Source: Reinekea forsetii (GTDB taxonomy: Bacteria; Pseudomonadota; Gammaproteobacteria; Pseudomonadales; Natronospirillaceae). From it: DNA of 64,000 bases. The DNA lies in assembly GCF_002795845.1 (NCBI RefSeq), contig NZ_CP011797.1, positions 2,580,001 to 2,644,000 on the forward strand. Direction: 5' to 3'. This document shows, one piece after another, positions 1 through 64,000 of the stretch. The first letter of the stretch is position 1. Each line of letters starts with the position of its first letter. The notes under the pieces were generated by a model. It searched no databases. It had not been told where the DNA came from and saw nothing but the letters and a program-made list of their open reading frames with translations. The translations under genes were made by a program, and so were the position numbers.

Positions 1-890
1 GGCACATCACTCACCAGCACCGCGTGAAAGCAATGGGCTATTTCAATGTAGTCATTCTGTGACCGGGGACCTTCGCACAAGTCGGCAAAGCGGAACAGGG
101 CGACATCGTCGTTGAGCCGACGGACTTTTATTGCGCGGCCTAGGACGTCCAATGAACTATTGGCCTCGACCTGTTCAGCATCCGGTGCCAAGCGATGAAA
201 ACTGGCCATCAGATTATCTTCGGCCGCCTGATCCAAGGGTGAATGAAATATTTCGACCTGTTTAAGAGTGCGCAGACGGTAGTCGGTGCCGCCGTCGACA
301 TTCAAGATTCGGGTATTGGCCTTGAGCAATTCGATGGCCGGTAGAAACAGGCTGCGCTGCAGGCCTTCTTGATAGAGCAGGTCTGGCACGATATTCGAGG
401 TAGCGATCAGCGTAACCCCTTCCTCAAATAGGGTACCCAGGAGATTGGCCAAGATCATGGCGTCGCCGATATCGCTGACAAAGAACTCATCAAAACACAG
501 CACTCGTGCCGATTGCGCAAATTCTCGGGCGACGATTTGCAGTGGGTTGGCCTTTCCTTTGTGAATATTGAGCTGTTGATGCACCAAGCGCATGAAATGG
601 TGGAAATGTAGGCGTTTCTTTTCTGGAAACGGCAGCGCGTCAAAAAAGGTGTCCATCAAATAGGTTTTACCCCGACCCACGCCGCCCCAAAAATAGATTC
701 CAGCTACCTTTTCAGGGCGTTTACCCAAGTGACTCATCAGGCGATTGAGGGGTCTACTTTCCTTCGCCGCGCGTATAATTAATTGTTCAAAAACCTCTTG
801 CAGGGCTTTAACTGCGGCCTCTTGCGAGCTATCGCGAGTAAAATCGTCGCGTGCTAAGTCTTTTTGATAGCGTGCCCAAGGTGTCGTCAT
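1..890 (-). CDS. zapE: ZapE/AFG1-like cell-division ATPase, C-terminus cut by window edge
   Basis: The reading frame is open from an ATG whose complement lies at 888-890 to the window edge (296 complete codons). The protein begins MTTPWARYQKDLARDDF. It has a Walker A motif GGVGRGKT at residues 69-76 and a Walker B motif LCFDE at about 131-135, both typical of the AFG1/ZapE P-loop ATPases. ZapE is known to associate with the Z-ring and modulate FtsZ bundling. About 60-80 C-terminal residues should lie outside the window. The gene is transcribed away from zapG, another division-associated gene. Family call is firm; division role is inferred from the family. Confidence 0.93.
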   Translation of the reverse strand, partial: MTTPWARYQKDLARDDFTRDSSQEAAVKALQEVFEQLIIRAAKESRPLNRLMSHLGKRPEKVAGIYFWGGVGRGKTYLMDTFFDALPFPEKKRLHFHHFMRLVHQQLNIHKGKANPLQIVAREFAQSARVLCFDEFFVSDIGDAMILANLLGTLFEEGVTLIATSNIVPDLLYQEGLQRSLFLPAIELLKANTRILNVDGGTDYRLRTLKQVEIFHSPLDQAAEDNLMASFHRLAPDAEQVEANSSLDVLGRAIKVRRLNDDVALFRFADLCEGPRSQNDYIEIAHCFHAVLVSDV

Positions 891-918
891 TTATGAATCC
901 CGGTGATAATAGTCGCGA

Positions 919-943
919 ATTGTAACGCCAACTGGCGCACAAT
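919..943. promoter_or_regulatory. Imperfect palindrome between divergent zapE and zapG
   Basis: The sequence ATTGTAACGCCA is followed almost at once by TGGCGCACAAT, a hyphenated inverted repeat with a 1-2 nt offset. It lies in the 158-bp divergent gap, about 30 bp upstream of zapE. It could be an operator or a short hairpin. No regulator can be assigned from the sequence. Confidence 0.25.
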
Positions 944-1048
944 CAATGAACCGGGGGCACAAATGTTTAAGCTCAGACATTATGGCTTGGCGTGGTCAAG
1001 ACGCTATACTATGCACAGACCTCGGATTAACACCTACTGGAGAACATA

Positions 1049-1507
1049 ATGCTGCAACTACAATGGACCACGTTTGCTGCGGCCATATTAGCCGCTCTAA
1101 TAATTGGCGGGCTACTCGGTCGGCTATTTTTGCGCAAAGACGGCCAAGATCGCTCCGGTCTGCGCCGTCAACTCGACGAGTTAAAACAGCAACACCAGTC
1201 CTATCAGATTGACGTGACGGAACACTTCAGTCGCACCAGCAATCTGATCGAGGAGATGAACTCAAACTATGCCCGCATCCAGGACCATCTGAATACCGGT
1301 GCAGAGCAGTTTGTTCGACCGGAGTACCGAATCGAGTCGGCGCGCAGCAATGAGGCGTCGCTAGAAGACTTGGCGCCGTTAAAAGTAGAAATTGAAGAAT
1401 CTATGGGTCCACGTGACTACGCGCCCAAGGATCCAGCGCAAGAAGGCATGTTGTCGGAGACCTACGGCCTGAAACGCGATGAATTGCTGCCGGAAGAGAG
1501 TAAGTAA
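1049..1507 (+). CDS. zapG: ZapG (YhcB/DUF1043) inner-membrane division protein
   Basis: A 152-residue protein with one N-terminal membrane segment (about residues 6-27, rich in A/L/I and ending GGLLGRLFLRK), then a charged heptad-like helix (about 33-75). This is the DUF1043 architecture of ZapG/YhcB, a membrane-anchored coiled-coil protein linked to division and envelope growth. The C-terminal third is acidic, low in hydrophobics and probably disordered. The start is supported by GGAGA 5 nt upstream. A longer overlapping ORF in another frame (from 946) has no family features and is not a gene. Confidence 0.88.
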   Translation: MLQLQWTTFAAAILAALIIGGLLGRLFLRKDGQDRSGLRRQLDELKQQHQSYQIDVTEHFSRTSNLIEEMNSNYARIQDHLNTGAEQFVRPEYRIESARSNEASLEDLAPLKVEIEESMGPRDYAPKDPAQEGMLSETYGLKRDELLPEESK

Positions 1508-1556
1508 CGCCCAGACTTACTGGAACAGAGATTTCGCATAGCCATATAACAAAATG

Positions 1557-1599
1557 CTCTTATAAGAGTAATTCAAATAACCAAAAGCTTTGCTATCAT
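1557..1599 (+). promoter_or_regulatory. Candidate cysDN promoter with upstream palindrome
   Basis: A perfect 12-bp palindrome CTCTTATAAGAG (1557-1568) is followed by TTCAAA (1572-1577), a 16-nt spacer and TATCAT (1594-1599), about 30 bp before cysD. The hexamers fit a weak sigma-70 promoter. cys genes are normally activated by the LysR-type protein CysB; the palindrome is a possible activator site, but this is inference from position. Confidence 0.35.
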
Positions 1600-1628
1600 T
1601 CGCTCACTGATTTTCTATCCGTGAGTGA

Positions 1629-2540
1629 ATGATGACCCTGCAAAACTTTACCCACCTGAAACAACTGGAAGCCGAAAGCATCCATATAATGCGTGAGGTT
1701 GTCGCCGAATTCGATAATCCGGTGATGCTCTATTCCGTCGGCAAAGACTCTGCGGTCATGCTGCATCTGGCGCTGAAGGCTTTCTATCCGGGCAAATTGC
1801 CGTTCAAACTGCTGCACGTCGATACCGACTGGAAATTCAAGGAAATGATTGAATTCCGTGACCAGGTAGCCAAGAAATATGACTTCGAGCTGATCGTCCA
1901 TAAAAACCAAGAGGGTTTGGACCAGGGTATTGGCCCCTTCAGTCATGGCAGTGCCAAACACACAGATATCATGAAGACCCAGGGCCTCAAGCAAGCGCTC
2001 GACAAGTATGGCTTCGATGCCGCGTTCGGCGGGGCTCGACGCGATGAGGAGAAGTCCCGCGCAAAGGAACGGGTCTATTCGTTCCGCGATCCCAATCATC
2101 GCTGGGACCCCAAGAGCCAACGTCCGGAACTGTGGAATATCTACAATGCCCGGCTCAATCGCGGCGAGTCGATTCGGGTTTTCCCGCTGTCCAACTGGAC
2201 CGAGCTGGATATTTGGCAATACATCCATCTGGAAAAAATCGACATCGTGCCGCTCTACTTTGCCAATGTCTTGCCAGTGGTCAACCGCAACGGCATGTTG
2301 ATCAATGTCAATGACGAGCGCATGGAGCTGTTACCGGGTGAACAGATCGAACATCTCAAGGTACGCTTTCGTACCCTGGGCTGTTACCCGCTGACCGGCG
2401 CAGTGGAATCCACTGCAGCGACCCTGCCTGAGATTATCCAAGAGATGTTGCTGACCACCACCAGTGAACGGCAAGGGCGCGCCATCGACCACGATTCATC
2501 CGGGTCGATGGAAAAGAAAAAACAGGAAGGTTATTTCTGA
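1629..2540 (+). CDS. cysD: Sulfate adenylyltransferase subunit 2
   Basis: CysD is the catalytic subunit of ATP sulfurylase, which makes adenosine 5'-phosphosulfate (APS) from sulfate and ATP in the cytoplasm, the first step of assimilatory sulfate reduction. The 303-residue length matches the family. The PP-loop SVGKDS is at residues 36-41 and [14 protein letters not shown] lies mid-protein. Two ATG codons are adjacent (1629 and 1632). cysN follows after 19 nt, so the two subunits are co-transcribed. No cysC, cysH or cysG is in the window. Confidence 0.97.
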
Positions 2541-2559
2541 TTTACGGAGTAAAAATACT

Positions 2560-4182
2560 ATGACCCACCAGTCAGATCTTATTGCGAGTGACATCGACGC
2601 TTACCTGTTAGCGCATCAAAACAAGGAACTGCTGCGCTTTTTAACCTGCGGCAGTGTCGACGATGGCAAATCAACCCTAATCGGCCGCCTGCTGCACGAT
2701 TCCAAGATGATCTATGAGGATCAACTCGCGGCGATCGAACAGGACAGTCAAAAGTCCGGAACCAACGGTGAAAAGATCGATTTGGCCTTGCTGGTCGATG
2801 GCCTGCAGGCCGAGCGCGAACAGGGCATCACCATCGACGTCGCCTACCGCTATTTCTCCACCAGCAAGCGTAAGTTCATTATTGCCGACACCCCGGGCCA
2901 TGAGCAGTACACCCGCAATATGGCCACCGGTGCGTCGACTTGCGATCTGGCGATCATCCTCATCGATGCTCGCTATGGGGTAATGACCCAAACTCGGCGC
3001 CACAGCTTTATTGCCCACCTATTGGGCCTAAAGCATCTTATAGTTGCCGTCAACAAGATGGATCTGGTTGACTACAGCGAGGATCGCTACAATGAGATTC
3101 AGCAGGACTACCTGACCTTGGCTGAGCAATTGAGCGTCCCCGACATTCGCTTTGTGCCGATGTCGGCGCTCGAGGGCGATAACGTGGTCAACCGCAGTAC
3201 AGCCATGTCCTGGTATCAGGGTGGAACACTGATGGAGCTGTTGGAAAGCATCGAAATCGCGCGCGATGTCGAGCTGAGCCAGTTCCGCTTCCCGGTCCAG
3301 TATGTCAATCGCCCGAACTTGGATTTCCGCGGCTATGCCGGCACCATTGCAGCCGGCATCGTCAAACTCGGTGATACGTTAACCGCCTTGCCGAGTGGCC
3401 ATAGCTCGACCGTGGCGAGTATCGTGACCTTTGATGGCGATATGGAACAGGCGCACGTTGGCCAGGCGGTCACCCTCACCTTGGCCGATGAAATCGACAT
3501 CAGTCGGGGCGATGTGCTGGTGCGCAGTGGCGAACAACCGCTGATCGGGCAAGCTTTTAAAACCAAGCTTATTTGGATGCATGAAGCGCCCTTGGTGGTT
3601 GGCCGGCAATATTTCTTTAAGCTCGGCAATCAGCTCAGCAGTGGTTCGGTCAGCCGGATTGACTGCCAGATTGACGTCAACACCTTTGCCACCAGTCAGG
3701 TGGACCAGTTGGCGCTGAACGCCATTGCCGATGTGACCATCCAGCTCAACAAACCGGTCGTGGCCGACGCCTATGGCGCCAATCGCCATACCGGCGCCTT
3801 TATCGTGATCGATCGACTCACCAATGGCACGGTCGGGGCGGGCATGATTGAAGCATTGGCGAGCGGCGTTGAAGCCGAGCGGGTGTCGGATCGAGAGCGT
3901 GAGCTGCGCCATCAACAACGCTCGGTTACGGTGCAATTGGCCGGTGACCAACCGGCAGAACAGGCGGTTGCCCTAGAGCAACGCCTGTTCAGCTTAGGCC
4001 ATACCGCTGTGGTGGTCAGCGCAGAAGATGCTCTGACCGTATGCCCCTATGTCGAGGCAGCCGGTCTGATTGCCATTGTCGCCGGTGGCGCGGCCCTGCC
4101 CTTCGGCCAGCGTTACGAAGATGCGCCGTTGAAAGATGTACTTAGCGCGTTAGCGCAGACGGGTATACTGCTAAGCCGCTAA
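2560..4182 (+). CDS. cysN: Sulfate adenylyltransferase subunit 1 with degenerate APS-kinase tail
   Basis: CysN is the GTPase subunit that drives the CysD reaction. The true start is the ATG at 2560, preceded by GGAG (2546-2549); an in-frame ATG at 2464 lies inside cysD. The G motifs are GSVDDGKST (residues 31-39), DTPGHEQYT and NKMD. At 540 residues it is longer than a stand-alone CysN (about 475) and shorter than a CysNC fusion (about 630). The last roughly 95 residues resemble the start of a fused Cys[10 protein letters not shown], then [11 protein letters not shown]. The P-loop GLSGSGKST is replaced by GDQPAEQAV. The kinase function is therefore predicted lost here. Confidence 0.95.
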
Positions 4183-4193
4183 AGCAGAGCTTG

Positions 4194-4221
4194 CACCGGC
4201 CGTTCGAATGGACGGCCGGTG
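4194..4221. terminator. Hairpin between convergent cysN and nif3-like gene
   Basis: CACCGGCCGT and ACGGCCGGTG form a perfect 10-bp GC-rich stem around an 8-nt loop, between the two stop codons. It is followed on the plus strand only by a short T-rich stretch (GTACTTTGGT). It probably serves both convergent genes. Confidence 0.6.
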
Positions 4222-4248
4222 TACTTTGGTCTGGTCGAAACCCTTAGC

Positions 4249-4998
4249 TTACACCGGAATCGGCAGATCGATAAATTGCACTTCTAGATCGAACTGCGCG
4301 GCCAGATGATCACCCAAGGCCATCACCCCACCCCGTTCGGTCGCATGATGTCCGGCAGCAAAATAATGCACACCACTTTCGCGCGCCAGATGCACCGTCG
4401 GTTCGCTGATTTCACCGGATACGAAGGCATCGACGCCCGCGTCTATAGCCTGCTCCAAATACCCTTGGGCCGCGCCGGTACACCAGGCGATGGTCTCAAT
4501 ATCGTCCATTTCATCGCCAATATGTAGCACGTCAAAGCCCAGTGTGTCGCTTAACTTGCGCCGTAAACTGCCCCCCGTCTCGGTGCCCTCGACCGAGCCA
4601 TGCAGGGCGAGCGTGTCGCCCAGCTTGCCGGCAATGGTCCAGCCTAGGGTATGCGCCAACTGCACATTATTGCCAAAGCGCTCATGGGCATCGAGCGGTA
4701 GGTGATAGGCAAAGAGGCTGATGTCGTGTTCGAGCAGAGTGGCTATGCGGCTTTTTTTGATGCCGGTTAGGCATGGGTCTTCACCTTTCCAAAAATAGCC
4801 ATGATGGACCAGAATAGCTTGGGCATTGTGCGCAATGGCCTCTTCTATTAGCCGCTGACTGGCGGTCACACCGGTCACCAGCCGCTCGATGGTCGGTGCA
4901 CCTTCGACCTGCAGGCCATTGGGGCAATAGTCTTTGAACTGGCCAACCTGCAACAGTTGGTTGAGGTAGGCGTTTAGCTCCGATCTTAAAACAGGCAT
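4249..4998 (-). CDS. nif3: Nif3-like dinuclear metal-centre hexameric protein (YbgI type)
   Basis: This 249-residue protein belongs to the NIF3/YbgI family, which forms toroidal hexamers with a two-metal site; the cellular role is unsettled. Metal-binding signatures are visible: VHHGYFWK near residue 64, YHLPLDAH near 97, and HHATERGG near the C-terminus. The start is placed at the ATG whose complement ends at 4998, 8 nt after GGAG; an upstream in-frame ATG at 5031 lacks a ribosome binding site. In Pseudomonas this gene sits beside algW, whose place is taken here by malZ. Confidence 0.9.
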   Translation of the reverse strand: MPVLRSELNAYLNQLLQVGQFKDYCPNGLQVEGAPTIERLVTGVTASQRLIEEAIAHNAQAILVHHGYFWKGEDPCLTGIKKSRIATLLEHDISLFAYHLPLDAHERFGNNVQLAHTLGWTIAGKLGDTLALHGSVEGTETGGSLRRKLSDTLGFDVLHIGDEMDDIETIAWCTGAAQGYLEQAIDAGVDAFVSGEISEPTVHLARESGVHYFAAGHHATERGGVMALGDHLAAQFDLEVQFIDLPIPV

Positions 4999-5062
4999 GG
5001 TCACTCCGTGAGTTGTATCTATTGCGAACACTATGGCTTATTTAGCGCAAAGACAAGCTTCG

Positions 5063-6895
5063 CTAGGTGCGAGCGGCAACGGAGTCGTTTGCGCTGATCT
5101 GCCGTGACCAGAGCTGGAGCGACTTGTCCGGTGCGCCCACTTGACAGTCGAGCCCAATCATCTGCAGATCGCCATCGGCGTCAACTCGCTGCCAGGGTGC
5201 ATCCGAGCCGGGTAAGTTCAATTCAAACTGGAGCTCACAGGCTGCGCCTCGATTTAGTACAATTAAACACTGCTCATGATCGCTGATGCGGGCAAACACC
5301 ATGGCGTCTTGCTCGGCATAGAGATCAATCAGCGCACCCGCACTGAGCGCCGTAAAGGCTTTGCGATAGCCGATCCAACGTTGGCAAAAATCGAGCAGCT
5401 CATTATCCCATTGACGTTCATCCCAGGGAAAACAGCGCCGGCAGTCCGGATCTTGAGCGCCGACCAGGCCAATTTCGGTGCCATAATAAAGACAGGGTGT
5501 GCCTATATAGGTCATTAAGAAACCGATCGCGACCTGCAGTAAGGCGCGATCGTTCTGTACCATGGTGAGGAAGCGCGGGGTATCGTGACTGTCGAGCTGA
5601 TTAAATTGCAATAACTGGTGGTCGAACGATATCCGCGCCCGGGCCTCCCGCAGCCAACGGGCAAACTGGGTCGCGCTCAACTCAATCGGATGGTGAGCGA
5701 TATCCAGACCGGCTAGAAACGCACGCACTGGGTGGCCGAAGCCGAAGTAATTCATTGCACAGTCTTCCTGGTCGCCCTGCAACCAGCTGCTGGCTTCGAA
5801 GAAATGCTCGCCCAAGAGCAAGGCCTCACTGTTCTCTGCCTTAATGACCGCACGCAAGGTGCGCACATAATGGGCGTTATTTTTCGCACCCGGACCTTCG
5901 CCGATCATATGGATCACGTCCATACGCCAACCATCAATATTGTAGGGCGCTTGTAGCCAGTGTCGAATTACCGAGTCGGGGCCGGTTATCATGTCGGCTT
6001 GCACATCGGCGTTGGCAAAATCGAGCGTGGGCAGGCTATGATGATTTTTCCAGCTGGCGTACTCGTTATCAACACCGAAGACATATTTGGCTCGCTGGCG
6101 CGCATCACCGGCCAGTGCCGCTTGAAACCAAGGATGCAACGCACTGGTATGGTTGATAACCGCGTCCAATACCACTCTCATCCCGCGCAAATGGATGCCC
6201 TCTATAAGCTGTTGCAGGGCGCGGTTACCGCCGAAATGCGGGTCAACATTAAAATAGTCGACCGTGTCGTATTTATGGGACGATTGGGACTCGAAGACCG
6301 GGTTGAGATAGAGCGCGGTAACGCCCAGACGCTGTTGCAGATAGTCCAGTTTGTTATAGACCCCAATCAGATCGCCGCCGAAAAACTCAAAGCCACCCGT
6401 GCGCGGATCCGGCTCGTCGCCCCACTGTTTGATAACGATATCGGTTCGATTGAGATAGCGGTATTCGCCCGGTTGGGGCTTGAGGTGCGCATCGCCCTGG
6501 GCGAAGCGCTCGGGAAAGACCTGATAGAAAACTTGCGCGCCCGACCAAGTTGGCAGGCGGCGATCGTGACTGTAGCGGTACATATGGATATTACGCGGCA
6601 TATGCGGCTCGACCCCAGCCGCACCGAGCCAAGATGAACCCTGCGACCAAACCAGTTTAAACAGATACTCGGTTTGCTCTATATGTTGGCTTTTGTCGAT
6701 CAACGCCGTGTAGAAATGCCAAGTACCCTGATGTCCGTCTGCGACCATGGGCACGAGATACTCTTCGTTGTCCGGTTCAATGCGCACATAGAGGGCGTCT
6801 GGTTGCAGGCCATAGACTGCGAGCCTGACCCAGAGCTGGTCGTCACGGTCTTCCAGATAGCCGGGTATTGCATCATGAAAAGCAAGCAGACTCAT
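5063..6895 (-). CDS. malZ: Maltodextrin glucosidase / neopullulanase-like GH13 enzyme
   Basis: A 610-residue GH13 alpha-amylase-superfamily protein of MalZ length (about 604). An N-terminal beta-sandwich region (1-120) precedes the catalytic barrel, which opens with VFYQVFPERFAQGD. Catalytic motifs are DAVINH, DGWRMDVIH (nucleophile Asp), LLGEHFFEA (acid/base Glu) and LDSHDTPR (transition-state Asp). No signal peptide is seen, so it should act in the cytoplasm on maltodextrins. No other maltose genes are nearby and the gene stands alone between nif3 and hisC. Specificity (MalZ versus neopullulanase or cyclomaltodextrinase) cannot be settled by reading. Confidence 0.88.
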   Translation of the reverse strand: MSLLAFHDAIPGYLEDRDDQLWVRLAVYGLQPDALYVRIEPDNEEYLVPMVADGHQGTWHFYTALIDKSQHIEQTEYLFKLVWSQGSSWLGAAGVEPHMPRNIHMYRYSHDRRLPTWSGAQVFYQVFPERFAQGDAHLKPQPGEYRYLNRTDIVIKQWGDEPDPRTGGFEFFGGDLIGVYNKLDYLQQRLGVTALYLNPVFESQSSHKYDTVDYFNVDPHFGGNRALQQLIEGIHLRGMRVVLDAVINHTSALHPWFQAALAGDARQRAKYVFGVDNEYASWKNHHSLPTLDFANADVQADMITGPDSVIRHWLQAPYNIDGWRMDVIHMIGEGPGAKNNAHYVRTLRAVIKAENSEALLLGEHFFEASSWLQGDQEDCAMNYFGFGHPVRAFLAGLDIAHHPIELSATQFARWLREARARISFDHQLLQFNQLDSHDTPRFLTMVQNDRALLQVAIGFLMTYIGTPCLYYGTEIGLVGAQDPDCRRCFPWDERQWDNELLDFCQRWIGYRKAFTALSAGALIDLYAEQDAMVFARISDHEQCLIVLNRGAACELQFELNLPGSDAPWQRVDADGDLQMIGLDCQVGAPDKSLQLWSRQISANDSVAART

Positions 6896-7051
6896 CGCAA
6901 CTCTCTTTGGTTTTTAACATGGTTCGGTATTGAAACAGAGCTGGGCGCGAAAACTAAGGCGGATTTAGGCTGGGGGTGCATTGCAAATTGATTAGATAGA
7001 GCGAGCCGGGCATATGACTGGAGTCTATGCCTGGACTCGCGTGCTAAACGG

Positions 7052-8146
7052 CTACAAAATCTGCTGCAGCGCCGCGATCAGGAGAGCATTTTCGTCACTC
7101 GAAGAGACGTTAATTCTCAGGCAATCGTGCAGCGATGGGTGACCACCATGCAGTTTTTTGACCAGAATTCCGGCGTCTTTCAATTTCTGGTGAATATCCA
7201 CGGCCTGGCCTTCGGCCGTGCGCACCAAGATAAAGTTCGCCTGGCTCGGATACACCGTGAGGCTTTGAAACGCCGCCAAACTTTGGCTCAGTTGCTGCCG
7301 CTGACGCACTAATTCCTGGGTCTGGTTCATCAACACAGGATAGTGGTCCATGGCAAAGACAGCGGTCAGTTGTGTTAAGGCATTAATGTTATAAGGCAAG
7401 CGTAACTTATTAATCTGCTCGATCCAGGCCGGGTGACCAAACAACATACCCAGGCGTAAACCGGCTAGACCGACCTTGGAGAACGTGCGCATGATCAAAA
7501 GATTCGGAAACTCATCCAACCAGGCCAAATAATCGGCATCGGTAAAGGCGGTATAGGCCTCATCGATAACCACCAAGCCATTGGCCCGCTCCAGAATACG
7601 ACGCAACTTTTCATCGCCCCAAAGATTCCCGGTTGGGTTGTTGGGCTGAGCGAGAAAAATAACCGCCGGGTCTTCGACCTCTATGGCACGCAGGGTCGCC
7701 TCCAGGTCAAGATCGAAATCGCGATTCAATGGCATGCCAACATAGGTCATGCCCAGGAATTTGGCGACCATTTCATACATCACAAAGCTGGGTTCGGGCG
7801 CCATAATTTTCCGGCCCGAGCCGTTCACCACTAGGGCAATCAGCTGGATCAGTTCATCGGAGCCGTTGCCGAGCAAGATATCGATATCATCCGGTACATT
7901 GAACAGACGCCGAATGCTGTCCTTGACCTCGGGGGCATCGGGGTGCGGATAACGGTTCACATGGGCATCGGCCATCAACTCAGACCAGGCCTTTTGCATG
8001 GTCTCCGGCCAAACGAAGGGGTTTTCCATGGCATCGAGCTTGACCATGCCGGTCGAGTCTGGCACCGAGTAGGCACCAATATCACGGATCGTCTTATTCA
8101 CCCAACGATCTAAATGGGTATCCAGGCGGTCTCGAAAATCAGTCAT
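7052..8146 (-). CDS. hisC: Histidinol-phosphate aminotransferase
   Basis: A 364-residue class I/II PLP-dependent aminotransferase. It starts [17 protein letters not shown] and carries [28 protein letters not shown] and [14 protein letters not shown], the last holding the PLP-binding lysine. It converts imidazole-acetol phosphate to histidinol phosphate. Its start overlaps the end of hisD by 8 bp, so hisG-hisD-hisC is a translationally coupled run, as in Pseudomonas. Confidence 0.95.
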
Positions 8147-9446
8147 TGATACGTTGCTCCGCGCTGCGGGCGTGGGCGGTTAAGAGTTCACCGCGCGCCA
8201 GTACTGATACGACCTTGCCCAATTCACTCGCCGCCGACGCCGAGGCGCCGATCAATGAGCTGCGTTTTTGGAAATCGTAGACCCCTAAGGGGCTGAAAAA
8301 TCGTGCCGTACCGCTGGTCGGCAGAACATGATTGGGTCCGGCGCAATAGTCGCCCAGGGCCTCAGAGGTATGCCGGCCCATAAAGATGGCACCGGCGTGC
8401 CGGATGTCGGGCAACCAGGCTTCAGGATCAGCCACCGACAGCTCCAAATGCTCTGGCGCGATCTTGTTGATCAACGCCTTGGCATCGTCGAGTTTGGGTA
8501 CCCAGATAAAGGCGCCTCGGGCATTGAGTGAGCGGCGTATGGTGTCGGCCCGTTCCATGGTCGGCAACAGGCGCTCGATCGCGGCCAGGGTTCGGCGCAA
8601 AAACTCCGCGTCATGGGAAATTAAGATAGCTTGGGCATCGTGGGAATGTTCGGCTTGGGAAAAGAGATCCATCGCGATCCAGTCCGGATCGGTCAGGCCG
8701 TCACAGATGACCAATATTTCACTCGGCCCGGCGATCATATCGATCCCGACCTTGCCAAAAACCTGCTGCTTCGCCGTTGCCACATAGGCATTGCCTGGGC
8801 CGACGATCTTATCAACGGCCGGCACCGTCTCGGTGCCATAGGCCAACGCCGCAATGGCTTGTGCGCCACCAAGCAGATAGACCTCGGTAACGCCGGCGAC
8901 AAAGGCCGCCCCCAAGACAAAGTCGTTGACCTGGCCACCCGGCGCCGGCGTGGTCATGATAATATCCCGAACCCCAGCGACCTTGGCCGGCAGAGCATTC
9001 ATAATAACCGAGGACGCCAGCGGTGCAACGCCGCCGGGCACATAGATACCGACTCGATCCATCGCCGTCACCTGCTGGCCTAAGACCACACCCAGATCAT
9101 CGGTATAGCGCCAGCTCTGGGCGATCTGCTTTTCGTGATAAGCGGTTACCCGCTCGGCGGAAAAGCGCAAGGCGGCTTTCTGCTGCGCCGGTAACCGTTC
9201 AAAGGCGGCGGCAATCTCGATCGCGCCCAAGCTTAGCTGCGCCATGGACTCGACCGGGAAGCGGTCGAATTGGTCCGACAGGCGGCACAGGGCGGCATCG
9301 CCCTCGGTGCGAACCTGCTGAATAATATCGGCCACGGTTTGCTGCAGGTTACCGTCAGAGACCGATTCCCAGGCCAAAAGCTGATTTAACGCCGTATCAA
9401 AACCGTCGTCAATCGAACGCAATTGCTTAATAGTTAGCGAACTCAT
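8139..9446 (-). CDS. hisD: Histidinol dehydrogenase
   Basis: This 435-residue zinc enzyme oxidises histidinol to histidine in two NAD-dependent steps. Family blocks are visible: [43 protein letters not shown], and APEHLEL with the catalytic Glu-His pair. Length is typical. It overlaps hisG by 4 bp (ATGA) upstream and hisC by 8 bp downstream. Confidence 0.97.
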
Positions 9447-10099
9447 GCTTGCTCCGAATTCCTTTTAATAGCTGCCGCCAACAGGGCGACTAGGGGTTTA
9501 ATAGTTTCGTCTTTCATCTTCAGGGCCAATCGGCTGGCCACCAAACGGCTGCTGATATCGGCGATAAACTCATCTGGAGCCAAACCATTGGCCTTTAGGG
9601 TATTGCCGGTATCGACTATATCCACAATGACATCGGCCAGATTCATAATGGGCGCCAGTTCCATACCGCCATACAACTTGATTAGATCGACCTGACGCCC
9701 CTGGTCGGCAAAGTAACGCCGCGCCACATTAATATATTTGGTGGCGACCTTTAACCTACCTGCCGGGAGGGCCACATCCTTCATCTTGGCCGTCATCAAT
9801 TGGCACTTGGCAATATTCAAATCGAGTAACTCATACATCTCTTCGGCACCGTGCTCCATCAGCACGTCCTTGCCGGAGACACCCAGATCTGCGACCCCAT
9901 ATTCAACATAGGTCGGCACGTCCACCGCCCGGATAATGATGAAATATACGTTGGGCTGCGTAGTTTCAAAAATAAGTTTACGGGATGTATGCACATCCTC
10001 AAGGGGCTCAATACCGGCTGCGGCAAATAGCGGCAAGGTTTCCTTTAAAATCCGCCCCTTGGACAGGGCAATGGTGATGCTCTCAGCACTTCGTTGCAT
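9443..10099 (-). CDS. hisG: ATP phosphoribosyltransferase, short form
   Basis: A 218-residue HisG that catalyses the first, committed step of histidine synthesis. The motifs [14 protein letters not shown] and [19 protein letters not shown] (PRPP-binding) are clear. It lacks the C-terminal regulatory domain of the long form (about 300 residues). Short HisG enzymes normally need HisZ for activity and feedback control; hisZ is not in the window and would be expected elsewhere in the genome. Confidence 0.96.
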
Positions 10100-10141
10100 G
10101 GTAACTCGCTAATCTGTTTAGTCAGGCTCTATAGATCCGAA

Positions 10142-10159
10142 AGGCGCTGTTGAGCGCCT
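10142..10159 (-). terminator. Hairpin in the murA-hisG gap
   Basis: AGGCGCT and AGCGCCT form a perfect 7-bp stem with a 4-nt loop, downstream of murA. In the transcript it is followed only by TTTCGG, a poor U-tract, so it may attenuate rather than end transcription into hisG. Confidence 0.35.
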
Positions 10160-10195
10160 ATGGGTCTATGAGAAAATGTATTCTGTCGAGCTCGA

Positions 10196-11700
<1,505 letters not shown>

Positions 11701-11845
11701 AGAGGGGTCTCATCATCAGAATAAAGGGGGCAAGAATATACGTAATAGAGGCACATATCGATATGAAAAACACTGTGCTCTGTACTGGCTCGCAAAATTT
11801 GCCACAGTATACACCCAAAGGCAGGCTTTTGGGCCCCCAGTCCGC

Positions 11846-12505
11846 TTACTCTCTAAAACGAATGCTCTTATAGGCGTCTTCAGTAATTCGCTCCCAAGCC
11901 AGGATAGTCGCATCCAGATCACCTCCAGCCTCACTGTAGAGCTGTTCGAATTGGGTACGGAAGGTCACCCCTAGGTTAATGCCGTTAAAGATGGCATTTT
12001 GCATTTTCCAGTCATCCGACTTCCGGCTGTAGTACACACTCTGCACCAACGGGTATTTGGGCCCATCAGGCGATATAACTTCCATATACACACGGGTATT
12101 GCGCAGGGTATCTTTTTTATCGTCCTGACTCGGCAATAGATTGACCTCAAAGGCGCCAAAGGCATAAATGCCGCCGGCATAGGTGTTGACCATACTGCGT
12201 TTAAAGACTTCCAAAAAACGAATTTTTTGCGCTCGGGTAGCCACACTATAGGCTTCGCCCATGACCTTTCGGGCAATGACTGAATAGCCAATGACCGGCT
12301 CGAGCAATTCGGTCACCTCGTCAAGATAAGCTTGTCGAGCCGCCTCATCCTCACTACCGGCATACTTGCGCACCACAGTCAGGATAGATTGAACTCCCTC
12401 GCGCACCGTTTCATCTGCCGCCTTGACCCCATCTTGAGCAAAAAGATGGCTGGGCATGGCCATTAATAGACCCGCCAGGCCCATAAAAGCTAATATCTTA
12501 CGCAT
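11846..12505 (-). CDS. mlaC: Periplasmic phospholipid-shuttle protein MlaC, separated from mlaFEDB
   Basis: A 219-residue protein with a cleavable signal peptide (MRKILAFMGLAGLLMAMPSHLFA) and an MlaC/Ttg2D domain containing RQAYLDEVTELLEPVIGY and VFKRSMVNTYAGGI. MlaC ferries phospholipid between the MlaA-porin complex in the outer membrane and the MlaFEDB transporter in the inner membrane. Here it has lost its usual upstream neighbours mlaF-mlaE-mlaD: only about 160 bp separate its start from the divergent CaCA gene. mlaB is also missing downstream. The rest of the system must be elsewhere or absent. Confidence 0.92.
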   Translation of the reverse strand: MRKILAFMGLAGLLMAMPSHLFAQDGVKAADETVREGVQSILTVVRKYAGSEDEAARQAYLDEVTELLEPVIGYSVIARKVMGEAYSVATRAQKIRFLEVFKRSMVNTYAGGIYAFGAFEVNLLPSQDDKKDTLRNTRVYMEVISPDGPKYPLVQSVYYSRKSDDWKMQNAIFNGINLGVTFRTQFEQLYSEAGGDLDATILAWERITEDAYKSIRFRE

Positions 12506-12664
12506 TTCACTCTCCTAGATTCATTTTGGCAGCAATCATAACAGTCTAGAGACGAACCTGTGATGAAGCCAGTGTCCAATTCTAGCGTAATTTGCCGTCA
12601 CAGGATTGCATTCTGGACGCAAAGCCCGTTAAATGCGCGGGATTAAAACTTTAGGCAGTACATT

Positions 12665-13630
12665 ATGTTGATCTTTTCCTTGGCTATTTTGGCCGGGCTT
12701 ATCTTACTGGTTCTCAGTGCCGATCGATTCGTAGCCGGAAGTGCCGCTATCGCGAATAACTTTGGCGTGCCGCACATTATCATCGGCGTCACCATTGTCT
12801 CGCTCGGCACATCGGCACCGGAAATTATTGTCGCCATCTTTGCCGCGCTGGACGATAAGATTGAGATTGCCATGGGCAATGCCATCGGCTCTAACATTGC
12901 CAACATCGGCCTAGTGCTCGGCATCACTGCGTTGATTGCGCCCATTCCAATCAGCAAGCGCTTGATCATCAATGAGAACTTAATCATGCTCGGCGTTGCC
13001 ATTCTCGCCGGCTTGGTATTGTTCAACTATATTATCGGCTTTATCGAGTCCCTGAGCCTTGTTCTGTGCCTGGCGGTGTTTTTGGCTTGGATCTATGTTC
13101 AGCATAAACGAGCCAATGGCAGTGACGCTGAGTTCGAAGAAGACATCCCCAGCGACATGACCAACAGCAAGGCCTTGGTGTTATTTGTGCTGGGCTTGGC
13201 CGTGCTGATTGGCAGTGCCCGCCTGCTGGTTTGGGGTGCTGTTGGTATCGCCAATCAATACGCCATCAGTGAAGCCATTATCGGTGCAACCATTATCGCC
13301 ATCGGCACCAGCTTGCCTGAACTGGCAGCATCGGTGGCCAGCGCACTAAAGAAACACCATGATATAGCGATCGGCAATATCTTGGGTTCCAATATATTTA
13401 ATCTCCTCGCCGTATTGGCCGTGCCGGGGCTAATTGCCCCAGGCGGTTTTGCCGCTGAGGTTTTTAACCGCGATTATTGGTTTATGTTGGCCATTAGCCT
13501 GGTCCTCTTTGCCGCTCTTTTTATCCAAGGCAAGCGTAATGCGAAACTGGGTCGCTATCTTGGCACGTTTTTTGTGGTAAGCTATGCAGTCTATGGCTAC
13601 ATCGTATTTCTGGCCGCAACCGCTGTGTAA
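12665..13630 (+). CDS. yrbG: Calcium/sodium antiporter (YrbG, CaCA family)
   Basis: A 321-residue integral membrane protein with about ten hydrophobic segments and the two inverted CaCA alpha repeats: SLGTSAPE at residues 46-53 and IGTSLPELAAS in the second half. An acidic cytoplasmic loop (GSDAEFEEDIPSD) separates the halves. It is the first gene of the yrbG-kdsD-lptCAB run; kdsD begins 3 bp after its stop. Confidence 0.92.
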   Translation: MLIFSLAILAGLILLVLSADRFVAGSAAIANNFGVPHIIIGVTIVSLGTSAPEIIVAIFAALDDKIEIAMGNAIGSNIANIGLVLGITALIAPIPISKRLIINENLIMLGVAILAGLVLFNYIIGFIESLSLVLCLAVFLAWIYVQHKRANGSDAEFEEDIPSDMTNSKALVLFVLGLAVLIGSARLLVWGAVGIANQYAISEAIIGATIIAIGTSLPELAASVASALKKHHDIAIGNILGSNIFNLLAVLAVPGLIAPGGFAAEVFNRDYWFMLAISLVLFAALFIQGKRNAKLGRYLGTFFVVSYAVYGYIVFLAATAV

Positions 13631-13633
13631 TAT

Positions 13634-14599
13634 ATGACCAATACCAACTTTCTCGCCATCGCAAAACGAACCTTTGCGCTGGAAATTTCGGCCTTGACCA
13701 CACTGGAACAGGCCCTGGATGACCAATTTAACCAAGCCTGCTTGTTATTGCTCGGGTGTAAGGGTCGCGTTGTGGTCACGGGCATGGGTAAATCCGGCCA
13801 TATCGCCCACAAGATAGCCGCCACTCTGGCCAGCACGGGCACCCCAGCATTCTTTGTCCACCCCGGTGAAGCCAGTCATGGCGACATGGGTATGATTACC
13901 GGTGCAGATGTCGTTATCGCCTTATCCAATTCGGGCGAAGTGAACGAAATCGTTTCTCTGCTGCCGCTGATCAAGCGGCTGGGTGCCGCACTTATTGGCA
14001 TGTCCGGCAATAACAGCAGCAGCTTGGCCACCCTGTCCGATGTGCATCTATACTGTGGGGTCGAGCAAGAGGCTTGCCCATTGAACCTTGCGCCGACATC
14101 CTCGACCACCGCGGCCCTGGTAATGGGTGATGCCGTGGCAATTGCCCTGCTGGAGGCGCGTGGTTTCAGCGCCGAAGACTTTGCCTTTTCCCACCCTGGC
14201 GGAAGCCTAGGCCGGAAATTACTGCTCAAGGTGGAAACCATCATGCACGATGGTGATGAGATCCCGATCATTAATCCGGACGCCTCCGTTTCAGAAGCCC
14301 TAATGGTGATGACACAGAAAAGCCTCGGCATGGTCACCGTGCAGCAAGACGGGCGGTTGCTGGGCATCTTCACCGATGGCGATTTACGCCGGGTAATTGA
14401 TCAAAAAATAGACTTTTCGGCGACGTCCATCTCGACCGTAATGCACCCTAAACCACACTCAATCGATGCTGACCAGCTGGCCGCCCAAGCCCTTTATATG
14501 ATGGAGGAGCACAAGATTACCTCGCTGGTTGTGACCCATAAGAATATCGTCGCCGGCGTGATTCATATGCACGACATATTGAGAGCCGGCGTGGCCTAA
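13634..14599 (+). CDS. kdsD: D-arabinose-5-phosphate isomerase
   Basis: KdsD makes arabinose 5-phosphate for Kdo, the inner sugar of lipopolysaccharide. The 321-residue protein has an SIS domain (GMGKSGHIAHK around residue 50; HPGEASHGDMGM) and a C-terminal pair of CBS domains (about 205-320). Its stop codon overlaps the lptC start. kdsC, which normally follows, is absent. Confidence 0.95.
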   Translation: MTNTNFLAIAKRTFALEISALTTLEQALDDQFNQACLLLLGCKGRVVVTGMGKSGHIAHKIAATLASTGTPAFFVHPGEASHGDMGMITGADVVIALSNSGEVNEIVSLLPLIKRLGAALIGMSGNNSSSLATLSDVHLYCGVEQEACPLNLAPTSSTTAALVMGDAVAIALLEARGFSAEDFAFSHPGGSLGRKLLLKVETIMHDGDEIPIINPDASVSEALMVMTQKSLGMVTVQQDGRLLGIFTDGDLRRVIDQKIDFSATSISTVMHPKPHSIDADQLAAQALYMMEEHKITSLVVTHKNIVAGVIHMHDILRAGVA

Positions 14600-15168
14600 T
14601 GATGTATCGCAAGCTACTGCTTATGGTGCTGATAGGTTTGGCTGCTCTACTACTAATCTTGCTTATGTCCAGTGATGAGCGGATGACGGCTGAGGTCACA
14701 AACCAGATATCGCTGCCGGCGGATTCACCGGATATATACGTAACCGGGATGGCCCTAACGCGCTACGATAAACTGGGTTCTAAGGTTATGACCGTCGACG
14801 CGGATACCGTGTCGGTGTACAACAGCAGCGGTCAGAGCCTGTTGAGTCAACCGGTGGTGATCCTGACCGATGCTGGTCAAAAGACGTGGCATATCAGAGC
14901 CGACCAGGCCCTGGTTATGGCCAATGACGACATGGAATTCCGCCACAACGTTGTGGCAACTCAACTCAACGGTACGCCTGCGACTCGAGTCGGGAGCGAG
15001 TTTATGAGGGTTTCCGACCAGGGCCAGCTAATCAGCACCGACTTAGCGGTAACCATCGTTAAGGGCAGACAAACCGTTGATGCGGTCGGCATGGCGGTCC
15101 AACTAGATGCACCCGAACCGGTGATCAACTTACTATCGGAGGTTAATTTTGTTTATGAACCGTCGTAA
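14599..15168 (+). CDS. lptC: LPS export protein LptC
   Basis: A 189-residue bitopic protein with an N-terminal membrane anchor (about residues 4-24) and a periplasmic beta-jellyroll domain (SPDIYVTGMALTRYD; WHIRADQALV). LptC links the LptB2FG ATPase to the LptA bridge in LPS transport. It starts within the kdsD stop codon and overlaps lptA by 20 bp, indicating tight coupling. Confidence 0.92.
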   Translation: MMYRKLLLMVLIGLAALLLILLMSSDERMTAEVTNQISLPADSPDIYVTGMALTRYDKLGSKVMTVDADTVSVYNSSGQSLLSQPVVILTDAGQKTWHIRADQALVMANDDMEFRHNVVATQLNGTPATRVGSEFMRVSDQGQLISTDLAVTIVKGRQTVDAVGMAVQLDAPEPVINLLSEVNFVYEPS

Positions 15169-15679
15169 AAAAACCGCCTTACTGATGTTAGTCAGTCTTT
15201 GCGCGGCAAGCTTGGCGCTAGCGACGCCGGAAGATCGCAACAAGCCCATTACCGGCAAGGCCGATACCAACACCATGGATGCCAATAGCGGTAAGACGGT
15301 CTTAATTGGCCAGGTGGTTATCACCCAGGGGGCTTTGATTATCTATGCTGACAAGGTCACCATTGAAACGGATCCAGTGTCCGATCAGCTTTCCTATTTA
15401 CTCGCCGAAGGCAAGCCGGTGCGGCTCTTCGACCAGCCTGTGGCCGACGGTGAAATGGTCCAAGTACAAGGCCTGCGGGTCGAATTTTTCCCCAACGAGA
15501 ATAAGATTATCACTCTGGGTCAGGCACAGGTTACTCAGGTCGGCAACAAAGCCGAGGGCGAGCGCATTATTTATTTGACCGACACCGGGGTTATGACGAT
15601 AGAGTCCGAGCGCGCCATCACCGGACAGCCAGGCGGCAAGCAAGCAGAGTTGCTCATTCAGCCTGAGGCCGTGAATTAA
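15149..15679 (+). CDS. lptA: LPS transport periplasmic protein LptA
   Basis: A 176-residue OstA/LptA-type protein with a signal peptide ending near SLALA and a beta-jellyroll repeat pattern ([31 protein letters not shown]). It forms the periplasmic bridge that carries LPS to LptDE. Its stop codon overlaps the lptB start by one base. Confidence 0.93.
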
Positions 15680-16404
15680 TGGCCTTACTGGAAGCAACCC
15701 ATCTGGCCAAAAGCTACAAAAAACGTCCAGTTGTTCGAGATGTTAGCATCGCCGTCGAAGAGGCCCAGATCGTTGGGCTACTGGGTCCGAACGGGGCCGG
15801 TAAAACCACCTGTTTCTATATGATCGTCGGTCTAATTGCCGCCGATCATGGCGATGTGACGATCAACGGTGTTTCGGTGACCCATATGCCGATGCACGCC
15901 CGGGCGCGCCAAGGCATTGGCTATCTGCCCCAAGAGGCCTCTATTTTTCGTAAGCTGTCGGTTGCCGATAACATCCTCGCCGTCCTGCAAACCCGAAAAG
16001 ACCTCTCCAAGCAACAGCAGAATGAACGGCTTGAGTCCTTATTGGCCGAGTTCAATGTCACCCACATCCGCACCAGTTTGGGCATGGCGCTATCCGGCGG
16101 CGAGCGGCGGCGGGTGGAAATAGCCCGGGCCTTAGCGATGGAACCTAAGGTGATCTTGCTGGATGAGCCCTTTGCTGGTGTCGACCCTATTTCGGTCGGT
16201 GATATCAAGGCGATCATCTATCATCTACAAAAACGCGGCATTGCCGTTTTAATTACAGATCACAATGTTCGGGAAACCCTCGATATTTGTGAAAAGGCCT
16301 ATATTGTCGGCAATGGTCACATCATTGCGGAAGGTTCCGCTGAAGAAGTTCTCAGCAATCAAACTGTCCGTGAGGTATATTTAGGTGATCAGTTCCGTTT
16401 ATAA
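15679..16404 (+). CDS. lptB: LPS export ABC transporter ATPase LptB
   Basis: A 241-residue ABC ATPase with Walker [10 protein letters not shown], signature [14 protein letters not shown], Walker [13 protein letters not shown] and switch His in [10 protein letters not shown]. It powers LPS extraction by LptFG. The order lptC-lptA-lptB-rpoN is the conserved gammaproteobacterial arrangement. Confidence 0.97.
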
Positions 16405-16467
16405 CATTCGAAGCGGTGGCCTTGATATTTTTAGCGTTGGAGCACATTTGGTGGGTATTGAGCAAGT

Positions 16468-17964
16468 ATGAAGACATCCTTACAACTTAAAATGAGCCAG
16501 CAACTGACGATGACCCCGCAGTTGCAGCAGGCGATTAAGTTATTGCAACTGTCCACGCTCGACTTACAGCAGGAAATTCAGCAGGCGTTGGACACCAACC
16601 CCATGCTCGAGGTCAAGGAGGACGATGCCGATGCTCCAGAACACGCCAACACTCAGGAGCCACCCAATAATGACGACCGTCAGGTTGCTAAGACTGAGAC
16701 CGATGACTCCACTCGAGAACTGACCGTTCAGGAAACCATTCCGGATGAGCTGGCAGTAGACAGCTCATGGGACGACATCTACACCCATCAACCCACTAGC
16801 CATGGGCTGCCGTCCGGCGATGATGATTATAATCTCGAAAACATCTATGGCACGACCGACTCACTACAAGATCACCTCTACTGGCAGCTGAACCTGACCC
16901 CGATGACCGATAAGGATCGGGTCATTGCTGAAACCATTTTGGAAAGTGTCGATGATGAAGGCTATTTGTCGAGCCCCGTAGCCGATATATTTGAAGGTCT
17001 GATGGTGGCCATCTCGTCCGATGATGATCCGCTCGATGAAGACGAATTCCATGCGGTATTACACCGTTTGCAACAGTTTGACCCACCGGGAGTCTGTGCG
17101 GTCAACCTAGCTGACTGCCTAGCGATCCAACTCAAGCAGCTCGCCACGGACACACCCTATTTAGCGCTGGCGATACGCATCGTCGAAAATCATATCGAGC
17201 TGTTGGGCATCAAAGACTTTGCGCAAATAATGCGCAAGGCGCGGATCAAGGAAAACGAGCTGCGCGAAGTCTTCCTACTCATACAAACACTCAATCCCCG
17301 GCCCGGCAATAGCATTGCCTCGGGCAAATCCGAGTACGTAGTACCAGATGTTATTGTCACCAAAGACATCAAAAACAATCGTTGGTTTGTTGAACTGAAC
17401 CCCGATATAGCGCCGAAACTGCGGGTCAACTCCTCTTACGCCTCGATGGTCAAGCGGGCCGACAATTCATCGGATAACACCTACCTAAAGGACCACTTGC
17501 AAGAGGCTAAGTGGTTTATTAAGAGCCTGCAGAGTCGAAATGAAACGCTGCTCAAGGTCGCCACCACCATCGTTGAGCACCAACGTGGCTTCTTGGACTA
17601 TGGCGATGAGGCAATGAAACCGCTGGTTCTGCACGATATCGCAGAGGTGGTGGGTATGCACGAGTCGACCATTTCGCGTGTCACCACACAAAAATACATG
17701 CACACCCCCCGTGGTATATACGAATTAAAGTACTTTTTCAGTAGCCATGTCAGCACCGATACCGGTGGCGCCTGTTCCAGCACCGCGATTCGCGCACTGA
17801 TCAAAAAGTTAGTGCTCGCGGAAAATACTCGTAAACCGCTGAGTGACTCTAAAATTGCCGATTTACTCGGTGAACAGGGCATACAGGTCGCCCGACGAAC
17901 CATCGCCAAGTACCGAGAGTCATTGAACATTCCACCGTCAAATGAACGTAAGAGTTTGATTTAG
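16468..17964 (+). CDS. rpoN: RNA polymerase sigma-54 factor
   Basis: A 498-residue sigma-54. The glutamine-rich region I ([20 protein letters not shown]) binds activators, an acidic region II spans about 50-110, and the RpoN box [10 protein letters not shown] near the C-terminus recognises the -24 element. It directs transcription that depends on enhancer-binding ATPases. It is followed by hpf, ptsN, rapZ and ptsO, the conserved rpoN cluster. Confidence 0.98.
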
Positions 17965-18072
17965 AGCCTAAATTTTTTAAAAAGTCCCTTGCAGTTTTGG
18001 CAATGAAGCGCAATAGTTAGAATATGAGTTACATAACGGTTTCACGATTACCGGCATCTGTTTGTCGGTGGA

Positions 18073-18122
18073 CGGTGGCCTCATTTTCGACCACCGCCTG
18101 TGTACCAGCCCACTCTGGCTGG
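18073..18122 (+). promoter_or_regulatory. Two consecutive stem-loops upstream of hpf
   Basis: CGGTGG (18073-18078) can pair with CCACCG (18091-18096), and CCAGCC (18105-18110) with GGCTGG (18117-18122). They lie 30-80 bp before the hpf start in the 187-bp rpoN-hpf gap. They may be an attenuator or a structured 5' leader. No known RNA family was recognised. Confidence 0.3.
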
Positions 18123-18151
18123 AAAGGTAAAAACTGCAAGAGGAGCAGCCT

Positions 18152-18451
18152 ATGCAAGTTCATATCAGCGGCCATCACGTTGAGGTAACAGAAGCCCTCC
18201 AGAGCTACGTTTCAACTAAGCTTGAAAAGCTCCAACGACATTTTGACCAAATCGGCAACGTGCAGGTCACCCTCAGTATCGAAAAGGAGAGACAAAAAGC
18301 AGAAGGCTCGCTGAACATCAAGGGCGCCCAACTCCATGCAGACGCCGAACATGACGATTTATACGCCGCCATTGATCTAATGAATGACAAACTGGACCGT
18401 CAATTGATCAAGCACAAAGAAAAAACTGTCTCACGCAGCCACGGGTCATAA
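18152..18451 (+). CDS. hpf: Ribosome hibernation-promoting factor, short form
   Basis: A 99-residue HPF/YfiA-type protein beginning MQVHISGHHVEVTEALQSYV. It has the S30AE fold pattern and no long C-terminal domain, so it is the short form that acts with RMF in stationary phase. An AGAGGAG-like ribosome binding site lies upstream. ptsN starts 7 bp downstream. Confidence 0.95.
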   Translation: MQVHISGHHVEVTEALQSYVSTKLEKLQRHFDQIGNVQVTLSIEKERQKAEGSLNIKGAQLHADAEHDDLYAAIDLMNDKLDRQLIKHKEKTVSRSHGS

Positions 18452-18458
18452 CGAAAGC

Positions 18459-18923
18459 ATGATTCCTCTGGACCAAGTATTGCGCCCCGAACGCACCTTT
18501 GTTGATGACTTCGGTGCGAGCAAAAAAAAGGTACTGCAAACCCTTGCTGAGCGCCTGTCCAAGACGCTTACTGGGGTATCGGATGTTGAGTTGTTTGACC
18601 AACTGATCGCTCGTGAACGGTTGGGCAGTACCGGTATAGGTTCAGGCGTTGCAATACCCCATTGCCGCCTTGTTGGCTTAGACAAGCCCACGGCGGCATT
18701 GGTTTTATTGACCAATCCTATTGATTTCCAAGCGATAGATGCCAAGCCAGTGGATCTCGTTTTTGCCCTGGTGGTCCCTATTGATGCTACCGATGAACAT
18801 TTACAGCTGCTGGCGATGGTGGTTGAAAAGGTTAATGACCCTAAGTCTTTAGCTTTGATTCGCCAATGTCCTAGCGCGATGGCCCTATATGAGCAATTTG
18901 TAGGAGCCCCAAATAAGCAATAA
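18459..18923 (+). CDS. ptsN: Nitrogen-PTS enzyme IIA (EIIA-Ntr)
   Basis: A 154-residue PTS EIIA type-2 domain. The phosphorylated His lies in GSGVAIPHCRL. It ends the PtsP-NPr-PtsN phosphorelay, which regulates potassium transport and other systems rather than importing sugar. It sits with rapZ and ptsO (NPr) in one run, with a 7-bp gap to rapZ. Confidence 0.95.
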   Translation: MIPLDQVLRPERTFVDDFGASKKKVLQTLAERLSKTLTGVSDVELFDQLIARERLGSTGIGSGVAIPHCRLVGLDKPTAALVLLTNPIDFQAIDAKPVDLVFALVVPIDATDEHLQLLAMVVEKVNDPKSLALIRQCPSAMALYEQFVGAPNKQ

Positions 18924-18930
18924 ACTGAGA

Positions 18931-19809
18931 ATGGCTATGTCTTCTGAAAAAATCCGACTAATAGTGATTAGTGGCCGTTCCGGTTCCGGTAAGTCGACTG
19001 TCTTAAATACACTTGAAGATGCCGGCTTTAACTGCATCGACAATTTACCCCCAGCTTTATTGCCTGAACTGGTCAGATGGATGACTGAGTCCGCACCTCA
19101 TAAACAGATAGCAGTGTGCATTGACGTCCGAGTCTCCACCGAGGGTCTGCGTGACCTACCCGAAATTTTAGGCAGTCTCAGTGCAAAAATTCAACCAGAG
19201 CTACTGTACCTCGATGCCGATGAAGCCATCCTGTTACAGCGTTTTTCTGCGACCCGGCGTAAGCATCCATTAACCGACAACGCCCACTCGCTGGCCGAAG
19301 CGATTGCCCAAGAAACGCTGTCTTTAGCGCCCATCGCCGATGGGGCAGACTTCAAGCTGGATACCAGCACCCTGTCGGTACAGCAACTGCGCGTGCAAAT
19401 CCGCGACCGACTAATCAACCGACCAACCGGTTTGGCGTTGCAGTTTCTGAGCTTTGGTTTTAAACATGGCTTACCCAGAGATGCGGATATGGTGTTCGAT
19501 GTGCGCTGCCTGCCTAATCCATACTGGGATAAGAGCTTGCGCATGTTTACCGGTGTTGATCGCCCTATTCAAGAGTTCTTACGCCGAGAACCGGCAGTGG
19601 CGGACATGTTTGAGGATATCCGGCGCTTTATGGAGCGCTGGTTACCGGAACACGAACGCAACCAACGCAGTTACCTAACCGTGGCCATTGGTTGCACCGG
19701 TGGCCAACATCGCTCGGTATATCTGGCTGAGGAGCTCACGACGGCCTTCAAAGAAAAATACCCGACCACACAAATCAGACACCGAGACATGGGGCAGGAT
19801 ACAGCGTGA
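18931..19809 (+). CDS. rapZ: RNase adapter protein RapZ
   Basis: A 292-residue RapZ (YvcJ-type) protein with Walker A GRSGSGKST near residue 16 and the C-terminal signature GCTGGQHRSVYLAEEL. In enterobacteria RapZ presents the sRNA GlmZ to RNase E and senses glucosamine-6-phosphate. Its stop codon overlaps the ptsO start. Confidence 0.96.
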   Translation: MAMSSEKIRLIVISGRSGSGKSTVLNTLEDAGFNCIDNLPPALLPELVRWMTESAPHKQIAVCIDVRVSTEGLRDLPEILGSLSAKIQPELLYLDADEAILLQRFSATRRKHPLTDNAHSLAEAIAQETLSLAPIADGADFKLDTSTLSVQQLRVQIRDRLINRPTGLALQFLSFGFKHGLPRDADMVFDVRCLPNPYWDKSLRMFTGVDRPIQEFLRREPAVADMFEDIRRFMERWLPEHERNQRSYLTVAIGCTGGQHRSVYLAEELTTAFKEKYPTTQIRHRDMGQDTA

Positions 19810-20075
19810 TTAGAGAAGAGATTGTCATCATTAACAAACTCGGATTGCATGCGCGCGCGGCCGCCAAACTGGTCGGGGCGGCATCCCAATTTGGTAGCAT
19901 GGTGTCGGTCTATAAGGACGGACGACAAGCCGATGCGAAAAGCATTATGGCCGTTATGATGCTCGCGGCATCCAAGGGCACTGCCCTGACCTTTGAAATA
20001 GATGGCAGCGATGAGGTCTTAGCCTGGACAGCGATCGAGACCCTGATAAATAACTTTTTCGACGAGGGCGAATAA
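19806..20075 (+). CDS. ptsO: HPr-like phosphocarrier NPr
   Basis: An 89-residue HPr-fold protein with the phosphorylated His in NKLGLHARAAAKLV and SIMAVMMLAASKG around the regulatory-serine position. It carries phosphate from EI-Ntr to PtsN. The start is a GTG overlapping the rapZ TGA by 4 bases. Confidence 0.95.
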   Translation: MIREEIVIINKLGLHARAAAKLVGAASQFGSMVSVYKDGRQADAKSIMAVMMLAASKGTALTFEIDGSDEVLAWTAIETLINNFFDEGE

Positions 20076-20108
20076 CTCACGAACCCCGCCTGATCACAGA
20101 GATACCTT

Positions 20109-21467
20109 ATGCCTGCCAGCCTAACCGACGGACAATTAAATTCACACAAACAACAATTGGGTGCGGCACTGGAAAAGGCCGACCTGGACCTAGTGTCGAT
20201 TTTAATCAACGCAGATATAGCGGTTGGTGATATCGCGCACCTTTTGGAGACCACCCCTCATAAACATCGCCTGACCCTGTGGGATTTTGTCGCCGACGCG
20301 TTGCAAGGCGAGGTGCTAACACACCTGAATGAGGACATTCAGCAGTCATTCCTGGCCCGCATGTCAGCCGAGGAAATCGTTGAAACCACGCACGACATCG
20401 ATAACGATGACCTCGCGGATCTGCTGCAACAAATGCCCGAAGGCCGGTCCAGTCGAGTTCTCCAGCTCTTAGCACCGGAGGAGCGCTCGCAAGTTGAAGG
20501 GCTATTGGCCTACCCAGAGGACACCGCCGGCGGTTTGATGACCACCGATATGGTGACCGTTCGTGGCGATGTAACGGTCGCAGCGGTGTTGCGTTATTTA
20601 CGCAAAATATCGCTTCCAGACGCCTTGGATCGCCTCTGGGTGACCAATCGTCAGTTCCATTACCAAGGCTCACTCGCGCTAACGGTTCTACTCACCGCCA
20701 AACCGTCTAGCCTGGTCTCAGATATCATGAACACCGATATCAAGGGCATCCGAGCCGGCGAAGATGAGGAACAGGTCGCACGTCTATTTGAGCGTCAAGA
20801 TTTGGTGTCAGCCCCGGTCATAAACGACGACGGCATCGTCATTGGTCGTATTACCATCGATGACGTGGTCGATGTAATTAGCGATAGTGCGGCGCACAAT
20901 ATGATGAGCATGGCCGGCCTCGATGAAGAAAATGACACCTATTCCCCCATTGTAAAGAGCAGCCAAGACCGGGCCGTCTGGCTGGGTATTAATATGGCGA
21001 CGGCCTTTATTGCCGCCCTAGTAATGAGTCAATTTGAAGCCTCAATTGCACAAATAGTGGCCTTGGCAGTATTGAGCCCTGTTGTCGCCAGCATGGGCGG
21101 TATCGCCGGCAGCCAAACCCTAACGCTAATGATCCGAGGCATGGCCACCGGCCACATTGGCCAATCCAATTTAACCTGGCTGGTCCTGCGGGAATTGGGC
21201 GTTGGCCTCATTAATGGCAGTCTGTGGGCTATTGTTATCGGCGTCATCACCTTCTTCTGGTATCATCAAGTATCATTGTCCTTGGTCATCGCTGCGGCAA
21301 TTTTGGTCAATATTTGCATTGCTGTGCTCTCTGGTACCGTGCTGCCTTTTTTTCTTAAGGCCGCCAACATAGACCCGGCTTTGTCCGGCAGCGTGATCTT
21401 GACGACATTGACCGATGTTTTCGGTTTTTTGACATTTTTAGGCTTAGCAACACTTTTTTTACTATAA
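20109..21467 (+). CDS. mgtE: Magnesium transporter MgtE
   Basis: A 452-residue MgtE-type channel. An N-terminal alpha-helical domain contains LADLLQQMPEGRSSRVLQLL. Tandem CBS domains follow (about 135-255, with EDTAGGLMTTDMVTV), then five membrane helices (about 285-452, with SPVVASMGGIAGSQTL). It imports Mg2+ and is gated by cytosolic Mg2+. It continues the ptsO strand after a 33-bp gap. Confidence 0.95.
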   Translation: MPASLTDGQLNSHKQQLGAALEKADLDLVSILINADIAVGDIAHLLETTPHKHRLTLWDFVADALQGEVLTHLNEDIQQSFLARMSAEEIVETTHDIDNDDLADLLQQMPEGRSSRVLQLLAPEERSQVEGLLAYPEDTAGGLMTTDMVTVRGDVTVAAVLRYLRKISLPDALDRLWVTNRQFHYQGSLALTVLLTAKPSSLVSDIMNTDIKGIRAGEDEEQVARLFERQDLVSAPVINDDGIVIGRITIDDVVDVISDSAAHNMMSMAGLDEENDTYSPIVKSSQDRAVWLGINMATAFIAALVMSQFEASIAQIVALAVLSPVVASMGGIAGSQTLTLMIRGMATGHIGQSNLTWLVLRELGVGLINGSLWAIVIGVITFFWYHQVSLSLVIAAAILVNICIAVLSGTVLPFFLKAANIDPALSGSVILTTLTDVFGFLTFLGLATLFLL

Positions 21468-21480
21468 GGCATGTAAGTAC

Positions 21481-22002
21481 ATGAACGAATTTGACGATAC
21501 CCACGACGATATTGAATGGGTCAGTAAGTCTGAAATGAAACGCGATAGCCACCGACTGCAGGCCATGGGTGAGCGTTTACTGGGCATTAAAAAAAGCAAG
21601 TTGGCCAAATTCCCCCTCAACGATGAACTGCTCGCTGCCATCGAAGAGAGCAAGCGGATAAAAAGCAATGAGGCGATGCGTCGTCACCTGCAATATATCG
21701 GCAAAATCATGCGTGTCTCCGATATCGAGGGCATTCAGCGCGAACTTGATCGTCTCGACCCATCCTCAGACCTCTATCTTCGGGTCCAGAATCAAGCCGA
21801 ATATTGGCGCGAAAAGCTGATCAAGACCGAAGCGGCCGATGCGGAGTGGTTCGAAACCTATCCGGATACAGATCGGCAAACCTTTCGCAATATAGTGCGA
21901 GCGGCCAAGAAGGAGCAACCGGACGATCCGGCCGCACCGATTGCCGGCGGTAAAAACAGCAAAAAACTGCTCAAATGGATAAAAGAACAGCTTAAAAAAT
22001 GA
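21481..22002 (+). CDS. darP: Ribosome-associated protein DarP (YjgA, DUF615)
   Basis: A 173-residue highly charged helical protein of the YjgA/DarP family. Conserved blocks include WVSKSEMKRDSHRLQAMGE and RRHLQYIGKIMR. DarP binds late 50S assembly intermediates and promotes peptidyl-transferase-centre maturation. It starts 13 bp after mgtE. Confidence 0.93.
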   Translation: MNEFDDTHDDIEWVSKSEMKRDSHRLQAMGERLLGIKKSKLAKFPLNDELLAAIEESKRIKSNEAMRRHLQYIGKIMRVSDIEGIQRELDRLDPSSDLYLRVQNQAEYWREKLIKTEAADAEWFETYPDTDRQTFRNIVRAAKKEQPDDPAAPIAGGKNSKKLLKWIKEQLKK

Positions 22003-22057
22003 TCCAGTAAATTCAGGTACTCGTAAAGTAAGCAACTGTTATTGACAAGGGCTTACG

Positions 22058-22687
22058 ATGGCGAGCGCAGCTATTAAAACAGGTCGCGACAACATAGGTC
22101 GGGTGATGACGCAACAACAGATCGAACTCCGCGAACACTTTGCCAATCAGTTGGAAAAGGTCGCGCAGAGCCAAGACACACGTGCTTTTGAAGCGATCTA
22201 TACGCATTTTTCGCCGCTTATAAAGTCGTTTGGAATTTCATCTGGCTTGAGTTATCAGGGCGACCATTTGCCAGAAGAACTGGCCCAAGAGGTGATGTTG
22301 TCTATTTGGCGCAAAGCCCACCTCTTTGATCGCCGCAAAGCAGCCCCCTCCACCTGGATATTTACTATAGCCCGGAATCAGCGTATCGATATCCTGCGCC
22401 GACTTCGTAAATATCAAAATGACCTCAATGCAGACGATGTATGGGAGCTCACCAGCGATACTGATTTGTTTGGCGAAATTCGTGATACCCGAATTCAAAA
22501 AAACGTCAATCGTGAGTTGCGCCATTTGCCGCCGGAACAAAAACAGATTGTAGCCAAGGTTTTCTTAGAAGATAAGAGTCATCAAGAGGTGGCAAACGAA
22601 TTGAATTTACCACTGGGTACCGTCAAGAGCCGGGTTCGGCTGGCGATGCAAAAATTAAAACTAACCATGGGGGTAAATGAACTGTGA
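22058..22687 (+). CDS. ECF sigma factor (RpoE/ChrR-partner type)
   Basis: A 209-residue ECF sigma factor. Region 2 is seen in EELAQEVMLSIWRKAHLFD and STWIFTIARNQRIDILRR, and region 4 in LPPEQKQIVAKVFLEDKSHQEVANEL and GTVKSRVRLAMQKL. The following gene is a ChrR-type anti-sigma overlapping by 4 bp, which points to the ECF group controlled by ChrR that answers singlet oxygen or organic hydroperoxides. An alternative start is the ATG at 22106 (MTQQQIELREHF); neither has a strong ribosome binding site. Confidence 0.9.
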   Translation: MASAAIKTGRDNIGRVMTQQQIELREHFANQLEKVAQSQDTRAFEAIYTHFSPLIKSFGISSGLSYQGDHLPEELAQEVMLSIWRKAHLFDRRKAAPSTWIFTIARNQRIDILRRLRKYQNDLNADDVWELTSDTDLFGEIRDTRIQKNVNRELRHLPPEQKQIVAKVFLEDKSHQEVANELNLPLGTVKSRVRLAMQKLKLTMGVNEL

Positions 22688-23328
22688 CTCTATGGCATCC
22701 AAGTAGCGATAAGTTAATCGAGTTTTCCAGCGGCGTCGGCTCAGCTGCGATGAACATTGCTGTGTCGGCCCATCTGCATTTTTGCAAAGATTGCCTGCGA
22801 CAGGTCGTCGAATATGAAAGTGTCGCTGCGGTATTATTCGAGCAGCAGGCAGAAGTCACAATGGCCAAAGACGGTTTTGAGACCCTGATGGAGCGTATTG
22901 TCAGACAACCGGTATCGAGGCCTAGCACCACGCGCGTTGTACCATCTCGCTTTCCCCCGGTGGTGGAAAAGCTAATGGCCCACGGCACTGACGCGCTGTG
23001 CTGGAAGAAGCCGATGAAAAATTTACGCGTAAGTCAGTTATTAACCGACGAACAGGGGCTGACGCTTGGTCTGCATCATATGAAGGCAGGTTGTCGAGTG
23101 CCGCAACACACCCATCGTGGTCATGAAATAAGCTTGGTGATTGAGGGTGGCTTTTCCGACCAAATGGGATCCTATGGCGTTGGTGACTTCATTACCCTGT
23201 CGACCGAACATCACCACTCGCCGCAGGCTGATGCCGATGGTGATTGCTGGTTGTTGTCTGTGGTCGAGGCACCCGTCCGCTTAACTGGCCCCTTGGGCTG
23301 GATACTCAATCCATTTATCAAGGCCTAA
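22684..23328 (+). CDS. chrR: ChrR-type zinc anti-sigma factor with cupin domain
   Basis: A 214-residue protein starting with GTG inside the sigma-factor stop. The N-terminal zinc anti-sigma motif HxxxCxxC is seen in HLHFCKDC. The C-terminal cupin carries HTHRGHEISLVIEG and TEHHHSPQA as metal ligands. In Rhodobacter ChrR holds RpoE until singlet oxygen triggers its release. No photolyase, Cfa or other typical regulon gene is adjacent. Confidence 0.88.
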   Translation: MTLWHPSSDKLIEFSSGVGSAAMNIAVSAHLHFCKDCLRQVVEYESVAAVLFEQQAEVTMAKDGFETLMERIVRQPVSRPSTTRVVPSRFPPVVEKLMAHGTDALCWKKPMKNLRVSQLLTDEQGLTLGLHHMKAGCRVPQHTHRGHEISLVIEGGFSDQMGSYGVGDFITLSTEHHHSPQADADGDCWLLSVVEAPVRLTGPLGWILNPFIKA

Positions 23329-23335
23329 GCAGGCT

Positions 23336-23361
23336 CCGGAGACAGCTTACCCTGTCTCCGG
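23336..23361. terminator. Hairpin between convergent chrR and dehydrogenase genes
   Basis: CCGGAGACAG and CTGTCTCCGG form a perfect 10-bp stem with a 6-nt loop between the two stop codons. There is no real T-tract on either side, so termination strength is uncertain. Confidence 0.5.
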
Positions 23362-23394
23362 TCAACTCTCCCTCCTTGTTCCGACCACAGTCAA

Positions 23395-26226
23395 TCAGGT
23401 CTGCGTGTTTAACTCCGGAAAGGTCTTAGACTGTTTATCGAGCACTTCAAACAGTGAATAGTAGGTCAGGCCGCTGTGCTTACTGAGGCCAATCTCGCAG
23501 GTCCGGCTGGTCGATACACCAAAGGCACAGTCACTGACCTGGGGCGCTAGGGTCTTCAGCGCTGAGGCATTGAGCTCTGGCTGCCTAAAACCCTTATCAC
23601 CGGCAAAGCCACAGCAGGCAATCCCCTCAGGTTGTACCCAGTTCGGCGCAAGGTGCTTAACCACTCGCTGCATACTTTTTTCCAGACCCTGCTTTTGGGT
23701 ACTGCAGGTCACATGGACGGCAACTCGTTCCGTGACCGGGTCGATATGCAATCGGTTTAAAAGGAACTTATCGATAAATTCACTGCTGTCATAAAGGTGA
23801 ATACCCCTTTGCAGGGCCTGGTCGCGCAGCTGCAACGAACAGGGGCTGGTGTCGGACAGAACCGGGTAGCGACCGCCACCGGAGACTTCCCAGAGGGCGT
23901 CCAGCACTTCATTCATCATCCGCTGCGCAACTGCGCCGTGACCCTTGGCGTGAAACGGCTGGCCGCAGCACAGACCGCGGGTAGGCTGAGGGTAAACAAC
24001 ATGCAATTGTGCTTTTTTAAGCACGCTGCGCACCGCTGTCGGAATAGACTGGCGATCGTCGGTAATTGACTTACCCATCGATTGACTGACGCAGGACGCC
24101 CAATAGACGATGGTATTACTGGCCCCGGGGTCGACGCGCTCATTGCGCGCATATATGGGTTTAGCACGTCCTGGGGTAGTCGCCAGCCAGAGCGGAGTAC
24201 GTTGCCCGGTCCAACCGCGCACCGCGCCCGACCAAGCCTCGAGGCGCGCAGCCCCCAAGATCCGTTGCGTCCCACTGGCCAACCACAATGCAGACCGGGT
24301 CAAACCGGCCAAAGCAGCATAATGGCGAGCTAACCCCTGTGCCAGCCAGCGATAGGGCTGATTGTTCTTGGCGCGAATCTTCAATACCAGACTGCCAGTG
24401 TTGATTCCCACTGGACAACGCACCTCACACAGCCCGGTTGCGGCACAGGTATCTACCGCTAGATGCTGGAATTGGGCGTCCCACTCGGCCGGTATCGGCT
24501 CTTGAACAAGCTGCTTTCGCGCCATCTCACGATAGACCGCGATGCGTTGGCGGGGGGTTAAACTGAGACTCTTACTCGGGCAAACGGGCTCACAAAAGCC
24601 ACATTCGATGCAACTGTCAATGATCTCATCGGCGGGGGGCAGAGTTTTGAGATGCTGGATGTGGGCGTCCGGATCATCATTGATGATCACACCCGGATTC
24701 AAGATAGTACTGGGGTCCAGTAGTGCCTTAATCTGCTTCATTAGGCCGAAGGCATCCTCGCCCCATTCCAACTCAACAAAAGGCGCCATATTGCGCCCTG
24801 TACCATGCTCCGCCTTGAGCGACCCACTCAGATCGATTGCCACCATCTGAGTCACCGCAGCCATAAAGTCGCGATAGCGGGCAATCTCATCGGGCCGGTC
24901 GAAGGCCTGGGTGAAGACAAAGTGCAAATTGCCTTCTAAGGCATGGCCAAAAATAATCGCCTCAGAATAATTGAACCGGTCGAACAGTTGCTGCAGTCGA
25001 TCGACCCCCTCGGCCAAACGATCGATCGGGAAGGCGACGTCCTCAATGATCACCGTCGTGCCGACCGGGCGCACGGCACCGACTGCGGGAAAGGTACCCT
25101 TGCGAATTTGCCAGTAACCATCGATCAGGTGCTGATCCGTTGAAAAGCCGGTATTGGCGAGCACTGCAACCGGCGCCAAGGCCGCCTCAACCTGGCTAAT
25201 ATTGGCCTGTAGGGTGGCCAGATCGACACCGCGGACGTCGATCAGTAACACGCCGCCCTTATCCGGTAGGGTATGGCTAAAGGCCGGCAGACCCGGCATA
25301 TGCTGCACGGCGCGCAACGATCTAGCGTCGAGCAATTCCACCGCGTCGACGTTCACCGTTTTCAGTAAGGCGACCGCCTCGGCGCAGTGCTGTAAGTTGG
25401 CAAAGGCAACCATTGCGGAGGCGCGATGGGCGTGATCCTCAACCGTTGCCAGGCTAACCTCGGCAATAAAACCCAGTGTGCCCTCTGAGCCGACCATCAG
25501 ATGCGCCAAAATATCGATTGGATCGCTGTAGTCGAGCAACGCATTGAGACCGTAACCGGTGGTGTTCTTGAGCCGATATTTATGGCGCACCCGTTGCACC
25601 AGTGGGTCATCGGCCAAGAGCTGATCGCGCAGCTGACCGATGCCGACCAATAGGTCGCTGTGGGTTGCGCGAAAGCGCTCAACACTATCACTGTCACGGG
25701 TATCAAGCAGCGCACCATCGGCCAGGATGAGGCGTAAACCCTTAAGGGTGTGATAACTGTTATGGCGGGTACCGCAGCACATGCCACTGGCATTATTCGC
25801 GACGATGCCGCCGACTTTACAGGCTTGGATGGACGCCGGATCCGGCCCTATCTTGCGACCATAAACGCCTAAGGCCTTATTGGCCGCGGCCCCAATGACG
25901 CCAGGTTGTAGATGGATTAGCTCACCGAGGGGCTCAATGCGCAAGCCGGACCAGTTATCGGTCAGCATAACCAGCACGCTGTCGCTTACGGCTTGGCCGG
26001 ACAGACTGGTACCCGCAGCACGAAAGGTCATCGGCACCTCGTAACGAGCCGCGAGCAACAGTAGAGCGCTGATCTCACTTTCGTTGTCCGCCAAAACCAC
26101 CAAGCGCGGCAACATGCGATAAAAGCTGGCATCGGTACTGAAGGCAAAACGCCGAAATTCGTCGCTGATGATTCGCTCACTGGGCAACAGTTGGTGAATC
26201 TCAGTCATAAAGGCGTCAAATTGCAT
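23395..26226 (-). CDS. dld: FAD- and Fe-S-binding D-lactate dehydrogenase-type oxidoreductase
   Basis: A 943-residue flavoprotein. The N-terminal PCMH FAD domain includes PMTFRAAGTSLSGQAV and GGIVANNASGMCCG. The FAD-oxidase C domain follows (about 270-525). A ferredoxin-like domain has CIECGFCEPVCPSKSL and CAATGLCEVRCPVGI. Two C-terminal CCG modules are CCGQPFHAKGHG and CCGFAGDKGF. This is the architecture of the single-chain FAD/Fe-S D-lactate dehydrogenases of Pseudomonas, which feed electrons to quinone. The divergent GntR/FCD regulator supports lactate or another 2-hydroxy acid as substrate. No lactate permease is adjacent. Confidence 0.85.
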   Translation of the reverse strand: MQFDAFMTEIHQLLPSERIISDEFRRFAFSTDASFYRMLPRLVVLADNESEISALLLLAARYEVPMTFRAAGTSLSGQAVSDSVLVMLTDNWSGLRIEPLGELIHLQPGVIGAAANKALGVYGRKIGPDPASIQACKVGGIVANNASGMCCGTRHNSYHTLKGLRLILADGALLDTRDSDSVERFRATHSDLLVGIGQLRDQLLADDPLVQRVRHKYRLKNTTGYGLNALLDYSDPIDILAHLMVGSEGTLGFIAEVSLATVEDHAHRASAMVAFANLQHCAEAVALLKTVNVDAVELLDARSLRAVQHMPGLPAFSHTLPDKGGVLLIDVRGVDLATLQANISQVEAALAPVAVLANTGFSTDQHLIDGYWQIRKGTFPAVGAVRPVGTTVIIEDVAFPIDRLAEGVDRLQQLFDRFNYSEAIIFGHALEGNLHFVFTQAFDRPDEIARYRDFMAAVTQMVAIDLSGSLKAEHGTGRNMAPFVELEWGEDAFGLMKQIKALLDPSTILNPGVIINDDPDAHIQHLKTLPPADEIIDSCIECGFCEPVCPSKSLSLTPRQRIAVYREMARKQLVQEPIPAEWDAQFQHLAVDTCAATGLCEVRCPVGINTGSLVLKIRAKNNQPYRWLAQGLARHYAALAGLTRSALWLASGTQRILGAARLEAWSGAVRGWTGQRTPLWLATTPGRAKPIYARNERVDPGASNTIVYWASCVSQSMGKSITDDRQSIPTAVRSVLKKAQLHVVYPQPTRGLCCGQPFHAKGHGAVAQRMMNEVLDALWEVSGGGRYPVLSDTSPCSLQLRDQALQRGIHLYDSSEFIDKFLLNRLHIDPVTERVAVHVTCSTQKQGLEKSMQRVVKHLAPNWVQPEGIACCGFAGDKGFRQPELNASALKTLAPQVSDCAFGVSTSRTCEIGLSKHSGLTYYSLFEVLDKQSKTFPELNTQT

Positions 26227-26381
26227 GGCGGTTACCTTGGCTCGATGTAGGGTGTTGATCTGATCATAATGCCTAAAAACCAGTTAATTTGGCAGACAAG
26301 ACCGTACTTTAGTCGCAATTAGGCGCTAAGCTGCTTGAATCGACCCCTATGAAGCCCGTATAAACCTATTACCCCTTAAGC

Positions 26382-26396
26382 GGTCAGACCAATTTG
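26382..26396. promoter_or_regulatory. Candidate GntR/FCD operator over the regulator start
   Basis: GGTCAGACC is a perfect GGT-N3-ACC palindrome, extended on the right to ACCAATTT. FCD-type GntR regulators such as LldR and PdhR bind TTGGT-N3-ACCAA-like sites. It ends 3 nt before the TTG start of the regulator gene, so bound protein would also block its own expression. Confidence 0.45.
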
Positions 26397-27074
26397 AATC
26401 GACTCCAGCAAGTATCCGATTATATGCTCCTACAACTGAGCGCAGGCCACTGGCATCCGGGCCAACGGATACCGTCGGAGCGACAACTGTCGGAGAGTTT
26501 GCGCCTCAGCCGCGCGACGGTGCGTGAAGCGTTGGTGACCTTGAAGCAACAGGGGGTAGTCTATAGCCTTCCCGGTAGCGGCCACTTTGTCAGCGATCCA
26601 CAACCGACCGAGCGACTGATCATCGAGACGGCGCTGAATGAGCATTTCAGTCCCAGTCATGACGAATTGCGCGAATATCGTTTTGCGATTGAGGCCCAAT
26701 GCGCCTTTCTAGCAGCGTCGCGTGCCACGCCGGATCAGCTTAAAGCCATCGAACGGGCCCATCGGCATTTAAAACACGTGCATCAGAAGGATGATCTAAA
26801 GGCTGAGGGCCTGGCCGATGCTCGCTTTCACCTAACCATTGCGGAGGCCAGTGGCAACCGAATATTGGCACACAGTCTGACCAGCCTGTTTGCCCTGCTG
26901 CGCGAAAACGTTACCCTCAATATTCGCTCCTTGGCGAAACGACCGGAGACTCGGCTGCGCCTGATGCGTCAGCATACTGCCCTATTTGAAGCCATCTATT
27001 ATCGTAAGCCCGATAAAGCTCGGTCACTGGCCCAAGACCATATGGTGTTCGTCGATCGGATCTTGGCGGAATAG
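26394..27074 (+). CDS. GntR-family transcriptional regulator (FCD domain, LldR-like)
   Basis: A 226-residue regulator with an N-terminal winged helix (PSERQLSESLRLSRATVREALVTL) and a C-terminal all-helical FCD ligand domain (residues about 85-220, with FHLTIAEASGNRIL). The start is a TTG: the upstream in-frame ATG at 26349 is cut off by TAA four codons later, and no other start precedes the winged helix. Divergent placement suggests it controls the D-lactate-type dehydrogenase gene. The inducer is unknown. Confidence 0.88.
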   Translation: MNRLQQVSDYMLLQLSAGHWHPGQRIPSERQLSESLRLSRATVREALVTLKQQGVVYSLPGSGHFVSDPQPTERLIIETALNEHFSPSHDELREYRFAIEAQCAFLAASRATPDQLKAIERAHRHLKHVHQKDDLKAEGLADARFHLTIAEASGNRILAHSLTSLFALLRENVTLNIRSLAKRPETRLRLMRQHTALFEAIYYRKPDKARSLAQDHMVFVDRILAE

Positions 27075-27076
27075 GC

Positions 27077-27559
27077 CTAGGCGATTGCCGGTCGTTCCAT
27101 CTGGATATGCACGATACCGTCTTCGAGGTAGCTTTCACCCTGAGACACAAAACCAAATTGTTGGTAAAAACCGATCAGATAGTGTTGCGCGCCAATCCGA
27201 ATCGGATAGTTCGCAAACAGCTGTTCACACTGCGCGATCGCAAAGGCCATGAGCTGTTGACCAATTTTTTGCCCGCGTTGATCGGCTCGATTAGCGACCC
27301 GGCCGATGGAACAGGCATCCGGATAAGACACCCCGGGCATCAGCAGACGGGCGGTGCCAACCAATTCGCCATGGCGATGGGCCAACAGATGCCAGGCCAA
27401 AGCATCCTTGCCATCGGCATCCTGATAAGCGCAGTTCTGTTCAACACAAAATACCGCAATGCGCAGTGCGAGCAGATCGTAGAGACTCTGGTTGTCGAGT
27501 CGATCAAAGGCCCGACATTGCAGTGACAAGCCGTCGGCTAGGGATGCGCTGCCGATCAC
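27077..27559 (-). CDS. GNAT N-acetyltransferase, ElaA-like
   Basis: A 160-residue GNAT-fold protein. The ElaA signature LLALRIAVFCVEQNCAYQD is near the N-terminus, and the acetyl-CoA-binding stretch IGRVANRADQRGQKIGQQLM is mid-protein. The acceptor substrate is unknown for the family. It overlaps riboflavin synthase by 4 bp and is therefore its downstream operon partner. Confidence 0.88.
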   Translation of the reverse strand: MIGSASLADGLSLQCRAFDRLDNQSLYDLLALRIAVFCVEQNCAYQDADGKDALAWHLLAHRHGELVGTARLLMPGVSYPDACSIGRVANRADQRGQKIGQQLMAFAIAQCEQLFANYPIRIGAQHYLIGFYQQFGFVSQGESYLEDGIVHIQMERPAIA

Positions 27560-28167
27560 AACGCGCCCTCGCCTTTCATTCGCTCAAGGGTATCGACAAT
27601 CGCCTGGGTGTGCGCGTCGAACTCCAGGTTGATCAGCGTGCCCACCTGGGCCTGATCGAAGGTGGTCACCGCCAGTGTCTCGGGTATCAGATACACATTG
27701 AAGCGGTCAGCTTGAACCTCACCGATGGTCAGGCTGCAGCCGTTGAGACCAACGAAGCCCTTACTGAAGAGGTAACGACGTTGTTGAGGGCTGACGGCGA
27801 ACCAAAGAATCCAATTATTGGCGGGCCGGTCAATAGCAATGAGGGCCGCCGTCGAGGCGACATGACCGGACATCAGATGGCCACCTATATCATCTCCCAT
27901 GCGCGCGGCGCGTTCTACATTGACCAGGGCACCATCGTCCAGTTGACCAAGGTTGGTCGCGCGTAAGGTCTCCATCATGACATCGAAATACGCACGTCCC
28001 TGTTCGATCCGAGTCACCGTTAAACACACGCCATTCAAAGCGATGCTGGCGCCAGTCTGCAAATTATCTGCTTGGCGCTCGGTCAGGCTGATCGAAAAGG
28101 ACTTAAATTGGTCGAGCGTCTGCTCTATTTTGAGTGCCGTGCAATTCTGTACGATTCCGGTAAACAT
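27556..28167 (-). CDS. ribE: Riboflavin synthase alpha chain
   Basis: A 203-residue enzyme that converts two 6,7-dimethyl-8-ribityllumazine molecules to riboflavin. It starts MFTGIVQ as expected and has the two lumazine-binding repeats (ASIALNGVCLTV and GFVGLNGCSLTI). It is not in a rib operon: the only linked gene is the GNAT gene. No FMN riboswitch could fit in the short upstream gap. Confidence 0.94.
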   Translation of the reverse strand: MFTGIVQNCTALKIEQTLDQFKSFSISLTERQADNLQTGASIALNGVCLTVTRIEQGRAYFDVMMETLRATNLGQLDDGALVNVERAARMGDDIGGHLMSGHVASTAALIAIDRPANNWILWFAVSPQQRRYLFSKGFVGLNGCSLTIGEVQADRFNVYLIPETLAVTTFDQAQVGTLINLEFDAHTQAIVDTLERMKGEGAL

Positions 28168-28246
28168 GCCCGACTCCTATCGGTAGTGATTGATGTTCGT
28201 TTTACGCTATTTAGGGCACTAAGTTCAAGTCTAGATGGTCACCTTG

Positions 28247-29068
28247 CTAGTCAAAAGTCACTTGGACATCGTTTTTAGCGTAAAAGGCCGGTCGATCGAA
28301 GGCTTGCAGCTTGTTGTGGTCGATCATGCTGATCAGCTCGCGAATATAGGGCTCACCGCGAATACTGTAACCTTCCAGACCCCAAACGATAAAGGTGCTG
28401 TCGATCGGTATCTGCAGGTAGCGCAATTCGGAGCGAATTTGACGTAACGGTTGGTATTCTTGGTGGGTGTTTAGATTGCGAAAGTAACCGGCTACCGAGG
28501 CGTGAATCGAGGCAAACTTTTTTACCTCGTGCCGGGCACTGTTATCGCGCTCCGATGGCACCAAGCCGCAGCCCTCGCTAAAACACCATTGGCCGAATAG
28601 GTTATTACCTTCTACGGCAAATCGACTGGTGCCCCAGGCACTTTCATTCGCAGCCTGCGCCAACACCAAGGATGTTGGTAGGGTGTCGACCCGGTGATAC
28701 AACGCACTGAAGAATGGCTTCGAACCGAGGGCTTCATCGACCTTATAATAATCTGCCAAATCGCTCATAAAGTTCGTTTGCCACCGACCAAGCTTATCGC
28801 CGCGCCGGATTTTAGCCTCGACGACCTTGAGCCAAGCCCGCTCGGCTTGTACCTTTTCGTTAATTTGCGCGACGATAGGCTGAAGGAATTCGAAAAAGGT
28901 CTGCTTCTTTTGGTCAACATCTTGAATACTGGCCATATCGGGCAAGTCGCTCTGCTCGGTGAGCACATAGGATGGCAGCGCAGATTCACTACATGCCTGG
29001 CTCGACACGATCGACAGCGATCCTAGTAGTAACATACCGACAGCATAAATTTTCAATTGACATGACAC
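28247..29068 (-). CDS. Bax-like secreted glucosaminidase (GH73)
   Basis: A 273-residue protein with an N-terminal signal sequence (about residues 1-26) and a C-terminal glucosaminidase domain. The catalytic region LVLAQAANESAWGTSRFAVEGNNLFGQWC resembles E. coli Bax and FlgJ-type peptidoglycan hydrolases; the Glu of ANESAW is the likely general acid. It probably acts on peptidoglycan in the periplasm. The sequence SQAC near the signal cleavage site is not a good lipobox. Confidence 0.85.
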   Translation of the reverse strand: MSCQLKIYAVGMLLLGSLSIVSSQACSESALPSYVLTEQSDLPDMASIQDVDQKKQTFFEFLQPIVAQINEKVQAERAWLKVVEAKIRRGDKLGRWQTNFMSDLADYYKVDEALGSKPFFSALYHRVDTLPTSLVLAQAANESAWGTSRFAVEGNNLFGQWCFSEGCGLVPSERDNSARHEVKKFASIHASVAGYFRNLNTHQEYQPLRQIRSELRYLQIPIDSTFIVWGLEGYSIRGEPYIRELISMIDHNKLQAFDRPAFYAKNDVQVTFD

Positions 29069-29405
29069 CTTTGTCGAGAATAAAGCGCGAGATTATAAAG
29101 TTAATTGATCAATAATCAACCAAACGCACAATTCTTAACAACTTTCGTGCTGCAATGACCCGACTGGCTTTAGCGACGATCTCGTCGTTGATCTGACGGG
29201 CGAATACGGATGGCTTGGCGTTTTGGTTGCAGACTGGACCAACCGAGATAACACACAGCGATAACAAGCAAACTTGAAAAGACCATAGACAACCCTCTTA
29301 TGAATCAAACCTTTTTAACTATATTAGGCCGCAAAGCCGAATAACAACACAGAATGCCATAATATTATCTACCGGTGACCCATTGAGTGCCTTGCCTCGT
29401 GCACA
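29069..29405. other. Gap of 337 bp holding one candidate small ORF
   Basis: Between the Bax-like gene and the DUF1820 gene. The stretch beside the Bax-like start is AT-rich and probably carries its promoter. The only coding candidate is the 38-codon ORF listed separately. No terminator or RNA gene was recognised. Confidence 0.4.
29170..29286 (-). CDS. Candidate 38-residue single-pass membrane protein
   Basis: The ORF begins ATG with AGAGGG 6 nt upstream, a good ribosome binding site. The product starts MVFSSLLVIAVCYLGWSSLQ, a hydrophobic segment long enough to span the membrane, and ends in a strongly basic tail (RRDRR). This topology is typical of bacterial small membrane proteins. I do not recognise the family. 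It lies between two same-strand genes, about 100 bp from the Bax-like gene. Coding is uncertain without conservation data. Confidence 0.35.
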   Translation of the reverse strand: MVFSSLLVIAVCYLGWSSLQPKRQAIRIRPSDQRRDRR

Positions 29406-29741
29406 TCAGTTACCGCGCCTGGGCGGCAACACCGACGGAAAGGCACTGACATTGGTGCCTTTGGCATCGCTGATTTTCGGTGTTCCTTCTTTCTCGAGCT
29501 CATCGATACGCACAATCGCATGCATCGGCACGAAGGATCGGGTGACCCCAGCAAACTCTTGCTGTAGTTTCTCCTCACTGGGATCAACCACCAGTTGACT
29601 GCGTTCACCAAAGATCAGCTCTTCTATCTCGATAAAACCGTACATTTCACTTTGATATATATGGCTGCAATACACCTCATAGACCTTGTCCTGATTAACA
29701 AAGATCACCCGAAATACCGTCTTGGCCTGGTTAGTAGTCAT
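29406..29741 (-). CDS. DUF1820 family protein
   Basis: A 111-residue protein matching the DUF1820 pattern: VFRVIFVNQDKVYEVYC, SEMYGFIEIEELIFGERSQ, VVDPSEEKLQQEF and SFVPMHAIVRIDE. The function of the family is unknown. It has no signal peptide or membrane segment. It is divergent from miaB, which starts 133 bp away. Confidence 0.85.
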   Translation of the reverse strand: MTTNQAKTVFRVIFVNQDKVYEVYCSHIYQSEMYGFIEIEELIFGERSQLVVDPSEEKLQQEFAGVTRSFVPMHAIVRIDELEKEGTPKISDAKGTNVSAFPSVLPPRRGN

Positions 29742-29874
29742 TAATTTGCGTTCAGCCGGTCATTTAGAAGCCTTTGAGTCTACACATCGGCAGTCATTTT
29801 CACACAGATTGTTTCGATTTACGCTCGGGACAGGTACAATTGCGCGCCTAGAAAAACCACCTTTTTGAGACCCA

Positions 29875-31236
29875 ATGACCCAGAAACTGTTTATTAAGAC
29901 CCACGGTTGTCAGATGAATGAATACGATTCATCCCGCATGGCAGATTTGCTCGGCGACAGCCATGGCTATGAATTGACTCAGGATGAAAACGAGGCGGAT
30001 GTGATTCTGCTCAACACCTGTTCCATTCGCGAGAGAGCCCAAGAAAAGGTCTTTCATCAGCTGGGTCGTTGGAAAAAACTAAAGGATAAAAAACCCGGTT
30101 TGAAAATTGGTGTTGGCGGCTGCGTGGCCTCACAGGAAGGGGATAATATTGCCAAACGAGCGCCCCATGTCGACCTGATTTTCGGTCCCCAAACCTTGCA
30201 TCGCTTACCGGGCATGATCGACGCCAGCGATGCGGCCGCCAAACTGAGCAAAAATAATATTGCCCTAGTCGACATTACCTTCCCAGAAATCGAGAAATTC
30301 GACCACCTGCCGGCTCCCACAAGTGACGGGGTAAGCGCTTTTGTTTCTATCATGGAAGGCTGTTCAAAATACTGCACCTTCTGTGTTGTCCCCTATACTC
30401 GTGGTGAAGAAGTTAGCCGGCCGTTTGATGACGTGATTGCTGAGGTCGCTCACCTGGCCAGCCAAGGCGTGCGTGAAATTAACTTCCTGGGACAGAACGT
30501 CAATGCCTATCAGGGTATGCGTCATGACCAGCAGGAAGCCGATCTGGCCGATGTGATTGCCCTAGCGGCTCAGATTGATGGCATCGATCGGGTCCGTTTC
30601 ACCACCAGTCACCCGGTCGAATTCAGTGACAGCCTAATCAATGCCTATACCCAGGTGCCAGAACTGGTCAGTCATCTGCATTTACCGGTGCAAAGCGGCT
30701 CGGACACCATATTGGCCGCCATGAAACGCGGCCATGTGGTTGAGGCCTATGTCGACAAGATGGAACGCATCCGCGCCAATCGGCCCGACATAAGCTTTTC
30801 ATCCGACTTCATCATCGGCTTTCCCGGTGAGACCGACGCCGATTTTGCCGATACCATGAATTTGATTCAACGCATCGGCTTCGACCATTCCTTCAGCTTC
30901 ATCTACAGCTCTCGCCCCGGCACACCCGCTGCAGAGCTACCCGATGACACCTCCACGGAGGTCAAGAAAGAGCGGTTACAGATACTGCAGCAACGCATCA
31001 GCCAACAGGCCGCCGCGATCGGCCGGCGCATGGTCGGCACGACCCAGATCATCCTGGTCACCGGTCGGTCCGATCGGAACCCTGAAGACCTCTATGGCCG
31101 CACCGAGAACAATCGCAACACCTATTTTGTGTGTGACGATTCAAGCGTGATTGGCAAGTTCGTCCAGGTCCGTATTACCGAAGCCTTCGCCAACAGTTTG
31201 CGCGGCGAAGTAATGCACGTCGATCTGGCCTATTGA
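29875..31236 (+). CDS. miaB: tRNA-2-methylthio-N6-dimethylallyladenosine synthase
   Basis: A 453-residue radical SAM methylthiotransferase. The N-terminal UPF0004 domain has cysteines in [19 protein letters not shown] and GGCVASQ. The radical SAM motif CSKYCTFC is near residue 160. A C-terminal TRAM domain binds tRNA. MiaB adds the methylthio group to i6A37. It heads the conserved miaB-phoH-ybeY-corC run. Confidence 0.98.
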
Positions 31237-31407
31237 AACTCGGTCTTAACCGGATCGTCTAGGTGGTCAGCACTCGCTAGAGTCTGGCCACGGTTTGTTC
31301 GCGGCAAGGTCGAAATGGTGTGGCAGATCAGCGCACGCCTTAAAGACTTTTTGACATGTGCGATCCGATGGGTATGCTTGAGCAAAAGTCATGAGGATTA
31401 CAGCAAT

Positions 31408-32415
31408 TTGAACACCCCACCCCCTGAAGGCAAGCCATTGGTGGCTTTATCAGAACGTCTATTCACGCTGGAACCCGACAATCCACAACGACTCGCAACC
31501 CTCTGTGGTCTGGCTAATAACAACCTAAACCAAATCGCCAGCCGGCTCGACATTGGTCTGTCCAATCGGGGAAATCGATTTCAGCTTACTGGCGATCCCG
31601 AACAGTTGATTGCGGCGGAAAACATTCTCAAACGCCTGTATCGCGAGACTAAGGGTGGCAAAGATCTGTCCCCCGATGCGATCCATCTGTTTCTGCAACC
31701 GTCCGAAGTTGACGCCAACCGCACTCGAACCGGCGCCAACAAGCTGCATGATGACAAGCTCTATCTAGTACACACCCCAAAATTGGTGGTGCGCCCGCGA
31801 GGCACTAATCAGAAGCTCTATGTCCACAACGTGCTCAATCACGATATCAACTTTGGTATTGGTCCGGCTGGCACCGGAAAAACCTATCTGGCGGTCGCTT
31901 GCGCCGTGCAGGCTCTATTGAAAGATGAGGTACGGCGAATCTTACTGGTCCGACCGGCGGTAGAGGCCGGTGAAAAGCTGGGTTTTTTACCGGGCGATCT
32001 TAGTCAGAAGATCGACCCCTATTTACGACCGCTTTACGACGCCCTCTATGATATGCTCGGCTTCGAAAAGGTCGCTCGGATGATTGAACATAATGTGATC
32101 GAGGTCGCGCCCTTGGCGTACATGCGTGGACGCACCCTGAGCCACTCCTATATTATTCTGGACGAAAGCCAAAACACCACCCGAGAACAGATGAAGATGT
32201 TTTTAACCCGTATTGGCTTTGGCTCCACCGCCATCATTACCGGCGACCCTACCCAGACGGACCTGCAAAAGGGTCAACCGTCCGGCCTAAAGCATGCTTT
32301 AGAGGTGCTCGAAGCGGTACCCGGCATTAGCTTTACCCATTTCCACTCCAGCGATGTTGTGCGCCATCCATTGGTGCAACGCATAGTTGAAGCCTACGAA
32401 GCCAAGGGGCAATGA
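31408..32415 (+). CDS. ybeZ: PhoH-like ATPase (YbeZ)
   Basis: A PhoH-family P-loop ATPase with Walker A GPAGTGKTYLAVA and Walker B YIILDESQNTT. I place the start at the TTG at 31408, 10 nt after GAGGA, because the product then begins at the position usual for YbeZ. An in-frame ATG at 31315 would add 31 residues unlike the family. YbeZ partners with YbeY in ribosome and rRNA metabolism. It overlaps ybeY by 4 bp. Confidence 0.88.
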   Translation: MNTPPPEGKPLVALSERLFTLEPDNPQRLATLCGLANNNLNQIASRLDIGLSNRGNRFQLTGDPEQLIAAENILKRLYRETKGGKDLSPDAIHLFLQPSEVDANRTRTGANKLHDDKLYLVHTPKLVVRPRGTNQKLYVHNVLNHDINFGIGPAGTGKTYLAVACAVQALLKDEVRRILLVRPAVEAGEKLGFLPGDLSQKIDPYLRPLYDALYDMLGFEKVARMIEHNVIEVAPLAYMRGRTLSHSYIILDESQNTTREQMKMFLTRIGFGSTAIITGDPTQTDLQKGQPSGLKHALEVLEAVPGISFTHFHSSDVVRHPLVQRIVEAYEAKGQ

Positions 32416-32885
32416 TGAATCTGACCCTCGATTTGCAACAAGCCAGCCAACAACCCAACCTGCCCTCCGAGGCGCAAGTGACCGGTTGGTTGGAAGCGGC
32501 CTTGGCCGGTCGACTGGACTCGGCCGAGATCAGCGTGCGTATCGTAGAGGAGGCTGAGAGCCAGGAATTGAACGGGCAGTACCGTGGCAAAGATAGCCCA
32601 ACAAATGTGCTGTCCTTCCCGTTTGAACTGCCACCGGGCGTGCCGGCCGAAGAAATGAACTTCTTGCTCGGCGACCTGGTAATCTGTGCTGCCGTGGTCG
32701 CGAGTGAGGCGGCACAACAGAACAAGGATTTATATCATCACTGGGCCCATATGTTGATTCATGGGGCCTTGCATTTGCTCGGTTTCGACCACATTGAGTC
32801 GGTTGAAGCGGAACAAATGGAGCAGATGGAACGCGACATACTGGCGGGCCTGGACATTTCCGATCCATATAAGGGTGAATTTTGA
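32412..32885 (+). CDS. ybeY: Endoribonuclease YbeY
   Basis: A 157-residue metallo-RNase with the zinc motif HGALHLLGFDH and the family block RGKDSPTNVLSFPFE. YbeY functions in 16S rRNA maturation and ribosome quality control. The start ATG overlaps the phoH TGA. Confidence 0.96.
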   Translation: MMNLTLDLQQASQQPNLPSEAQVTGWLEAALAGRLDSAEISVRIVEEAESQELNGQYRGKDSPTNVLSFPFELPPGVPAEEMNFLLGDLVICAAVVASEAAQQNKDLYHHWAHMLIHGALHLLGFDHIESVEAEQMEQMERDILAGLDISDPYKGEF

Positions 32886-32898
32886 GGATTAACGAGCA

Positions 32899-33759
32899 AT
32901 GAGCGACGACCGACCGACGAGTAGGAACCCCGGTAAAAAATCATTTTTTGAACGTTTAGGAGATGCTTTTACCGGGGAGCCTAAAGACAGTGATGAACTG
33001 CTCGCTATTGTCCACGCAGCACACAAAAATGACATCCTGGATGATGATTCCTTACGCATCATTCAGGGAGCCATGAATGTATCGGACTTGCATGTCCGCG
33101 ATATCATGATCCCCCGTTCGCAGATGGTCAGTCTTGAACTCGACGAGACCATCAAGCAATGGACCTCTAAAATCGTTTCCTCCGGTCACTCCCGCTTTCC
33201 GGTCTTTGGCCAAAATCCGGATGAAATTATCGGCGTTTTGCTGGCCAAGGACATGTTGTCGTTGAGTCTGAAAAACGATTTCAGCGAATCCGATATGCAA
33301 AAACAGATGAAAGGCATAATTCGCTCGGTGACCTTTGTGCCGGAAAGTAAGAGAGTCAATGTCCTATTGCGCGACTTCCGCTCAAATCGCAACCATATGG
33401 CAATCGTCGTCGATGAGTATCGGGGCATCGCCGGCCTGGTTACCATTGAAGATGTGCTCGAAGAAATAGTCGGTGAAATTGAAGACGAACATGATGATGA
33501 GGCGGTTACCAACATCACGCCCAATGGCGCGGGTGCCTTTATTGTCCAAGCACTGACCCCGATCGAGTCCTTCAATGAACACTTTAACACCGAGTTCAGT
33601 AATGAAGAGTTTGATACCATCGGCGGCATCGTAATGCATGAGTTTGGCTGCGTCCCGAAACGGGACGACACTATTGACCTAGGGGATCTCAAGCTTAGGG
33701 TCACCACCGCCGACAACCGGCGCGTGCGGGCCTTTGAGGTCAGCCCGCGCATCGACTAG
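32899..33759 (+). CDS. corC: CorC/YbeX CBS-domain protein
   Basis: A 286-residue cytoplasmic protein with a CBS pair (VRDIMIPRSQMVSL; GLVTIEDVLEEIVGEIEDEHD) and a C-terminal CorC_HlyC domain. The family is linked to Mg2+/Co2+ homeostasis and ribosome function. lnt, which often follows, is not present; the MMPL gene converged on it before the IS inserted. Confidence 0.95.
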   Translation: MSDDRPTSRNPGKKSFFERLGDAFTGEPKDSDELLAIVHAAHKNDILDDDSLRIIQGAMNVSDLHVRDIMIPRSQMVSLELDETIKQWTSKIVSSGHSRFPVFGQNPDEIIGVLLAKDMLSLSLKNDFSESDMQKQMKGIIRSVTFVPESKRVNVLLRDFRSNRNHMAIVVDEYRGIAGLVTIEDVLEEIVGEIEDEHDDEAVTNITPNGAGAFIVQALTPIESFNEHFNTEFSNEEFDTIGGIVMHEFGCVPKRDDTIDLGDLKLRVTTADNRRVRAFEVSPRID

Positions 33760-33765
33760 CAAAAC

Positions 33766-33790
33766 AAGCCTCCTCTGGAGGCTTTTTTTT
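33766..33790. terminator. Strong Rho-independent terminator after corC
   Basis: AAGCCTCC and GGAGGCTT form a perfect 8-bp stem with a TCT loop, followed by eight T. On the other strand the stem is followed by GTTTT, so before the IS insertion it could also have ended the convergent MMPL transcript. The IS begins 7 nt after the T-tract. Confidence 0.9.
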
Positions 33791-33797
33791 GGCTATT

Positions 33798-33821
33798 TGA
33801 CCCGTCCTGAAATAAGTTGAC
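33798..33821 (+). repeat. Left inverted repeat of IS copy 1
   Basis: It begins TGACCCGTCCT and contains TTGAC about 18 nt in. The first 11 bases match the right end exactly. Confidence 0.85.
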
Positions 33822-33838
33822 ACCTTGGAGACTTATTT

Positions 33839-34228
33839 ATGGAATCCTGTTCTAACACAGGCCGAAAGCGCACTCAGCGTGATTACACCCTGGCCTTTAA
33901 ATTGTCAGTGGTCGACCAAGTTGAAAAAGGCGAACTCACCTACAAACAGGCTCAAAAGCGCTACGGCATTCAAGGCCGATCAACCGTTTTGGTGTGGCTT
34001 CGTAAGCATGGTACCTTGGACTGGACCTCTCAACGTGTAAAACCCCTCATGAATAAAGAAACCCCAGAACAAAAAATTAAACGGCTCGAGAAAGCCCTCA
34101 AAGACAAAGAAGATTACATTTACCTGATGGATGAAACGATCAAGCGAGTCGACCAGATTAAGGGGACCTCTTTCCGAAAAAAGTTCTTAGAGTTGTTGCC
34201 CGAGAAGCTCAAGCAAGAGGACGAATGA
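33839..34228 (+). CDS. IS3-family OrfA (HTH protein), copy 1
   Basis: A 129-residue protein with an N-terminal helix-turn-helix (FKLSVVDQVEKGELTYKQAQKRYGI, split here as the recognition region) and a C-terminal leucine-zipper-like helix (EQKIKRLEKALKDKEDYIYL). It would bind the IS ends. Its stop overlaps the orfB start as ATGA. A canonical A-AAA-AAG slippery site near its end allows an OrfAB fusion. It differs from copy 2 by Lys for Glu in ALKDKED. Confidence 0.92.
   Translation: MESCSNTGRKRTQRDYTLAFKLSVVDQVEKGELTYKQAQKRYGIQGRSTVLVWLRKHGTLDWTSQRVKPLMNKETPEQKIKRLEKALKDKEDYIYLMDETIKRVDQIKGTSFRKKFLELLPEKLKQEDE
34177..34183 (+). other. Programmed -1 frameshift site of the IS
   Basis: AAAAAAG sits in the orfA zero frame as A-AAA-AAG. 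The -1 frame is open from here through the orfB start at 34225, so slippage would give a continuous OrfAB transposase, as known for IS3-family elements. The ATGA overlap additionally allows separate OrfB translation. Confidence 0.7.
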
Positions 34229-35043
34229 CACTGGCTCGAAGCTGTCGTTTGATAGGTATTTCTCGACAAGCCATGTATCAAGAGCTTGCTCGAAAACGCC
34301 AAAAATCAACGGCGTTATCACCCGTACTGGACTGGGTATATACGATACGTCGTGACTTGCCGCGCTTAGGTGGCCGGAAGCTCTACCACCTTTTGCAGCC
34401 AGAGCTCCAACGGCAACAGATTAAACTGGGGCGGGATGGTTTGTTTACGCTATTAAGGCAGCATCGTCTCTTAATCATGCCGGCACGTCAGTACCGTAAA
34501 ACCACGCACAGTAAGCATTGGATGCGAAAATACCCAAACCTGTACCAGGGAATGGCCATTGACCGACCAGAGCAGGCCTATGTGAGCGATATCACATACT
34601 TGGAAAGTCGAGAGGGGGTGCATTACCTCTCGTTGGTGACCGATGCGTATTCTCGAAAGATTGTAGGTCATCACGTCAGTAATGATCTGTCAGCGAAATC
34701 CGTGGTAAAGGCATTAGACCAAATGCTTATCGAACGACAGAGCAGAGAACGGGCCATTCATCATTCGGACCGAGGACTACAATACTGTTCTGAGCTGTAT
34801 CAATCACGCTTGGCGTCACAAGGCATCACGCCTTCAATGACCACAGGCTACGATTGTTACCAGAATGCGTTGGCAGAGAGGATTAACGGCATTCTAAAAA
34901 ACGAGTTCTTAATCCATCAATACAAAGACAAAGAGGAGCTGGAGCAGGTCGTGAAAGAGTCAATCGATGCGTATAATCACAAACGACCGCACAGCAGTTT
35001 GGGGATGCGAACCCCAGCAAGCGTGCATGAAAAAGCCAACTGA
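34225..35043 (+). CDS. IS3-family transposase OrfB (DDE), copy 1
   Basis: A 272-residue protein with an HTH_21 region (TIRRDLPRLGGRKLYHLL) and an rve integrase core. The DDE residues are in YVSDITYLES, HHSDRGLQY and NALAERINGILKNE. The frame is intact, so the element is probably active. It differs from copy 2 by Asn for Asp in HHVSNDLSAK. Confidence 0.95.
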   Translation: MTLARSCRLIGISRQAMYQELARKRQKSTALSPVLDWVYTIRRDLPRLGGRKLYHLLQPELQRQQIKLGRDGLFTLLRQHRLLIMPARQYRKTTHSKHWMRKYPNLYQGMAIDRPEQAYVSDITYLESREGVHYLSLVTDAYSRKIVGHHVSNDLSAKSVVKALDQMLIERQSRERAIHHSDRGLQYCSELYQSRLASQGITPSMTTGYDCYQNALAERINGILKNEFLIHQYKDKEELEQVVKESIDAYNHKRPHSSLGMRTPASVHEKAN

Positions 35044-35069
35044 GATGCTCAGTTGGCTCAATAAAAACC

Positions 35070-35093
35070 GTCAACATATATTAGGACGGGTCA
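35070..35093 (-). repeat. Right inverted repeat of IS copy 1
   Basis: Read inward it is TGACCCGTCCTAATATATG then TTGAC. It supplies the last codons and the new stop codon of the MMPL gene. Confidence 0.85.
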
Positions 35094-37686
35094 ATTTAAC
35101 CACCGAGAAGGGCTTGAAGATAACGATCAGCTTGGGCAATAGGGTTAGCGCACCGAGCAGTGCAACCCCCATGGCAAAGGCCGTCAACAGACCAAAATAG
35201 ATGGTCGGCTTGAAGTTCGACAAGGCCAAAATGGAGAAACCCATGATGATGGTCACCGAGGTATAGAAGATCGCTTTGCCAATCGAATTATGGCTGCGTT
35301 TCAGGGCCTCGACATAATTGCCATCGTGAGCAAACTCAGCCTTAAAGCGCACTATATAGTGAATCGTATTATCGACCGCAATACCAATGGTAATGCTAGC
35401 GATAGTAATGGTCATAATATCCAGCGGGATGCCCAGCCAACCCATCATGCCGAGCACCAACATGGCGGCTAACAGATTCGGCACCATCGCAATCAGCGCG
35501 AGCTTCAAACTGCGAAACAGAATCAAAAACATCAACATAATGCCGAAAAAGACCCCACCCAAGGTGAGAATTTGGGACTGAAACAAACTCTGCAACATAT
35601 TATTGTAGAGCACCATCATCCCGGTTAGCCTCACTTCACCAGGAGCAAAACCAAGCAATTCAACCGCATCGCGTTCAATTTGCTTGAGCAGCATGTCGCG
35701 CTGAAGGCCCTCACGCGAATCCAGGATGCGAACACTCAAACGGGCTTGATTGTCGGCCACCGAGACATAGGGATCGACCACAATAGCGCGAAACTCTTGC
35801 GGCACAACGGTGTAGAGTAACGCCAATTGGATATTGGTCAGCGGCACGCCATCGTTGAATTCTTCAGCGATCTCCATCATGGTCGCCAGCGACAGTACCT
35901 TGCCGGTTTGTGGCAGTTCATCCAAATAGCGATGAAGCTTTTTGATGCGCTCAACCTTATCGGTGGTGTACCAATATTTATCGGGATCGTCGATGCCAAC
36001 AAAATCGTCCTCAAATGACCCGATGCCGTCCCCGTCCATGGTCAAAAAGTCCTCGTCGACAAATTCATCGCTGAAGTCATCGCTGAAGTCATCGACGGTT
36101 TCTGCCGGTAGATCGGTGTCCGCACTATTCGGGGCCATCTCTGGCGAAGCTACCGACACTGCGGGCGGAATGGTCTGGTCGCCAAAGGCGACGATCACCT
36201 CGAGCGGCGTGGTTCCACCCAAACGCTGATCGATGACCGTCATGCCCTGATAGATTTCGGTTTCCTCATCAAAGTAATCGATAAAGCTGTTCTCGACGAT
36301 CAGACGCGAGATACCGATCAGGGTAAAGCCGGCAATGGCAACGCCGAGTAAAATAATTAAGCGGCCGTTACGCAAGGTAAAGTTCGCTAACATAAGCGGA
36401 ACCGGTCCACCGCCTTCGACTTCTCCGGATTGGCGATGCTTACCAATTAACATCAACAGGGCGGGAAACAGCACAAAGGTCATCACAAAGGCGACCAAGA
36501 TGCCCACCGTCATCATCCAACCAAAGTTTATCACTGGTCGAATACCACTGCTGATCAGCGATAAGAAGGCCACTGCGGTGGTCAAGGCCATGTACACGCA
36601 CGGAATGGCAATGAGCCGCACCGTGGTCACCACCAGCTGGCGCTGATCCCAGGCAGGATTACGACGCAATAATTCACGATAACGAACGATCATATGAATG
36701 TTCATCGACAGGGTAAGGATCAACAGCAAAGAAATAAAGTTACTCGAAATCACCGTGACCGGCCAACGCCACCAACCAAGCAGTCCGAGCATCGCCAAGA
36801 CCACTGCACTGGCGCAAACCAGCGGCAAGACCACCCAGCGCAGCTGGCGAAAGATAACCGCCAGCGTTAACACGATCAGCAGAAACACACCGGAACCGAA
36901 CAGAATTAGGTCATTTTTTACAAAACGCACTATGTCGTCGGCGATCATCGGCACACCGCCCAGATGCAGTTCACCCTGCCCGCGATAGGTCGCGATAATG
37001 CCCCGGATCGTTTCAATGTCCTGATGCAGAAAGTCAGCCACATTGCGGTTGTGTTGGAAAATCAATTGATCGATCAGCGCCAGTTGTTTGGCCGCGCCAT
37101 TTTTGGGCAGGTTGGCAACCTGCTGGCGCAGCTCGGTGCGCACGCTCAGCAAGTCTGCCTTGGCCTGATCAATGGGAAAGTTAATCTGCAGGGCAGTGGT
37201 ATTGGCGTCCAGATTGAGTAATAAGTTCACGTAGAGCGGGCTATTGGCCAACTCTGTTTTGGCCAAAGCAACATCAACCTCAGGCGTTTCCAAGGTCTTA
37301 ATGTTGGCCACGAGTTGCGCCATTGGCACCGGCGGATTGGCCAGTAGCGGCACATCCATCACCGTGACTACTGAAGCAACACGCGGCAGTTCGCGCAATT
37401 CATTGCGCAAGGCCGTTAAGGCACCGAGGGACTCAGCACCGAACAGGGGACCATTCGGAGTAAAGGTCAGAACTAGAAACTCTTGCGAGCCATAACGTTC
37501 CGACACCTCGCGAAAATACTCCAATGAGCTGTCATTTTCCAGCAGCAGGCTTTCGGCGGACGCATCGAGTGCAAAGTGGCGTGTCTGGTAACCTAAAATA
37601 AGTAACACGCAAACAACCCAGAAAAGTAACCAATGCGACTTTTCTGCTATTTGCCGTTCGTAAAACTGTTGACCTTTGAGCAACAT
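35071..37686 (-). CDS. RND/MMPL-family exporter, C-terminus extended by IS
   Basis: A large membrane protein (871 residues) with two sets of transmembrane helices around two periplasmic domains, as in MMPL/hopanoid-type RND exporters (SSNFISLLLILTLSMNIHM; ITIGIAVDNTIHYIVR). The start is the ATG whose complement ends at 37686, 8 nt after AGGA; an upstream ATG at 37812 lies inside the ICMT gene. The second periplasmic domain holds an unusual Asp/Glu-rich stretch with DDFSDDFSDEF and MDGDGIGSFE. The last seven residues (LTRPNIC) and the stop come from the IS end. The substrate is unknown. Confidence 0.88.
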   Translation of the reverse strand: MLLKGQQFYERQIAEKSHWLLFWVVCVLLILGYQTRHFALDASAESLLLENDSSLEYFREVSERYGSQEFLVLTFTPNGPLFGAESLGALTALRNELRELPRVASVVTVMDVPLLANPPVPMAQLVANIKTLETPEVDVALAKTELANSPLYVNLLLNLDANTTALQINFPIDQAKADLLSVRTELRQQVANLPKNGAAKQLALIDQLIFQHNRNVADFLHQDIETIRGIIATYRGQGELHLGGVPMIADDIVRFVKNDLILFGSGVFLLIVLTLAVIFRQLRWVVLPLVCASAVVLAMLGLLGWWRWPVTVISSNFISLLLILTLSMNIHMIVRYRELLRRNPAWDQRQLVVTTVRLIAIPCVYMALTTAVAFLSLISSGIRPVINFGWMMTVGILVAFVMTFVLFPALLMLIGKHRQSGEVEGGGPVPLMLANFTLRNGRLIILLGVAIAGFTLIGISRLIVENSFIDYFDEETEIYQGMTVIDQRLGGTTPLEVIVAFGDQTIPPAVSVASPEMAPNSADTDLPAETVDDFSDDFSDEFVDEDFLTMDGDGIGSFEDDFVGIDDPDKYWYTTDKVERIKKLHRYLDELPQTGKVLSLATMMEIAEEFNDGVPLTNIQLALLYTVVPQEFRAIVVDPYVSVADNQARLSVRILDSREGLQRDMLLKQIERDAVELLGFAPGEVRLTGMMVLYNNMLQSLFQSQILTLGGVFFGIMLMFLILFRSLKLALIAMVPNLLAAMLVLGMMGWLGIPLDIMTITIASITIGIAVDNTIHYIVRFKAEFAHDGNYVEALKRSHNSIGKAIFYTSVTIIMGFSILALSNFKPTIYFGLLTAFAMGVALLGALTLLPKLIVIFKPFSVVKLTRPNIC

Positions 37687-37760
37687 AAACTGCGTCCTGT
37701 CTACTAATAACCAGCACAGCAGTTTACATGATAAAGCGAAAAGGTGGGATATTGGCCCTA

Positions 37761-38246
37761 TTATTCGGGTAATTTGCGTCGATTGAAAATCCAGCGCGGA
37801 ACCAATTGGCAATATTGTTGATAGCGACTGCCAAAACGTGCCTGAAGCTCGCTTTCTTCAACCTGAATATAGGCTTTGTACAAAAACAGGGGAAACAGGA
37901 TGACCACGATCCACGGGCTCAAACTGCCAACCCATAGGGCGATACCGGCGATAATCAACACTAAACCCAGATAACTTGGATTGCGGGTAAAGCGATAGAC
38001 GCCACTGGTGACCAGTATCAAGGTATCGGGTGCCGTGCCCAGCGGGAGTTGAGTCATACCCTTGAGGCGAAACTCGCGGTCGGCAAGGAGATTTAAGAGC
38101 GAGCCCAAGGCAATAGGGATCAATCCAATATAGTTAAAGGGGTAATGCAATAGGATCGCAAGGGGTTTAATAAAGTGCGCACTGAACACGCCCAACATCA
38201 TCAAAAGCCCCAAAGCCGGTGGCAATATTGGCGGCCGTTCGTTCAT
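37761..38246 (-). CDS. Isoprenylcysteine carboxyl methyltransferase-like membrane protein
   Basis: A 161-residue protein with about four hydrophobic segments and the ICMT/PEMT-type SAM-binding signature GVYRFTRNPSYLGLVL, then EESELQARFGSRYQQYCQLVPRWI. In bacteria the substrate of this family is mostly unknown. It lies 74 bp upstream of the MMPL gene on the same strand and may be co-transcribed with it. Confidence 0.88.
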   Translation of the reverse strand: MNERPPILPPALGLLMMLGVFSAHFIKPLAILLHYPFNYIGLIPIALGSLLNLLADREFRLKGMTQLPLGTAPDTLILVTSGVYRFTRNPSYLGLVLIIAGIALWVGSLSPWIVVILFPLFLYKAYIQVEESELQARFGSRYQQYCQLVPRWIFNRRKLPE

Positions 38247-38328
38247 AAGCTGTGCCCTGTAAAGAATGTCGCCAGTGTAAGGTGCTTAGAGCCAAATTTC
38301 AGCGGTCAAAAGTCACAATTGATCGCCC

Positions 38329-38910
38329 TTATCTCGCTCGCTTGGTTAGGCTTTGGTAACAATGACAGGATGGCTGATGGTCATTGACCATTCCCACCGC
38401 CTGCATAAAGGCATAGCAGATGGTCGGTCCGACAAAACTGAAACCGCTCTTTTTAAGGGCTTTGGACATGGCTCGACTTTGCGCTGTTTCGGTCGGCACC
38501 TCAGCCTGGGTCAGCCAAGCGTTGGTTACGGTTTGGCCACCGACGAAGGACCAGATGTAAGTCGAAAAATCCGTTCCACCTTGCTCAATGGCCAAATAAG
38601 CTGCGGCATTGTTAATGATCGAGCGAATCTTTAATCGATTGCGCACGATACCAGCATTGTGCATCTGCGCAGCTGCCTCGGCGTCGGTCATAGCCGCCAC
38701 GCGCAGCGGATCGAAAGCAAAAAACGCCGCATCATAGTTGGCCTCCTTGCGCAGGATGGTAATCCAACTCAGGCCCGCCTGCTGACCGTCGAGGCAAAGC
38801 TTTTTAAACAGCTCTCGACTGTCGCGTTCCGGTCGGCCCCAAACGGTATCGTGATAATGTTGGTAGAGTGGATCAACACCACACCAGGCACAACGTTGCA
38901 CTGCGTCCAT
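38329..38910 (-). CDS. tag: DNA-3-methyladenine glycosylase I
   Basis: A 193-residue base-excision-repair glycosylase. It has CAWCG near the N-terminus, DTVWGRPERDSRELFKKL, GLSWITILRKEANY and zinc-binding Cys/His residues near the C-terminus (HQPSCHC). It removes 3-methyladenine from DNA. Its start is one base downstream of the proB stop, so it shares the proB transcript. Confidence 0.95.
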   Translation of the reverse strand: MDAVQRCAWCGVDPLYQHYHDTVWGRPERDSRELFKKLCLDGQQAGLSWITILRKEANYDAAFFAFDPLRVAAMTDAEAAAQMHNAGIVRNRLKIRSIINNAAAYLAIEQGGTDFSTYIWSFVGGQTVTNAWLTQAEVPTETAQSRAMSKALKKSGFSFVGPTICYAFMQAVGMVNDHQPSCHCYQSLTKRAR

Positions 38911-38911
38911 C

Positions 38912-40042
38912 TTAGAGCACCACCAGGTTGTCGCGATGGATCAATTCAGGCTCATTGATAAAGCCCAACAGACTTTTTATCTGCTGCGTCGACTGACCCA
39001 CAATTTTGGCGGCATCCTGGGCATCGTAATTAACCAAGCCACGAGCAAGGGTAAGCCCCTGCTCGCTCTTAACCGCGACGCATTCACCGCGCTGAAAGCT
39101 ACCCTTAACCGAGACCACTCCCACAGCCAACAGGCTCTTACCCTGATTGAGCAGGGCGCGCGCCGCACCAGAATCGATAACCAGCTCGCCCTTCATCTGT
39201 AAGTGGCCGGCCAGCCATTGCTTACGTGCGACTAGGGGCGCCAAATCGGGTTCCAAATAGGTGCCGACAGACTCTCCCGCGCGCAACCGGGTGAGCACTC
39301 GATCAATGCGACCACCGGCGATCACCGTCACGGCACCAGAGCGCGCCGCCAGCTGGGCTGCCCGAATCTTGGTCGCCATACCGCCACGACCCAACTTACC
39401 GCCGCTGCCGGCGACTGCCACTAGGGCCGGATCGGTCGCTTGGGCATGACGAATAAGCGTTGCGTGTGGATTTTGGCGCGGATCGGCGTCGAACAACCCG
39501 TCCTGATCGGTGAGCAGAATAAGGGCATCCGCCTCGACCAAGTTGGCGACCAATGCGCCCAGGGTGTCGTTGTCGCCAACCTTGATTTCATCCGTAGTGA
39601 CCGTATCGTTTTCGTTGACGATTGGGATCACCGCCATCGCTAATAGAGCACGCAAGGTATTGCGGGCATTTAGATAACGCTTGCGATCGGATAAGTCATC
39701 GTGGGTGAGCAAAATCTGTGCGGTATGCAACCCATAGGGTTGGAAGAGGTCTTCATAGGTTTGTACCAGCTTGGTTTGACCGACAGCCGCAGCCGCCTGC
39801 AGCAGTTCCATCGAGCCGGGCCGTTCGGTCCAGCCGAGTCGACTCATGCCAGCGGCTACGGCGCCAGAGGACACCAGAACCACCTCGATGCCGGCTAGTT
39901 TAAGCTCGGCGATCTGGGCGGCCCATTGTTCAATGCGCAGCAGGTCTAAGCCCTTGCCATCGTTAGTTAGCAGGGCAGAGCCGATCTTGACCACCCACCG
40001 GGTCCCGCGTGTCAGCGGCGTTGGTACCAAGGCTGTTTTCAA
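38912..40042 (-). CDS. proB: Glutamate 5-kinase
   Basis: ProB phosphorylates glutamate in the first step of proline synthesis. The 376-residue protein has an amino-acid-kinase domain ([40 protein letters not shown]) and a C-terminal PUA domain (about 280-375). It lies downstream of obg, the usual order rplU-rpmA-obg-proB. Confidence 0.96.
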
Positions 40043-40080
40043 TTCAGTTTCCTGTTCCAGTTAGGGTCCGCCGTCGACTT

Positions 40081-40119
40081 GGGCCGTTGTCCTGTGGTTC
40101 AGCCGCAGTGCAACGGCCC
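40081..40119 (-). promoter_or_regulatory. Long hairpin in the obg-proB gap
   Basis: GGGCCGTTG pairs with CAACGGCCC (9 bp). Inside it CTGTGG pairs with CCGCAG around a TTCAG loop, making a nearly continuous 15-bp stem with small internal mismatches. There is no T-tract, so it is more likely a transcript-processing or stability element than a terminator. Confidence 0.5.
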
Positions 40120-40149
40120 AGAGGGCAACCGATAGAGCACCTCGATTAC

Positions 40150-41370
<1,221 letters not shown>

Positions 41371-41527
41371 TTAATACTCATTAAATGTTAGGTAAGCTTG
41401 AACCGAACAGGCCTTAACATCTTAAGTTCTATGCGCCGGTCCGAGCAAACAAAATACAGCGTATATTCAACACCAAAATATCAACTAGCAGCACGTTTCA
41501 CTGTTGGATACACCCTGCTTTAAACGC

Positions 41528-41557
41528 AAAAAGCCCCGCAACACGGCGAGGCTTTTT
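41528..41557 (-). terminator. Terminator after rplU-rpmA
   Basis: On the minus strand AAAAAGCCTCGC, a short loop and GCGGGGCTTTTT form a GC stem flanked by A- and T-runs, 19 bp after the rpmA stop. One mismatch lies in the stem. It should separate rplU-rpmA from obg. Confidence 0.85.
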
Positions 41558-41575
41558 AGGAGTTAAGTGCGTAGA

Positions 41576-41830
41576 TTACGCTACGATGTTAACAAACTTG
41601 CGGTTGTTTCCACCCTTAACAACAAATTCAACTTTGCCGTCGGTTTTTGCAAACAATGTATGGTCTTTACCCATACCTACGTTCAAACCTGCGTGGAAAC
41701 GAGTGCCACGTTGACGAATGATGATAGAGCCCGATGATACAGCCTCGCCACCGAAAGCTTTAACGCCGAGACGCTTGCTTTCCGAGTCGCGACCGTTACG
41801 AGTACTACCACCAGCTTTTTTATGAGCCAT
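41576..41830 (-). CDS. rpmA: 50S ribosomal protein L27
   Basis: An 84-residue L27 beginning [19 protein letters not shown], with the conserved [16 protein letters not shown] segment. Its N-terminus reaches the peptidyl-transferase centre. It follows rplU after 12 bp. Confidence 0.98.
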
Positions 41831-41842
41831 AATTTATCTCCG

Positions 41843-42154
41843 TTATGCCTGGATACCAGTAATTTTAACTTCAGTGAACCATTGACGGTGGCCCATTTGC
41901 TTCATGTGGTGCTTACGACGCTTGAACTTCATGATCTTCACTTTCTTGTGACGACCTTGCGCAATAATTTCTGCTGTAACAACAGCGCCGGCAACAACAG
42001 GTGCGCCGATGTTGATCTTATCGCCATCTGCAACCAGCAGAATTCGTTCAAAACTGATGGTGACACCAGTTTCAGCTTCAATTTTTTCCAGCTTGAGGGT
42101 TTGCCCTTCGCTGACACGGTATTGCTTACCGCCAGACACAATTACAGCGTACAT
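41843..42154 (-). CDS. rplU: 50S ribosomal protein L21
   Basis: A 103-residue L21 beginning [18 protein letters not shown] and ending with the [20 protein letters not shown] block. It heads the rplU-rpmA operon. Confidence 0.98.
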
Positions 42155-42273
42155 AAATTACTCCAATAAAGTTAACCAACCAATCCTGAAAACCATTACT
42201 ACCTGTTTCTAAAGGCGACGCCTACGCTGTGGCACCCTATAACAGGGAATGTTGCTATCCGATCGGGCGGCAA

Positions 42274-42302
42274 ATAATACGGATTTAGCCCACTCGATGC
42301 AA
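42274..42302 (-). promoter_or_regulatory. Sigma-70 promoter of rplU-rpmA
   Basis: On the minus strand TTGCAT is followed by a 17-nt spacer and TATTAT, then the GC-rich discriminator TTGCCGCCC. This is a near-consensus promoter, and the GC-rich discriminator fits growth-rate or ppGpp control of ribosomal genes. Confidence 0.7.
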
Positions 42303-42382
42303 GTCGTTTGTTAACGTTCTTGACAGGCTGCAATCAGCTCCCTAGCATCCCCACCCAATAGCAGCTGCAGAACTATCCTTAG

Positions 42383-43351
42383 ATGGACCAAAAAGCCGTA
42401 TTTCAGACTATCGCCGACGATTTCGACGCGGTCAACAAGACTATTCACCAGCAACTCGCCTCAGGCGTGCCGATGGTTGAAAAAATAGCCGAACACATCA
42501 TATCCAGTGGCGGGAAGCGCATGCGCCCCACCCTGGTGCTGCTAACAGCTGGCCTAACCGGCGGCGTTACCAGCAAGCACCATGAATTGGCCACCGTGAT
42601 CGAGTTTTTGCATACCGCGACTCTGCTACACGACGACGTCGTCGACGTTTCCGACATGCGCCGCGGCCGGCCCACGGCCAATGCCAACTGGGGCAACGCG
42701 CCCAGTGTGTTGGTTGGTGACTTTTTGTATGCTCGCTCCTTCGAACTTTTGGTCAAGATTGGTAACCTATCGGTCATGGAACGTCTGGCTAACACGACTC
42801 GCCAGATAGCCGAGGGCGAAGTGATGCAGCTAATGAACGTGAAGAACCCTGACACCACAGAACAGCAGTATATGAGTGTAATCACGGGTAAAACCGCGAT
42901 ACTTTTTCAGGCATCGGCAGAGACTTCAGCCATCCTGTCCGGTTGTACTCCTGAACAGACCAAGGCCTTGGCGCAATATGGCCTAAACTTGGGTCTGGCG
43001 TTTCAATTGATCGATGACGTTTTGGACTATTCAGGCGACTCGGCCACCTTGGGCAAAAACGTTGGTGATGATCTGGCCGAGGGTAAGCCGACCCTGCCAT
43101 TGATTCATGCGATGGCGATGGGCACCGACGCCGAGGTCAAGCTGATCCGTCGCGCCATTCGCAAAGGCGCGCTCGAGCAACTACCCGACATATTGCAAAT
43201 TTTGCAACGCACCAAGGCCCTGGCCTATGTCGAAGCCAAGGCGATTGAGCACGCTGAGCGCGCCATTGCCAGCCTGGCAGACTTTCCGACCGGCGATTAC
43301 CAACGCGCCCTAGCCGCCCTAGCAGCCATGGCCGTCCAGCGCAGCACCTAG
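42383..43351 (+). CDS. ispB: Octaprenyl (polyprenyl) diphosphate synthase
   Basis: A 322-residue trans-prenyltransferase that makes the ubiquinone side chain. The two aspartate-rich motifs are LLHDDVVDVSDMRRG and QLIDDVLDYSGD. It is divergent from rplU, its conserved location. Chain length cannot be fixed by eye. Confidence 0.96.
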   Translation: MDQKAVFQTIADDFDAVNKTIHQQLASGVPMVEKIAEHIISSGGKRMRPTLVLLTAGLTGGVTSKHHELATVIEFLHTATLLHDDVVDVSDMRRGRPTANANWGNAPSVLVGDFLYARSFELLVKIGNLSVMERLANTTRQIAEGEVMQLMNVKNPDTTEQQYMSVITGKTAILFQASAETSAILSGCTPEQTKALAQYGLNLGLAFQLIDDVLDYSGDSATLGKNVGDDLAEGKPTLPLIHAMAMGTDAEVKLIRRAIRKGALEQLPDILQILQRTKALAYVEAKAIEHAERAIASLADFPTGDYQRALAALAAMAVQRST

Positions 43352-43388
43352 GTTTGGGCAAATGCCCCGTCCGTCGGCATGGGCGCCG

Positions 43389-44063
43389 TCAATCGGTGTC
43401 GTCTTGCTTGATTATTTGACAGTTGACAAAGGCCTGCAAGGCCAGAAAATCCAGGTCCGATAACACCGTAAACTCGATGCCGTAGGCAGCGGTGGTATTG
43501 GCCAATTCAAATTTACCCACTTCGGCCACGATCAGCGCCTCAATCGAAATCAATCTCGAGACATGGCCGACTAGAACCTTGCCTCTGACCAGAATCGGTG
43601 TACCGACTCCTCCGACGGGATCAACAGACTCCAAACGAGCACCGGAGGTCGACAGATCGACAATGGCGCCGTGCGCACCCTCGCCACTGTTTTTGGTCTG
43701 ATTAATAATCACTACCGGTAAATTCACCGTAACCCGTTCAGATTTGCGCACCGTACCGACCTCTACCTCACTGGGCCAACCCAGATGCATATAATGCATC
43801 GGTGTTGTACAGAGGTGCACCACCTGGCTGCGAAAGGCACAGACAACCTTGTGAGACAAAAATCGGCACACCACCGCCTGGCTCTTACGCAACAACAATG
43901 GCCGCTTATCGCCCAACATTGGGGTATTGACCAATACCGTGCGCCCAGGCACGAGGCCAATCAGGGTGCCCTTGTAGCGCTGTTGCCCCTCCCCACCGGT
44001 AACCTCCAGATTAATGCTGAGACCGGCCGTTAAACGCATTTTAGATAGATCATGGGTGGGCAT
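43389..44063 (-). CDS. PilZ-domain c-di-GMP-binding protein (YcgR-like)
   Basis: A 224-residue protein with an N-terminal YcgR-type beta domain and a PilZ domain from about residue 105. The c-di-GMP-binding motif RKSER (RxxxR) is followed by IVDLSTSGARLE (D/NxSxxG). Proteins of this kind act as c-di-GMP effectors, often as flagellar brakes. No motility genes are adjacent, so the target is unknown. Confidence 0.85.
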   Translation of the reverse strand: MPTHDLSKMRLTAGLSINLEVTGGEGQQRYKGTLIGLVPGRTVLVNTPMLGDKRPLLLRKSQAVVCRFLSHKVVCAFRSQVVHLCTTPMHYMHLGWPSEVEVGTVRKSERVTVNLPVVIINQTKNSGEGAHGAIVDLSTSGARLESVDPVGGVGTPILVRGKVLVGHVSRLISIEALIVAEVGKFELANTTAAYGIEFTVLSDLDFLALQAFVNCQIIKQDDTD

Positions 44064-44138
44064 AGTTGGGCTAAAACCTTAGGTTATCACCTAGAAGCAT
44101 AGCCAAGAACTGAGAACTGTTTGGCAAATCTGACGAAC

Positions 44139-45035
44139 CTAATTGGGGCTGGGATAGAGACTCTTCAGTACATCGTGAATACCTCGGCGCCAAGGCCGCT
44201 GTTTAATGCCAAAGGTTGAGAGGATTTTCTTACAGGCCAGTTCGGAATTTTCCGGCTCCGCGATGGTATTCACCATAGTGACCGTTTCACCCTCCTCTAC
44301 GGTCTCAACCTGAACTTCGGTCATCGACTTAACCGCGGTAATCGCCGCCTTAGCAAAGGTAAAGAGACTGCAGGCGTCACTGTCGCCGTAGTGGTATGTA
44401 CCCCATAGGGCTGGCTCCTGGGCGTTGCAGTCAAGCTGTTCGGCCATGGCGAGCAGGACCTTGGCCAAGGCATGGGCATCGGTCGGATTGCCGCGCAACT
44501 TACCGGTGATGTTCAAGGCCTGCTGGCCAATGGCCGCATCGACCAATTGGGTCAGGAAGTTTGTCCCGTATTCGCTGAACAGCCAACCGGGTCGCACTAG
44601 GATCGACTGTGGGCACAGCTCGGCCGTGCGTTGCTCGATCGCCCAGTACTGTTGCCCCAAGGGCGAAATTGGGTCCGGCACATCCAACTCCGAATAAGCA
44701 CGAGCCAGCTTTCCGGAAAAGACCCGAGCACTGGACAACTGAAACAGACCCCGCTGATGCTGGGCGCAACGGGTTGCAATGGTTTCTGCTAACGGCGTCC
44801 AGTGATCAATCACCGCCAGACTATGACCGGTCGGTTCTTCGAACAGCAAATTAAACACATAGCGGTGCTCCGTTGTAGCGATCTGTTGCGCCAACAGATC
44901 CAGCGAAGCGCACTCCTGGGTCGCTATGCCCTGATACGGCACGCGGCGTTCAGAGAAATATTGGCACAACGCCAAACCCGCCTGGCCATCGGACCCTAAA
45001 ACGAGAAAGCTGAGCGTGGCAGATATTTCGATCAC
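44139..45035 (-). CDS. RmlD/NAD(P)-dependent epimerase-like protein
   Basis: A 298-residue SDR-extended protein with the dinucleotide-binding motif GSDGQAG near residue 14 and an RmlD-like C-terminal half (LVRPGWLFSEYGTNFLTQLV; YHYGDSDACS). RmlD reduces dTDP-4-keto-rhamnose, but no other rml genes are nearby and the typical YxxxK is only partly recognisable (YWAIEQ). Sequence alone does not give its substrate. It is the last core gene before the AT-rich island. Confidence 0.75.
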   Translation of the reverse strand: MIEISATLSFLVLGSDGQAGLALCQYFSERRVPYQGIATQECASLDLLAQQIATTEHRYVFNLLFEEPTGHSLAVIDHWTPLAETIATRCAQHQRGLFQLSSARVFSGKLARAYSELDVPDPISPLGQQYWAIEQRTAELCPQSILVRPGWLFSEYGTNFLTQLVDAAIGQQALNITGKLRGNPTDAHALAKVLLAMAEQLDCNAQEPALWGTYHYGDSDACSLFTFAKAAITAVKSMTEVQVETVEEGETVTMVNTIAEPENSELACKKILSTFGIKQRPWRRGIHDVLKSLYPSPN

Positions 45036-45354
45036 AATAGATCCTTAAGGAATTCAAGGTCGGAATTATAGGCAGCTTGATCTCAGAACAACACAGTTCA
45101 TCGTAAATTTGACCCCTAGATTAGGATCTGAACTCATTAGGTGCTCTAGTGAGTCCAGCCGCGCCAGGCTAGCGAGCTGATCGTTGCTACGCTGCCCGGT
45201 CACGGAACAGGGCCTAGCTCAGCAGCCCTGGTAATATGCAACCTTCGTTATCGTGAGAGTACAAGCCCCGCACCGTGACGGGGATTGCACCCATACAGAA
45301 AAGAACACTAACTGGTCAAGTTGAGAGACAGTGTTTGCTGAATCAAGTTAGGTT
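45036..45354. other. Non-coding stretch at the left edge of the island
   Basis: No ORF or family signature was found. One GC-rich hairpin (CCCCG...CGGGG near 45270) lacks a T-tract. The stretch probably represents decayed sequence between the core gene and the island. Confidence 0.4.
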
Positions 45355-46115
45355 TATCTAGGGAACACATCCGGTCCTACTACCGGTCCACCGAAACGGT
45401 ATCCTATTAGCACCACCGACCGGGCACGAAAGGCTAACCTAGGACGAACAGTGTGCTATATATGAGCTTGAGGAAGTATCCTCTATGTCGGGTGTTTAAC
45501 CAGTTATTTAACCAAGTCAAAGACTCAATAGCCTTGTAGCTCAAACAGCCCAGCCTTTTGTTCATAGGGCCCGACGACTAATTTTTGGTCATTGTCAGAC
45601 CAATCATTGATTGCCAACGAAAACCCCAAGATCTATGTGTTGCCATGATCGAGTAGGCCATTTTTATGTAAGCCTGGGATATAACAAATTGCACCATTAA
45701 ACTCGTCGGCGTGGCTTGATGACAACCACGTGGTCACGGCCGTTTGATGCTTAACCTTGAAATAATTGTCATCTTGATGAGCAGGCATACCCGCTCCGCC
45801 TACTGCGACCTCATTGAAACAATGCATGCTTTTTCAGCTCCACAGCCCACCTAACAGCTAGTCGGATAATGACACCAAGGCCTTTGTGAGGAAGCTCGCG
45901 ATAATAATCGCTCTAATTGTGGATACGTTCTACGTGCTTTAGGGTGACTAAATTTAATTTATCTTTAAAATGGACATCGTAACAGCTATAGCTGATGGCA
46001 CCGCAGTCTCAATGACCATCTGCGACTAGGCTACTAGGTTCAAACACTCACCTTGATCCAGAAACCCTTCAAACACTACGTAGCCATTATCGTCGAAAAA
46101 CCTCTTTAGCTCTTG
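45355..46115 (-). pseudogene. Decayed phytanoyl-CoA dioxygenase (PhyH) family gene
   Basis: Translated fragments on the minus strand follow the PhyH order. First ELKRFFDDNGYVVFEGFLDQ (ended by TAG). Later, in another frame, GMPAHQDDNYF with the iron-ligand HxD, NGAICYIPGLHKNGLLDHG, then TAG and LGFSLAINDWSDNDQ. Finally comes a weak C-terminal-like stretch with RPRLAFRAR. Several stop codons and at least one frameshift interrupt it. Its total length suits a gene of about 250 codons. It begins just after the last ABC-transporter gene. Confidence 0.6.
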
Positions 46116-46119
46116 GGAT

Positions 46120-47193
46120 CTATTCGCTTAATAAACACGAAACCATGTGCATACCCTTATCAGAACGGACCGCCTTCAATGTCGGCACTTCAGTTTTACA
46201 ACGCTCTATTCTTTTATGGCATCTCGGGTGAAAAGGACAACCTGATGGCGGATTTAAGGGGCTGGGGACGTCCCCTTCTAGAATAATCCGATGCGATCTC
46301 CGATCTAAGTCAGCGATTGGAATTGCTGACAAAAGAGCCTCAGTATAGGGGTGTAATGTGTGACTGTAGAGATCGTCCGCATTAGCCAGCTCGACAATCT
46401 TACCTAAATACATCACTGCAATCCGGTCGCAAATATATTCAGTCACGCTAAGATCATGGGTAATGAAAACGTAAGTTAGGTTACGTTCAGCTCTCAATTT
46501 TAGCAACAGTTCTAATACCTGTGCTTGTATTGAGACATCTAATGCACTGACGGCCTCATCACAAACTACAAGTTCGGGATTAACGAGTAACGCTCGCGCA
46601 ATGCCAATCCTCTGCCGCTGGCCACCCGAGAACTCATGAGGGTAACGGTCCATATCTTCTCGATGTAAATTTACCGATACTAATAAATCGCCAATAACCC
46701 TTCGTCGCTCGGCCTTCTTTGAGAAACCATGTGCTTTTAAGGGGTCTTCAAGAGAACCAAAAATAGTGAAGGCTGGATTAAGTGAGGAATGAGGATCTTG
46801 AAAAACGATCTGTAAATTCTTCCTAAACGGAATCATTTCGTCGCGACTAAGTTTACAAAGATCAATGGGCAGCTGATTGGTTATTGAGCCTTGATAATAG
46901 ACCGCGCCACTTGTTGGCTTAATGAGCTGCAGAATCGCTTTTCCCAATGTCGTTTTGCCGCAACCACTTTCACCCACAAGGCCAAGTACCTCACCTTTAT
47001 AAATATCTAAATCTATGCCGTCTACAGCTTTCACATGCCCCGTTGTTTTTTTGAATACTCCAGTTTTAACCGGAAAAAATAACTTCAGATCACGCAATGC
47101 CAATATTTTCTCATTAGGGTCAGCAGGCAATGCTTGATTAGGCTTAGCTTCAACTCCGAGGAGTTGGTTAGAATTATCAGTATGATTGTTCAT
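46120..47193 (-). CDS. ABC transporter ATPase, OppF/DppF type (sialic-acid locus)
   Basis: A 357-residue ABC ATPase with Walker A GESGCGKTTLG, signature FSGGQRQRIGIARAL and Walker B VCDEAVSALDV. A C-terminal oligopeptide-type extension carries cysteines for a possible Fe-S cluster (CPFHPRCHKRIERC). It starts directly after the stop of the OppD-type gene (TAAATG). With that protein it forms the ATPase pair of the transporter. Specificity for sialic acid is inferred from the adjacent nan genes; the family is otherwise called peptide or nickel transport. Confidence 0.88.
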   Translation of the reverse strand: MNNHTDNSNQLLGVEAKPNQALPADPNEKILALRDLKLFFPVKTGVFKKTTGHVKAVDGIDLDIYKGEVLGLVGESGCGKTTLGKAILQLIKPTSGAVYYQGSITNQLPIDLCKLSRDEMIPFRKNLQIVFQDPHSSLNPAFTIFGSLEDPLKAHGFSKKAERRRVIGDLLVSVNLHREDMDRYPHEFSGGQRQRIGIARALLVNPELVVCDEAVSALDVSIQAQVLELLLKLRAERNLTYVFITHDLSVTEYICDRIAVMYLGKIVELANADDLYSHTLHPYTEALLSAIPIADLDRRSHRIILEGDVPSPLNPPSGCPFHPRCHKRIERCKTEVPTLKAVRSDKGMHMVSCLLSE

Positions 47194-48189
47194 TTATGAA
47201 ATGGCCTCCAATTGGGAACACCTGACACTATGAGTTGCGGAAATATAAATTTCATCTGGCATCTCGTCACAGGCCTGAGTAGCATAGTCACATCGCGGTG
47301 CAAAACTACACCCCTTAGGTCGGTCATAGGAATCTGGGGTGGATCCTCGAATAGCCTTAATGTTCTGTTGCCGCCCTCGACCTAATATGGGTATTGACGC
47401 CAACAAGGCTCGGGTATACGGATGCTTAGGACGACGCAGGACATCCTCAACAGTGCCGGCTTCAACAATATTGCCCATATACATAACGGCTACATTATCG
47501 GCCAGTTCCGCTACAACACCCATATCATGAGTGATTAACATAATGGCAGTTTTGTGTTCTTGCTTAAGCTTATCCATTAATGTGAAGATCTGTGCTTGAG
47601 TGGTAACATCTAAGGCCGTGGTCGGTTCATCAGCTATTAAGACTTTTGGATTGCAAGACATCGCTATGGCGATCATGACTCGTTGTCGCATACCGCCAGA
47701 GAACTGATGTGGAAATTCATTCATCCTCACCTCTGGCATTGGAATACCCATGGTATGCAATAAATCAATTACTTTTAACTTTATCTCTTTGTCGTTTAGG
47801 ACTGAATGCTGCCTTAGGCTCTCCGCGATTTGATATCCTACTGTAAATACAGGATTCAAAGCTGTCATGGGGTCCTGAAAAATCATGGCTATTTCAGCCC
47901 CTCGTATTTTTCTAATTTCCACACCTTTCCGAGGAAGTTGGTCTAAACGCATCGGACCTTTTTCAGAGAAATAGGTAATACCGCCGTCTTCAATTCTAGA
48001 TAAATCTGGCAAAAGCTGCATAATCGACAAGGCAGTAATGGATTTTCCACAACCACTTTCGCCGACAATACAAAGTGTCTTACCTTTCAAAACATTAAAC
48101 GAAACACCATTTATGGCCTTATTACATCGGTTGTTGGTATATAGGTATGTTTTTAAATCCCTAACGCTCAAAGCAATATCATCAACCAT
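47194..48189 (-). CDS. ABC transporter ATPase, OppD/DppD type (sialic-acid locus)
   Basis: The second ATPase (331 residues). Motifs are [39 protein letters not shown] and the C-terminal Cys cluster [14 protein letters not shown]. The start is the ATG whose complement ends at 48189, 7 nt after an AGGGG lying in the end of the preceding permease gene. A longer in-frame start at 48240 lies inside that gene and is unlikely. Confidence 0.88.
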
Positions 48190-48193
48190 TGAA

Positions 48194-49117
48194 CTACCCC
48201 TGTTGAGTTGGATCGGCGGAGTCGCGTAGACCATCACCAATAAAATTAATACTCATTACAAAAAGGGAAATTACCATTCCTACCGGAAGCCAAAGCCACC
48301 AATAATTTTGCAATACCCTTAGATCTTGCGCTACATTCAGGATATTTCCCCAGGTCGGTATGTTGAGAGGGACACCCAGACCGAGAAAACTGAGCCCGGC
48401 CTCTGCCAATATAAACATTGCCGTTGTCAGGGTGATATTAACTGCAATAGGCCCCAATGCGTTTGGCAAAATATGTTTATAGCAAATAACAGATGTGGAT
48501 AACCCGAAGCTTCGTAGAGCTTGAACATATTCCTCTTCTCTGAGCGAAAGAAATTGTGCTCGGGTTAGTCTGTACATTGGTCCCCAGCCGGTTAAGACAA
48601 AGATAAAAATAAGATTTAATAAACTTTGCCCCACAATAGAAACCAACAGTAAAACCAATATAATTTGCGGAAAGGCCATCAATATTTCAGACATCCTCAA
48701 CGCCAATAGATCTACCCACCCTCCCTTATAGCCTGCGTAACTACCGATGCCAACACCTATAAATGCTGCAATTAGTGCACTTCCTAAGCCTACTAATATT
48801 GAAACACGACCACCATATAAAACCCTAGAAAACACATCTCGCCCTGTCTTATCCGTGCCAAATAGGTGCTCAGAAGATGGCTCTTGTAGCATACCTCTCA
48901 GATCAATTTTTTGTGGATCGTGATCCACTAAAAAAGGGGCAAACACTGAAGATAAGGTGATAATTAAAAATACGACCAAGCCGACCAGAGCCAATTTATT
49001 ATTAAACATCTTCCGCATCGCTCTATTGCCCTTTCTGGGCTTTAGCTTTCCGGCTTCTTCCATTGCAAGCAAAAGATCAAATTTTCTATTTAGTGCTGAT
49101 TCGGTTCTATTTATCAT
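48194..49117 (-). CDS. ABC transporter permease, OppC/DppC type (sialic-acid locus)
   Basis: A 307-residue permease with six membrane segments, the N-terminal OppC_N helix, and the binding-protein-dependent EAA-like loop (EEYVQALRSFGLSTSVICYKHILPN, in which the short glycine is typical). FGTDKTGRDVFSRVLYG is a family hallmark. It starts 12 bp after the OppB-type gene. Confidence 0.9.
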   Translation of the reverse strand: MINRTESALNRKFDLLLAMEEAGKLKPRKGNRAMRKMFNNKLALVGLVVFLIITLSSVFAPFLVDHDPQKIDLRGMLQEPSSEHLFGTDKTGRDVFSRVLYGGRVSILVGLGSALIAAFIGVGIGSYAGYKGGWVDLLALRMSEILMAFPQIILVLLLVSIVGQSLLNLIFIFVLTGWGPMYRLTRAQFLSLREEEYVQALRSFGLSTSVICYKHILPNALGPIAVNITLTTAMFILAEAGLSFLGLGVPLNIPTWGNILNVAQDLRVLQNYWWLWLPVGMVISLFVMSINFIGDGLRDSADPTQQG

Positions 49118-49129
49118 AAATTAACTCCG

Positions 49130-50089
49130 TTAATTCAATCGAATACGCGGATCGATAAGTGCTGTCAACACGTCTATAACTAGGCTTGATATCAAAACAG
49201 CAAATACGGACAGCAGAGCTATCATCATCACTAAGGGATAATCTTGACCGCGCACTGCAAAAACAAATTCGTTGCCAATACCTGGCCATTGAAATACTTG
49301 TTCAATTATCACTGAACCACCAATCATAATCGGCAATCTGAAGCCGATCAACACAACCACAGGTGTTAAAGCTACTCTAAACCCATGGATGAAATTTATG
49401 CGCCATTCAGATAAACCTTTAGCCCGAGCAGTCCGAATAAACTCCCTAGAGAGCGAATCCAGCATTGCTGACCGAGAATAGCGCATAACCCCAGCAGTCA
49501 TCATCAGCGACATCACTAACCCGGGTAACACTAAGTGAGGGATCCTATCAAAAAACGAATCATAACCCGGCAACAAACGTCCACCAACGGGGAGCCAATG
49601 CAGGTGCAGAGCAAAGAGCAAAATAGCCACAAGCCCAAAGAAAAACTCTGGTATTGAAATACCGAGCATACCCGTGACAGATAGGGTGCTATCAGTCCAA
49701 GTGCCTTTATTTAGAGCACCAAATATACCCAAGACACAGCCAAATATCGTCGAAAAAACAATAGCAACAAAAGATAGCTCTAACGTAGCAGGCAAGCGAT
49801 CAAAAACAATTTCAGAAATGGCGACCCCACCTGATAGCGAGTGGCCAAAGTCACCCCGTAATACATGCGATAGCCATATAAAATACCGCTCAATAAAAGG
49901 TTTATTTAGACCCAAATTTTCTCGCAGCGCCAAAAGTTGTTCTGGTGAAATTTGATTCGCAATTTCCGGATTAATCATATGGGAAACAGCATCACCTGGA
50001 GTAAGTTCTAATCCTAGATATACCAAGAAGCTAATTATTATCAACATGGGGAATACAATTAATAATCGCCGAATAATAAATGTTAGCAT
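49130..50089 (-). CDS. ABC transporter permease, OppB/DppB type (sialic-acid locus)
   Basis: A 319-residue permease beginning MLTFIIRRLLIVFPMLIIIS, typical of OppB. It has LGLNKPFIERYFIWLSHVLRGDFGHS and the EAA loop SREFIRTARAKGLSEWRINFIHGFRVAL. It is the first gene after the stem-loop that follows the binding-protein gene. Confidence 0.9.
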   Translation of the reverse strand: MLTFIIRRLLIVFPMLIIISFLVYLGLELTPGDAVSHMINPEIANQISPEQLLALRENLGLNKPFIERYFIWLSHVLRGDFGHSLSGGVAISEIVFDRLPATLELSFVAIVFSTIFGCVLGIFGALNKGTWTDSTLSVTGMLGISIPEFFFGLVAILLFALHLHWLPVGGRLLPGYDSFFDRIPHLVLPGLVMSLMMTAGVMRYSRSAMLDSLSREFIRTARAKGLSEWRINFIHGFRVALTPVVVLIGFRLPIMIGGSVIIEQVFQWPGIGNEFVFAVRGQDYPLVMMIALLSVFAVLISSLVIDVLTALIDPRIRLN

Positions 50090-50147
50090 TTCGGTTTCCT
50101 ATGTTTATATTAGTAATAAAAAAAATAGCGTTGACAAATATAATATT

Positions 50148-50189
50148 TATAAAAAATACAAAAAAGCAACCTGAATTTCTTCAGGTTGC
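50148..50189 (-). terminator. Stem-loop between binding-protein gene and permease genes
   Basis: GCAACCTGAA and TTCAGGTTGC form a perfect 10-bp stem with a 4-nt loop, followed on the minus strand by a T-rich run. It lies 16 nt after the binding-protein stop. Such partial terminators inside ABC operons commonly let the binding protein be made in excess of the membrane parts. Confidence 0.75.
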
Positions 50190-50204
50190 CTGAACTTTAT
50201 CTAA

Positions 50205-51818
50205 CTATGGTTTTTTTGGATATGAGTTCATCCGCAGCGAACGAGTGTATGGAATATCAGCAGGAACAACTTTCATATTTTCCATTGCCTCAAGAGCCTT
50301 GACATCCCCAACCGATTTTGTAAAGCCAAAGTCGAGTCTGCCTGCTGCCGCATTTTTCAAAACGTTCGCGTCATTTTCGCCGCTTGGGAATGAAACGATC
50401 TCGCCTATCTTTGCAATTCCACCATGATAGTCGGCAAATGGCGTATATCGAACAAAATCGTTCATCTGAACTTCTTCAATCTTATACGGACCGGAACCCA
50501 CCGGATTTTGCCAATATGACTGCTGTTGAAATTCCAGTGGATTTACGCTACCCAATAGGTGCATAGGCAATGGAGGGAACTGACTAAAGGTTAACAACAT
50601 GTTGGGATCTAAGGTTGCGAAATTGAACGTCACCTTACGCCCATCCACAACAATACCCGATACTCCTTTCACACCGCCAGAGGTATAGTCTTGAGCACCC
50701 TCAATTGATTCAAACGTTTTAGCGAACACTGCGTTAATGCCAGGAACCTTCATTGCCAATTCGACAGACCCTTTAACATCACTACCTGTCAGGTCAAAAC
50801 CATCATGCCATTTCAAATCCTTTTTAAGTTCGAATGACACCGACATGCCGTCTTTGCTTACTTTAAAGCTCTTGGCTAACTGACCTTTGGTTGGCACCAG
50901 GGAACCATCCGCAGTCAAGAGCCGATCAAAAGTTATTTTTTGCTGGATTGTTATGCCAGGATTTAGCCAAGGATGCTCGAAAAACTGGCTTGGAGCGGTA
51001 TTGGTATAAGCGACTCTCTTGCCGTCCTTATCAGCTTCAACAGTCCAGTCTAATAGACCCCAATCATAATTGAATTGCTCGTTGCCATAGGATCCACCGT
51101 GACGATTTATGCGATCACTTTCATACACAAAAAGCTGCTGATAATACAAAGGAATATCAGTTAGATTCTTGTTTTCATATTTCTCGAAATCAACAAAAGC
51201 CTGCTTCTGCTCCTTTACATTGACAGTACCATTTATTCGGCTGATCAATTTGTCGACTTGCGCACTACCGGGCGAATAGGAGTTCTTGCCTGACTGGTAG
51301 CCATTATAATATTCCTGTAAAGCTAACGCCGCTTTCGCACCGTATGCCATATCCCACTCAATGGCACTTGTTTCAGAACCTGCAGTAGCCAATTTACCTA
51401 ATTGGCCACCTACATCACCTTCAAGTTTTCGATAGGTAATCTTAATACCAACATCACCCAGATAGGCCTGCAGCGCTACCATTAGGTCGGCTGTCAATTG
51501 ATCGCCATAGTAGTAAACTACATCGAGCGTTTGCGTGTCATCCCAGCCGGCATCTTTTAATAACGCACGCGCCTTGTCTGGATTATACCCATAATTATCA
51601 AGGCCAGGCGCTTTCCAAGCCCCATTAGGAATCATCGAGTCGGCCGCAATGGCCTTCCCTTCTAGCAAAGTGTCAGCAATAGTCTCCATGTCAATTGCAT
51701 AGGCAATGGCCTGCCGTACACGAACATCAGACAATTGGTTCACCTTTTCCGCAAAAGCAAAAGAAGATGATACCTGTATAGCTGCAATTAGTGCTGCTAT
51801 TCCGAATATTTTTTTCAT
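50205..51818 (-). CDS. Circularly permuted SBP_bac_5-type solute-binding protein (sialic-acid locus)
   Basis: A 537-residue secreted protein. The signal peptide is MKKIFGIAALIAAIQVSSSFAFA; the start is supported by AGGTGA and an upstream ATG at 51881 has no family match. Residues 24-262 match the usual C-terminal half of family-5 binding proteins: DVRVRQAIAYAIDMETI, YNPDKARALLKDAGW, DIPLYYQQLFVY. Residues 268-537 match the usual N-terminal half: DRLLTADGSLVPTKGQLAKS, FELKKDLKWHDG, NPVGSGPYKIEE, then SLRMNSYPKKP, which normally precedes DVRVRQA. Both halves look complete and in frame. I infer sialic acid as ligand from context, as for the SatA family of Haemophilus ducreyi. Confidence 0.88.
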   Translation of the reverse strand: MKKIFGIAALIAAIQVSSSFAFAEKVNQLSDVRVRQAIAYAIDMETIADTLLEGKAIAADSMIPNGAWKAPGLDNYGYNPDKARALLKDAGWDDTQTLDVVYYYGDQLTADLMVALQAYLGDVGIKITYRKLEGDVGGQLGKLATAGSETSAIEWDMAYGAKAALALQEYYNGYQSGKNSYSPGSAQVDKLISRINGTVNVKEQKQAFVDFEKYENKNLTDIPLYYQQLFVYESDRINRHGGSYGNEQFNYDWGLLDWTVEADKDGKRVAYTNTAPSQFFEHPWLNPGITIQQKITFDRLLTADGSLVPTKGQLAKSFKVSKDGMSVSFELKKDLKWHDGFDLTGSDVKGSVELAMKVPGINAVFAKTFESIEGAQDYTSGGVKGVSGIVVDGRKVTFNFATLDPNMLLTFSQFPPLPMHLLGSVNPLEFQQQSYWQNPVGSGPYKIEEVQMNDFVRYTPFADYHGGIAKIGEIVSFPSGENDANVLKNAAAGRLDFGFTKSVGDVKALEAMENMKVVPADIPYTRSLRMNSYPKKP

Positions 51819-52091
51819 TACTTCACCTATAATTGTTATTATAATACAACCCATCTGATTTACAAGACGGCCTGAGACCATCTAAAAATACAGACACCTT
51901 TCCCGTAAGATAGACCCAGCCTGGGTTTGGCAATGGAACCATCACTACATTCTCATTAACTTTTTTCTTTTTTCTTTTTTCTTTGTTAAATCAAAACAGT
52001 CGATTTAAAAATTCGACACGCACCCGGAATGTAAAAATAAATCACATCACGACTAAATATAAATATCAAGAAGTTGAGGTATTAGTTAATC
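51819..52091. other. Promoter-bearing gap upstream of the transporter operon
   Basis: About 270 bp, AT-rich, with a long pyrimidine run (repeated CTTTTTT near 51960-51990). It must hold the promoter of the transporter operon and the 3' end of the nanA transcript. No clear hexamers, regulator palindrome or small ORF was seen. Confidence 0.35.
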
Positions 52092-52973
52092 TCATAAAGC
52101 TGAACTAATAAAATCATCAACTAATCTTTTCTGCATAGAATCCAACATCCTAAAAGGCGCCCTAACCGTATCTGTCGCAATGATGCCTTTCTGTTGCAAT
52201 ATGTATTTCAACCCTGGAATTACACCAACAAGAACCAATAAATCGATTAGCCTATTCGCGGATTTCTGTACAGACTTCGCCCTACCCACATCGCCACTAC
52301 AAATTAATTTTTGAATTTCTTTATATTTACTTCCAATAACATTATAAGTACTACCAATACCACCCTGAGCTCCAGCCATCTGCCCAGGAAGGAATATTTC
52401 ATCAAACCCATTAAAAACTATCTTTCCCGGATTTCTGTTGGCGATTTTTTCCAGCTGGTACAGATCAATAGATGTTTGCTTTATCCCTATGACGTTTTCC
52501 AAGTTAAGTAATTCTTCAATTTGCATATCACTCAGTGCAACACCTGTCAGAACGGGTATGTTATATACAATCATGGGCAGTCCGTCTGCCGCATCCACTA
52601 TCGCTCGATAGTGGTCAAGTAAAGCATCAAAACTAAAACCGTAATAGAACGGCGTAACTGCAGAGACGGCATGATAGCCTGCACCTTTGGCCGCATTAGC
52701 CAGCTCACAGCAATCCTTAGTTCGGATAGAACCTACGTGAGCGATCAGATTTAACTTCCCTAAACTTGATTCAGCTACCGACTCCAAACAATCTCTTCTT
52801 TCGGCCTGACTTTGCAAAAAGGCCTCGCCCGTAGAACCACCCACATAAACCCCCGTTAAGTCTTGGTCTATTGCATTAACAACTAACGACTGCAGGCTTT
52901 TAAAATCTATGTTTTCCTTCTGGTCAAACGGGGTAAGCAGCGCTGCATATTCTCCAGCAAAATTTTTAGTCAT
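52092..52973 (-). CDS. nanA: N-acetylneuraminate lyase
   Basis: A 293-residue DapA-superfamily aldolase. It cleaves Neu5Ac to ManNAc and pyruvate. The sequence has GSTGEAFLQSQAER, the Schiff-base lysine region VIGIKQTSIDLYQLEKI, YNIPVLTGV, and GAQGGIGSTYNVIG, closer to NanA than to dihydrodipicolinate synthase. The ribosome binding site GGAGG is 6 nt before the ATG. Neighbouring nanK and nanE confirm the pathway. Confidence 0.93.
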   Translation of the reverse strand: MTKNFAGEYAALLTPFDQKENIDFKSLQSLVVNAIDQDLTGVYVGGSTGEAFLQSQAERRDCLESVAESSLGKLNLIAHVGSIRTKDCCELANAAKGAGYHAVSAVTPFYYGFSFDALLDHYRAIVDAADGLPMIVYNIPVLTGVALSDMQIEELLNLENVIGIKQTSIDLYQLEKIANRNPGKIVFNGFDEIFLPGQMAGAQGGIGSTYNVIGSKYKEIQKLICSGDVGRAKSVQKSANRLIDLLVLVGVIPGLKYILQQKGIIATDTVRAPFRMLDSMQKRLVDDFISSAL

Positions 52974-53148
52974 ATAAACCTCCGAATTACATTAAAAAAT
53001 TATATATAAATATTCCATTTATTCTATTCACGTTACCAAAAAAATATTTTGTGAATTGCATATCTGAATTTTGTGTCACCTAACCTCAGCCCCAGAACTA
53101 CCGAGCATAACCCTCAGATTAGATTAACAATGCTACACCTTATTCTGC
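52974..53148. other. AT-rich gap between nanK and nanA
   Basis: Contains AAAATATTTT at 53041-53050, whose core AAATATTT resembles the palindromes near the RpiR gene but lacks the outer TG/CA. A promoter for nanA is likely here. No gene is seen. Confidence 0.3.
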
Positions 53149-54036
53149 TTAACCAGCCTCATCCTTATTACTTAATTGTGCAACTCCGACCAGACCCGAA
53201 TCGGAACCTAAGGCAGCTGTTGTGATCTCAGCTCGAAATACCGTCGGATTTTTAAGCATATAAAACCTCACTCGCTCGCGAAATAAATCAAGTAATCCAA
53301 CCCCACCGCCCAGCACTGCACGGTCTATGCCCATTGTTGCATTCATGTTGACAATCAGATCCGATATCGCATGGGCAGCTTGGTCGATTACCCGCGCACA
53401 TTCGCTGTGGGTGTAGTATCGAGCAAAGACCTCAATAGTGCTGAGTGTTTCGCCACAAGCAACCGTTGCTCGATGAGCAATCGCGGTTCCCGAGGCAATG
53501 GTTTCAATACAGTTCGTACGACCACAGGAACAATGGTATACACCCAGTCCGGGCAAGGAATGCTGACAGTGCCCAGCATGGGAAGCCAAGCCATTCGCAC
53601 TGCTCACAAGCCTATCGTTTACAATTAAACCCGAGCCTACTCCCGTGGAAATCGTTAGATATAGGATGCTGTGCACCAGCGGACCATCGCTGGTTTGCAT
53701 GCATTGGAATTCACCCCAAGCTGCAGCCGCTGCATCATTAACCACGAATACGGGCTGGCTAAATAATTTTGTTAATTCATCGGTAATAGGCAAGGCGTTC
53801 CAGAACGAAATCATCTCCGTATTAAGTGGCTGTAAAACGCCCTCGACTATTCGACCCGTCGTGGCCACTGCAACTCGATCAAATTGCCAAGTTCCGATCA
53901 ACTCCCTTAACGCTCGCGCAAACATGGCCCAATTCGGCGATTGGGTTGATATACTCCTTTTTTCGACAATTTTTAAGTTGGGGCCTATTAAGGCCGCCGA
54001 AGTCTTGGTTCCACCAATATCCAATGCAAGTATCAC
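53149..54036 (-). CDS. nanK: N-acetylmannosamine kinase (ROK family)
   Basis: A 295-residue ROK-family kinase that phosphorylates ManNAc to ManNAc-6-P. It has the ATP-binding motif [37 protein letters not shown], the substrate-binding Glu-His region [10 protein letters not shown] and the zinc motif [15 protein letters not shown]. The start is a GTG overlapping the nanE TGA by 4 bases, so the two are translationally coupled. Confidence 0.92.
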
Positions 54037-54746
54037 CTGCTTGTCCCCCCAACTGGGTAATCAACATTTGCCAATGATGTAACATACCAACTAGAAATTC
54101 TTTCGATTCGAGTTATGGCTGAACCGACTGTCACAGCGAAGGCGCCAGCGTGCAACGCGGCTGCCGCTAATTCAGGTGAATTATATCGGCCTTCCGCAAT
54201 CACCTCACATCCGGCCAATTTCAGCTGGGTCACCAAGCCTATGTCTGGCAAGTCTGGCGCCACCCCTGAGGTATAACCCGAAAGCGTACTGCCAATGTAG
54301 TCGCACCCTAACTGATAGGCGTTTAAACCGTCTTCAAAGCTGGAGGCATCAGCCATTGCCAAGCAACCATGCTGATGTATTCGCTCAATAAGCTGTTTCA
54401 CGGGCACTGGGCGCTTGCGGTTAGTGGCATCAAATGCAATAACCTGTGCGCCAGCTCTAGCTAAGGAATCAACATCTGCCAACAAGGGCGTTATAATTAC
54501 CGGACTGTCGGTCAAGTCGCGCTTAATAATGCCTACGATGGGCACACTCACTGCACTAAAAACTGCTGCCACATTAGCAGCGCCTTCAATTCGCAGACCG
54601 TGACAGCCTCCCTCCACCGCCGCTCTAGCCATAGCAGTTATGATAACTATCGAATCCATTGGGCCACCCAAGACGGGCTGACATGACACTATGAGACCGC
54701 GATCAAGTCGCTGGCGGACATTGGTACTTATATCTAGGTCGCTCAT
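54033..54746 (-). CDS. nanE: N-acetylmannosamine-6-phosphate 2-epimerase
   Basis: A TIM-barrel epimerase of about 237 residues that turns ManNAc-6-P into GlcNAc-6-P. Blocks include [42 protein letters not shown] and [12 protein letters not shown]. The start is either the ATG ending at 54746, chosen because it fits NanE length, or one three codons upstream; neither has a good ribosome binding site. nagA and nagB, the next steps, are not in the window. Confidence 0.92.
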
Positions 54747-54796
54747 AAGAAACATTAACCTTATATGAAGCTAATAATCATAACAATAATGAAAGC

Positions 54797-54864
54797 TGAA
54801 ATATTTCACCATAAACTAACACCAGTGAAATAATATTTCAATACGCCATGATGAAATATTTCAT
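54797..54864. promoter_or_regulatory. Three palindromic operators between nanE and rpiR-type gene
   Basis: TGAAATATTTCA (54797-54808), TGAAATAATATTTCA (54826-54840) and ATGAAATATTTCAT (54851-54864) are perfect palindromes sharing TGAAAT and ATTTCA arms. Centres are about 30 and 25 bp apart. A decayed fourth copy (TGAAGGAATATTTGC) starts at 54880. They are the obvious binding sites of the adjacent RpiR protein, controlling both divergent genes. The assignment is inferred from position. Confidence 0.7.
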
Positions 54865-54947
54865 ACACCATGCCTTTCATGAAGGAATATTTGCTAGTGG
54901 AAGTTTGATTTAGTAAAGTGCCTACCATTGGATCCCACTTGAGATAT

Positions 54948-55799
54948 ATGATGAAAACTCAACCTAAGGTTTTGGCGCAGCTTCTTTCCAACACTAATGG
55001 ACTCTCCCCCGCCCTAGAACGCATTGGCAGTTATGTTAAAAAAGAACCAGATAAAGTGATTTTTCAAACAATTACAGAATTGAGTGAGAATGCCAAATCA
55101 AGTGAAGCAAGTGTTATTCGGTTTTGTCGAGACATTGGCTTTAACAGCTTTGCAGATTTTAAGATGTCTCTTGCTATTGAGTTGAATAGTAAGGGTTCTC
55201 TCAATGCACAGAAGAACAACGGCACCAATAATACTTTCGAAACCCCCTTCGACACTGCCAATGATGCCATGCAGGCCCTGGCAACAACTGCCGAACTCAT
55301 AGACAGCCTGCTCATAAAGCAGTGTGCGGACTGGATAGATAAGGCCGAATCAGTCGATATTTATGGTGTCGGCGCATCGTCTATTATCGCCAACTACGCT
55401 GAATATCGAATGATAAGACTGGGAATTACATCGCGGGCATACAGCGATATGCACTTAGGTTTAATGAGTGCGGTAAAGCGAAAGCAGAACGACGTGGTTA
55501 TTTGCATTTCAAGCAGCGGCTCAACTGTCGATATCGTCAAAGCGGCCAAACTCGCACAAGAACAGGGTGCAAAAGTTATTGCGATTTCCAATACCAAAAA
55601 AAGCCCGTTAGCAAAGGACGCCGACTGTCTATTAGTCGCCAGTTCACCTGAATCCCCCCTAACAGCGGGGAAGCTGGCGTCCAAAGTAGGGCAGTTGCTA
55701 TTAATAGATCTTGTCATGACCAATATCTACATTAGAAATGCAAAATACCAGCTATCTCAACAAGAAACCGCCGATGCGATCAGCGGCTTGCTTTTTTAG
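54948..55799 (+). CDS. RpiR-family regulator with SIS domain (nan locus)
   Basis: A regulator of about 283 residues with the RpiR N-terminal HTH (VIFQTITELSENAKSSEASVIRFCRDIGF) and a C-terminal SIS domain (about residues 115-250, DIYGVGASSIIANYAEYRM; VVICISSSGSTVDIVKAAKLA). SIS domains bind phosphosugars, so ManNAc-6-P or GlcNAc-6-P is the likely signal, as for NanR/SiaR of Vibrio and Haemophilus. Start: ATG at 54948 or 54951, or an upstream in-frame ATG at 54918; the N-terminus favours the later ones. Confidence 0.88.
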   Translation: MMKTQPKVLAQLLSNTNGLSPALERIGSYVKKEPDKVIFQTITELSENAKSSEASVIRFCRDIGFNSFADFKMSLAIELNSKGSLNAQKNNGTNNTFETPFDTANDAMQALATTAELIDSLLIKQCADWIDKAESVDIYGVGASSIIANYAEYRMIRLGITSRAYSDMHLGLMSAVKRKQNDVVICISSSGSTVDIVKAAKLAQEQGAKVIAISNTKKSPLAKDADCLLVASSPESPLTAGKLASKVGQLLLIDLVMTNIYIRNAKYQLSQQETADAISGLLF

Positions 55800-55834
55800 G
55801 TCCGCCAAGCTACGCCCAATAATATTCGCGGCGC

Positions 55835-55858
55835 TGCCCCGTCCTAATATATGTTGAC
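55835..55858 (+). repeat. Right inverted repeat of IS copy 2
   Basis: Reads TGCCCCGTCCTAATATATG then TTGAC. The third base differs from the other three IS ends. Confidence 0.8.
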
Positions 55859-55884
55859 GGTTTTTATTGAGCCAACTGAGCATC

Positions 55885-56703
55885 TCAGTTGGCTTTTTCA
55901 TGCACGCTTGCTGGGGTTCGCATCCCCAAACTGCTGTGCGGTCGTTTGTGATTATACGCATCGATTGACTCTTTCACGACCTGCTCCAGCTCCTCTTTGT
56001 CTTTGTATTGATGGATTAAGAACTCGTTTTTTAGAATGCCGTTAATCCTCTCTGCCAACGCATTCTGGTAACAATCGTAGCCTGTGGTCATTGAAGGCGT
56101 GATACCTTGTGACGCCAAGCGTGATTGATACAGCTCAGAACAGTATTGTAGTCCTCGGTCCGAATGATGAATGGCCCGTTCTCTGCTCTGTCGTTCGATA
56201 AGCATTTGGTCTAATGCCTTTACCACGGATTTCGCTGACAGATCATCACTGACGTGATGACCTACAATCTTTCGAGAATACGCATCGGTCACCAACGAGA
56301 GGTAATGCACCCCCTCTCGACTTTCCAAGTATGTGATATCGCTCACATAGGCCTGCTCTGGTCGGTCAATGGCCATTCCCTGGTACAGGTTTGGGTATTT
56401 TCGCATCCAATGCTTACTGTGCGTGGTTTTACGGTACTGACGTGCCGGCATGATTAAGAGACGATGCTGCCTTAATAGCGTAAACAAACCATCCCGCCCC
56501 AGTTTAATCTGTTGCCGTTGGAGCTCTGGCTGCAAAAGGTGGTAGAGCTTCCGGCCACCTAAGCGCGGCAAGTCACGACGTATCGTATATACCCAGTCCA
56601 GTACGGGTGATAGCGCCGTTGATTTTTGGCGTTTTCGAGCAAGCTCTTGATACATGGCTTGTCGAGAAATACCTATCAAACGACAGCTTCGAGCCAGTGT
56701 CAT
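55885..56703 (-). CDS. IS3-family transposase OrfB (DDE), copy 2
   Basis: An intact 272-residue DDE transposase, identical to copy 1 except Asp for Asn in HHVSDDLSAK. The catalytic residues in YVSDITYLES, HHSDRGLQY and NALAERINGI are retained. Confidence 0.95.
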   Translation of the reverse strand: MTLARSCRLIGISRQAMYQELARKRQKSTALSPVLDWVYTIRRDLPRLGGRKLYHLLQPELQRQQIKLGRDGLFTLLRQHRLLIMPARQYRKTTHSKHWMRKYPNLYQGMAIDRPEQAYVSDITYLESREGVHYLSLVTDAYSRKIVGHHVSDDLSAKSVVKALDQMLIERQSRERAIHHSDRGLQYCSELYQSRLASQGITPSMTTGYDCYQNALAERINGILKNEFLIHQYKDKEELEQVVKESIDAYNHKRPHSSLGMRTPASVHEKAN

Positions 56704-57089
56704 TCGTCCTCTTGCTTGAGCTTCTCGGGCAACAACTCTAAGAACTTTTTTCGGAAAGAGGTCCCCTTAATCTGGTCGACTCGCTTGATCGTTTCATCCA
56801 TCAGGTAAATGTAATCTTCTTTGTCTTCGAGGGCTTTCTCGAGCCGTTTAATTTTTTGTTCTGGGGTTTCTTTATTCATGAGGGGTTTTACACGTTGAGA
56901 GGTCCAGTCCAAGGTACCATGCTTACGAAGCCACACCAAAACGGTTGATCGGCCTTGAATGCCGTAGCGCTTTTGAGCCTGTTTGTAGGTGAGTTCGCCT
57001 TTTTCAACTTGGTCGACCACTGACAATTTAAAGGCCAGGGTGTAATCACGCTGAGTGCGCTTTCGGCCTGTGTTAGAACAGGATTCCAT
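56700..57089 (-). CDS. IS3-family OrfA (HTH protein), copy 2
   Basis: A 129-residue protein identical to copy 1 except Glu for Lys in ALEDKED. It overlaps orfB by ATGA. Confidence 0.92.
   Translation of the reverse strand: MESCSNTGRKRTQRDYTLAFKLSVVDQVEKGELTYKQAQKRYGIQGRSTVLVWLRKHGTLDWTSQRVKPLMNKETPEQKIKRLEKALEDKEDYIYLMDETIKRVDQIKGTSFRKKFLELLPEKLKQEDE
56745..56751 (-). other. Programmed -1 frameshift site of IS copy 2
   Basis: A-AAA-AAG in the orfA frame on the minus strand, at the same place as in copy 1. Confidence 0.65.
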
Positions 57090-57106
57090 AAATAAGTCTC
57101 CAAGGT

Positions 57107-57130
57107 GTCAACTTATTTCAGGACGGGTCA
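57107..57130 (-). repeat. Left inverted repeat of IS copy 2
   Basis: Read inward on the minus strand it is TGACCCGTCCTGAAATAAG then TTGAC, the same as the left end of copy 1. Confidence 0.85.
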
Positions 57131-57138
57131 GCGCCAAT

Positions 57139-57164
57139 AAAAAAAGCCCCTATATTCAGGGGCT
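57139..57164 (-). terminator. Rho-independent terminator of ssb
   Basis: On the minus strand AGCCCC and GGGGCT pair around an 8-nt AT-rich loop, followed by seven T. It lies about 40 bp after the ssb stop. IS copy 2 inserted 8 nt beyond the T-tract. Confidence 0.9.
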
Positions 57165-57201
57165 AATTAAATTACTTCACGCAAATGCTCTTAGGTAACC
57201 C

Positions 57202-57825
57202 CTAAAACGGAATATCATCGTCAAAGTCATCAAAACCCGGCGCCGGTGGCGCTGGCTGACTCGGGGCTGGCGGTGGTGCTTGCCGAGATGATTGCGCTGG
57301 GGCCGGCGCCTGACCGCCCTGGGCCGGTTGGTTATAGCCACCCTGCTGCGATTGGTTATAGCCACCCTGCTGCGGCTGATTATAGTTACTGGCCGGTGCC
57401 GCCGGTTGCTGGGTAAAACCACCACCTTGTGGCGCCTGATTGTAATTGCCACCGGAACCCTGCTGCCCGCCGCCCTGACCGCCACCGCCGCCACCGATAA
57501 ACTGCATATCGTTGGCGATGATGTCGGTTGAGTAACGGTCTTGGCCGCTCTGGTCCTGCCATTTACGCGTTTGCACACGGCCCTCGATGTAAACCTGAGA
57601 ACCCTTCTTCAAATACTGCGCCGCATTTTCAGCCATCCGACCAAACAACACGATGCGGTGCCATTCGGTGAGATCTGGGCGATTGCCCTGCTCATCCGCA
57701 CGGCCCAACTCATTGGTGGCAACGTTCAAATTCACCACTTGGGTGCCATTGGCCGTTGAACGGGCTTCTGGGTCCTGACCCAAACGACCGAGAATAATAA
57801 CCCTGTTTACTGTACCTTTAGCCAT
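57202..57825 (-). CDS. ssb: Single-stranded DNA-binding protein
   Basis: A 207-residue SSB. The OB-fold is N-terminal (about 1-112, beginning MAKGTVNRVIILGRLGQDPE). A Gly/Gln/Pro-rich disordered linker follows, and the acidic tip DDDIPF recruits partner proteins. The linker contains nearly identical GGYNQ repeats. ssb-MFS-uvrA is a conserved gene order. Confidence 0.97.
   Translation of the reverse strand: MAKGTVNRVIILGRLGQDPEARSTANGTQVVNLNVATNELGRADEQGNRPDLTEWHRIVLFGRMAENAAQYLKKGSQVYIEGRVQTRKWQDQSGQDRYSTDIIANDMQFIGGGGGGQGGGQQGSGGNYNQAPQGGGFTQQPAAPASNYNQPQQGGYNQSQQGGYNQPAQGGQAPAPAQSSRQAPPPAPSQPAPPAPGFDDFDDDIPF
57328..57387 (-). repeat. Tandem 24-nt repeat in the ssb linker
   Basis: Two 24-nt units (57328-57351 and 57352-57375) differ at one base, and a third partial unit follows. 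They encode repeated NQ-QQGGY-type octapeptides. Replication slippage could change linker length without a frameshift. Confidence 0.75.
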
Positions 57826-57916
57826 AACAATTCCTATTTACCGTGGTTCTAATTCATAAACTATCTATTAGTTAAGCCGCAAATTCAAGCCCCTGGGCAT
57901 TTCACTGCAGAGGGGC

Positions 57917-59101
57917 CTAGGCCGTCTTAGCGTCTGCTTTGATGACCGGCTTAACGACCGTTAAGAGTACAATCCAAATTAATTGTGCGCCGATGCCCAG
58001 CGCGACAATTAGGCCGATGTTTTGATCGACAAATAATAGCCCACCCGCGATACCACCCAGCGCCGCACCGAGAAACTGCGCGGTAGCAAACACGCCCATG
58101 GCGGTACCTCGCCGGCTCGGATCCACCTTACGACTCAAGAGCGACGGTAAGGTGGCCTCGATGAAATTGAAGCCAACAAAAAACAACAACAGCGACATTG
58201 CCGTCGCCGCGCCGCTGGGCACAAGGCCTATGGCCAACAGCGCGACAAATATAAAACTGGCGGCAAAGCGCAAGTAGCGGATATGGGCGCTGCGTTTTTC
58301 CGCGGCCATCATCATCGGCGCCATGCCGAGAAAGGCCAAAATCATCACCGGGGCATAGATGCTGCCCAGTTCTGCTGCGACAAAACCGCGCGCAACCAGT
58401 ATCACGGGTAAGGCGACAAACAGGGCCGTCATGGTCATATGCAAGAAAAAGATCCCCAAACTGAGAATCAATACATTGCTATCGGCGAAGACCGTCTTAA
58501 CCAGGTCGCCGCGCACCTGACGCTCCGGATGCTGTTGAAGCGGCGGCACCGGCGGCAGTAGGTAGACCACCAGCAGACCCAGCAGAGCCAAGCAGGCGGT
58601 AAACCAGAACAGGCCGTTAAGACCGGCCAACTTTGCAATCCAAGGCCCTAACATCACTGCCAAGACAAAAGAGCCACCGATCACTGCACCGATTACCGCC
58701 ATCGCCTTGGACCGTTCGGTCTCCCGGGTATAGTCGGCTAGCAGGGCCAAAACCACACTGGAAATAGCGCCGGAGCCCTGCAGAGCTCGACCGACAACCA
58801 GGCCGATAACGTTATCAGACAAGGCTGCGATCACGCTGCCCAGGCAAAACACCAGCAAGCCAATAAGGATCATCGGCTTACGACCGACGCGGTCCGAAGC
58901 CGCGCCAAAGGGAATCTGCAACACCGCCTGAGTAATGCCATAGATGCCCAATGCCAGACCGAGGTTGGCGCTATTTGCACCCTCCAGATCCAAGCCATAA
59001 AGCGACAGCACCGGCAACACCATAAACAGGCCGAGCATTCGGGTCGCGTAAAGCATCGCCAGACCAATTAGGGCCCTGCGTTCCAGATTATTCAGTGACA
59101 T
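57917..59101 (-). CDS. MFS transporter (YajR-like drug/efflux family)
   Basis: A 394-residue protein with 12 predicted membrane helices. The MFS signature GAASDRVGRKPMILIGL is in the loop between helices 2 and 3, and motif C-like GPWIAKLAG lies near helix 5. The substrate is unknown. It is located between ssb and uvrA, as in Pseudomonas and relatives. Confidence 0.9.
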   Translation of the reverse strand: MSLNNLERRALIGLAMLYATRMLGLFMVLPVLSLYGLDLEGANSANLGLALGIYGITQAVLQIPFGAASDRVGRKPMILIGLLVFCLGSVIAALSDNVIGLVVGRALQGSGAISSVVLALLADYTRETERSKAMAVIGAVIGGSFVLAVMLGPWIAKLAGLNGLFWFTACLALLGLLVVYLLPPVPPLQQHPERQVRGDLVKTVFADSNVLILSLGIFFLHMTMTALFVALPVILVARGFVAAELGSIYAPVMILAFLGMAPMMMAAEKRSAHIRYLRFAASFIFVALLAIGLVPSGAATAMSLLLFFVGFNFIEATLPSLLSRKVDPSRRGTAMGVFATAQFLGAALGGIAGGLLFVDQNIGLIVALGIGAQLIWIVLLTVVKPVIKADAKTA

Positions 59102-59408
59102 AGACCGTTAAATCTTATGGCTGGAAAAACGCGAATTCTAACAGATGCGCGCCCCCTTGCCCTAGTAAAGAAAAAGACTAAAAAAAACGTTGCAAACTGT
59201 ACATCCGAACAGCAGACTGGGATCGTTTTTTTGGTCCTGCTGAGATCCAGTGTCGGCCAGGACCCGATCACCTCGATAACCGTCCTGCGGCCTAGCCCCA
59301 TTGCGGCCAGGCCAGAGTTAACGGGCAACACAACCCCACGCCGGGCTGGATTTTTTAACCAATTTATGCTTTCTTTGAGCTTTTGCTTTTGCCAACATTG
59401 AGGATTAC
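59102..59408. other. Divergent MFS-uvrA intergenic region
   Basis: About 300 bp holding the promoters of both genes and a LexA-like box. No coding ORF of substance was seen. Confidence 0.4.
59197..59212. promoter_or_regulatory. Candidate LexA (SOS) box upstream of uvrA
   Basis: CTGTACATCCGAACAG fits CTG-N10-CAG, with CTGT and ACAG outer arms matching the gammaproteobacterial LexA consensus. It lies about 200 bp before uvrA, a gene usually under SOS control. The central bases are less AT-rich than consensus. Confidence 0.5.
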
Positions 59409-62237
59409 ATGGACATAATTTCCGTCCAAGGGGCTCGTACCCATAACCTAAAAAACATCTCTATCGATATCCCGCGTGACAAACTGGTGGTTATTACCGG
59501 TCTGTCGGGCTCTGGTAAATCCTCCTTGGCGTTCGATACTCTCTATGCGGAAGGCCAGCGACGCTATGTCGAGTCGTTGTCGACTTATGCGCGACAGTTT
59601 CTATCGATGATGGAAAAACCCGATGTCGATCACATCGAGGGCTTGTCACCGGCAATTTCCATTGAGCAAAAGACCACGAGCCACAATCCGCGCTCAACGG
59701 TCGGCACGACCACCGAAATCTACGACTATCTCAGACTCTTATTTGCCCGAGTCGGCGAACCGCGCTGCCCACAGCACGGCGAACCGCTGGAAGCCCAAAC
59801 CGTCAGCCAAATGGTTGACCAGGTGTTGGCCTTGCCGGCCGGCAGCAAGCTGATGATGCTCGCCCCGCTGATCCGTGATCGTAAGGGCGAGCACCTGCAT
59901 ATTTTTAACGAATTGAAGGCCCAGGGCTTTGTGCGCGTGCGGGTTGACGGCACGATCATGGATCTGGATGAGGTGCCGGCGCTGGACAAGCGCAAGAAGC
60001 ATTCAATCGAAACCGTGGTCGACCGCTTCAAGGTGCGAGATGACCTGCAGCTGCGTCTGGCGGAATCGTTTGAGACCTGCCTGACCCTATCCGGTGGCAT
60101 CGCCCAAGTTGCCTGGATGGACGGTGATGGCGAGACGCTGTTATTTTCCAATAAATTTGCCTGTCCGGTCTGCGGTTATTCCATTACCGAACTGGAACCG
60201 CGCATGTTTTCTTTCAATAACCCGGCCGGGGCTTGTGAGGAATGCGACGGACTCGGGCTGAAACAATATTTTGATCGCGCGAAAGTGGTTCGGGACACCA
60301 GCCTGACCCTCGCTGAAGGCGCGGTATCCGGCTGGGACCGGCGCTCGGTGTACTACTATAGCCAGCTCACGTCCTTGGCGAGTCATTTTAAGGTCGATAT
60401 CGAAAAGCCGTTCGACAGCTTACCGAAAAAATTCCAGAAGACGGTTTTGGAAGGCAGCGGCGATGTCGAAATTGACTTCAATTATGTCAACAGCCGGGGC
60501 GCCATCTACAACCGCAAGCACACCTTTGAAGGCATTATCCCCAATATGGATCGGCGCTACCGCGAGACCGACAGCGGTTCGGTGCGCGAGGAGCTGGGCA
60601 AGTTTTTGGCCGAGCAACATTGCCCAAGCTGCAACGGCAGTCGACTCAAAGAAAGCGCGCGCAACGTCTTTATTGACGGCGTAACGCTGCCGGAAATCAC
60701 CCATATGTCGATCTCCGATGCGGTGCTCTACTATAAAAAGCTTCAGTTGACCGGCAATCGGGCGCAAATCTCCGAAAAAATCATGCGCGAAATCGTTCAA
60801 CGGCTCACCTTTTTAGAGAACGTCGGACTCGACTACCTTACCCTCAACCGCAGCGCCGACACCCTGTCCGGTGGAGAAACCCAACGCATTCGCTTGGCCA
60901 GCCAAATTGGTGCTGGCCTGGTCGGGGTGATGTATATTCTTGACGAACCCTCGATCGGTCTGCATCAGCGCGATAACGATCGCTTACTAAAAACTCTGAC
61001 CGATCTGCGCGATATGGGCAACTCGGTGATTGTCGTTGAACACGATGAAGACGCCATCAAGATGGCCGATTGGGTCCTCGATATCGGCCCGGGCGCGGGC
61101 GTACATGGGGGTGAAATCATCGCCTATGGCACGCCGGAACAGGTTATGAAGAATAAAAACTCACTCACCGGGCAATACTTGAGCGGCAAAAAACGTATCG
61201 AAATACCGACCGAGCGCGCGGTAAACGATCCCACCCGGCAGTTGACCGTGCGCGGCGCGACCGGCAACAATCTGCAAAACGTCGATTTGCATATCCCGGT
61301 TGGCCTCTTTACCTGCATTACCGGTGTATCCGGTTCGGGCAAGTCCACGCTGATCAACCAGACGCTCTATCCACTGGCTGCTACCGCGCTGAACAATGCC
61401 ACCACCCTGACGGCCGCACCCTATAAAGCGATCGAAGGCTTGGATTACTATGACAAGGTGGTCGATATAGACCAGAGCCCGATCGGACGCACGCCGCGTT
61501 CCAATCCGGCGACCTATACCGGTATTTTCACCGCCATCCGAGATCTCTTCTCCGGCACCCAAGAGGCTCGATCGCGCGGCTATGCACCGGGCCGATTCAG
61601 CTTTAACGTTAAGGGAGGGCGCTGTGAGGCCTGCCAGGGCGACGGCCTGATCAAGGTCGAAATGCATTTCCTAGCGGACATCTATGTGCCTTGCGATATT
61701 TGCACCGGCAAGCGCTACAACCGTGAAACACTGGAGATTCGATATAAATCGAAAAATATCCACCAAGTCTTGGATATGACCATCGAGGATGCCTTGCTCT
61801 TTTTCGAGGCCATCCCAGCTCTTTACCGCAAATTGCAAACCCTGACCGATGTCGGTCTGTCTTACGTCAAGCTGGGCCAAAGCGCGACCACCCTCTCGGG
61901 CGGCGAGGCCCAACGCGTTAAGTTGGCGCGCGAACTGTCCAAGCGCGATACCGGCAGCACCCTCTATATTCTCGATGAGCCGACCACCGGTCTGCACTTT
62001 CAGGATATTAAGCAACTCTTAGAGGTGTTGCATCGGTTACGCGACAACGGCAATACGGTCGTGGTGATCGAGCATAATCTGGATGTGGTGAAAACCGCCG
62101 ATTGGGTGATCGATTTGGGTCCTGAAGGCGGCGTGCGCGGCGGTAAGATTGTCGCCAGTGGCACGCCAGAGCAGCTGGCTGTCGATAAGGGCTCGGTCAC
62201 CGGTAGCTATCTTAAGATTCAATTGGATCGACCTTAG
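59409..62237 (+). CDS. uvrA: Excinuclease ABC subunit A
   Basis: A 942-residue UvrA of standard length. It has two ABC modules, each with Walker A ([24 protein letters not shown]) and signature ([24 protein letters not shown]). Zinc fingers include CPVCGYS...CEECDGLG and CEACQGDG...CDICTGKRY. It detects DNA lesions in nucleotide excision repair with UvrB. No defect is visible. Confidence 0.98.
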
Positions 62238-62291
62238 CTAGGCTGGCTGGGCTGCCCCCAAGGGTGGCCTAACCGGTTCACTGCCTGTCCC

Positions 62292-62321
62292 CTTTATCCT
62301 GCTCAGTAGAGCAGGGTAAAG
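62292..62321. terminator. Hairpin over the cnoX stop codon, between convergent uvrA and cnoX
   Basis: CTTTA-T-CCTGCTC and GAGCAGG-G-TAAAG pair (12 bp with one mismatch) around an AGTA loop. The cnoX stop codon lies in the stem. No long T-tract follows on either strand. Confidence 0.45.
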
Positions 62322-63166
62322 AGTTTGCGCTGGTATTGAGCCGCTAGAGGGTCGCCCTTGCCCAGGCTTTGCAGTAAATCCAACATGGTTTTACGAGCAC
62401 CCCCGTCGTGAAACTGCTTATCCTTTTGCAACACCTCCAACACCGCCTGCAAGGCATCTTCGACCCGCTCATGCTGGCTATACTGCAGGGCCAAGCTGTA
62501 TTTCAATTCAAGATTATCCGCATCGGCGGCTAAGGCCTGTTGTAACGCGACGATTTCCGGGCTGTCGGCGGCCTGCAACATCAGATCGAGGCGGGCCTCC
62601 AGCGCGACCCAGTATGGGCTTAGGCGTTGTTCCAAGGTCGCCTTAACCAAGACCGTCTGGGCCTCTTTGACGCGTTTTAACTGCAGATAACAATCCGCCA
62701 TCAGCAAGCCAATATTAAAATCCTCATCACTCAAACTATAGGCGCTATAGGCCAGGGTCAGTGCCTCGTCGAACCGTCCTGCCTGCAACAAAGCTTGAGC
62801 TTGTTCGACATCAACCTGCCATGGCGCGGGCAAATGAGTAAGTAAGCGCTCACGAATGACGCGCTCCGATTCACCGCCCATAAAGCCATCGATCGGCTGT
62901 CCGTCTTTCACAAAGACCACCGCGGGCAAACTGCGCACACCAAACTGAGCCACCAGCGCCTGCTGTTCGTCGGTGTTGACCTTGCCGAGCAGAAATTGAC
63001 CGGCGTATTCAAGCGCCAGTTTTTCCAGAATAGGGCTTAGAGCCTTAGAGGGCTCGCTCCATTGGGCCCAAAAATCGAGCACGACCAGCTGCTGTTGCGA
63101 CTGCTCGACCATAATATGCTGAAAATTATCGGCGGTTACAGCGACAATAGTATTTGTTGTATTCAT
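62303..63166 (-). CDS. cnoX: CnoX/YbbN-type thioredoxin-TPR protein lacking active-site cysteines
   Basis: A 287-residue protein: thioredoxin fold at about 1-110, then TPR-like helices (115-287). The CxxC position reads WAQWSEPSKAL, so both cysteines are replaced (Ser37, Ser40); the only cysteine seen is in ADCYLQLK of the TPR part. CnoX proteins are chaperedoxins that hold hypochlorite-damaged clients for GroEL. Redox activity is predicted absent here and only the holdase role would remain. Confidence 0.9.
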   Translation of the reverse strand: MNTTNTIVAVTADNFQHIMVEQSQQQLVVLDFWAQWSEPSKALSPILEKLALEYAGQFLLGKVNTDEQQALVAQFGVRSLPAVVFVKDGQPIDGFMGGESERVIRERLLTHLPAPWQVDVEQAQALLQAGRFDEALTLAYSAYSLSDEDFNIGLLMADCYLQLKRVKEAQTVLVKATLEQRLSPYWVALEARLDLMLQAADSPEIVALQQALAADADNLELKYSLALQYSQHERVEDALQAVLEVLQKDKQFHDGGARKTMLDLLQSLGKGDPLAAQYQRKLFTLLY

Positions 63167-63432
63167 AGCGACCTCAGGTTTTCACACGCTTTTAATATTG
63201 GGGTGAATATAAGGGCCAAATAGACGAGGAACAAGACCTAGGAGCCTTAGAAATCGCCAAGACCGATAAAAAGCCTGATGTCACGGCTTGGCAATGACAA
63301 GACCGCGGAGCCTAAGTACCCTGCGCACCGTGGCGATTGAATTAAAACGGTTTTCGACAACCCCTAAGCTGGTGCATCGATTGGCTCACCGGTAAACTAG
63401 GTCGTTATTCACTTACACAACCGGAGTTAACC

Positions 63433-64000
63433 ATGAAGCGCGGCGTCATCCTAGCCCTCGCCGTAACCGTGACAGTCGTACTGGCTGGTACCGGCATATT
63501 CTGGATCCAATCCCCGGGCTCGGTGGAGTCGAATCCCTCCAATATTGACGTCAGCGCCAGTGAAGCACGAATTTTTAAAACCCTGACTCTGAACAACGGT
63601 CTGTCTGTTGTCCTGGTGTCCGATCCCAGTAGCGACAAGGCCGCCGCGGCCCTAAATGTTTTCTCCGGCTCGTGGGCCAATCCTTCCGACATTCCCGGCC
63701 TGGCGCATTTTTTGGAACACATGCTGTTTCTCGGGACCGAGAAGTTTCCCGAAGTCGATGGCTATCAAACCTTTATTGAACAGAACGGCGGCAGCGATAA
63801 CGCCTACACGAGCAACACCAATACCCTCTATCACTTCGACATCAATGGCTTGCAACTGGAGCCCGCGCTCGATCGTTTCGCGCAATTTTTTATTGCACCA
63901 CTGTTCGATGCGGGCTTTACCGAGCGTGAGCGCAATGCCGTCAATTCCGAGTTCACCGCCTCGTTACAGAATGACGAACGTCGGATTGAAGATGTCATGC
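63433..64000 (+). CDS. M16 (insulinase/pitrilysin) metallopeptidase, N-terminal part
   Basis: Open to the window end (189 complete codons). An N-terminal hydrophobic segment (about 5-26) indicates export or a membrane anchor. The zinc-binding motif HFLEH (HxxEH) is at residues 92-96, and EQNGGSDNAYTSNTNTLYHF follows as in pitrilysins. GGAG lies 6 nt before the ATG. Whether it is a full pitrilysin of about 950 residues cannot be seen. Confidence 0.92.
   Translation, partial: MKRGVILALAVTVTVVLAGTGIFWIQSPGSVESNPSNIDVSASEARIFKTLTLNNGLSVVLVSDPSSDKAAAALNVFSGSWANPSDIPGLAHFLEHMLFLGTEKFPEVDGYQTFIEQNGGSDNAYTSNTNTLYHFDINGLQLEPALDRFAQFFIAPLFDAGFTERERNAVNSEFTASLQNDERRIEDVM

Follow-up and report, generated by a model that had tools for sequence, protein, structure and literature searches.

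Tp0684 (TpMglB-2) of Treponema pallidum is a naturally permuted binding protein of an ABC importer, for which a cluster Bc has been proposed. According to the accessible part of that report, its ligand binding and closing were shown by experiment, and its topology is common to related proteins elsewhere (PMC4990184). SatA of Haemophilus ducreyi (PDB 5yyb and 5z99) is described, in the available text, as a family-5, three-domain binding protein of a sialic acid ABC importer (PMC11364026).

The window, by which we mean the whole stretch of DNA analyzed, is 64,000 nucleotides (nts) of the Reinekea forsetii genome, and coordinates given without another label refer to it. On its minus strand lies a gene whose product we read, with a probability of roughly 0.86, as the periplasmic binding protein of an Opp/Dpp-type importer of sialic acid, belonging to a clade that shares one circular permutation of the family-5 protein; neither binding nor transport was measured. 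The parts of the gene are as follows.

50205..51818, minus strand: circularly permuted family-5 solute-binding protein of 537 amino acids (aa) (open reading frame [ORF], motifs, PF00496, PDB matches, rotation, and structure)
51750..51818, minus strand: signal peptide, about residues 1 to 23 (judged by eye)
51033..51749, minus strand: N-terminal half, about residues 24 to 262, equivalent to the canonical C-terminal half (structure matches to NikA and DppA)
51018..51062, minus strand: joint of the old C terminus and the old N terminus, residues 253 to 267 (rotation optimum)
50208..51032, minus strand: C-terminal half, about residues 263 to 537, equivalent to the canonical N-terminal half (matches to AppA and DppA; PF00496 positions 4 to 209)

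Order of the two halves

The first-pass annotation, made from the letters alone, had reported a continuous frame in which the motifs that normally end a family-5 binding protein precede those that normally begin one, and had inferred a true circular permutation. The frame (50205-51818, minus strand) is indeed open through 537 codons, and its translation contains the quoted motifs in the order given. A longer ORF starting with ATG reaches 51881; 51818 looks like the better start because AGGTGA precedes it and the signal-peptide-like stretch begins there. No column is invariant over residues 1 to 28 in an alignment of 15 members (A1), and the signal peptides vary among the permuted members, the Treponema protein having a lipobox-like LGCSKS.

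The only Pfam family above its cutoff in the window protein was PF00496 (E = 7.8e-58; 196.8 bits versus a cutoff of 32.4), which all 15 members of A1 matched at E values of 0.001 or better. The match fell into two stretches, the better of which placed residues 312 to 533 on positions 4 to 209 of the 368-position profile, and relative to PDB chains the order was reversed. Thus, the collinear alignment along PF00496 that would have refuted the permutation did not occur; the canonical relatives L061, L073, and L060 each had one collinear stretch. Aligned to Escherichia coli DppA (8z1y), residues 26 to 99 fell on chain residues 301 to 375 and residues 255 to 475 on chain residues 17 to 243, which is the reverse of the canonical order, and comparisons with NCBIfam and the PDB mapped the N-terminal half to the canonical C-terminal half. 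By sequence, rotation (see below), and predicted structure, residues ∼26 to 260 correspond to the canonical C-terminal half and residues ∼260 to 533 to the canonical N-terminal half. Judged from these alignments, the window protein is a permuted relative of solute-binding protein family 5 and not a canonical member of it.

All rotations of the mature sequence were scored by local alignment against 10 canonical proteins. Rotation raised the score against every one of them (10/10), for example from 264 to 456 for the Deinococcus protein L060, from 297 to 419 for L061, and from 118 to 208 for L004, a paralogue in the same genome. Each optimum extended over a plateau of 23 to 179 rotations, and starts at residues 253 to 267 were optimal for all 10 proteins. 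In the control, six pairs of canonical proteins compared in steps of 4, the unrotated score was never beaten (6/6). The swapped order is far beyond chance. When the halves were exchanged, each of the best 60 of 79 PDB matches was a single stretch, and residues 18 to 506 of 510 covered residues 20 to 494 of 497 in 8efz. The rotation plateau and the collinear match to 8efz indicate that the old ends meet at about residues 253 to 267 and that a few residues separate the new ends from the cut. The joint region is conserved like the rest of the protein, with 15/47 invariant columns over residues 244 to 290 versus 115/505 over residues 29 to 533.

No reads were available for the region, and the first-pass annotation had itself raised misassembly. 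That the order is an artifact of assembly or annotation is nonetheless scarcely credible, as the genome is assembled into a single 3.66-Mb contig and is 99.99% complete, and the same order is found in 24 proteins from separate assemblies.

Other descriptions of the gene were also rejected. Two separate genes at 50205-51818 were ruled out, as was a protein carrying both orders in duplicate, since the 537 aa contain each half once. A pseudogene was rejected on the basis of 25 open frames and the conserved joint; the exceptions among the 25 frames were L020, which lacks a start at a contig end, L018, which has ambiguous bases, and L011, which has a 14-column gap.

Distribution of the permuted form

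A scan of a genome collection of 84,980 species yielded 31 relatives. Fourteen of these (L008 to L020 and L023) were full or near-full length and aligned as one collinear tblastn segment with 48% to 76% identity; one is from a named cultured strain, Treponema lecithinolyticum ATCC 700332 (L023), and the rest are titled MAG. Three others (L021, L022, and L024) were cut by contig ends, although L021 and L022 still span the joint. The remaining 14 were remote (31% identity or less), 10 having the halves in canonical order and 4 having one half only. Most relatives from the scan are metagenome bins, and their taxonomic labels may be wrong.

Profile searches found permuted proteins in 9/247 other genomes of Treponema's class (10/248 with the genome at the center of the search) and in 1/288 others of the alphaproteobacterial class of L015 (2/289 with the center); the further members from both searches scored 680 to 898 bits. 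With profile A1, the 11 permuted rows each gave one domain (681 to 971 bits), and each of the nine canonical genes was split into two or three domains whose order was swapped (119 to 208 bits summed). The search for homologues with the same order proposed by the first-pass annotation was thus successful: there are 25 distinct permuted proteins of full or near-full length, that of the window and 24 further ones, from the Alphaproteobacteria, the Gammaproteobacteria, and Treponema's class.

Among 398 genomes of the window phylum, profile A1 matched three, the window genome and two with canonical proteins, and found no other permuted protein. Sequence searches found the window genome only, both among 369 genomes of its class (1/369) and among 57 relatives (1/57), and no permuted protein was found in six genomes of the same genus. 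There was no A1 match at 1e-20 in the genomes of the organisms with the canonical hits L025, L028, and L034 (0/3). E. coli genomes gave no DNA match, viral contigs gave no relative, and a viral structure library gave nothing at an E value of 0.001 or below. Among plasmids, 714 records had remote matches (<60% identity), and the one examined (H1) was canonical. Phyla beyond the Proteobacteria and that of Treponema were sampled by the 84,980-species scan only.

Origin of the permutation

We compared a tree of the binding proteins (25 de-rotated and 10 canonical) with a tree of the four transporter subunits from 25 permuted and 10 canonical operons. The permuted rows were on one side of a branch in the binding-protein tree (90/99) and on one branch in the transporter tree (100/100). 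Two canonical loci from the sample of Treponema's class, L061 and L073, adjoined the permuted group in both trees (86/97 for the binding protein and 100/100 for the transporter). A long branch leads to L016, L068, and L069 in the transporter tree. When paralogous operons from the window genome itself serve as the root, the canonical order is inferred to be ancestral; the outgroup was not one clean side in the binding-protein tree, and several canonical branches were long. These results are most simply read as one old permutation that was later passed between phyla.

The protein could instead be a chimera, in which the C-terminal half of one paralogue was fused before the mature N-terminal half of another, e.g., in a tandem pair. 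The nearest canonical relatives by score do differ between the halves: the C-terminal half best fits L061 (162.7 bits, versus 92 to 96 for the Deinococcus and L062 proteins), and the N-terminal half best fits the Deinococcus and L062 proteins (about 106 bits, versus 50 for L061). In half-by-half trees the permuted branch had values of 99/99 for one half and 73/80 for the N-terminal half alone; in the tree of the N-terminal half, L061 and L073 were also separated from the permuted proteins by longer paths than were L062, L060, and L063. Family-5 matches in tandem are present in L027 and L035. However, L061 and L073 neighbor both halves (94/70 and 88/77, moderate support), rapid evolution of the C-terminal halves of these two could account for the discordant scores, and nearly the whole length of the de-rotated protein aligns collinearly with 8efz. 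We consider a chimera distinctly unlikely, although the weak 73/80 branch and the raw scores that differ by half mean that it is not excluded.

A single permutation of one family-5 protein remains our preferred reading. Its origin by tandem duplication and trimming, which the first-pass annotation had suggested, has not been shown; the only DNA repeats inside the gene that might be a trace of duplication are a pair of 14 bases, at 50560 and 51696. In Metaclostridioides mangenotii two family-5 matches lie in tandem (L027 8001-10934 and L035 8001-11026), which is the arrangement that a duplication-and-trimming origin would need.

Predicted structure and the hinge

AlphaFold models were obtained for the window protein (pLDDT, 75.2; pTM, 0.70; confidence low at residues 134 to 165 and 277 to 295) and for its relative L013 (pLDDT, 74.6; pTM, 0.70). 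In the window model, residues 257 to 523 matched residues 19 to 264 of AppA (1xoc; Z, 18.3; rmsd, 2.9; 227 aligned), residues 268 to 523 matched residues 1 to 262 of DppA (1dpp; Z, 15.9; rmsd, 3.6; 227 aligned), and residues 26 to 231 matched residues 257 to 474 of NikA (1uiu; Z, 17.6; rmsd, 2.8; 193 aligned). In the L013 model, residues 25 to 262 matched DppA from residue 272 to 507, its very C terminus (1dpe; Z, 19.6; rmsd, 2.6; 222 aligned), and residues 26 to 295 matched residues 254 to 478 of the sialic acid binding protein 5yyb (Z, 18.5; rmsd, 2.6; 193 aligned); among the 50 matches listed for L013, it was mainly the N-terminal half that lay on canonical C-terminal halves. Foldseek alone aligned 209 to 273 columns in the 50 matches listed, about half of the protein. 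The structural matches listed are family-5 proteins, and the list alone would not exclude other classes. The halves match family-5 structures separately at Z values of about 16 to 20, but the models have pLDDT values of only about 75.

The halves of the window model thus match family-5 chains in swapped order. Three observations support a true permutation: each half retains the family-5 fold in the predicted structure, the junction of the old termini coincides with the end and start of canonical chains, and the order recurs in the 24 other proteins.

Because the match of the window model ends at DppA residue 262 and that of the L013 model begins at DppA residue 272, the opening of the chain falls between DppA residues ∼262 and ∼272. 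From the models we infer that the cut lies in the first of the two inter-lobe strands; the packing of the halves and the closeness of the new termini were not measured. The proposed arrangement is that the old C and N termini were joined at residues 253 to 267 and new termini were created at the canonical chain's first passage from lobe 1 into lobe 2. Residues ∼24 to 231 would then fold as lobe 2, and residues ∼232 to 533 as a lobe 1 that is now contiguous. A single covalent hinge crossing would be left, with the free termini in place of the other, and the lobes would be expected to close around the ligand in the canonical manner.

We suggest only tentatively, at somewhat short of even odds, that the cut in this clade of cluster C (family 5) coincides precisely with one of the two hinge crossings, leaving a single covalent hinge strand with which these proteins function. 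Each lobe would then be made of one continuous stretch, and the signal peptide or lipid anchor would be carried by the opposite lobe. Retention of the cut may reflect altered opening and closing or altered tethering, in step with the transporter lineage that travels with it.

Operon and likely ligand

The genes around the binding-protein gene are as follows.

46120..47193, minus strand: DppF-like ATPase (PF00005, PF08352)
47194..48240, minus strand: DppD-like ATPase, whose true start may lie downstream (PF00005, PF08352)
48194..49117, minus strand: Opp/Dpp-type permease C (PF00528, PF12911)
49130..50089, minus strand: Opp/Dpp-type permease B (PF00528, PF19300)
52092..52973, minus strand: N-acetylneuraminate lyase NanA (NF003164, 350.7 bits; cutoff, 281)
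53149..54036, minus strand: ROK kinase, NanK-like (PF00480)
54033..54755, minus strand: N-acetylmannosamine-6-phosphate epimerase NanE (PF04131; NF002231, 292.9 bits; cutoff, 189)
54918..55799, plus strand: RpiR-family regulator, divergent (PF01418, PF01380)

The permeases and ATPases are downstream of the binding-protein gene, and NanA, the NanK-like kinase, and NanE are upstream, followed by the RpiR-family regulator. The gene therefore sits with a sialic acid catabolic set, in which NanA and NanE are above curated cutoffs and the kinase is below (its best NCBIfam match is N-acetylmannosamine kinase, at 239.1 bits versus a cutoff of 283). Against TIGR00683 (nanA), the window NanA scored 314.5, under the cutoff of 382. 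The intergenic region between the divergent nanE and rpiR genes contains two perfect palindromes, TGAAATATTTCA, at 54797-54808 and 54852-54863; with up to one mismatch, TGAAATATTTCA has three matches in the window versus 0.20 expected. These palindromes are possible operator sites of the RpiR regulator.

In the permuted loci L008 to L018, the two permeases adjoin the binding protein in 11/11, both ATPases are present in 10/11 (the contig of L009 ends first), and a DHDPS/NanA-like gene is near in 11/11; NanE and NanK-like genes were found in 3/11 of the stretches examined. L008 has NanM, NanA, NanE, and NanK-like genes, and the truncated L021 also has NanE and NanK-like matches. The permuted operons of spirochaetes keep the transporter, and their other neighbors vary: among the stretches L064 to L072, five of nine had a DHDPS/NanA-like match (L064, L065, L068, L069, and L071), and no NanA-like gene was found in the stretch examined for the other four (L066, L067, L070, and L072). 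The lyases of L023, L064, L065, L068, and L071 were under the N-acetylneuraminate lyase cutoff (L064 and L068 were scored as partial sequences, and L069 was not scored), and that of L071 fits dapA better. Canonical relatives occur in comparable settings: L060, on a plasmid of Deinococcus sp. D7000 (CP058535.1), is beside an annotated sialidase, NanM, and NanE; the lyase at L062 is above the cutoff (311.4 versus 281); and the L073 locus has two BNR-repeat proteins. The lyases of L060 and L073 fit dapA better than nanA.

Because nanA, nanK-like, nanE, and rpiR genes and its own transporter lie alongside, sialic acid is most likely the ligand in the Proteobacteria, and the ligand may differ in the spirochaetes; this is inferred from gene neighbors, with no binding or transport data. 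The binding protein would serve an Opp/Dpp-type ABC importer of a sialic acid, handing the ligand to permeases B and C, with import driven by the two ATPases, and the imported ligand would presumably be degraded by NanA, NanK, and NanE.

The permutation could be real and the ligand be something else, such as a related keto-sugar acid, a glycoside, or a peptide. The ligands of family-5 relatives with solved structures include peptides, opines, nickel chelates, and oligosaccharides, the spirochaetal permuted operons have mixed neighbors with lyases that are below the cutoff or dapA-like, and the lyase beside the canonical Deinococcus relative is closer to dapA than to nanA. Yet NanA and NanE of the window pass curated cutoffs, a NanA-like gene is near the binding protein in every one of L008 to L018, and canonical relatives also reside in such loci (the Deinococcus plasmid and L062). 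We regard a ligand other than sialic acid as unlikely, if worth keeping in mind.

Two spirochaetal loci have further neighbors of interest. In L023 (T. lecithinolyticum), genes for GFO/IDH/MocA oxidoreductases lie beside and within the permuted operon (6632-7870 and 11624-12706). Such oxidoreductases occur in 2,7-anhydro-Neu5Ac pathways, and by analogy this operon may take up a derivative of sialic acid. In L065, three sulfatase genes (7181-13438) surround the permuted binding-protein gene, hinting at ligands from sulfated glycans.

Probable genomic island

The operon and nan genes, with an integrase-core transposase (PF00665), occupy 12.2 kb (45036-57201) between ssb and an rmlD-like gene. 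The ssb and rmlD-like genes are contiguous with an MFS gene in G005, G001, and G009. G+C content is 43.4% over 46120-54755 versus a mean of 52.9% (SD, 1.3; minimum, 50.6) for 87 windows of equal size outside. On these sequence features, namely, contiguous flanks elsewhere and low G+C, and because the six genomes of the same genus yielded no permuted protein, the ∼12-kb region is most likely a horizontally acquired island. At the left edge (45036-46119), no ORF reaches 80 aa over about 1.1 kb, which is possibly decayed sequence. In G006, the MFS and rmlD-like genes are about 13 kb apart without the permuted gene, so the site may be an insertion hot spot.

Comparison with known systems

SatA resembles the window protein in its family-5 match and in the fit of the L013 model to 5yyb (see above). 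Its order is canonical with two hinge strands, whereas the order of the window protein is swapped. SatA is remote in sequence and is not the closest solved structure: with the halves exchanged, 5isu, 8efz, and 8upi lead, and 5yyb is at row 50 of the best 60 of 79 matches (E = 1.3e-8). DppA, OppA, NikA, and AppA are homologous to the window protein in both halves and have a similar predicted fold, but the opposite order of halves. The Deinococcus protein L060 (CP058535.1) has about 30% identity to each half and sialic-acid-type neighbors, as annotated; unlike the window protein, it is canonical, with one PF00496 stretch.

The swap is a real natural rearrangement of a common nutrient-binding protein, inherited by relatives in distant bacteria. 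It amounts to a natural experiment on how far closing and delivery depend on a two-strand hinge or on where the termini are placed, and it provides a natural biosensor scaffold with termini near the hinge. Searches that assume a linear order break such proteins into partial matches.

Among the open-access literature matches listed, most subscription journals being outside their scope, we found no permuted family-5 binding protein, which agrees with the first-pass annotation, to which no permuted sialic-acid or Opp-type binding protein was known; the published case, as far as the report is accessible, is TpMglB-2 of cluster B (PMC4990184). Like TpMglB-2, so far as its description could be consulted, the window protein is a permuted periplasmic binding protein of an ABC importer whose order is common to a clade (25 proteins on one branch). 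The two differ in fold and in the place of the cut. In the available text, TpMglB-2 has the cluster B glucose-binding fold, in which the strands of the N lobe follow a different order and the hinge has gained a fourth crossing. The window protein, by its Pfam class (PF00496), does not meet the criterion of the cluster B (MglB) fold; it belongs to family 5 (cluster C), has its cut close to the hinge between the lobes, and would have one crossing fewer. Within the literature searched, and as far as its sources were accessible, natural permutation of a binding protein was already known for cluster B only. Family 5 is thus a second permuted class, in a very common transporter family, with a seemingly single traceable origin, canonical sisters, and a spread across phyla.
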